Origin: Elusimicrobiota bacterium
GTDB lineage: Bacteria > CAYTYR01 > UBA6262
Direction: 5' to 3'
DNA length: 31,160 nt
Assembly: GCA_003153935.1 (NCBI GenBank)
Contig: PMCA01000008.1
Span: 19,068 to 50,227, forward strand
This document shows, in pieces, positions 1 through 31,160 of this stretch (position 1 is the stretch's first letter; each line of letters begins with the position of its first letter). The notes beneath the pieces were generated by a model. The model had not been told where the DNA came from. It saw only the letters and a program-made list of their open reading frames with translations, and did no database searches. The position numbers and the translations under genes are program-made.

Positions 1-750
1 CTTACCCCGGCCAATATGCTGTATTATTACGAGAATGAGATCGGTTTCAATGCCGTAGAGATCAACTACACCTATTACCGCCAGCCCACTGCCCGGTCCA
101 TGGCCAATATGGTCCGCAACACCCACAGGGATTTCCAATTCACCGTTAAAGCTTACCGGGAGATGACTCATGATATCCTTGATGATAATAACAGGATCAG
201 GGATAATCGTGATATATTTAAGGATTTCCTGGCTGGGATCGAACCCCTGGTGGTAAATAAGCGCCTGGGGTGCGTATTGGCCCAATTCCCGGTAATGTTT
301 GACCGAAACCCGCATAACCTTGATTATATGGCTGAGTTCAAGCGCCGGATGGGTCCGGTACCTGTGGTAATAGAATTCAGGAACTCTTCCTGGGTAACCC
401 CGGAGGTTTTCGGCTTTTTAAGATCGCAGGACCTGGGCTATTGCATAGTTGACGAGCCAAAACTACCCAGGCTTATGCCTTTTGTGGAAGAGATCACCAG
501 CAATATCGCCTATTTACGGCTCCATGGGCGCAATCCCCATTGGTTCAATGCGCCGGTGGCCGAGCGCTACAATTATATATATACTGAAGACGAATTGCGG
601 GGATTTGTCCCTAAGATCAGGGAAATCAGCTCCAAAGCCGGGGCCACCTTCGTCTTTTTCAATAATTGCCATGGGGGTAAAGCAGCAAAAAACGCCCTTA
701 AAATGATGGAATTACTGGAAATCGGTCCTAATACGAATAAACTGCTTTAA
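1..750 (+). CDS. DUF72 (YecE-like) family protein, 5' end outside window
   Basis: The frame is open from base 1, before the first ATG at 16, and runs to TAA at 748-750, so 249 residues of a C-terminal part are present. The start, normally a short glycine-rich strand, lies upstream. Seen: the family's N-terminal strand NAVEINYTYYR, a mid-protein VVIEFRNSSW segment, an AYLRLHGRN segment and an FFNNCHGGKAAKNA C-terminal motif. All fit DUF72, a TIM-barrel family of unknown reaction; links to Fe-S or nucleic-acid processing are unproven. No terminator is visible between its stop and the promoter at 773, so it may read into the next unit. It appears unrelated to the fibre operon downstream. Confidence 0.85.
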   Translation, partial: LTPANMLYYYENEIGFNAVEINYTYYRQPTARSMANMVRNTHRDFQFTVKAYREMTHDILDDNNRIRDNRDIFKDFLAGIEPLVVNKRLGCVLAQFPVMFDRNPHNLDYMAEFKRRMGPVPVVIEFRNSSWVTPEVFGFLRSQDLGYCIVDEPKLPRLMPFVEEITSNIAYLRLHGRNPHWFNAPVAERYNYIYTEDELRGFVPKIREISSKAGATFVFFNNCHGGKAAKNALKMMELLEIGPNTNKLL

Positions 751-772
751 AACAGAAATATCAAAAAAGTAC

Positions 773-801
773 TTGACAAAAGTTTCCGGGAGTATTATAT
801 A
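773..801 (+). promoter_or_regulatory. Sigma70-like promoter of the fibre operon
   Basis: A perfect -35 box TTGACA (773-778) is followed after 17 nt by TATATA (796-801). Transcription would start near 808. It is the best-placed promoter for the subunit, chaperone and usher genes and implies a leader of about 370 nt. Confidence 0.7.
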
Positions 802-848
802 TATAAAAGCAAGGTAAATAACATACTTTAGTATAAAAGCAGGTAAAT
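802..848 (+). repeat. Two-copy direct repeat overlapping the transcription start
   Basis: Copy 1 (802-819) reads TATAAAAGCAAGGTAAAT. Copy 2 (832-848) is the same except that one A is missing. The copies start 30 bp apart, close to three helical turns, and copy 1 begins directly after the -10 box. Between them lies the small inverted repeat ATAC-TTTA-GTAT (823-834). It could be an operator, or the start of structured leader RNA. Confidence 0.6.
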
Positions 849-852
849 CTAA

Positions 853-935
853 ACTCCAATTTATAAGTCAAATTATAGTTGAGTAAAGAACTTGCAGGCT
901 ATAATAATGGATTAGGACATTGTTATGGCTTTTTT
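853..935 (+). promoter_or_regulatory. Putative three-segment transcription attenuator
   Basis: Hairpin P1 pairs 853-866 with 873-884 (two single-base bulges) and closes a six-base loop GTCAAA at 867-872. The terminator hairpin follows at 896-935. A third pairing is possible: 872-880 (ATTATAGTT) with 897-905 (GGCTATAAT), seven Watson-Crick pairs plus two G-U. It would break both P1 and the terminator and so act as an antiterminator. P1 formation would favour termination and loss of P1 would favour read-through. The pairings were found by eye; no folding energy was computed. Confidence 0.5.
896..935 (+). terminator. Intrinsic terminator-like hairpin in the leader
   Basis: The left arm GGCTATAATAATG (897-909) pairs with CATTGTTATGGC and the following T (918-930), with G-U pairs at a few positions. 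The 8-nt loop is 910-917, and T6 follows at 930-935. The hairpin lies about 90 to 130 nt downstream of the inferred start site and 245 nt before the first gene. Confidence 0.6.
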
Positions 936-1051
936 ATTGGCCAAGGGTAAAATGGAAGAAAGTCAATAAAAGGTGGAAAAAAGCCCTTTACTTCCCGGAT
1001 AGAATCATATAAAATCATCAACAACAAAGAATTTACTCATGGATTTTCGTT

Positions 1052-1062
1052 AAGGAGGTGAT
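1052..1062 (+). promoter_or_regulatory. Orphan perfect Shine-Dalgarno sequence
   Basis: AAGGAGGTGAT is an 11-base perfect complement of the usual 16S rRNA 3' end, but it lies 117 nt upstream of ATG 1180. No ATG follows at a usable distance. A TTG at 1078 would give only six codons. It could be a ribosome standby site, mark a tiny leader peptide, or be chance. Confidence 0.45.
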
Positions 1063-1179
1063 AGCAGAGTAAAGTTATTGATAAAACGACAAGTTTAAAT
1101 GTGGGGTTGGTATGACCGAACTGGCAACAAAATCTAGTATTGACTGGTAATTCCAGAAATCACGAAGGGAACCACAATC

Positions 1180-1755
1180 ATGAAAAAATGTATTATCGCA
1201 GTATTAGCACTTGGTTTGTTGCTTGTTAGCTCATACGCAATGGCTGATCTGAAAAATGATGCCACTGCGCATGTTTATGTAAATATTGATCCGAATATCG
1301 CTGTCACCGCGATTGATGCTAACGTACGGGCTGCATCCCTGCAGACCGGCGATGTATCAGTACCCATCACCTTCCAAGTTGACGCTAACACTGAAGCAGT
1401 TGAACTCAGCGCAATAGTGACCAACCTGTACAAAGGTGATGATCCGTCTGGAACCGAAGTAGCTCCGATCCTGCCTTCTGGCGGCGGCGTGATAATTGAC
1501 CCAGCCAATGCCAATCCGATCAATGGCGGCAGCAATCTTGCTGCTTATTCCACAGTCGGCACCATTGTGACTGATAAGGGCACCTTTGTTGGTCTGACGA
1601 CCCAAAGCATCACCTTCGAAAGCTCACAAGATGGTCATTTCAGCCAGGCAGTAGAAGTCACACCTACTTGGGGCAACAGTGACAACGAGAAACCCCAGGG
1701 ACAATACAGCGGTTATGTTGAACTGTTAGCCGCGGTTGTCGGTGGAGTGAAATAA
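1180..1755 (+). CDS. Secreted beta-rich surface-fibre subunit (probable major pilin of a chaperone-usher system)
   Basis: The protein has 191 residues. Residues 1-22 form a signal peptide (MKK, hydrophobic core, predicted cut after AMA). The mature part is Thr-, Val- and Gly-rich with alternating strand patterns and no cysteine. The last strand carries GQYSGYVELLAAV, like the closing strand of CS1/alpha-type pilins (known family pattern). Start: ATG 1180 with GAAGGGA about 10 nt upstream. Context decides the call: a periplasmic chaperone and an usher follow on the same strand, so this subunit would be secreted, folded by donor-strand exchange and polymerised outside the cell. Being first in the operon with a long regulated leader fits the most abundant product. 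No separate tip adhesin gene is present. Sequence similarity alone would not identify it. Confidence 0.65.
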   Translation: MKKCIIAVLALGLLLVSSYAMADLKNDATAHVYVNIDPNIAVTAIDANVRAASLQTGDVSVPITFQVDANTEAVELSAIVTNLYKGDDPSGTEVAPILPSGGGVIIDPANANPINGGSNLAAYSTVGTIVTDKGTFVGLTTQSITFESSQDGHFSQAVEVTPTWGNSDNEKPQGQYSGYVELLAAVVGGVK

Positions 1756-1846
1756 TAAAAGATCGGTAACCCCGAAGAAATATGTAATAAATAGTCAGTA
1801 GTTTGTATCAACCCCCATTTTATATTTTATAAAGAAAGAGAATTTA

Positions 1847-2659
1847 ATGAAGAAACGATCAGCAAATTACATTGCGGTGATATGTCTTCTTTTTTTTATG
1901 TGCTGGTACTCTCAGGTAGCTAACGCCACTCTGGCAATCCAGCCGGCTTACATTAACCTGACCTTGACGCAAAAAAGGGTCTCAGGCGTATTCTTTATCA
2001 AAAACGTAGGGGATACCGAAGAGAGATACAGGGCCACAGCGGTCCATTTTGTAGTAGGCTTAAAAGGCGGCCTGCAGATCCTGCCCCCGGATGATTACTC
2101 CCTGTCCAAATGGATCAAATTCAATCCTAAGGAATTTGTTCTCCCCCCTAAGTCCAGCCGCATGGTCAGGTACTCCGTGATTCCCCAGGGCAAGATTAAA
2201 CCCAGGGAATATTGGGGGGCGATAGAGTTCAGGCCTTTAAAAGGAGCTAAGATCGTATCTAAGGATAAGGATGGTAATTCCATCGGGCTGGAGGTATTAA
2301 ATGTGGTTTTGGTGCCCATATATGGTTTGGTGGCAGGCACTCAATTTACAGGAGAGCTTACGCAAGTAACCGCTGTGCAAGACAAGGACGCAGTACATTT
2401 GACCTGTACTATTAACAATACCGGTGAAGGAGTCCTGCGTTTTGGCGGTACCTATCAAATAACCGACCCCGCCGGCAAATTGGTCAAAGAAGACAAAATA
2501 AAGCTTTTGGTGGTTTTTCCCAAGACTCAACGGATACATGAGATCAGCATTAAAGATAAACTACCTTCAGGTAAATATAAGGTGCAGGTAAAGCTACAAA
2601 ATGCTAACACTAATTTAGAATTATCCGGCGCAGCCAATTTTGATTATGAAAATAAATAG
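1847..2659 (+). CDS. Periplasmic pilus-assembly chaperone (PapD-like)
   Basis: The protein has 270 residues with an N-terminal signal peptide of about 27 residues (cut after ANA). Two immunoglobulin-like domains follow: residues about 28-140 (IQPAYINLTL, FFIKNVGD, LPPKSSRMVRY, REYWGAIEF) and about 155-265 (CTINNTGEGVL, GTYQITDPAGK, SGKYKVQVKL). The first matches the pilus chaperone fold, in which conserved basic residues anchor subunit C-termini and an exposed strand completes the subunit. Start: ATG 1847 after an AAGAAAGAGAA stretch. It lies 91 nt behind the subunit gene; a weak TCGG/CCGA hairpin at 1769-1781 has no T-tract. Its 3' end overlaps the usher ATG at 2646, suggesting translational coupling. 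Confidence 0.75.
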   Translation: MKKRSANYIAVICLLFFMCWYSQVANATLAIQPAYINLTLTQKRVSGVFFIKNVGDTEERYRATAVHFVVGLKGGLQILPPDDYSLSKWIKFNPKEFVLPPKSSRMVRYSVIPQGKIKPREYWGAIEFRPLKGAKIVSKDKDGNSIGLEVLNVVLVPIYGLVAGTQFTGELTQVTAVQDKDAVHLTCTINNTGEGVLRFGGTYQITDPAGKLVKEDKIKLLVVFPKTQRIHEISIKDKLPSGKYKVQVKLQNANTNLELSGAANFDYENK

Positions 2660-5600
2660 GACCCTATTAGCTCCAGTAGTTTTTTTTTATCAATTTGCTT
2701 AATCCCCCCGGTTTATGCCGAAGCCAGCACTACTAAATCCCCTGATTGGCAATTCCCGTCGCAGAAACCCTTTCTGCAGACCGATGTCGTTTCTTTTACC
2801 CTGCAAGGTAAACACTATCAAGATCGAATCAATATCCCCGACTTCGACATAATTATTACCCCCCAGAGAGAAAGATTCATCCCCATACTAAGATTGCTGC
2901 GCACCTTAGCCGGTACCGGACAGTTGCAGGACAACGTACTTTCTTTCAAGGTTGAGACCGGTCCTGATGCCAAAATAGACTTGGCCCAAAAAACCCTGCT
3001 GGTAGCTGACCGGACTATTCCCATCAAGATAATTATTGGCACGTCTGATGTCACCAGCCTGGGGGAAATCTATGTTCCTGATAGCTTGCTGAAAGACGCC
3101 CTGGGATTGGACTATAAATGGAGCGAAGATAATTACGAATATACCAGCAAAGTAGAGAAAGATCTGGATATTTTCAAAGCCAATGCCCCGTCCATTTCCT
3201 CGCTACTGTCTACCAAAGTGGACCAGTTGGCCAGTAACTTGCCTGAGACAGAGCCACCAGCTTTGCCAGTCAGTTCCCGGCGCTTTCTGACATTCATGCG
3301 TACCGAGCTAAGGGTTGATTCACTGTGGCAGCAATTCGATGAGATCGCCAATGTGCAGACACAAGCCCGGCCGGTAATTACATTTTGGGGTAACCTGCTG
3401 AACGGTTATTACCGGCTTCGTTTGGCAGAAAATATATATAGTCCGCATACCCAGCTGTATACTTTTACCCGCTGGATCGATGAAGGAGTATGGAGCTCTA
3501 AGAGCGAGAAAATGGCCATGCAGGTTGGCGATACCAATATCGGTTTCAGCGACCTGGTTGCTCCGGGGGTTAACCTTTTTGGCGCCAGCCTGAAAATGAT
3601 CTCCGGCGCGCCTGGTAATAAACCCGCCCCGGCGCAATTATCCGCTTCTCGGGAAAAGATGTTCCTGGCCAAAGGGGTTATTGACGGTTACGCCCAGCTA
3701 AAGTCGACGGTAGAACTATGGGTCAATAACCAACTGATCCAGACGAAGATCGTCGAAGATGCTTATAACTTAAAACCCGGCTATGGTTATTACCGTTTTG
3801 AAGGATTTGGGTTGCTGGATAAGAGTTACAATGAAGTTAAGGTCGTAGTTAAGCGCCCTGACGGCGTAGTCGAAGAATCTTATCACAATGTGATGGGCAC
3901 CAGCCAGTTGTTGCCGCCGGGCCAATGGGCTACTTTGGCCGGTATCGGCACTCACCGCGAAAAAACCCTGAACAGCGTTGATTTTAACGGGTTTTTCTCC
4001 GGGGCGCAATTTTATTATGGCCTACTCAAGAATCTTACCGTGGGCGTCACCGCTGCCAGCCAGGAAAAGTTTGCATATTTTTCTGATAATCAGGGAAATT
4101 TCTTCCGCGGGCCCCGGGATTATCATGCCGGCCAGCAAGCCGCCTTAAACTTATTTGACCGGGTTTTGGTTAAGGAAGAATTTGGGTATTGCTATACTCC
4201 GGATTCCTCCGTCTATTCCACTGCTTTTAAGACCGGGATCGAATACTATCAGAAGAGTTTCAAGCTGGCGTCCCAATTCTTTTACTATGAGCCGCAATAT
4301 TCCAATGCCGTTTTTTCTGTCTCCGACCGTGAAGGGGTGTCATTATCCGGAGACCTGAGGTTATTTAGGGACTGGTTGGCGACGGGGTTATTTTTATATT
4401 TGCATGATAACACCAATAAAGACCTGGACCATACCAGCTCAGAGAAATTGCTCAGCCCTGGGCTGATCATCCCTGGATTGATTCCCAAAAGTATAGTGCG
4501 GTTAGGCATGGACTATTCGGACCGCACCGGTCGCCCAGACCAAACGGGGACAGGCAACATTCGCCATCTGGATAAAAGATACGCAGTAGAAATAAGCAGC
4601 GAACTCACCGGAAAATTGAACCTGGAAGGGCGATACATCTTTGGCGATCAGATAGATTTGCTTCCTCAGGAGGACCTGAAATATAATATACCCATATCCG
4701 GTCTCAGTCGTACTTATTTCTTCGGCAAAATGTTGAAGGCCAGCTATATGTTAACCGACATCGATAATCTGTATGCCACTTATTGGTATTCGGAATTGCA
4801 AAATCAGGCGGAGGTCTCGCATCTGCACCGTTTTTATAATGACGAGGGAAAATATGTAAGCAATTCGCGCCTGGATGTGGGCGAAGTCATTAATTCCCAT
4901 AAATACTATAGTCGGGCCTTCCTGGAATTTAACCTGGATGAGCTGGGATATAACCGCTGGGGGCTTAAGGCTGGTTTTGACCAGAGCCAAAAAGAATATT
5001 ATGGCGGTCTTTATGTCTCCCTGAGCGGGTTATTCGCTTTTCATGACGGTGGCATGCGCCATGTGAATCGGTCCGGCATCTCCCCTGAAGACGGGGGTAT
5101 AGCCGGTACGGTATACCTGGACCTGAATGGTAACGGTCACCGGGATGAGGGAGAACCGGGCGCGCCCAATATCAAGCTGATGATTGACGGCCAGACTCCC
5201 CAAGAGTCTGACCAGAACGGCAATTTCTATATACCCAGGAACCGGCAGAAAGAGTTTGTGATAGTCAGCATTGACCTCGCTAACTTGCCGGCAATTTATA
5301 TAGCTACCCAGGGCCGCCAGAAAGTTTATTGGAAAGAAGCGGTGTTCACGCGCTGTAACCTGGGGATAGGAGTCCTCAACGCGGTATCGGGAACAGTAAA
5401 GGGCGGCAGGTATAACGGGGTTTCCCGGGGTCTATCCGGTATGCGGGTGATACTGATGAGCGAGGACCAGAAAAATATTATCGCGGATTCCGTTACGGCT
5501 GATGACGGTACTTACTATATAGGCGAAATAAAGCCCGGAAACTATGTTTTGGATGTGGATATGAGCGAGATACCCAGGGTATATGAGCCACGGGAACAGC

Positions 5601-5680
5601 CGTTCAAGATAACTATCCCAGCCAGCAAAGAACCTACCGAGGTCGAAAACTGCGACATAAACCTTTTCATCAAGAAGTAG
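2646..5680 (+). CDS. Outer-membrane fimbrial usher (TcfC/CS1-like) with C-terminal SdrD-B-like domain; apparent frameshift at a T9 tract
   Basis: ATG 2646 overlaps the chaperone stop and starts a signal peptide (MKINRTLLAPVVFF) that hits TAA at 2700-2702. The -1 frame, open from 2660 to TAG 5680, continues the signal peptide (LSICLIPPVYA, then EAS) and all of the usher. One more T in the run 2680-2688 joins them into about 1,011 residues. The only canonical start within the long frame, TTG 2894, would remove the signal peptide and first mature strands. Domains: usher N-terminal part, a central beta-barrel region with many aromatic strands (about 3,300-5,040), an SdrD-B-like domain with Ca-loop DLNGNGHRDEGEPG (about 5,097-5,260), and a carboxypeptidase-regulatory-like fold (about 5,390-5,600). 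It would export and assemble the subunit at 1180. The gene may be phase-variable, use slippage, or carry a sequencing error. Confidence 0.8.
2680..2688 (+). repeat. T9 homopolymer inside the usher signal-peptide codons
   Basis: Nine consecutive T (2680-2688) sit exactly where the signal-peptide frame and usher frame must join. Ten or seven T would be in frame; nine is not. A C6 run follows at 2704-2709 and is a second possible slip site, since both frames stay open between the two runs until 2700. Confidence 0.85.
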
Positions 5681-5694
5681 AAATTGCCGCCGGC

Positions 5695-5739
5695 TTGACA
5701 AGAGACGGTATTTATGGTATCAGTAGTGCATAATATAAT
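5695..5739 (+). promoter_or_regulatory. Candidate promoter(s) of the GAF-ANTAR gene
   Basis: TTGACA (5695-5700) has only a weak -10 partner, TATCAG (5718-5723, 17-nt spacing). A perfect TATAAT (5734-5739) has a weak -35 (TTTATG, 5711-5716). Either would put the hairpin at 5761-5791 inside the transcript leader. An imperfect inverted repeat, CGGTAT (5706-5711) with ATACCG (5738-5743), spans the region. Confidence 0.4.
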
Positions 5740-5760
5740 ACCGGATAAGTATTTTCAGAC

Positions 5761-5791
5761 AAGGGTGTCGGGAATTTAAACACCTTTTTTT
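5761..5791 (+). terminator. Hairpin plus T7 between usher and GAF-ANTAR gene
   Basis: AAGGGTGT (5761-5768) pairs with ACACCTTT (5780-5787), eight pairs with one G-U, over an 11-nt loop. T7 covers 5785-5791. It can end the fibre operon and, if a promoter at 5695-5739 is active, would also act as an attenuator in the leader of the ANTAR gene 20 nt downstream. Confidence 0.55.
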
Positions 5792-5810
5792 AATTTTAAG
5801 GAACCTTTTT

Positions 5811-6542
5811 ATGGCTAAGAGTAAAAAAATCACACCCCCCAGCAAGGAAATAGTTGATTTTAAGCGGCAGATAGAAGCCCTGTCCAAGATCAGCAGGGCC
5901 ATCTCCAGCGATCTTTACCTGGAGGATGTATTGCGTCTGATCGTGACCGTGACCGCCGAGGTCATGGGCTCCAAGGTCTGCTCGCTGATGCTGCTGGACG
6001 AGAAAAAGAAAGAGCTGGTGATCAGGGCCACCCAATCGGTCAGCGATGAATATAACCGGAAACCCAATGTAAAACTGGGAGAGGGTATCGCCGGCCTTGT
6101 GGCCGCCGAAAATAAACCGTTGTCCGTACTGGACGTCCGTTACGACCCGCGCTACGCCAACGGCGCCATCGCCAGGAAAGAGGGACTATGCTCCCTGCTC
6201 TGTGTGCCGATGAGCATCAAGGGCAAAGTTATAGGGGTTCTTAACTGCTATACGCCCGCCATTCATGACTTCACCGAGACCGAGATCGCTGTCCTGACCA
6301 CCGTGGCGGCGGAAGCGGCGATTGTCATTGAGAATTACGACCTGCGCCACCAGACCAAGAAATACGCGGAGGAACTGGAGACCAGGAAGATACTCGAGCG
6401 GGCCAAGGATATGCTGTCGCGGGACGCCGGCATTAGCGGGGAAGAAGCCTACCGTCGCATGCAGAAACAAAGCATGGACACCCGCAAAAGCATGCGGGAG
6501 ATCGCCGAAGCCGTCATATTGGCCAAACAGATAAAAAGATAA
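5811..6542 (+). CDS. GAF-ANTAR RNA-binding antiterminator
   Basis: The protein has 243 residues. Residues about 22-172 form a GAF sensor domain (SLMLLDEKKKEL, GEGIAGLVAAE, SLLCVPMSIKGKVIGVL). Residues about 173-192 form a charged helix, and about 190-240 an ANTAR domain (RKILERAKDML, EEAYRRMQKQSMD, SMREIAEAVIL). ANTAR domains bind tandem RNA hairpins and prevent transcription termination; dimerisation is usually controlled by the sensor part (known for the family). The GAF ligand is unknown. Start: ATG 5811 with AAGGAA about 9 nt upstream. It is transcribed alone, between a hairpin-T7 (5761-5791) and a strong terminator (6549-6590). Termination hairpins lie both in its own leader and in the fibre-operon leader, so both are candidate targets. 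Their loops do not show the reported A1/G4 hexaloop pattern. Confidence 0.88.
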   Translation: MAKSKKITPPSKEIVDFKRQIEALSKISRAISSDLYLEDVLRLIVTVTAEVMGSKVCSLMLLDEKKKELVIRATQSVSDEYNRKPNVKLGEGIAGLVAAENKPLSVLDVRYDPRYANGAIARKEGLCSLLCVPMSIKGKVIGVLNCYTPAIHDFTETEIAVLTTVAAEAAIVIENYDLRHQTKKYAEELETRKILERAKDMLSRDAGISGEEAYRRMQKQSMDTRKSMREIAEAVILAKQIKR

Positions 6543-6548
6543 TTAGTT

Positions 6549-6590
6549 ACCGGTCAAAAATTTGCCCAAATTTTTGTGACCGGTTTTTTT
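6549..6590 (+). terminator. Strong intrinsic terminator after the GAF-ANTAR gene
   Basis: ACCGGTC (6549-6555) pairs with GACCGGT (6578-6584). The stem continues inward through AAAATTTG and CAAATTTT and closes near CCC. T7 follows (6584-6590). It separates the regulator gene from the long run starting at 6626. Confidence 0.85.
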
Positions 6591-6605
6591 ATTTTATGGT
6601 ATAAT
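6576..6605 (+). promoter_or_regulatory. Extended -10 promoter of the HD-GYP/RiPP run
   Basis: TGGTATAAT (6597-6605) is a perfect extended -10. The best -35 is GTGACC (6576-6581, 18-nt spacing), inside the terminator's right arm. Start near 6612 would leave a very short leader with GGAGGA (6613-6617) before ATG 6626. It is the only promoter-like site I noted ahead of the 14-gene run. Confidence 0.55.
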
Positions 6606-6625
6606 CTTGGCGGAGGACTCAAAGC

Positions 6626-7732
6626 ATGGTCAGGATGTCGGATATATTCAAGAAGATTGAAGAAAGCAAAAAAATTGAGAACCTGGGGCCGCAAAAACTC
6701 TCCCCGGACAAAGGAGTTATCCCCCCCGCCAGTGTTGTTAAGCCAGTCTTACCCGAAGAAACGAAAACCACCGCTTCTGAGATTAAAGCTGAGGCAGAAG
6801 CAGGGGACGTTTACGTTTGCCATAATCCTGCCAGTGAGAGCGATAACACTGCTGCCACCGAGTGTGAGAAATTGTATGTCGACGCCCGCACGCTTATGAA
6901 GGAATTGTTAAGGGAAGACGCGGTCTACGAACTGGTAGATACTCTGCGTATTCCCGCCCTTATAGAAAGATTTATCGATCTGGCGAAAGCCCATCCCCAG
7001 AAAATGACCGCGCTGGCTTTGGACGCGGATAGCTGTCACGAAATCGCGTATGTGTATTGCCATTCGGTAAATGTAACTATACTAACTATACTCTTGGGAC
7101 AGGAATTAGGCTATGATCACGAGCAGCTAAAGGACCTGGGCGTAGCCGCTCTGCTGCATGACATCGGGATGGTCCATTATCTTGACATCATCAGCCAGCC
7201 CAGGAAACTGACCAAAGAGGAATTCGAGAAGATAAGGAACCATACTATCTTTGGGACCAAGGTATTGTCCAGCCTCAGAGGGATAAAAGAAATAGTCTTC
7301 ACCGTGGCCAGGCAGCATCATGAGCATCTGGACGGCACAGGGTATCCTGAAGGGCTTAAAGCCGACGCCATACACGAATACAGCAAGATCCTATGTGTCG
7401 TTAATATCTATGAGGCCATGATGCACCGCCGTTCCTGGCGGACAGAATTCCAGGCGATGGAGACCATGCAGGAAATCTTAAAGCACAAGACTGCTTATGA
7501 CCCTAAGATCGTCAAGGTATTAATAAGCAAGATCGGCATTTTCCCTATCGGCAGCCTGGTTGAATTGAATACCAAGGAAATTGCCCGGGTCATAAAATTG
7601 AATTGTGACAATGTCCTGCGGCCGGTGGTGAAAATAATCCGCGAAAGCAATGGCGATGAAGCCAGGGAAACCAAGATAATAGATTTGTCCACAGAACACG
7701 CTATTTGGATCAAACACGTAGATCAGGAATAA
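6626..7732 (+). CDS. Divergent HD-GYP domain protein (possible c-di-GMP phosphodiesterase or sensor)
   Basis: The protein has 368 residues. Residues 1-60 are charged and low-complexity, about 90-300 form an HD-GYP domain, and a tail of about 65 residues follows. HD-GYP enzymes hydrolyse cyclic di-GMP with a two- or three-metal site (known). Seen: HDIG at 178-181 and HHEHLDGTGYP at 231-241 are intact. The usual Lys after HDIG is Met182, the Asp of the VaDvyDA motif is Asn260, and the following acidic residue is Glu263. Activity may be altered or lost. Start: ATG 6626, eight bases after GGAGGA; ATG 6635 is an alternative. It ends 7 nt before the B12 radical-SAM gene and probably shares its transcript. 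It could couple surface or peptide production to c-di-GMP. Confidence 0.85.
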   Translation: MVRMSDIFKKIEESKKIENLGPQKLSPDKGVIPPASVVKPVLPEETKTTASEIKAEAEAGDVYVCHNPASESDNTAATECEKLYVDARTLMKELLREDAVYELVDTLRIPALIERFIDLAKAHPQKMTALALDADSCHEIAYVYCHSVNVTILTILLGQELGYDHEQLKDLGVAALLHDIGMVHYLDIISQPRKLTKEEFEKIRNHTIFGTKVLSSLRGIKEIVFTVARQHHEHLDGTGYPEGLKADAIHEYSKILCVVNIYEAMMHRRSWRTEFQAMETMQEILKHKTAYDPKIVKVLISKIGIFPIGSLVELNTKEIARVIKLNCDNVLRPVVKIIRESNGDEARETKIIDLSTEHAIWIKHVDQE

Positions 7733-7739
7733 ATAAATA

Positions 7740-9416
7740 ATGAAGGTTTTATTGTGTCTGCCACCTGATTATGATCGAAATTATCCTCCCTTAGGCACCC
7801 CGGCCCTGGTCGGATTTCTTAATAGCAAAGGCGTTAACGCGATGCAAGTTGATCTTAACTTGGCCTATCGCGTTTTTTTATTGGACCACGTTAAGGGGAG
7901 GGGGCTAAGCGAGGCGGATAAAAAAGACCTGCTGCACCCCTTGATGAAGACGTTATTCAATAAAAAGCTTAAAAATCGCTATTATTCCAAATTCCTGCCG
8001 CGGCGATCCAGCCGTTCCTTTGCTGACCTGCCATATGATAATAACTCCAATAGTTCATTCCATTTTACCGAACAACTTTTATCATCAAAACATCTCTTTA
8101 GATATCTACAAGACGAGAGCGAAAATACTTTCTGTCAGTTTTACCTGGCACATCAGGTTATACCTTTGCTCAGGAAAGAAAACGTAAAAGTTTTAGGGAT
8201 ATCCGTGATCTCCCCCCAGCAGGCCATCCCTGCGTTGACCTTGGGGTTATTGGTAAAAAAAGAGTTACCAGGTGTTCATGTGAACATGGGCGGTCAATGG
8301 GTAACCCTGTTCAGAAAAGAACTCATCGAGCGTAAAGACCTATTTGCCTGTTTTGACAGCTTAATAGCCTTTGAAGGAGAGACGCCGCTGTATGAATTGG
8401 TTAAAGCTGTCAGTCGAAACGAAGAGCCAAAAGGCTCCAACATTATCACCGGGAAAACCCGCCATCCGGAATTTGCCCCGAGGGGCGAAGGTCTGAACAA
8501 TTTATCCTGCCCGGATTTCACCGGCTTAGACCTGGATGATTATGACGCGGGAGCCAGGGGCAGCGCCTTAACCTACGAGACTTCAAGAGGGTGCTATTGG
8601 AATAAATGCGCTTATTGCGTGGATTTGCCATTGCCGAAACCTTCTTATCGGGTCAAGAAGCCAGCTCTGGTGGTTAAGGAAATACGAGAACTGGTTAATA
8701 CATACGGAGCAAAAGAACTGCTGATGGGCGATCCTGGCATGTCGCCGCGACAAATGCTGGCTATTTCCCGAGCGCTCATCAAAGCTAACGTCAAGGTCCG
8801 GTGGTGGACTATGGCCCGGCTGGATCCCGGATTCAGTAAAATGCATTTTGATACTGCTAAACAGGCTGGCTTGACCAAAATTAACTTCGGGTTCGAATCA
8901 GCCTGCGATAAAGTGTGCGATTTGTTGCACAAAGGCAACCGCCGTGAAATTTCCAGGCGCATAATTAAAGATTGCGCCGCGGCCGGTATCATGGTGGATC
9001 TGCAAACTATCATCGGTATGCCGGGCGAAACCCCTGATGACGCGATGGATACGGTCAGTTTTTTAATAGAACATAAAAAAGATATCGCAGCTGTGACTTT
9101 TAACGTCTACTATCTTACACCCGGTAATTACGTTTATCTCCGCCCGGCCCATTACGGGATAGGCTATAATAAGAATAAAGTCCTGCCGTTCCAATTTATG
9201 CTGCCTTTTACAAACAAATGGGGCATGACCAAAGGACAGGCACAGGTTTTAATAAATCTCTATTACCAGCTTTTAGCTGGCAATAAAGTGAAAAAGACTG
9301 GTACGGGCGTAAAAGATAGAATAACACGGTCTGGACGGGCAACATTATCCCTGGCCGGGCAAAAAGTCGACCTTAGATGGACAAAATACGCATCAGGGAA
9401 CATGGCGGTTAGATGA
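7740..9416 (+). CDS. B12-binding-type radical SAM enzyme
   Basis: The protein has 558 residues. Residues 1 to about 180 look like a cobalamin-binding Rossmann domain (MKVLLCLPPDY, LGTPALVGFL, LGISVISPQQAI, NMGGQWVTLFR), without the base-off DxHxxG motif. The radical-SAM barrel begins about 265 with TYETSRGC. The cluster cysteines are C285, C290 and C293, a CX4CX2C spacing instead of CX3CX2C. INFGFES and IGMPGET are later barrel motifs. Such enzymes often methylate unreactive carbons or handle RiPP and lipid substrates (known). Start: ATG 7740; an AGGA lies about 12 nt upstream. The stop overlaps the next gene as ATGA. Position between HD-GYP and the peptidase suggests a role in the peptide pathway; it could instead serve a surface lipid or glycan. 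Confidence 0.8.
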   Translation: MKVLLCLPPDYDRNYPPLGTPALVGFLNSKGVNAMQVDLNLAYRVFLLDHVKGRGLSEADKKDLLHPLMKTLFNKKLKNRYYSKFLPRRSSRSFADLPYDNNSNSSFHFTEQLLSSKHLFRYLQDESENTFCQFYLAHQVIPLLRKENVKVLGISVISPQQAIPALTLGLLVKKELPGVHVNMGGQWVTLFRKELIERKDLFACFDSLIAFEGETPLYELVKAVSRNEEPKGSNIITGKTRHPEFAPRGEGLNNLSCPDFTGLDLDDYDAGARGSALTYETSRGCYWNKCAYCVDLPLPKPSYRVKKPALVVKEIRELVNTYGAKELLMGDPGMSPRQMLAISRALIKANVKVRWWTMARLDPGFSKMHFDTAKQAGLTKINFGFESACDKVCDLLHKGNRREISRRIIKDCAAAGIMVDLQTIIGMPGETPDDAMDTVSFLIEHKKDIAAVTFNVYYLTPGNYVYLRPAHYGIGYNKNKVLPFQFMLPFTNKWGMTKGQAQVLINLYYQLLAGNKVKKTGTGVKDRITRSGRATLSLAGQKVDLRWTKYASGNMAVR

Positions 9417-9820
9417 TTGATCAAGAGCAGGCTTTCTTTTCGGTAAAAGGGTTCTGTATGTGGCCGTTCTTAAATGACGGTCAAAAGATCCTGGTTAAAA
9501 AGATTGCGCCGCATGAGTTTCGTCGTGGTGATCTGATACTTTACCGCGGTGACGGGCATTTATTGTGCCACCGGTTGCTGCGCAAAGAGGAACAAGGAGG
9601 CAGCTGGGTATTTTATTGCCGCCCGGATTCATCGGTTTCTCAAGGCGAGCCGGTTAACGAAAATATAGTGGAAGGCAAAGTGGCGGCGGTAATCACCGCG
9701 GACAGGGTAATTAATCTGGGAACGCCTTCCCAGCGTTTCCGGGCGATCATAATCCTATTATTATTGTCTCCGGTCTTAGCCCGGCTTGACCGGCTATATA
9801 ATAAAATAAAGGGCAGGTAA
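9413..9820 (+). CDS. S26/S24-like signal peptidase with Cys in the nucleophile position
   Basis: The protein has 135 residues. The box normally reading GxSMxP reads GFCMWP, with Cys15 in place of Ser. The second box, LLCHRLLR, carries His53, as in ER/SipW-type signal peptidases that use Ser-His. A later Asp72 and the NIVEGKV segment match the family's end. A hydrophobic stretch near 111-124 is a probable C-terminal membrane anchor. The start ATG overlaps the previous stop (ATGA). The likely role is proteolysis of an exported or leader-bearing peptide, so it is a candidate leader peptidase for the precursor at 13210, since the exporter at 17272 has no peptidase domain. The Cys codon TGT is one base from Ser (TCT or AGT), so a sequencing error cannot be excluded. 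Whether a Cys-His form is active is unknown. Confidence 0.75.
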   Translation: MIDQEQAFFSVKGFCMWPFLNDGQKILVKKIAPHEFRRGDLILYRGDGHLLCHRLLRKEEQGGSWVFYCRPDSSVSQGEPVNENIVEGKVAAVITADRVINLGTPSQRFRAIIILLLLSPVLARLDRLYNKIKGR

Positions 9821-9826
9821 GTACTG

Positions 9827-11491
9827 TTGCAAAATAAATTAAATATTAAATATTTTCTTATAGCCATTTTATTATTCGCCGCTATAGTGCGATTTTGGGG
9901 AATAGGGTTCGGCTTGCCAAATACAAATTGCCGGCCTGATGAGGAACAAATTGTTGATATTGTAAAGTCTCCCGTGCACAATTTTCATCCCGGCGGTTTT
10001 AACTACCCGTCACTTTATAAATATATTAATCTTTGCTTTTATGGTTTATATTATATTCTTGGTTTATTTACCGGCAAATATAAATTGCTAGCGGATTTTA
10101 TTAATGAGATCGTCATTACCAATTATTCAGCCCTTTATCTAATAAACAGGTTTCTTTCGGCATCCTTTGGCGTCGCGACTGTATTTATTTGTTATAAGGT
10201 AGCCGAAAGATTATTCAATAGAAAAACCGCGATGATCTCCGCGTTTTATTTGAGCTTCGCCTACCTTCATGTCAGAGACTCTCATTTTGGCACCGTTGAC
10301 ATCCCGATGGTTTTTTTCATTACGTGCTCAATGTTTTATATTATAAAAGCTTACCAGGAGAACGCAACAAGAAACTATGTTTTAGCGGGGATATTTGCCG
10401 GGTTAGCGGCTTCTACCAAATACGCCGGTATTTTATTAATTGTGCCGATGTTTATTGTTAATAGTTTTAGCATATCTATAACCAGAGGAGAAGATAAGGC
10501 GTTTGTGTATCCGTTTTCTTCCACTAAAAGAATGTTGTTTTTTATAATCTTATTTGCGGCGGCTTTCTTGCTGGGGACGCCATACGCGCTATTGGACTGT
10601 AAACAATTCTTAAACGAATGCATAGAGACAATAAGCCGTTTCATCCATGGGGAAGGTATTATTCTTGGCAGGGGATGGTGGTATCATTTTAGGTATTCCT
10701 TACCGCTGGGTATGGGTTTTAGTTTATTTTTCGCGTCATTAGCAGGGATCTTTACTCTGGCAAAAATGGATTTAAAAAAAGCTCTTATTTTGTGTTCTTT
10801 CCCATTGGCATATTATGTCATCATCGGGCAGGGATATGGCGTATTCCTAAGGTATGTTATCCCACTCGTTCCCTATCTTTGTATTACGGCCGCCGTATTC
10901 ACCGTGTATCTGGTTAATTTCCTGGGAAAATATTTAAGGCCGGACTTTAATAAAGCAGTAATGTTAATATTCCCTTTATTAATTATACTGCCTTCTGTTT
11001 GCAATATTTTACGCTTTGATACTTTGCTGGCAAAAAAAGATAACCGCTTAATAGCGACGGAATGGATCAATAAGAATCTTCCTGAAGGAAGTTCTATCGC
11101 ACTTTGTGACACTGTTTACGGGATCCAGGTCCCCTTAACAGCCGCGGCATTGCGGGATAAAGATGACTTCGGCATGGAGGATAGGATCAGGATAAATTAT
11201 TTAAGAAATAATAATATTAAAGGTTTCAATGCGCATGGTTGGGATGGCCGATCCAACATGTCGAAATATATCGTTTTAGAAGAGGCACCGGTGAGGGTGT
11301 CTGGCTCGCTTGATCCGGAGCAAAAAGAGATCATACGAAATTATTATTATCCATTGGCAAAATTCGAATCGTATAATATAGACAATATATCTAACTGGTA
11401 TGATCAGGAAGATAATTTCTATATACCGTTCGCGGGTTTTGAGGAAATCCAAAGGCCGGGCCCCAATATCTATATCTATGAAAAGAAATAA
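9827..11491 (+). CDS. Membrane glycosyltransferase, GT39/ArnT-like
   Basis: The protein has 554 residues and about ten to twelve hydrophobic helices. After the first helix comes the Asp-Glu motif (RPDEEQ, D38-E39) typical of GT39/GT83 enzymes that move a sugar from a polyprenyl-phosphate donor onto protein or lipid. A soluble C-terminal part of about 150 residues follows the last helix. Start: TTG 9827, seven nt after the previous stop and about 9 nt after GGCAGG; no in-frame ATG fits better. By eye the gene is clearly AT-richer than its neighbours, which hints at separate ancestry. In this run it may glycosylate the peptide product or a surface protein outside the membrane. The acceptor is unknown. 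Confidence 0.75.
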   Translation: MQNKLNIKYFLIAILLFAAIVRFWGIGFGLPNTNCRPDEEQIVDIVKSPVHNFHPGGFNYPSLYKYINLCFYGLYYILGLFTGKYKLLADFINEIVITNYSALYLINRFLSASFGVATVFICYKVAERLFNRKTAMISAFYLSFAYLHVRDSHFGTVDIPMVFFITCSMFYIIKAYQENATRNYVLAGIFAGLAASTKYAGILLIVPMFIVNSFSISITRGEDKAFVYPFSSTKRMLFFIILFAAAFLLGTPYALLDCKQFLNECIETISRFIHGEGIILGRGWWYHFRYSLPLGMGFSLFFASLAGIFTLAKMDLKKALILCSFPLAYYVIIGQGYGVFLRYVIPLVPYLCITAAVFTVYLVNFLGKYLRPDFNKAVMLIFPLLIILPSVCNILRFDTLLAKKDNRLIATEWINKNLPEGSSIALCDTVYGIQVPLTAAALRDKDDFGMEDRIRINYLRNNNIKGFNAHGWDGRSNMSKYIVLEEAPVRVSGSLDPEQKEIIRNYYYPLAKFESYNIDNISNWYDQEDNFYIPFAGFEEIQRPGPNIYIYEKK

Positions 11492-11495
11492 TCCT

Positions 11496-12923
11496 ATGAA
11501 GATATTTCTAAAAGAAGACCATGACCAGGTGCTAAAGGTCTGGCGCAGAGCCGGCAGCAGGGGACTGGACCTTGTCCATGTTGACGCCCATCTTGATTTT
11601 GTCTTGCACCCGGCGCGCCAGCCTGAGGAAATACTGGCCCAGGCTACTACTATTAAACAATTTAAAGAAAACCTGGAATACACCCTCTGTTTTTTGCGGT
11701 ACGAAAAGAAACTGGATAAGCAGACAGATATTGGCAATTATATTTATCCGGCTATGCGCGATGGTATGGTTAAGAACTTCTGGTGGGTTGTCCCCGGGAG
11801 CAACAAGGATCTTGACCAAAACTTCAAAGGAGTAAAAAAATTATTTGAGGGCGCGTTTGGCAGCCAGGCGATAAAGTTGGTAAAGAAGGGCCAGGGCCTT
11901 ATCCTGGGCCGTGCTCTTAACCGGGAGTTTTGGATTTGCACGCTGGATACCTTGCCAGTTTTTAAGCAAAAGGTATTACTGGATATTGATGTTGATTTTT
12001 TGGTAGTCCCCGACCTGACAAAGGCTGATAATAGGTGTGACATAGGTTGGCGTGCGGTATGGATAGAACCCCGTCGGTTAAAGGAACGGTTACTGGAAAG
12101 GATCATGGCTCCGCAGGTCATAACCATAGTTTATTCGACTAACGGCGGTTATACGCCTATGGTTTTCCGCTATTTAGGTGATGAGATAGCTCATTGTTTT
12201 AGCCCCGAGAGATATAAGGAACAATATAAACGGGCGGTTGCCGCCAGGGATAATTTTGCCAGGTTTAAAGAAACCGGCAAAAGATCATATTATCAAAAGG
12301 CCATTAAATTAGATAAGAGTTACCAAAATGAAGACAATAACTACGGACCTCTTTATTTGTATAAAGGGAATCTTGCCGCGGCTAAAAAAGAGCTAAATAA
12401 TATTTTGCGAGTTGATCCTAAAAACGCTTACTGCCTTAAGAATATGGGGGTAATTCATTTACGCCACCGGGAGTATTTAAAGGCCTTAACGCATTTTAGG
12501 AGGGCTTTAGCGCTCTTAAAGGCCAGGGAAAGATTACCGGTAATATTAAACTTAGCCGAAGTTAATTTTCGGCTAAAGCGGTATGATACAGCGGGGAAAC
12601 TATTTTTACAGTACGCCAAAGGCGAACCATTGAGCCATTTAGCGGCCTACTATCTGGGAGCTATCTGCTACGCCAAAAAGGATTTCGTCAACGCCGGGAA
12701 ATATTATCACCGGGCCTTACAACTGGGGTGCAGGAACGTCGCTGTACTAAGAAAGCTGCTAGGGGTTTCTTTTAAGCTTGACAGCAAGGAAAAAGAGGAT
12801 ATAATTGACTATATCAACGGCAGATTGTCTGCCTGGGTAAAAGAAGAGAAAAAAGGCAGTAAAATATTGCCGGTATTGAATAAAATAAAAGCGCAAATGG
12901 AAAGGAGTCATTATGGGGGATAA
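11496..12923 (+). CDS. UPF0489 (peptide-arginase-like) protein with C-terminal TPR repeats
   Basis: The protein has 475 residues. The N-terminal domain (1 to about 265) matches UPF0489: EDHD at 7-10, HVDAHLDF with D30, H32 and D34, and LLDIDVDF with D163, D165 and D167. These match the arginase metal motifs DAHxD and DxDxxD. As I recall, OspR-type peptide arginases, which turn Arg into ornithine in RiPP precursors, belong to this family. Residues about 280-430 hold four or five TPR-like repeats (YCLKNMGVIHLRHREYLKAL, AAYYLGAICYAKKDFVNAG), perhaps for peptide binding. Start: ATG 11496, four nt after the previous stop; ATG 11478 in frame would overlap by 14 nt. The 3' end overlaps pqqD-like 12913. 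The precursor core has five arginines, so arginine modification is a direct prediction. Confidence 0.75.
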   Translation: MKIFLKEDHDQVLKVWRRAGSRGLDLVHVDAHLDFVLHPARQPEEILAQATTIKQFKENLEYTLCFLRYEKKLDKQTDIGNYIYPAMRDGMVKNFWWVVPGSNKDLDQNFKGVKKLFEGAFGSQAIKLVKKGQGLILGRALNREFWICTLDTLPVFKQKVLLDIDVDFLVVPDLTKADNRCDIGWRAVWIEPRRLKERLLERIMAPQVITIVYSTNGGYTPMVFRYLGDEIAHCFSPERYKEQYKRAVAARDNFARFKETGKRSYYQKAIKLDKSYQNEDNNYGPLYLYKGNLAAAKKELNNILRVDPKNAYCLKNMGVIHLRHREYLKALTHFRRALALLKARERLPVILNLAEVNFRLKRYDTAGKLFLQYAKGEPLSHLAAYYLGAICYAKKDFVNAGKYYHRALQLGCRNVAVLRKLLGVSFKLDSKEKEDIIDYINGRLSAWVKEEKKGSKILPVLNKIKAQMERSHYGG

Positions 12924-13194
12924 AGACATTTTGAAAAAAAATAAGAATATCGTCAGCCGTGTTATAGGGGCGGAGACCATATTGTTGCCGATTTATAAAA
13001 ACACCAAGGAGATGAATTGCATTTATACGCTGAATAAGCCGGCCGCCCGGGTCTGGGAGTTGATCGACGGCAAGCGCGATTTAAACCGGATAAAAAAAGA
13101 TATCCTGAGCGAGTTTGACGTAAGCGCCGGCGAACTGGATAAGCTGCTGGCCGCGTTGTTAAAGGACCTGAAAGGAATAAAAGCGGTTAATTAA
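12913..13194 (+). CDS. PqqD-like RiPP recognition element
   Basis: The protein has 93 residues. The PqqD pattern is clear: an N-terminal strand pair, then ARVWELIDGKRDLNRIKKDI and a helical end (SAGELDKLLAALLKDL) forming the winged-helix core. PqqD-like proteins bind leader peptides and present them to radical-SAM enzymes (known). Start: ATG 12913 with AGGAG about 8 nt upstream; it overlaps the previous stop by 11 nt. It is immediately followed by the precursor gene and three SPASM-type radical-SAM genes, the textbook order for a RiPP locus. It should bind the conserved-looking leader of the 13210 peptide. Confidence 0.88.
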   Translation: MGDKDILKKNKNIVSRVIGAETILLPIYKNTKEMNCIYTLNKPAARVWELIDGKRDLNRIKKDILSEFDVSAGELDKLLAALLKDLKGIKAVN

Positions 13195-13209
13195 ACCGCA
13201 GGAGGAATT

Positions 13210-13410
13210 ATGAGTAAACCAAAGTTCAACCCGATCGTTACCCGCATCAAGCTTAACCCCGAGCAGGCAGTATTGGCTTGCAGTTGTTATACAGGATTGG
13301 TAAACAATGTGGCCAACAACAGATCTTCAGCCGGGACTGTTTGTGCGAGAAATTTGAGTAGTTTTTTGTGTAGAAACACAAGAAATGTTACCAGGAACTC
13401 ATCAACATAA
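13210..13410 (+). CDS. Putative RiPP precursor peptide, Cys-, Asn- and Arg-rich core
   Basis: The peptide has 66 residues. The start is ATG 13210 behind a very strong AGGAGG (13200-13205). Residues about 3-22 form a leader with the motif TRIKLNPEQAVL (11-22), which resembles leaders found beside PqqD/radical-SAM genes. The core (23-66) is small and polar: Cys at 24, 26, 45 and 54, eight Asn, many Ser/Thr and five Arg. Arg-Asn pairs recur at 47-48, 55-56, 58-59 and 62-63. There is no signal peptide. Four N-x-S/T sequons occur at N37, N48, N59 and N63. All core Arg codons are AGA or AGG, while the leader Arg is CGC, so the core may have diverged separately. The likely fate is leader binding by the PqqD-like protein, then radical-SAM, arginase, kinase or sugar modification, leader removal and export. 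The product structure is unknown. Confidence 0.8.
   Translation: MSKPKFNPIVTRIKLNPEQAVLACSCYTGLVNNVANNRSSAGTVCARNLSSFLCRNTRNVTRNSST
13362..13385 (+). other. Stem-loop at the 3' end of the precursor gene
   Basis: TTTTTTGTGT (13362-13371) pairs with ACACAAGAAA (13376-13385) around the tetraloop AGAA (13372-13375), with one G-U pair. No T-tract follows, so it is not a standard terminator. It lies in codons of the core, 32 nt before the next gene. It could stabilise the upstream mRNA or slow read-through into the enzymes. Confidence 0.45.
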
Positions 13411-13416
13411 GGTAAA

Positions 13417-14502
13417 ATGCTATCTCACGGACTGGCTTATCTTGAACATAAAATTGAACGCCTTTTTCATGCCCCGGCATACGGGCAGATAGAATTAACC
13501 TATCGTTGTGATTACAATTGTCCGTACTGTTTCAATAAAGGCAGCGAGAATATCGGCAGGGAATTAACGACTGCCGAAATCAAGAATATCCTCGATGAAA
13601 TCCAGCGGGCCGGCTGTTTGCGGCTTGCTTTGACCGGCGGCGATCCTCTACTACGGCCGGATTTTAAAGAGATTTACGCCTACGCTAAACGCAAAGGATT
13701 TATTATCACTGTTTTGACTAATGGTTATCGCCTCAGTCATAAGTTGAGCGATTATCTGGCGAAATACCCGCCGCTTTCCATAGATATTACCGTAAACAGC
13801 CTGAGCCCGTGTAATTACGCCAAGGTAACCGGGTTTTCCGGCGCAGCGCTTAAACGCGTGCTCGATAATATTCAATATGCGTCGCGTAAAGGCCTGGCGT
13901 TGATCATCAAAGCCAACTGCCTTAAAGAGAACAAGACTCAGATCGCCAAAATTAAACGCTGGGCTCATAATTTGCCGGGAAAATCCAAGGAAAACCTCTA
14001 TAATTTTCGCTATGATTCTATTATTTACCCTCGCCTGAATGGTGATACCTCGCCTTGCCGTCTGCGGCTCAACCAAAAAGAGCTTAACGCGGTGCATAAG
14101 CTTGATCCCGATATAAAAAAAGAACACCAAAATTATTTGGCTAAAGACTTTCCTTCCGGTAAGATCCCGCGTCGTGCTTTATATTATTGTAATACTTATA
14201 GGGATCACTTTTATATAAATCCTTTTGGCCGGTTAAAGTTTTGCAGCAATACCGATAAATTCAGCGTGGATCTGCGTAAAGTTTCCTTTACACAGGGTTT
14301 TTATAAAGAGTTTCCCAAGCTTACCATGGAGCGGTTTAAGACCGACTCGATTTGCCGGACATGCCGCATTAGGGAGATATGTTTTTCCTGCCCGGCGGCG
14401 GCATTTTTAGAAACCGGCGACGAGGAAAAACCGGTTAAATATTTTTGCCGCTTAGCGCATAATACGGTTAAAGCGGCGCAAAGTAAAAGGCGTAAACGAT
14501 GA
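13417..14502 (+). CDS. SPASM-domain radical SAM peptide-modifying enzyme 1
   Basis: The protein has 361 residues. The radical-SAM cluster is C31, C35, C38 (CDYNCPYC) after IELTYR. LALTGGDPLLRPDF and VLTNGYRL are the usual barrel motifs for S-adenosylmethionine contact. The C-terminal SPASM part (about 250-345) has single cysteines at YYCNTY and LKFCSN, then CRTCRIREICFSC and a last Cys in KYFC, enough for two auxiliary 4Fe-4S clusters. Relatives form thioether or carbon crosslinks in peptides (known). It lies directly behind the precursor (6 nt) and the PqqD-like protein, so the 13210 core is the expected substrate. Its barrel is similar in sequence to the 16245 protein; the two appear to be paralogues. 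The stop overlaps the next start (ATGA). Confidence 0.85.
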   Translation: MLSHGLAYLEHKIERLFHAPAYGQIELTYRCDYNCPYCFNKGSENIGRELTTAEIKNILDEIQRAGCLRLALTGGDPLLRPDFKEIYAYAKRKGFIITVLTNGYRLSHKLSDYLAKYPPLSIDITVNSLSPCNYAKVTGFSGAALKRVLDNIQYASRKGLALIIKANCLKENKTQIAKIKRWAHNLPGKSKENLYNFRYDSIIYPRLNGDTSPCRLRLNQKELNAVHKLDPDIKKEHQNYLAKDFPSGKIPRRALYYCNTYRDHFYINPFGRLKFCSNTDKFSVDLRKVSFTQGFYKEFPKLTMERFKTDSICRTCRIREICFSCPAAAFLETGDEEKPVKYFCRLAHNTVKAAQSKRRKR

Positions 14503-15362
14503 AATCCGCCGCTTACCATAAATTATGGGCGAAAATCCATCAACAGGCCAGAGAAGAGCATTTGCCGCTGCGGGTAATGTTCGAATTGACCTATCGCTGC
14601 AATTTTAACTGCCGGCACTGTTACGTGCCTAAAAGCTGGCGGCGCAGGAAAGAGTTAAATACCGCCGGCGTTTATGATATTATACGGCAGCTTAAAGATG
14701 CCGGGTGTTTTTACCTGGGGTTTACGGGCGGGGAAATATTTTTACGCCGGGATATATGGCGGATCCTGGGATTCTGTAAGCGACAGGGGATGCAAATTAT
14801 TCTCTATACCAATGGTTCCTTGATCGATGGGCAAGCTGCCAAACGCATAGCCGATATCGGAGTGAATAAGGTAGATATCACCTTGCCGGGAATAAGCGAA
14901 AAAGTTTTTGACGGCGTTACCGGCCTTAAGGGTTCGCGCCAAGCGGTATTTTCGGCGATCGACTCTTTGCGTAAACATAAAGTCGGCCTGGGATTTAAAA
15001 CTTGCCAGCTTAAAGCTAACCAGGGTGAAATCAGGGCCATTGAACATTTTTGCGCTTCCATAAATTGCGGGCATCGTCTTGATGATTCAACTTCACCCCG
15101 GATCGACCAATTAATGATCGACCGGGCCAAGCCGACCAAAGCATTTATATGCGGCGGCGGGATTACGCAATGCGCCATAACCCCGGCCGGGCGGGTGAAG
15201 CTGTGCCCGTTGGTCGAATGGCCTAAAATTAAAATATCCCGTGATAATAGTTTCAATCAAATATGGAAAAGATTGCCTCAAATGATCAAAGATGGGGAGT
15301 GTTATAAGTTTTGCCCAGCCGGCTTGGGCCGCTTAACGGAGGAGCGCTGCGTTATTCAATGA
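14499..15362 (+). CDS. Twitch-type radical SAM peptide-modifying enzyme 2
   Basis: The protein has 287 residues, 60-70 shorter than the two neighbours. The radical-SAM cluster is C34, C38, C41 (CNFNCRHC) after ELTYR, with GFTGGEIFLRRD and ILYTNG following. The C-terminal part has ICGGGITQCAI, RVKLCPL and ECYKFCPAG but lacks the CX2CX5CX2C block of full SPASM domains. It probably holds one auxiliary cluster (twitch) and so may do different chemistry from its two paralogues. Starts and stops overlap on both sides (ATGA), implying strict coupling. It belongs to the peptide-modification set by position and by the shared ELTYRC entry. Confidence 0.82.
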   Translation: MKSAAYHKLWAKIHQQAREEHLPLRVMFELTYRCNFNCRHCYVPKSWRRRKELNTAGVYDIIRQLKDAGCFYLGFTGGEIFLRRDIWRILGFCKRQGMQIILYTNGSLIDGQAAKRIADIGVNKVDITLPGISEKVFDGVTGLKGSRQAVFSAIDSLRKHKVGLGFKTCQLKANQGEIRAIEHFCASINCGHRLDDSTSPRIDQLMIDRAKPTKAFICGGGITQCAITPAGRVKLCPLVEWPKIKISRDNSFNQIWKRLPQMIKDGECYKFCPAGLGRLTEERCVIQ

Positions 15363-16267
15363 AGTTTAAGATCGCCGATATTGTTTTTGAGCTTATCAGC
15401 CATTATCCGCGGATATTTAAGGAAGATCGGGATTATTTAAACCGCTACGGCGCTTTTATCTATAAAGGCAAACAGAATGCCAAGATAAAAATATCGGTTG
15501 AGGTAGTGGAGACATTACCCGGTGTCCGCGGTAAAGAGATTTTTGCGGTTTATGAGCCGGTTTCCGGCTACGAACGGTGGCGACTTTGGGAAAATAAGGA
15601 TGAATATGTCTATCATTGCCCGATTCCTGAGCGCGCCGCGATGGCTTTTATCAGTAAAGACTTTTCCCGCGCCCGGGCCTATGTCCCCCCCTACGAAGGA
15701 AAATTTGCCTGGGACGCCGTAGATATTATTTATGATATGATGCAGATCATGTTGATCAATTATTTCGCTTATCGCCAAAACGGATTATTTTTGCATGCCG
15801 CAGCGATCAAGGAAAATGGCTATGCGTTAGTTTTTGCCGGCCGGTCCGAGAGCGGGAAGAGCACAACCGCGCGGTTATGGCACCGGCACAGCCGGGCGGT
15901 AGTTTTAAACGATGACCGGGTTATTGTGCGGAAAACCGCTAAGGGTTTTTTTGCGTATAGCGGGCCCTGGTCGGGGGAGTTTGGCCATGAGGCAACGGCG
16001 GTTTCCGCTCAGGCATCATTACGCGGGTTGTTCGTCATTGAACATGCTAAGAAGAATTTCTGCCGCCCGCTGGCGGTAGAAGGGGCGTTTCGCGCTCTTT
16101 ATCCTACACTGTTCCCGGTTTTTTGGGATGGCCGGTTAATGAACAATACGGTGAACTTATGCGAAGAGTTGATGAGCAGGGTGGCCGTTTCCCGTTTAGG
16201 ATTCGTTAAGAATAAAAAGGTGATACCTTTCGTGAGGCGAATCGTTGCTGAACCAAATAAGCTATAA
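15359..16267 (+). CDS. HPr-kinase-like protein (probable RiPP peptide kinase)
   Basis: The protein has 302 residues. A mixed alpha/beta N-terminal part (1 to about 145) leads to an HprK-type P-loop domain: HAAAI, AGRSESGKSTT (K167), VLNDDRVIV (D185-D186) and SGPWSGEFG. HprK homologues in lasso-peptide and PqqD clusters phosphorylate serines of the peptide tail (known for some), and the precursor here ends in Asn-Ser-Ser-Thr. It is not the true HPr kinase: the surrounding genes have no sugar phosphotransferase context. ATG 15359 overlaps the previous stop as ATGA; an upstream in-frame start at 15311 would overlap by 52 nt and is less likely. The 3' end overlaps the next gene by 23 nt. Confidence 0.82.
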   Translation: MKFKIADIVFELISHYPRIFKEDRDYLNRYGAFIYKGKQNAKIKISVEVVETLPGVRGKEIFAVYEPVSGYERWRLWENKDEYVYHCPIPERAAMAFISKDFSRARAYVPPYEGKFAWDAVDIIYDMMQIMLINYFAYRQNGLFLHAAAIKENGYALVFAGRSESGKSTTARLWHRHSRAVVLNDDRVIVRKTAKGFFAYSGPWSGEFGHEATAVSAQASLRGLFVIEHAKKNFCRPLAVEGAFRALYPTLFPVFWDGRLMNNTVNLCEELMSRVAVSRLGFVKNKKVIPFVRRIVAEPNKL

Positions 16268-17285
16268 AAAATTTAGTTTAAACACGCATCTGGATAATTT
16301 GAGATCTGGCCGTCCCAATTCCTGCCAGTTGGAACTTACTTACGGCTGTGGTTTGCGTTGCGTGCATTGTTACGTTGCCAGCTATAACCGGCCGGAATCT
16401 ATTGCCCGCGAGTTGAGCACGGCTAAGGTAAAAAAAATCATTGATGAGTTAAGGAATGCCGGGGTTTTGTGGGTCTGTTTTACCGGCGGTGATCCTTTAA
16501 CGCGTAAAGATTTTTGCGAACTTTATACCTATGCTCGTGAAAAGGGTTTTTTAATCACTATTTTTACCAACGGGTATTCGCTTCGTCAAGAGCATATCGA
16601 ATTGTTTAGACGCCAACCGCCATTTATCATTGAGATAACCCTCAATGCTGTAGATAAAGGGCTTTATGAGAAAATATCCGGCGTTAAGGGTTCGTTTAAA
16701 AAAGTGATGGCGTCGATCGGCGCGTTACGCCGCCATAAAATTCCGCTTAAGATTAAGGCTATGGTAACCAAGCTTAACTCTCAGCATATCGGTAAGATTA
16801 AGAAATATGCGCTCGTGAATGATCTGCCTCTTGCTCTGGATGATTTTTTGCACGCCGGGCTGGGACTCAGCCCCCGGCCCTTGGAATTTCGCCTGCCGCC
16901 GGAATATTTTTCTCTCCGTACTAAGCGTAAGGGTAATAGCTGCCCCGTTATACCGAAAGAAAGGAAGGCGGTTAGAAACGCTCTTTTCCCTTGCGTCGCT
17001 GCAGGCGGCGATGGGTTCCAGATCGGCCCTTACGGACATATCTCTGCTTGTTGTCTTATCCGGAGACCGGATTTGAATGTATTGAAGAACGGCGTTGGCC
17101 CAGCTGTGAAGAAGATGGTTGAATATTTCCGCAACCTTGATTTTACCACCGATTCAAAATGTAAAACTTGCGCCAGACGCGATGAATGCGGGTGGTGCCC
17201 GGGTAAGGCCTGGGTAGAAACCGGGAGCCTGGAAAAACCGCTAGATTATTGCTGTGCCATAGCTAAAGCCAATGATAATCAATAA
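16245..17285 (+). CDS. SPASM-domain radical SAM peptide-modifying enzyme 3
   Basis: The protein has 346 residues. The cluster is C35, C39, C42 (CGLRCVHC) after LELTYG, with CFTGGDPLTRKDF and IFTNGYSL following. The SPASM region has FPCVAAGGDGFQIGPYGHISACC, then CKTCARRDECGWCPG and a final DYCC, so two auxiliary clusters are expected. It resembles enzyme 1 (13417) throughout the barrel and SPASM part, suggesting tandem duplication. The start is TTG 16245, inside the kinase gene; no ATG in frame lies near, so the exact start is uncertain. It overlaps the exporter gene by 14 nt. Confidence 0.85.
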   Translation: MLNQISYKKFSLNTHLDNLRSGRPNSCQLELTYGCGLRCVHCYVASYNRPESIARELSTAKVKKIIDELRNAGVLWVCFTGGDPLTRKDFCELYTYAREKGFLITIFTNGYSLRQEHIELFRRQPPFIIEITLNAVDKGLYEKISGVKGSFKKVMASIGALRRHKIPLKIKAMVTKLNSQHIGKIKKYALVNDLPLALDDFLHAGLGLSPRPLEFRLPPEYFSLRTKRKGNSCPVIPKERKAVRNALFPCVAAGGDGFQIGPYGHISACCLIRRPDLNVLKNGVGPAVKKMVEYFRNLDFTTDSKCKTCARRDECGWCPGKAWVETGSLEKPLDYCCAIAKANDNQ

Positions 17286-18915
17286 AAAATCCCTGCTGTT
17301 ACCGCTTAAAATTGTCTTCAAGAAGCAATACCTAAGTAATTGGGTAATCACCTCTCTGCTGGCTATTATCGCGTTGGGCGCCGGCTTAGTGGTCCCTTAT
17401 TTGGTCAAGCTTACGGTGGACGAAGGTATCGCCAAGAAAGATTTTACGCATTTTTTGCTGTGGTGCGTAAGCGCCGGCGGGGTGATCATCACGAAACAGA
17501 TTATCGAGGCGATTGTTTCATTGCGCCGTTCGGCGTTGACGGCTAAGATCCGTTTTGATCTGAACCGCCGGATCTTTAAAAATATGCACAATATGCCGCA
17601 AAGCTGGTTTGCCCAGAAGGGAGCGGGAGAAGCGGTCTACGCTTTCGATAACGACGGCACCGCGCTTATTAATATTGTCGGCACGATCACGAACGGCTTT
17701 TTCATCGAGGCGATAAGCGTCATCGCCTCGCTGGCCATAATCTTTGCGCTTAATATAAAGATCGGGTTAACCGTGATTTTGTTCCTGCCGGTGATTTTCC
17801 TCGTTAGCATCCGCCGGTTCAAAAAGCTGGAGGAACTTTGGCGGGGGATGGCGGGCAGCGGCGAGGCGGTATTGAACTATTTGGAAGAAAGTTTTTGGCG
17901 CGCTTACCTGATAAAAATATTTAACGCCGCCCGACAGGCCACGCGCCGTTATGCGCGTTTATTGGTAAAAGATACGCGTTTAACGATAAAGCGAGAGCGC
18001 CAGGAAGCCTGGTCGTCGGCAGCGCCGGCGATCTTGCCATTGGCGGCTACCGGGGTGATTTATGTATTATCCGGGTATCAGGCGATCACGGGGAAAATGA
18101 GCCTGGGGACGCTGGTGGCGATCGGGGGTTACATTTACCAATTTATTTCGGCTGCCGGGCAGTTATTGTTCCAGTGGCAGGAATTACAGCCAGGCTTGAT
18201 CTCCGCTGAACGGCTGGCTCCGCTATTAGCGGCAACTGAACTTGGAGCCGCGGTTGATAAGATGAATACGCTAATTTCCCCCGGTGCAATAAAAATACGC
18301 GGATTATGTTTTTCTTACGCCGCCGGCCAGGATATTTTTCATGATTCCGATCTTGATATCGCGGGGGCGGATTATACGGCGATTACCGGGCCTTCCGGCT
18401 GCGGCAAGACCACTTTGCTTAATTTGATCATGCGGCTTTATCCGGCGGGAAAAGGAGAGATCGCGATTGACGGTAAGAATATAAATTCACTGCCGCGTTC
18501 GCTGTGGGGCAAAGAAGTGATCATGTGCCCGCAGGAACCATTATTATGGAATTTATCGATCGCCCAAAACATCGCTTATCCGGGTCAATCTGCTAAAGAG
18601 GCAGATGTTGAGGAAGTTGCGCGTTTAACCGGCGCGGACGAATTTATCAAAGGTTTACCGCAAGGGTATGAGACGGTTTTGGGAGAGAACGCCTGCCGGT
18701 TATCCCAGGGGCAAAAGCAGCGTATTTCTTTGGCGCGCGCGTTGATCAAGAGGCCAAAAGTATTATTGCTCGACGAAGCTTTCAGCGGGCTACCCGAAGA
18801 AGCGGAAGCGCATATCATCGAAAGCATACGCAGTAAATTCCCAGCCATGACGATAGTCGCCGCGACTCACCGGCTGGCTTCGCTGCAAAAAGCCCAGACG
18901 GTAATAAGGTTATAA
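17272..18915 (+). CDS. ABC exporter, fused membrane and ATPase domains, no peptidase domain
   Basis: The protein has 547 residues. Residues about 20-300 form a six-helix exporter membrane domain. About 340-547 is the ATPase: Walker A GPSGCGKTT (K379), Q-loop CPQEP, signature LSQGQ, Walker B VLLLDEAFSG and switch His in ATHRL. The signature has Gln for the first Gly of LSGGQ, a common variant. It has no N-terminal C39 peptidase, unlike bacteriocin exporters that cut double-Gly leaders, so leader removal needs another enzyme. Start: ATG 17272, overlapping enzyme 3. It would work as a homodimer in the inner membrane. Substrate by context: the modified peptide, or a lipid-linked form of it. Confidence 0.85.
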   Translation: MIINKKSLLLPLKIVFKKQYLSNWVITSLLAIIALGAGLVVPYLVKLTVDEGIAKKDFTHFLLWCVSAGGVIITKQIIEAIVSLRRSALTAKIRFDLNRRIFKNMHNMPQSWFAQKGAGEAVYAFDNDGTALINIVGTITNGFFIEAISVIASLAIIFALNIKIGLTVILFLPVIFLVSIRRFKKLEELWRGMAGSGEAVLNYLEESFWRAYLIKIFNAARQATRRYARLLVKDTRLTIKRERQEAWSSAAPAILPLAATGVIYVLSGYQAITGKMSLGTLVAIGGYIYQFISAAGQLLFQWQELQPGLISAERLAPLLAATELGAAVDKMNTLISPGAIKIRGLCFSYAAGQDIFHDSDLDIAGADYTAITGPSGCGKTTLLNLIMRLYPAGKGEIAIDGKNINSLPRSLWGKEVIMCPQEPLLWNLSIAQNIAYPGQSAKEADVEEVARLTGADEFIKGLPQGYETVLGENACRLSQGQKQRISLARALIKRPKVLLLDEAFSGLPEEAEAHIIESIRSKFPAMTIVAATHRLASLQKAQTVIRL

Positions 18916-18917
18916 AA

Positions 18918-19775
18918 ATGCTGGAAAAAAATGACGATGGAAATTACGCTTATTTAGCGGCGCACTTACAAACGCTTGAATCCGTCAAGGATATCCTTTA
19001 CGCCTTGAACGGGCAGGGTATCGACGCGATAATACTGAAAGGTATTTCCCTGGCCACCGCGGTATACCAGGATCTGAACCGGCAGCCCGGCTCTGATATT
19101 GACCTATTGGCCAGGCGCGGCGATATCCTTAATGTGAAGGCTGTTTTAAATACCTTGGGCTGGAAGGAAAAATCCGACGTTTTAGCGAAACTGGTCAGCT
19201 ATAATAAGCCATTAGCGCTAAATAGTTTAATGTTTTTTAATCCCGACAGTCCTGTAACTATCCATTTACATTGGCATATTATCAATACCACCTGGCCGCT
19301 TAACCGTTATGTCAGGAATATCGATATGACGGAGATCTGGCAAGCGGCGACAACCAGTTCGCTCGATGGGGCGCCGGTTAAAGAGCTAAAGCCGGAGCAC
19401 CTCGTTATTTATTTGTGCTATCATGGATTTAACCACCATTTCGCGAAGCCGGTATATGTTGACGATATCAAGGCTGCATTAGCACGCTTTAAAGATAACC
19501 TTAGCTGGAAAATTTTATATGAACAGGCCCAAAAGTGGGGCCTGCACTGGCTGGTTGTGTATAGTATAAAATATGTTGAAAAACCCGAAATAGGCCTATA
19601 CTCTAAGGCTTATTGGCGGTTTTTTTCCCATGAAAAAGGCCTAATCGGGAAGATGCTTTTTTTGTATCGTACATTTTTTCCGCAAAAAATTATTATGGCC
19701 GCCACGAATAACTCGCCACTGGCCCAGATTGGCTTTAAACTTTACCTGAGCCGTCTGGAAAACATGAGGAGATAA
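18918..19775 (+). CDS. Nucleotidyltransferase-fold protein (NTP_transf_5-like)
   Basis: The protein has 285 residues. The N-terminal pattern is that of PF14907-type proteins: LKGISLATAVYQD, then SDIDLLARRGD with metal-binding D60 and D62, and later LHWHI and YLCYHGFNHHF. Such proteins are found with HprK-like kinases and PqqD proteins in lasso-peptide and related clusters (known association; reactions mostly untested). Start: ATG 18918, two nt after the exporter stop. It may adenylylate or otherwise nucleotidylate the peptide, or act as a toxin-antitoxin-like regulator. By position it belongs to the RiPP set. Confidence 0.75.
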   Translation: MLEKNDDGNYAYLAAHLQTLESVKDILYALNGQGIDAIILKGISLATAVYQDLNRQPGSDIDLLARRGDILNVKAVLNTLGWKEKSDVLAKLVSYNKPLALNSLMFFNPDSPVTIHLHWHIINTTWPLNRYVRNIDMTEIWQAATTSSLDGAPVKELKPEHLVIYLCYHGFNHHFAKPVYVDDIKAALARFKDNLSWKILYEQAQKWGLHWLVVYSIKYVEKPEIGLYSKAYWRFFSHEKGLIGKMLFLYRTFFPQKIIMAATNNSPLAQIGFKLYLSRLENMRR

Positions 19776-19777
19776 AT

Positions 19778-21361
19778 ATGCGTTTTTTCGCGTTTAAGAC
19801 CGATATTAACCCGGGAACCGCCGGCCATACCCCAAAAAGATCATTTTCAGTGGATGCCGGCACTTCGGTAAGCCAGCATAAACGACACTTTTTTGAGACG
19901 CTTAAATCCATCGGGACATTGATCCAGCTGGACGAAGGGATAAGCCGTAAAGACGCTGAGGCGCTGTTTGTCCAGCCTGATGTGATATTCGCCCAGATGC
20001 ATAATGTGGCGCGTTTACCGGACTGGGACCGTATACCGAAACGCCGGCTTTGCCATTCCCTGGGAGATTTTTTACTCCCTGAGGTTTTTTCCGAACCGGC
20101 GAGTTTTGATTTTAATAATGTAAACCTGGTTACCAGTGATTTTCAGGAAAATCGCCTTAAAGAACATTTAGGCCTGGCCGCCCCGGCTACGGCGGTGTTT
20201 ACTCCCCAACTTAATGAAATGAGCTTTTATCCGCCTAATGCCAAAGAAAAAGCTTTGGCACGTAATAAATTTGGCCTGGCAAAAAATGATATCCATATTG
20301 TTTATGCCGGGCGTTGGCTGGCTACCAAGGGGATTTGCCAGTTATTGCGCGTTTTAAACCTGTGGCCGGATAAAAACGTAAAGGTATCTTTGGCGGGTAA
20401 TTTCAGTCCAGATTTTCCCCTGCGGATGTCAGCAACAGCGCATTTTACTTTTGCCGATTATTATAGGCGGGAATTTCTGTCGCGGGCTCAGGAAAAACAG
20501 GTGCGCCTGTTGGCAGCCTATCCGCCGGGACGGCTTCGTGAATTATTCTGGTCAGCCGACCTGTTTGTTTACGCCTCTGGCCATGAAGACGAGAATTTCG
20601 GTATGGCGCCCCGGGAAGCCGCGCTGTGCGCCGTGCCGGTAGTGGTTACTGATTTTTGCGGTTTGCACCAAATAGGAGCGCAAATGCCCTGGGGTTGCCT
20701 TAATACTTACCCGGCTTTCAGCGGTATACGCTATAGCCTCCGGGAATTCAACAGCCTATTGTGGAAAGCCGCCAGAAAAAAAGATTGGGACCCGCAAAAA
20801 TGCATCGCGGCCGTGAAAAAAGAGTGCAGTACGGACATCGCCAGAGATAATATGCGCCAGGCCGCGGAAGCTTTATTGCGGCGGCCGCTTAAAATACCAC
20901 TGGAGCCAAAAGCCGCCAGGGAAAAGATCATGTTTGATATGATAAGATACGCCGACGAAAATATTGCCCGTACCTATATCGAAAAGAAAGAGACGCCTGT
21001 TGATGGCGCTTATGTTGATGGTGCCGGCTTTGATAAGGAAGGATTCCCTTATCGGAAATTCCTGCAGGCCGTGCAAGGTTTTTATACTACGCTTGACCGG
21101 CCTCCTGTCGTCCAAGCCGGCAATAGATTGAGAGGGTTTTTCCGGGTTGCGGCCTGGCAGGAGGAGCAGGCGATCGTAGAGGTGGGATTCCCCGGCCCCA
21201 GGGTAAAACGCTACAAGGACAAAGATTGGCGGGCATTGGCAGCTTGCGCGCAGAAAAACAGAACCGGCGACTTGGTCTGGCGCCCGCGGACATTAAACCA
21301 GTTGCGTTTGACGCAGGAGTTGGTAGACCTGGGATATCTCGTTCCGGAGGAAGTTATCTGA
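19778..21361 (+). CDS. GT4-type glycosyltransferase with C-terminal extension
   Basis: The protein has 527 residues. Residues about 60-370 form a GT-B fold: VYAGRWLATKGI, LFWSADLFVYASGHEDENFGMA and REAALCAVPVVVTDF, with the E-x7-E nucleotide-sugar site. A C-terminal extension (about 385-527) has no family I recognise; its end (RTLNQLRLTQELVDLGYL) looks helical. The protein is cytosolic, with no signal peptide. Start: ATG 19778, two nt after 18918's stop. Last gene of the plus-strand run; its 3' end overlaps a convergent gene by 8 nt. It could glycosylate the peptide before export or build a sugar donor for the GT39 enzymes. The N-terminal 60 residues are atypical for GT4. Confidence 0.75.
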   Translation: MRFFAFKTDINPGTAGHTPKRSFSVDAGTSVSQHKRHFFETLKSIGTLIQLDEGISRKDAEALFVQPDVIFAQMHNVARLPDWDRIPKRRLCHSLGDFLLPEVFSEPASFDFNNVNLVTSDFQENRLKEHLGLAAPATAVFTPQLNEMSFYPPNAKEKALARNKFGLAKNDIHIVYAGRWLATKGICQLLRVLNLWPDKNVKVSLAGNFSPDFPLRMSATAHFTFADYYRREFLSRAQEKQVRLLAAYPPGRLRELFWSADLFVYASGHEDENFGMAPREAALCAVPVVVTDFCGLHQIGAQMPWGCLNTYPAFSGIRYSLREFNSLLWKAARKKDWDPQKCIAAVKKECSTDIARDNMRQAAEALLRRPLKIPLEPKAAREKIMFDMIRYADENIARTYIEKKETPVDGAYVDGAGFDKEGFPYRKFLQAVQGFYTTLDRPPVVQAGNRLRGFFRVAAWQEEQAIVEVGFPGPRVKRYKDKDWRALAACAQKNRTGDLVWRPRTLNQLRLTQELVDLGYLVPEEVI

Positions 21362-22238
21362 CAAATGGTTTTAGGTATCCGTTTCTTTGCAGAACTAATT
21401 TTAACCCGAATTGCTTGGCGATCCTGTGAAAATACCTTAAGTCAGAGCGAAATTGATTAACCTGTACCTGGTGTTGGTCGAAAATAGGGCCAGTATATCT
21501 TTTAAATAAGCCAGCCTTAACTTTTGGGCTGGTTTTTTGTAGTCTACTTAGCCACCATTCATCAATGTCATCAATTTTCTCGGTGTCTCTTCGTGTAGTT
21601 AAATTAAGACAAACCCCGCACTTTGAACATAAGACTTTTACTTGTTTTAAATACGCCGCCGGTTTCTGGCGCCACCAGACGGTATGGATATCAAAGGCAG
21701 TTTTGGTTTTTAATATAAGATCAATTGCTGCGGCTACTTCGCAAAAATAGGCGCCCTGCGGATTTATACTGGAGCTCCAGTTGTTTTGCAGCCAGCAGCT
21801 TTTAACGGCGTCCAGATAATGGCCGTATAAAATTTCCCGGGAGCTGACCAGTACCGGAGAGTGGAATATTTGTTTATGGGTGTGATTATTGGGTAAAACC
21901 GCGCCAAAGGTAGCGGCAATGAGCGGCGCGTAGTGCTTGAATCTTTTATCAAGAGTGCTCCATAACCCCAGCTTTTCCGGGGGGAACATTTTCTGCAGGT
22001 ATTGGCAAATCTCTTTAAAGCGCGGGTGTAATAACGGTTCGCCGCCCATGATACCGATCATGATCGGTATGCCTTTGAGGCTATCAAGCGCAGTTTTGAA
22101 GTAATCAAGGTCCATCATATAGGGTTTCTGATGATGGCCTACTAAACGCGTGCAGTTGGCGCAGTTGTATATGCAGGCGTTGGTGATCTCGATCTGGACG
22201 GCTTCTTTTCCGATAATGGGCTTAAGCATAGCAGACAT
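21354..22238 (-). CDS. Radical SAM enzyme with auxiliary-cluster cysteines
   Basis: The protein has 294 residues. The cluster is C22, C26, C29 (CIYNCANC) after IEITNA, with GIMGGEPLLHPRF following. Later cysteines (KSCWLQ, YFCEVA, CSKCGVC) suggest at least one auxiliary cluster. It is more distant from the three plus-strand enzymes. ATG at 22236-22238 overlaps the upstream stop (TAATG), so it is co-transcribed with the GT39 gene at 22238-23827. Its 3' end overlaps the plus-strand GT4 gene by 8 nt. It may act on a sugar or a surface peptide. Membership in the RiPP pathway is possible but not shown. Confidence 0.8.
   Translation of the reverse strand: MSAMLKPIIGKEAVQIEITNACIYNCANCTRLVGHHQKPYMMDLDYFKTALDSLKGIPIMIGIMGGEPLLHPRFKEICQYLQKMFPPEKLGLWSTLDKRFKHYAPLIAATFGAVLPNNHTHKQIFHSPVLVSSREILYGHYLDAVKSCWLQNNWSSSINPQGAYFCEVAAAIDLILKTKTAFDIHTVWWRQKPAAYLKQVKVLCSKCGVCLNLTTRRDTEKIDDIDEWWLSRLQKTSPKVKAGLFKRYTGPIFDQHQVQVNQFRSDLRYFHRIAKQFGLKLVLQRNGYLKPFVR
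21509..21538 (+). terminator. Plus-strand terminator hidden in an antisense coding region
   Basis: AGCCAGCC (21509-21516) pairs with GGCTGGTT (21527-21534), eight pairs with one G-U, over a 10-nt loop. T6 follows at 21533-21538. It lies 148 nt past the end of the plus-strand run, inside the minus-strand radical-SAM gene, and is oriented to end the plus-strand transcript. Confidence 0.65.
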
Positions 22239-23827
22239 TATAACAAACCTTTTAGTTGGAAAGTATCTATTTCTAAAACGAGCGGGTGTCGGATCAGCGC
22301 CTGCAGCGGCCGGTAAGGAAAATAATCATAGCGATATAGATCTGTTATTGCCAATTTAAATTCTCTCTTGCCAATAAAATAGATATTATTTAAAGGCCTT
22401 TCTTCTGCCGTTATCTTCCTGATCACCACAAACCTGGTCACGTTAGGCTTATCTCCCGAGCACTCATTTAAATAGGGCATAAATACTGCTTCGTCGGCCG
22501 TGTTGTCCAGGTAACGAAAGCTTTTACCTGCCAGGTCATATTTGCGCGCGTAATAAGACTCTATAAAATCTTCCTGGGTAACTAAAATACTGAAGTCGGC
22601 CTTTGCCGTAGCGGCTATCCTGGCCATTTCCTTTTCCAGTAACCGGTATTTCCAAAGGATAGGACTACCTAAGAACGCGAATAAAATAAAAGCTGCGAAT
22701 ATGACGACCAGGCAAAAAGCCTTAATTCTTTTGTTTATGCTTAGTTCCTCCAGCCCGTAAAACGCGAATAGGTAGTAAATAGTTAACAGGTAAAAAAAGT
22801 TCTGTCCATGTCCGATATTAATACCAAAACAGCCGCCGATAAGATAAAGCGTGAAGGGTAGGATAAATGATATGATAATGGCTCCCCTTAGCAATGAATG
22901 CATACCCCCTGATTTAAAGGATGTGATCATTGCTTTTACGCTTCCTATACAAAATAAAATGAACGGGATCAAGCAGAACAATAACACCGGCAGTTTTAGC
23001 GTGCTGCTGATAACCCTCTCCGCGATAAAGCTGAAAGGCAGCCATATGACGACTGATAGCAGCGTAGACAGGTTATTGGTTTGCCAGAAGCCTGCGCCGT
23101 AGTTGAACCAGCCGTGAATATAGAAATAAAAAAAGCTTGTCACGAACCCTATTAGTGCTGTAAACGCGCCGGCAAAATAATAACGGGGAATGTGGAGTTT
23201 CTCTCTGTTATGCCAGAATATCAGGGTTTGCAGGAAAAACCAGGCGAAATAGTGATAAAATATCAGCACGCCTAAAATATTCAGAATCATGGTCAAGTAT
23301 AGCAATTTTCTGTTCTGGGTCAACAGAAATTTAGCCAGGCTTAAAAGAGTCGCGCCGAAGACACAGTATTCAAAGATCAAGAACGTGGCGGTGGTGGAGA
23401 ACCCGATGTGGGAGATAGACAGGGTGGTCGCGGCCACGGCAAGAAGACTGATCCTGGGAGTAAACAGCAGTAACCCCAGGTAGTAATAAAGGATGATGCC
23501 GATGAGGCCGAGGATTAGCGTCGGTAAATGCACGCTTATTTCTGAATCTCCGAATATCCTGTCCCAGTAATAATAAAACAGGAAGACAGCCGGCAGCCGG
23601 AAAGATAAGTGTCTTGGCCAGTCATGAGCCCAGGAAAAGTTTGTATTAGTCTCATCATTTTCGCTGGATGGACTGTGCCAGGAAGGTAAGGCGCTAAGAT
23701 AAGTAGAAGTTAAATAAATTTCATCGTGCTGCAGAGGTTTATTAAGCAAAGGGATCCTGATAGCAAGGTAAAGAAGCAGTACAACAAAGAAGGGGATAAT
23801 AGTCTTATTTTTCGTCAGGATAAGCAT
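22238..23827 (-). CDS. Membrane glycosyltransferase, GT39/ArnT-like (second copy)
   Basis: The protein has 529 residues with about eleven hydrophobic helices. After the first helix comes the Asp-Glu motif (QHDEIYL, D35-E36) of polyprenyl-phosphate-dependent glycosyltransferases. A soluble C-terminal part of about 140 residues follows. The first ATG (23825-23827) has no visible Shine-Dalgarno sequence; if the promoter at 23840-23868 is right, the leader is nearly absent. It shares an operon with the radical-SAM gene at 21354. The gene is AT-rich by eye. It does not look like a recent duplicate of the 9827 protein. Acceptor unknown. Confidence 0.75.
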   Translation of the reverse strand: MLILTKNKTIIPFFVVLLLYLAIRIPLLNKPLQHDEIYLTSTYLSALPSWHSPSSENDETNTNFSWAHDWPRHLSFRLPAVFLFYYYWDRIFGDSEISVHLPTLILGLIGIILYYYLGLLLFTPRISLLAVAATTLSISHIGFSTTATFLIFEYCVFGATLLSLAKFLLTQNRKLLYLTMILNILGVLIFYHYFAWFFLQTLIFWHNREKLHIPRYYFAGAFTALIGFVTSFFYFYIHGWFNYGAGFWQTNNLSTLLSVVIWLPFSFIAERVISSTLKLPVLLFCLIPFILFCIGSVKAMITSFKSGGMHSLLRGAIIISFILPFTLYLIGGCFGINIGHGQNFFYLLTIYYLFAFYGLEELSINKRIKAFCLVVIFAAFILFAFLGSPILWKYRLLEKEMARIAATAKADFSILVTQEDFIESYYARKYDLAGKSFRYLDNTADEAVFMPYLNECSGDKPNVTRFVVIRKITAEERPLNNIYFIGKREFKLAITDLYRYDYFPYRPLQALIRHPLVLEIDTFQLKGLL

Positions 23828-23839
23828 ATTTTAAATTCA

Positions 23840-23868
23840 ACTATATCAGTTTTAGACAGAGATGTCTA
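23840..23868 (-). promoter_or_regulatory. Minus-strand promoter with palindrome over the -35 box
   Basis: On the minus strand TAGACA (23863-23868) is followed after 17 nt by TATAGT (23840-23845); each box matches five of six consensus bases. The perfect palindrome TAGACA-GAGA-TGTCTA (23853-23868) covers the -35, as an operator would. The inferred start is only a few bases before the ATG at 23827. Confidence 0.45.
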
Positions 23869-23896
23869 CCGCTAAAAAGCCGGCGCTAAAGACTAT

Positions 23897-23926
23897 TTGA
23901 CAAAGCTTTAATAATAGTGGTATATT
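23897..23926 (+). promoter_or_regulatory. Promoter of the exopolysaccharide operon
   Basis: TTGACA (23897-23902), an 18-nt spacer and TATATT (23921-23926) drive the plus-strand gene at 23971. The divergent minus-strand promoter and its palindrome lie 29 nt upstream, so one regulator could act on both. Confidence 0.65.
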
Positions 23927-23970
23927 GACTTGAAAGTAGCTGGTTTAAATACAAAAAAAGGCTTGAGCTT

Positions 23971-24882
23971 ATGAACCATAAATTCTGCCTGCTGGCTGTG
24001 CTGTTTTTGGGAGCGATACTTTTTATCTCCGGCTGCGCTTCCGCGCCCGGGAATAAGAACGCCGCCCAGGATGAACAAACACGGCTGACGCAGATAGAAA
24101 GCTATTACCAAGCCGGTAAAGCGGACATGGGGAAGGGGCTTTATCCCTCGGCTATAATCAATTTTAACCATGTGATCGATCTGGAAAAGAATTTCAACAC
24201 TATTTATACTCCGTATGCCCAGGATCTTATCAGCCAGGCCCAGGACAAGATCAAAGAAGCGGAAGCGCCTATCGCCCAAAAGCCCAAAGAAAATAACGAG
24301 TATGCGATCGGGGTGGATGATGTACTGTTCATTTCCGTCTGGCAGAATAAGGACCTGGACCAGGAGGTCACGGTCAGGCCCGATGGGAAGGTAGCGGTGT
24401 TATTGATAGGCGATACCCAGGCCCAGGGGCTGACGATCGCCCAGCTGACCGAGACCATAAAGGACCGCGTCAAGGAGTACATAAAATACCCCGAAGTATC
24501 CGTTACCTTGAAGAAGATGGGTGGCAAAAAGATGATTATCCTGGGAGAGATCAATAGTCCCGGAGTGTACAATATAACCAACAAGGTCACGGTCCTTGAA
24601 TTAATCGGCCTGGCTCACGGCTATACCAAAGACGCGGTTCTCTCCAGTGTCCTGGTCATCAGGGGAGGGCTGCAAAAACCGGTCGGGCAAAAAGTGGACC
24701 TGGTGCGCGCCATTAAGACAGCTGACTTGAGCCAGAATATACTCCTGGAACCGGAAGATATCGTTTATGTGCCAAGAAGTTTTATCTCTAACGTGAGTTA
24801 TGTGATGACCATGATACTTTCTCCCATATCCCAGGGAATATATACAACCCAGGCTATTCAAAATTGGAAGCCAAATCCATAG
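23971..24882 (+). CDS. Wza-like polysaccharide export lipoprotein
   Basis: The protein has 303 residues. A lipoprotein signal ends in ISGC (C22), so it would be lipidated and sent to the outer membrane. Residues about 33-90 look like one or two TPR-type helices, which standard Wza lacks. About 110-195 is the polysaccharide export domain (YAIGVDDVLFISVWQ, VRPDGKVAVLLIGDTQ, YPEVSVTL), and about 200-270 an SLBB-type domain (ILGEINSPGVYNI). It would form the outer-membrane channel for a capsule or exopolysaccharide. The ribosome site is weak (AAGG about 12 nt upstream of ATG 23971). It leads the operon and is followed 25 nt later by the Wzc-like kinase. Confidence 0.88.
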   Translation: MNHKFCLLAVLFLGAILFISGCASAPGNKNAAQDEQTRLTQIESYYQAGKADMGKGLYPSAIINFNHVIDLEKNFNTIYTPYAQDLISQAQDKIKEAEAPIAQKPKENNEYAIGVDDVLFISVWQNKDLDQEVTVRPDGKVAVLLIGDTQAQGLTIAQLTETIKDRVKEYIKYPEVSVTLKKMGGKKMIILGEINSPGVYNITNKVTVLELIGLAHGYTKDAVLSSVLVIRGGLQKPVGQKVDLVRAIKTADLSQNILLEPEDIVYVPRSFISNVSYVMTMILSPISQGIYTTQAIQNWKPNP

Positions 24883-24907
24883 GATCCTAAGTTTTGAGGA
24901 GCTCTCT

Positions 24908-26824
24908 TTGCCGCAATATGACATGAATTTAAATGATTATCTTCGGATAGTCCGTAAAAGAAAATTGGTCATTATTCTCTCAGTAATCGTCTCCGTTTCC
25001 GCCAGCTGGTACTATGTTTCCCGTCAAGTTCCCTCTTATCAGGCCCAAACCACCATTAAAGTAGAAGAACGCAAGAACTTAGCCGGTTTACTCACTGAAT
25101 GGGTGGATGTAAATCCCGCCGATGTTATGGAATCCGCGGCCAAAGACATAAGAGGGTTCCCGGTGATAAAAAAGGCCGCTTTCCGTTTAGGTTTGATCAC
25201 TCCCAGTTCCCCGCCAGAAAAGATAAATGAAGTAGTGAGCGGCCTGCAGGGAGGTGTTTCCGCGGAGACGGTCAGGTCGACTAACGTAATCCAGATCACT
25301 ACTTCGGGCGATGAACCACAGTCGACCATGGACCTGGCAAACACCGTAGCGCAGGTATACGTGGAGGAGAATTTAGCGGATAAGAAAAAACAGGCCCAGA
25401 CCACCAGGCAGTTCATAGAGGAACAATTAGCTTCTTTAGAATCAAGATTGAATGAAGCCGAGGAAAAATTAAGCAAATTTGAAAGCCAGACCAAGAACAT
25501 CAAATTGAATTCGCCGGTCCAGCAGAAACTGGTGGACCTGCAGGTTGAGCGTATATCCCTGTTACAGAAGTATACCGAGAAGCATCCCCAGGTGCAGCAG
25601 ATCGATAACCAGATAAGCGCGCTGGAAGCCCAGTTGACCGGTTACTCGCAGAAGGAACTGGAGTACGCGCGGCTGACCAGGGAAGTGGAGGTGGATCAGA
25701 AGCTGTATTCCATGCTGAAGGAAAAGCTGGAAGAGGCCCGGATCACGGAGGCGCAGAAAGTTGGCGACGTTTCCATAGTCGATCCGGCGGTTACGCCGAT
25801 CACGATAATGGGCACTGACCGGAGATCGGGCCTTATGCTCGGAGCCCTGATCGGCCTGGTTCTGGGATTGATCCTGGCTTTTATTATGGAAAACCTGGAT
25901 ACTTCCGTCGGAAACATAGAAGAGTTGGAGGCGTTGACCAAATTATCGGTAATTGGCGTGGTCCCGTCCATGAGAAGCGAGCTTGGTGACGACCGGTCAT
26001 TTTTCCGTAAGGCCCTGTCTTTCTTTTCTTCTTCCCGTTCTCGCCTCAATGAATACTATATGCGTTTAATCGTCCATTATGAACCAAATTCAGTGCTGGC
26101 GGAATCATACCGCTCGATCCGTACGAATCTTAAGTTAGGACCGAATTTAAAGACCCTGGTAGTTACGAGTTCCGGGCCTATGGAAGGCAAGACCACAGTG
26201 CTGACTAATCTGGGCCTGGCTATCGCCCAAACCGGGGCGAAGATCCTCCTGGTTTCTTCCGATCTGCGGCGTCCGACCGTGGCCAGAAGTTTCGGCTTGA
26301 CCGAAGAGCCTGGATTAAATGAAGTCTTGACCAAGGTTAAGTCCCTGGATGAGGTTTTGTGCACTATATCTGATATCATGTTGGGCAATATGAAGATGGA
26401 TGATATCATGAAAACCCCGGGTATTGAGAATTTAAGCATTTTACCGTCCGGACGTATCCCGGCCAGGCCGGCGGAACTATTAGATTCCCGTGATATGCAG
26501 AACTTATTGAATGAACTTAGGCAAAGGTTTGATTATGTGTTATTTGACGCTCCGCCTGTTTTACCGATAGCAGATGCTTTACTGCTGGCTCCAAAAGTTG
26601 ACGGGGTTATCCTGGTTTACGAGTCGGGGAAAACGGTCAGGAGCGCGCTCTTAAGAACAAAATCCCAGATCGAGGTAGCTGGGGGTAAAATAGTCGGTAT
26701 AGTGCTAAATCACATCAAGCCAGGGACCGAGATAGCTTCGAATTATCCCTATTATTATAAATATAAATACGCTGAAACCAAACCGGAAAGAAAATCTGGT
26801 AAACGCGTTTCGAATAAACCATGA
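24908..26824 (+). CDS. Wzc-like chain-length determinant and BY-type tyrosine kinase
   Basis: The protein has 638 residues. Membrane helices near 20-36 and 305-328 flank a periplasmic coiled-coil region (about 160-260). The kinase domain starts about 390: Walker A SSGPMEGKTT (K428), Walker A' LLVSSDLRRP and Walker B FDAPP (D547). In Walker A' the first of the usual two Asp is Ser450; D452 remains. The tail carries six Tyr (613, 615-617, 619, 621), the usual autophosphorylation cluster. It would control polymer length and export with the Wza-like channel. Start: TTG 24908, seven nt after GAGGAG (24895-24900); the in-frame ATG 24923 is too far from that site. The stop overlaps the next gene (ATGA). 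Confidence 0.88.
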   Translation: MPQYDMNLNDYLRIVRKRKLVIILSVIVSVSASWYYVSRQVPSYQAQTTIKVEERKNLAGLLTEWVDVNPADVMESAAKDIRGFPVIKKAAFRLGLITPSSPPEKINEVVSGLQGGVSAETVRSTNVIQITTSGDEPQSTMDLANTVAQVYVEENLADKKKQAQTTRQFIEEQLASLESRLNEAEEKLSKFESQTKNIKLNSPVQQKLVDLQVERISLLQKYTEKHPQVQQIDNQISALEAQLTGYSQKELEYARLTREVEVDQKLYSMLKEKLEEARITEAQKVGDVSIVDPAVTPITIMGTDRRSGLMLGALIGLVLGLILAFIMENLDTSVGNIEELEALTKLSVIGVVPSMRSELGDDRSFFRKALSFFSSSRSRLNEYYMRLIVHYEPNSVLAESYRSIRTNLKLGPNLKTLVVTSSGPMEGKTTVLTNLGLAIAQTGAKILLVSSDLRRPTVARSFGLTEEPGLNEVLTKVKSLDEVLCTISDIMLGNMKMDDIMKTPGIENLSILPSGRIPARPAELLDSRDMQNLLNELRQRFDYVLFDAPPVLPIADALLLAPKVDGVILVYESGKTVRSALLRTKSQIEVAGGKIVGIVLNHIKPGTEIASNYPYYYKYKYAETKPERKSGKRVSNKP

Positions 26825-28227
26825 CCCTAAATAATTTTCTGGCTTCAAAAAGTGGGCAGGCGCCGCTAACCGGTATCTTATACGTATTATTGCTGCTTGT
26901 TTTTCTCATTATTGCTGTCTTTGTCTATGAGCTCCCGCCTTATTTGCCCCTGCTGCTTATGATCTCCTTCAGTCTTTTCCTGGTAGCTTTGCTTAAACCT
27001 GATTTCGCCTTAGCGGTACTGATCTTGTCAATGTTATTATCCCCGGAATTTATGGTAGGCGGGATTTCCGGCCGTAACGTGGTTTTCCGCTATGATGACG
27101 CCATGATATTTGTTATTTTCTTTGGTTGGCTGGCCCGGGTAGCGATCAATAAAGAGATAAATCTTTTACGCCCCTCTTATTTAAATACCCCAATAATATT
27201 ATATATAGCTATCTGTATCTTTTCCTCACTGTTGGGCGCTCTCGAAGGCAACGTACAACTCAAGCAAAGTTTTTTCTACGTTACCAAATACGTAGAATAT
27301 TACGTTCTTTATTTTATGGTGTCCAATAATTTGCGTTCCCTGCGTCAGACAAAAATGTTCACCCTGGTTTTAGTTGTTACCTGCTTGGCGGTCTGCGTTT
27401 ATGCCTGGGCGCATATGCATAGCATGGCGCGGGTTTCCGCTCCTTTCGAAGGTGAGTCAGGTGAGGCTAATACTTTAGCCGGCTACCTGCTTTTTATGAT
27501 GAGCATTACCCTGGGCCTGTTTTTATATGAAAAAAGAGCCAAATGGCAAATCCTTTACTTAGGGGCAACAGCGTTTATGGTCCCGCCTTTTCTCTTTACC
27601 CTTTCCCGCGGGACCTGGCTCGCTTTCTTACCCATGAGTTTGGTGATGATGACTCTCACTAGAAGAGGCAAAGGGATAATAATGGTAGCCTTGTTTGCCC
27701 TGTTTTTTCTGCTGCCCGTTCTTTCCCCGCAGGCGATCAAGGACCGCATTGCCCAGACCTTTATCAGTGATGAGTCTGGAGCCCATCAATATGACGTGCT
27801 GGGGAAAAAATTCTCTCTCGCCCGGTCTGGGGTCGCCCGGGTACAGACCTGGGGTGAGGCTTTCCAGGCGTGGGTCAAGCGGCCCGTGCTGGGATACGGG
27901 GTGCCGGCCAGTGCGATCGTGGATAACCAATATGCCCGGGTCGTCAGAGAAGTAGGCACGGTCGGGTTCTGTATTTATGCCTGGCTGATGATCCGCATTT
28001 TTAAGGCCGGCCGCAGCAGTTTCAGGCAAACTAAAGGTAATGATTTTGCCCAGGGGCTAAGCTTGGGATTTTTGGCGGGATTTATCGGCCTGCTGTTCCA
28101 GGCTTTCTCAGCTGAAACTTTCATCCTTATTCGCATAATGGAGCCGTTCTGGTTCGTAGCGGCCATGGTATTAGTGTTGCCGGAATTGCCCGAGTTATCC
28201 CAGCTTGGCGCTCAATCTCTTACTTAG
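26821..28227 (+). CDS. O-antigen ligase/polymerase-like membrane protein (Wzy type)
   Basis: The protein has 468 residues with about eleven or twelve hydrophobic helices. A large periplasmic loop sits between late helices: it carries GVARVQTWGEAFQAWVKRPV and the GYG motif, as in Wzy/WaaL-type proteins. Such enzymes polymerise repeat units or ligate them to an acceptor at the periplasmic face. The start ATG overlaps the Wzc-like stop (ATGA). Position in the export operon supports the polymerase reading over ligase, but sequence alone does not separate them. Confidence 0.8.
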   Translation: MTLNNFLASKSGQAPLTGILYVLLLLVFLIIAVFVYELPPYLPLLLMISFSLFLVALLKPDFALAVLILSMLLSPEFMVGGISGRNVVFRYDDAMIFVIFFGWLARVAINKEINLLRPSYLNTPIILYIAICIFSSLLGALEGNVQLKQSFFYVTKYVEYYVLYFMVSNNLRSLRQTKMFTLVLVVTCLAVCVYAWAHMHSMARVSAPFEGESGEANTLAGYLLFMMSITLGLFLYEKRAKWQILYLGATAFMVPPFLFTLSRGTWLAFLPMSLVMMTLTRRGKGIIMVALFALFFLLPVLSPQAIKDRIAQTFISDESGAHQYDVLGKKFSLARSGVARVQTWGEAFQAWVKRPVLGYGVPASAIVDNQYARVVREVGTVGFCIYAWLMIRIFKAGRSSFRQTKGNDFAQGLSLGFLAGFIGLLFQAFSAETFILIRIMEPFWFVAAMVLVLPELPELSQLGAQSLT

Positions 28228-28237
28228 GCGGGGCAGT

Positions 28238-30454
28238 ATGTTAAAGAAGATCATGATCAGATCAGCGGCATATGTTTTGTCAACCGGTCTCAATATTTAC
28301 CGGAAGTTCCGGCCTCTGCCACCGCGTATCTATTTTTGCTATAACCAATCCATCCATCATATCTATCACTCTCTCTTTGTAGCCATCGAACTTTCCAATA
28401 TTCAGGATACTTATGAAGTAGTGGTCCTGAGCACTAGCCGGGAAGCCTCGGATATTATACAAGGCGAACTGAAAACTATTCCCAACCGGATAAATTTCCA
28501 GCCTGTATACCATCCCGGTTACAGCCGGAAGGACTTCTACCTGGGATGGTTTGCGTTTTTCTGCCGCCTACGGATGCAGCGGCCGGCCGCGGTAATAGTT
28601 ACCGATTATTATGATAATATTTTCCGCCAGCTCGGGATAAAAACATTTTGGGTGTATCTGCCGCACGGCCTCTTAAACCGGGAGTTTGGCTCCGATCCGC
28701 ATATCAGGGACTATGATCTGGCCATTGTCCCGGGGGCCAGGGATATGCAGGGGTTCACAAAAAGGCTCGGGCCTTTGCCAAAGGCTGTCATTGCCGGCTA
28801 TTCTAAACTGGATTACTTGCACTATCATCAATTGCAGCCGCCGGCTCTGTTCCGGGAAAAGAAACCCGTTATACTCTATAACCCGCACTTTGAGCCGCTA
28901 CTTAGTTCCTTTTTTGACCAGGGGAAACAATTAATGGAAGCTTTGGCGGCAACCGGTAAATATAATCTTATTTTCATGCCGCATCCTGACCTGGCCAGGA
29001 AACATTACCGGGAGGTACAAGCGCTTAAGGGCTTACCCAATACCGTGGTTATTGATCGCCCCAGGATTAATCTTGATTATCTGGCCGCGGCCGATGTGTA
29101 TATAACCGATGTCAGCAGCAGCGTTTTTGAATGGCTCTATTTCGATAAGCCCGCGCTGTTCTTTAATACTAAGAATATTGACTGGCACAATAATCCCTTT
29201 TATGGCAGTTGGGTTTTAGGCCAGGTAGCGCGGACCATACCGGAAATGCTGGCCGCGGTCGAGGATGCTCTGTCGCCAAATGATAATTTCCGTGGAATAA
29301 GAAAACAGGTATTGCAGGAATGTTTCGCTAACAGGGAAAAGCCTGTTTCCCGGATGATCGCTGAGCTGATCATCGCGCGGATGAAAGCGGAGAAGCAAAC
29401 GCCGCAATTATTTTATTCGGGAGATATGAATGAACACACCGGATATGGGCAGGCGTTTTCATTTCTGGCCAGGAGTATCAACAAAGAACAACCAATTCGT
29501 ATCATCTGTCGTAAAGCGCAAGCGAAGGATTTCCCGGAAAAAGTCTCCACTATTGTGTCGGTAGATATTTATCCTTTTAAAAGGATGCTTTTATTGACTC
29601 CCTTAAGGTGGAGCTTTCAGCTGATGACGTTGCTGGAACATGGACTCTTTGACTATGCGGCGTCCCGCCAAGTAGTAGAGTCTACCCCGGTATATGCTAA
29701 CCAGGGACAGGCTCTATACATCTTCAAAAAAGCCGCGGCGATGCAATTGGAAAGGATCCTGATAGCACCTACCCCGCATATTGACTTTGTCTGGCAGGAA
29801 CTCCGGCAGGAGCAAAAGATCCTGGGCAAAGATATGGAATGGCTGCATCCCTTGCTCAAGAAGAAGATCAAGCAAGAATATGAATTAGCCGATAAGATCA
29901 TGGTTTTTTCACAATTTAGCTATGATACTTTCAAAGATAACGGAATAGCGGAGACCAAGTTGATTCTTTGGCCACTGGATATAGACCGGGATTATTTTAA
30001 AAGAAGGCAGGATAAAAGGGATCATGTTTTCAGGGTTCTCTATGTCGGTAGGCTGATGCCGGAGAAGGGTATACATTACCTGGTCAAAGCCTTCCAGGAA
30101 CTTGCTTTGCCGGAGAGCGAGCTTTTGCTCTTTGGCAGTACTCTCACCAGAAGTACGCGGAACTGGCTGGACAAACAAATAAAAGGCTGGGACAATATCA
30201 AGATATCCTGCGGAGATCCGCGGCCGGCATATGAACAGTCTTCGATATTGGTCCACCCATCATTACAAGATGGCTTTGCGCTGGTTGTGTCTGAGGCTAT
30301 GGCCTATGGGTTGCCGGTGATCGTGACCGAAAATACCGGAGCTAAAGAAAAAGTTCAAGTCGGACAGAATGGATTCGTCATCCCGGTAAGGGATGTGGGG
30401 GCCATAAAGGAAAAATTGAGGTATTACTACCAAAAACATGAAAAAACTGCTTAA
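28238..30454 (+). CDS. Two-domain glycan transferase: TagF-like glycerophosphotransferase plus GT4
   Basis: The protein has 738 residues. Residues about 120-380 match CDP-glycerol glycerophosphotransferases (YLPHGLLN, NPHFEPLLS, FMPHPDLARKHY, YITDVSSSVFEWLYFDKP). About 400-735 is a GT4 domain (LYVGRLMPEKGIHYLVKAF, ILVHPSLQDGFALVVSEAMAYGLPVIVTEN). The fusion suggests one protein adding a sugar and a phosphoglycerol-like group to the same polymer. Start: ATG 28238, ten nt after the previous stop; an upstream TTG at 28205 would overlap it. It overlaps the next gene by 17 nt. No signal peptide; it would act at the inner-membrane face. Confidence 0.82.
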   Translation: MLKKIMIRSAAYVLSTGLNIYRKFRPLPPRIYFCYNQSIHHIYHSLFVAIELSNIQDTYEVVVLSTSREASDIIQGELKTIPNRINFQPVYHPGYSRKDFYLGWFAFFCRLRMQRPAAVIVTDYYDNIFRQLGIKTFWVYLPHGLLNREFGSDPHIRDYDLAIVPGARDMQGFTKRLGPLPKAVIAGYSKLDYLHYHQLQPPALFREKKPVILYNPHFEPLLSSFFDQGKQLMEALAATGKYNLIFMPHPDLARKHYREVQALKGLPNTVVIDRPRINLDYLAAADVYITDVSSSVFEWLYFDKPALFFNTKNIDWHNNPFYGSWVLGQVARTIPEMLAAVEDALSPNDNFRGIRKQVLQECFANREKPVSRMIAELIIARMKAEKQTPQLFYSGDMNEHTGYGQAFSFLARSINKEQPIRIICRKAQAKDFPEKVSTIVSVDIYPFKRMLLLTPLRWSFQLMTLLEHGLFDYAASRQVVESTPVYANQGQALYIFKKAAAMQLERILIAPTPHIDFVWQELRQEQKILGKDMEWLHPLLKKKIKQEYELADKIMVFSQFSYDTFKDNGIAETKLILWPLDIDRDYFKRRQDKRDHVFRVLYVGRLMPEKGIHYLVKAFQELALPESELLLFGSTLTRSTRNWLDKQIKGWDNIKISCGDPRPAYEQSSILVHPSLQDGFALVVSEAMAYGLPVIVTENTGAKEKVQVGQNGFVIPVRDVGAIKEKLRYYYQKHEKTA

Positions 30455-31160
30455 AGCTATCATCTTGAATACGGGATATTATCTGGGGGTTTTTGAGCTT
30501 TTGCGCCAAAGTAACGGTCGCCAGGGCCGTGTCCCTATACTGGTCTATCACCGTATCCTCAGTAAGCCTGATACTGGGAAAGTCCGTTCCGCGTTCAGTT
30601 TCAGAGGCCTGAATGTAAGCGCTAACCATTTTGAACGGCAGATAAAATATTTGCGGAAAAAGTACCAGTTAATAAGCCTGGTAGAATACGTTAAGCGCAA
30701 AAACGCCGGCACCAGCCTGAAAAATTGCGCGGTTATCACTTTCGACGACGGGTTCAAAGATTTTATCACCCAAGCTTGGCCGATATTAAAAAAGTACCAA
30801 GCTCCGGCGACGGTATTCATGCCGGCCGGGTTCTTGGGCCTGGTCCACTGGCAACACCAGTTATATGCTATCCTGGATGAAGGCAAAACGGCAAAAGCTA
30901 AAGTAATTGTGGGCCGGGAAGAAGTGCCGGTTGACCTAAGCAATGACCGGGAGAAATACCTTACTATAAGAAGGTTTATCACGGCGATCGGGGGCTTGCC
31001 CTCAGGTGAGCGGCAGGAGGCGATCAACAGTCTCGGTACTATTTTGGCAGTTAATAAAAAGCTGACCCCGGCTGAAATTTATCTCTCTAAAGAGGACTTG
31101 CGGTTGCTGGTACAAGAAGGATTGGCTTTAGGAGCGCATTCTGTTTCGCATGAACACCTG
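30438..31160 (+). CDS. Polysaccharide deacetylase (NodB-like), 3' end outside window
   Basis: The frame opens at ATG 30438 and stays open to the window edge (241 codons). A hydrophobic N-terminus precedes VPILVYHRIL, then the catalytic and metal motif TFDDGF (D103 base, D104 metal). The second metal motif HSVSH (H234, H238) lies at the very end. Such enzymes remove N-acetyl groups from amino sugars of a polymer. The start overlaps the fusion transferase by 17 nt, suggesting coupling. It would tailor the exported polysaccharide. The remaining barrel half is missing here only because of the window. Confidence 0.85.
   Translation, partial: MKKLLKAIILNTGYYLGVFELLRQSNGRQGRVPILVYHRILSKPDTGKVRSAFSFRGLNVSANHFERQIKYLRKKYQLISLVEYVKRKNAGTSLKNCAVITFDDGFKDFITQAWPILKKYQAPATVFMPAGFLGLVHWQHQLYAILDEGKTAKAKVIVGREEVPVDLSNDREKYLTIRRFITAIGGLPSGERQEAINSLGTILAVNKKLTPAEIYLSKEDLRLLVQEGLALGAHSVSHEHL

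Follow-up and report, generated by a model that had tools for sequence, protein, structure and literature searches.

A radical SAM-rich RiPP cassette shared by Elusimicrobiota and Omnitrophota, with a predicted C-terminal kinase and a candidate peptide arginase

A co-oriented gene run beside exopolysaccharide genes

The window analysed here, a stretch of 31,160 nucleotides on contig 27 of a 1.75-Mb Elusimicrobiota draft genome (the phylum has only five genomes in the collection used), carries 14 plus-strand open reading frames between 6626 and 21361. Their coordinates agree with the single-strand run of the original prediction, with intergenic gaps of 15 nt or less and several ATGA overlaps. 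The largest gap (15 nt) separates the PqqD gene from the precursor gene (13194/13210); the ATGA overlaps lie at 9416/9413, 14502/14499 and 15362/15359 (the last with a homolog-supported start), and the other junctions at 7732/7740, 9820/9827, 11491/11496, 12923/12913, 13410/13417, 16267/16248, 17285/17272, 18915/18918 and 19775/19778. Three starts were moved by homolog alignments, those of the UPF0489 gene (to 11496), the HprK-like gene (to 15359) and the third radical SAM gene (to 16248).

HMM searches bore out the gene families called in the original prediction; percentages given below are identities to the counterparts on an Omnitrophota contig, L117. The run begins with an HD-GYP domain protein (6626-7732; HD_5, 2.1e-27), a B12-type radical SAM enzyme (7740-9416; TIGR03975, 1.8e-26, below cut-off; 63%), an archaeal-type signal-peptidase-I-like (SpI) protein (9413-9820; TIGR02228, 1.3e-10) and a multi-spanning GT39/PMT_2-like glycosyltransferase (9827-11491; PMT_2, 9.8e-17; 73%). 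A UPF0489 and TPR protein, the candidate peptide arginase (11496-12923; PF12640, 1.8e-8; NF052474, 7.4e-7), precedes a PqqD-family RiPP recognition element (RRE; 12913-13194; PF05402, 5.8e-10; 87%) and the gene of a 66-aa precursor peptide of the A2 profile family (13210-13410), with the leader MSKPKFNPIVTRIKLNPEQAVL and a Cys-containing core of the CxCY... type that ends in NSST. The strong ribosome site claimed for this short gene is an AGGAGG upstream of its ATG. Next come radical SAM/SPASM enzyme 1 (13417-14502; PF04055, 4.6e-26; 72%), radical SAM enzyme 2 with a shortened SPASM/twitch C-terminus (14499-15362; PF04055, 2.6e-20; 70%), a PadeK/LppK-like kinase of the HprK/PEPCK fold (15359-16267; assigned by motif conservation and an AlphaFold model) and radical SAM/SPASM enzyme 3 (16248-17285; PF04055, 4.4e-24; 58%). 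The three radical SAM genes that had been described as tandem are indeed there, not strictly in tandem, the kinase gene standing between the second and the third. The run closes with an MsbA-like ABC exporter without a peptidase domain (17272-18915; ABC_membrane, ABC_tran and MsbA_rel, 2.1e-76; 68%), a PsmN/LppN-like protein of the NTP_transf_5 nucleotidyltransferase family (18918-19775; PF14907, 1.9e-35; 68%) and a GT4 glycosyltransferase (19778-21361; PF00534, 7e-14; 50%). A small radical SAM protein converges on it from the minus strand (21354-22238; 75%, also on the opposite strand in L117).

Poly_export/Wzz/O-antigen-ligase genes follow downstream of the run. The HD-GYP gene is missing from the L117 cassette, and a 57% identical gene adjoins a reduced cassette in a same-family relative (below); it probably belongs to the exopolysaccharide-locus neighbourhood rather than to the cassette. 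The convergent radical SAM gene, which adjoins the GT4 gene in L117, probably does belong with it. Since the HD-GYP gene is not part of the L117 cassette, the cassette proper is taken as 7740-21361, probably with 21354-22238 added.

Conservation across phyla and the precursor family

The same gene order had been suggested as something to look for in relatives, and it was found nearly unchanged in another phylum. L117 carries 13 of the run genes at 50-87% identity in the order B12-type radical SAM, SpI-GT39 fusion (GT39 placed behind the SpI domain in one protein), UPF0489, PqqD, peptide, radical SAM 1, radical SAM 2, HprK, radical SAM 3, ABC exporter, GT4, convergent radical SAM and NTP_transf_5. 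Its precursor leader is 93% identical to that of the window over 28 residues and its core is different. The same-family relative (Elusimicrobia bacterium UBA6262, G003) has a smaller cassette at the corresponding chromosomal position, flanked as in the window by an HD-GYP gene and Poly_export/Wzz genes: PqqD, one radical SAM enzyme, a 52-aa peptide (MDKKEYQTPQIKEVKLSPEEAVLTACK...SGS), an HprK-like kinase and a protein in which SpI is fused to NTP_transf_5. The window kinase is 69% identical to that of L117 versus only 29% to that of G003, suggesting a transfer from one phylum to another.

A single-sequence search with the window peptide led nowhere (no match in 40 relatives or viral contigs), and an alignment of two peptides was required: once the window and G003 peptides had been aligned and 84,980 genomes scanned, the family came to light in Omnitrophota. 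A 13-sequence profile, used for the counts, then detected it in 49/384 Omnitrophota genomes and in 14/386 genomes of a domain-wide sample; no NCBIfam model matched the two peptides tested. The leader is conserved ([YWF]..P.[IV]..KLNPEQAVL..C), in contrast to the hypervariable cores. Among 100 complete precursors the last residue is Ser in 88 and Thr in 8, as in the window peptide, the penultimate residue is Ser in no more than 51, and Ser makes up about 10% of core interiors. The 1.4-Mb Omnitrophota genome G041 has some 55 profile matches to the precursor (Ser-terminal in 26/29 inspected) and one detected HprK locus, L189, with PqqD and three radical SAM genes.

The count covered 48 loci in which HprK or PqqD lies close to a precursor. 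Near the precursor lie radical SAM genes in 47, HprK in 43, PqqD in 42, SpI in 33, NTP_transf_5 in 32, the ABC exporter in 21, UPF0489 in 15 and B12-type radical SAM in 13; GT4 and GT39 are confined to three and two loci. Neighbouring genes are nearly all on the precursor's strand, and the kinase occurs in 46/49 Omnitrophota genomes with a precursor versus 56/335 without. Neither of the two refuting outcomes named in the original prediction, a run split among unrelated neighbours or relatives that keep the radical SAM genes without the peptide, emerged as a pattern, in a comparison where peptide-less loci were sampled only indirectly because the search began from the peptide. The same gene set in nearly unchanged order in another phylum, together with radical SAM genes near the precursor in 47/48 loci, supports the original prediction of one multi-enzyme RiPP locus, and we hold it almost certain that the run is a RiPP cassette rather than a chance assembly.

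Predicted tailoring and alternative readings

The three PqqE-like radical SAM enzymes all have the CX3CX2C cluster motif. Enzymes 1 and 3 also have the SPASM Cys pattern GX4C ... CX2CX5CX2C ... C, so that the SPASM label fits these two; enzyme 2 is without the CX2CX5CX2C part, and the Pfam SPASM model PF13186 matched none of the three in the HMM search. Loci of the family have one to five radical SAM genes, and their number tracks the core type, CxC cores mostly having three and single-Cys cores mostly one (48 loci). A thioether, a C-C link or an epimerisation may each be the outcome. The best NCBIfam match of the B12-type enzyme, TIGR03975, is a RiPP maturation C-methyltransferase, which makes it a candidate peptide C-methyltransferase or cross-linker; a B12-type radical SAM enzyme cross-links biphenomycin, in a pathway that also contains an arginase.

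The UPF0489 protein scores above the PF12640 gathering threshold (35.4 versus 27 bits), and the PF12640 proteins OspR, FlmR, OhkR and BipC are peptide arginases. The peptide arginase model NF052474 is matched by 15/15 homologs, below its cut-off. A search for the arginase metal motifs EEH, DXHXD and LDIDLDYF found E[DN]H, D[AS]HxD and LDIDxD[FY] in all 15, the forms recorded for the window entry being EDH, DAHLD and LDIDVDF. When a profile of UPF0489 plus TPR was compared with PDB sequences, the matches listed were all TPR proteins. Core arginine points in the same direction: R/(R+K) is 0.80 in loci with UPF0489 versus 0.36 in loci without (p 3e-5), and the link persists in a permutation stratified by core type over 43 genome means (p 5e-5), these p-values being optimistic since the sampled peptides share phylogeny. 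No significant difference between the two groups was seen for leaders (p 0.94), for the kinase (p 0.095) or for GC (p 0.69). It is quite likely, from motifs and core composition, that the UPF0489 protein acts on the core as an arginase, converting Arg to Orn.

The kinase His, P-loop Lys and first Asp are invariant in the aligned sets (18 and 45 homologs), and the second Asp of the motif is replaced by Glu in some homologs. HMM matches to ScmC (4e-9) and HprK_rel_B (3e-6) fall below curated cut-offs. The best AlphaFold model of the window kinase has a mean pLDDT of 81 and a pTM of 0.81 (the other four models are poor). Its structural matches (best Z 15.4, 4.0 A over 244 residues) are to PEPCK and HprK/P, which are the two members of this kinase fold. 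PadeK, ThcoK and SyanK carry a His-Lys-Asp-Asp motif and phosphorylate a conserved C-terminal Ser, and hexose addition is ascribed to PsmN (PMC9266682). LppK instead targets Ser3 of its core, an internal residue, and LppN had no detectable activity in the heterologous system (PMC13381572); the kinase site is thus not fixed by homology alone. By analogy with the lasso kinases, the terminal Ser/Thr of the precursor appears the more probable target of phosphorylation, and glycosylation of that phosphate is conceivable at slightly under even odds. The nearly fixed C-terminal Ser/Thr and the searchable leader make the question of the kinase site directly testable.

The SpI protein is a candidate leader peptidase, by analogy with LppS (41 bits against TIGR02228, cut-off 52). 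In an alignment of 44 homologs, its triad is intact in nearly all relatives; the window protein has Cys at the catalytic Ser position (GFCMWP) and retains His and Asp, a replacement shared with L117 and two others, and it could be inactive or altered. The leader would probably be cut just after PEQA, because the LPP leader has 12 residues between Pro and its cleavage site and the present leader has the same spacing between Pro and the PEQA Ala, where 120/123 peptides carry A/T/S/G/C. Cleavage behind VL[AST] by a strict signal-peptidase -3/-1 rule was considered and rejected, the residue there being variable (W, D, Q, F).

What was observed comprises the gene content and its conservation, the precursor family with its conserved leader and C-terminus, the catalytic motifs and the arginase-arginine correlation. 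The scheme that follows borrows each chemical step, and the sequence of the steps, from characterised homologs. The stand-alone PqqD protein would bind the precursor through its N-terminal leader ([YWF]..P.[IV]..KL.PEQAVL) and present it to the tailoring enzymes. The three radical SAM/SPASM enzymes would introduce cross-links or other modifications into the Cys-containing core (CxCY...), and the UPF0489 enzyme would hydrolyse core Arg to ornithine. The HprK-like kinase would place a phosphate on the conserved C-terminal Ser/Thr, to which NTP_transf_5 could add a sugar, with help from GT4 and GT39 in the subtype of the window. The SpI-like protein would take off the leader, and the MsbA-like pump would export the peptide, which would end up within or next to the exopolysaccharide that neighbouring genes produce. 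The likely product would be an exported, radical SAM-modified, ornithine-containing peptide, phosphorylated and probably then glycosylated at its C-terminal Ser/Thr. We infer that all of these enzymes act on one peptide, as supported by the arginine-arginase link, the fixed C-terminal Ser/Thr, the match between radical SAM number and core type, and the SpI-GT39 fusion of L117. As a whole, a RiPP cassette with this tailoring, export and product is the reading that we consider probable.

Other readings share part of this evidence. The cassette could be real and its kinase directed at another core Ser, the terminal Ser serving in export, recognition or polysaccharide attachment; the internal target of LppK, the many Ser-rich cores and the adjoining polysaccharide export genes all agree with this. 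We nevertheless find it unlikely, given that only the last residue is almost constant, with Ser elsewhere in the core being variable, and that the main substitute at this last position is Thr, the other small hydroxyl residue. A pathway of the PQQ or mycofactocin kind, with the peptide doing no more than carry a small redox cofactor that the radical SAM enzymes produce, is very improbable: PqqD and PqqE-like genes are present, with PqqE and the mycofactocin maturase among the best general HMM matches, but hypervariable cores numbering up to 55 per genome are unlike a one-cofactor carrier, and the genes for kinase, NTP transferase and exporter are also conserved alongside the peptide. Least credible is an exopolysaccharide or surface-glycan island in which the peptide and radical SAM genes are unrelated passengers, despite GT4, GT39, NTP_transf_5 and the downstream Poly_export/Wzz/O-antigen-ligase genes. 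This idea is already contradicted by the peptide-PqqD-radical SAM-HprK block: dozens of genomes have it, some together with GT39/GT4 and others lacking them, its genes almost always share one orientation, and L117 keeps it in full.

The phosphopeptide cassette that we favour could be extended to a new RiPP class, in which a phosphodiester on the C-terminal Ser/Thr would link radical SAM-cross-linked, ornithine-containing peptides with a sugar or polysaccharide; some Omnitrophota genomes would each encode tens of core variants. Kinase, NTP_transf_5, GT4 and GT39 would be the builders of such a peptide-exopolysaccharide conjugate; we hold this extension to be doubtful. In the two loci with GT39, the cores seemed enriched in N-glycosylation sequons, an impression that was rejected after shuffling (P 0.12 and 0.28).

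Relation to known systems

The locus is a conserved modified-peptide gene cluster of little-known environmental bacteria. The original prediction did not recognise the combination of genes, and a literature search (subscription papers and preprints lay mostly outside its scope) found no published description of it. Its precursor family can be searched by the leader and the nearly fixed C-terminal Ser/Thr, the arginase link predicts which cores bear ornithine, and genomes of 1.4-1.8 Mb with tens of precursors per enzyme set amount to a natural combinatorial library. Prochlorosins are similar to G041 in this respect (in G041, one detected enzyme set and tens of precursors that share one leader), and differ in leader and enzymes. 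No LanM was seen here: a 1685-aa precursor neighbour in locus L039, read by eye as LanM, is by Pfam a glucan-synthase-like GH94/glucoamylase protein.

Several characterised systems each share a part of the cassette. By their NCBIfam names, the SynChlorMet proteins bring together an HprK-like protein, a PqqD-like protein and two radical SAM/SPASM enzymes; the window genes score far below the cut-offs of ScmC (36/125 bits), ScmD (15.6/100), ScmE (at most 80/400) and ScmF (at most 63/400). The peptide arginases OspR, FlmR, OhkR and BipC share the domain, the three metal motifs and Arg-bearing RiPP cores, and BipC also shares the association with a B12-type radical SAM enzyme. Unlike in these, the predicted arginase here is fused to TPR and combined with an RRE, a kinase and an NTP transferase. 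The paeninodin and pseudomycoidin lasso pathways (PadeK, PsmK, PsmN; PMC9266682) have in common with the cassette the HprK-like kinase with its His-Lys-Asp motif, the C-terminal Ser, a nucleotidyltransferase (in the lasso pathways implicated in phosphate glycosylation), a PqqD-type RRE and an ABC exporter. A paeninodin-type cluster would also contain a B2 transglutaminase-like peptidase and an asparagine-synthetase-like cyclase; neither is among the Pfam matches of the window genes, which have radical SAM enzymes instead.

The closest parallel is with the linear polyphosphorylated peptides (LPP; P. alginolyticus lpp cluster, 2026), reported from Bacillota, whose core set consists of an RRE, an archaeal-type SpI, an HprK-like kinase, an NTP transferase and an MsbA-like pump in capsule loci, the SpI cleaving the leader in an RRE-dependent manner and HprK phosphorylating (PMC13381572). 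All five core parts are present here, and both systems lie in capsule/EPS loci. There are nevertheless key differences: (i), the LPP leader YxxPxVLxHQxIxFETxxS is not the leader found here, only YxxPx[VI] and the spacing agreeing; (ii), the LPP core set is without radical SAM enzymes or arginase, where loci of the present family have one to five radical SAM genes and often an arginase and a B12-type radical SAM enzyme; (iii), the LPP phosphate is at Ser3, where the present family has a nearly fixed C-terminal Ser/Thr. Given the different leader motif and the added radical SAM and arginase genes, we do not file the window as LPP. The cassette rather carries the logic of LPP and paeninodin beyond Bacillota, into Omnitrophota and neighbouring phyla, and combines it with the predicted chemistry of radical SAM enzymes and peptide arginases.

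Precursors in large numbers and with no cassette genes detected nearby

The Omnitrophota genome G041 (1.4 Mb; loci L142-L147 and L189) carries about 55 precursor genes that share a single leader and have hypervariable cores ending in Ser; one kinase/PqqD/three-rSAM locus was detected in this genome. Precursors are also numerous in another genome, G295 (107 first-look candidates, 16 scored). In other sampled genomes, short, near-identical precursors with IPxCFxxGS-like tails are dispersed singly (L182-L184 in G431; L178-L180 in G577 and G709), eight of them in G431. Some members of this group contain in-frame stops, and cassette RRE, rSAM and kinase genes were not detected in the stretches examined around the precursors of L182-L184 and L178-L180.

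Variants of the kinase and of the signal-peptidase-like protein

At L102 and L116 (G061 and G218), a second HprK copy is decayed, with internal stops, and adjoins a second precursor; this arrangement suggests duplication and loss inside the cassette. In some of the Omnitrophota genomes where no precursor was detected (including G300, G394, G349, G106 and G069), the HprK-like domain is part of an open frame of 650-717 aa and may be fused to another enzyme.

In the signal-peptidase-like protein of the window (9413-9820), Cys replaces the catalytic Ser, as it does in L117, L137 and L190; the protein could be a Cys-type variant or inactive. In the Omnitrophota contig L117, a single protein (5654-7714) fuses the SpI-like peptidase to the GT39 glycosyltransferase, which are encoded by two separate genes in the window.

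Neighbors of the cassette

Convergent with the cassette, the minus strand encodes a second GT39-like protein (22238-23827), for which no counterpart was found in L117. The 1180-5680 region of the window resembles a locus for fimbrial assembly. It encodes a small protein that is secreted, together with a pilus-chaperone-like protein and an usher-like protein of 928 aa that carries SdrD_B/CarboxypepD_reg-type domains at its C-terminal end.
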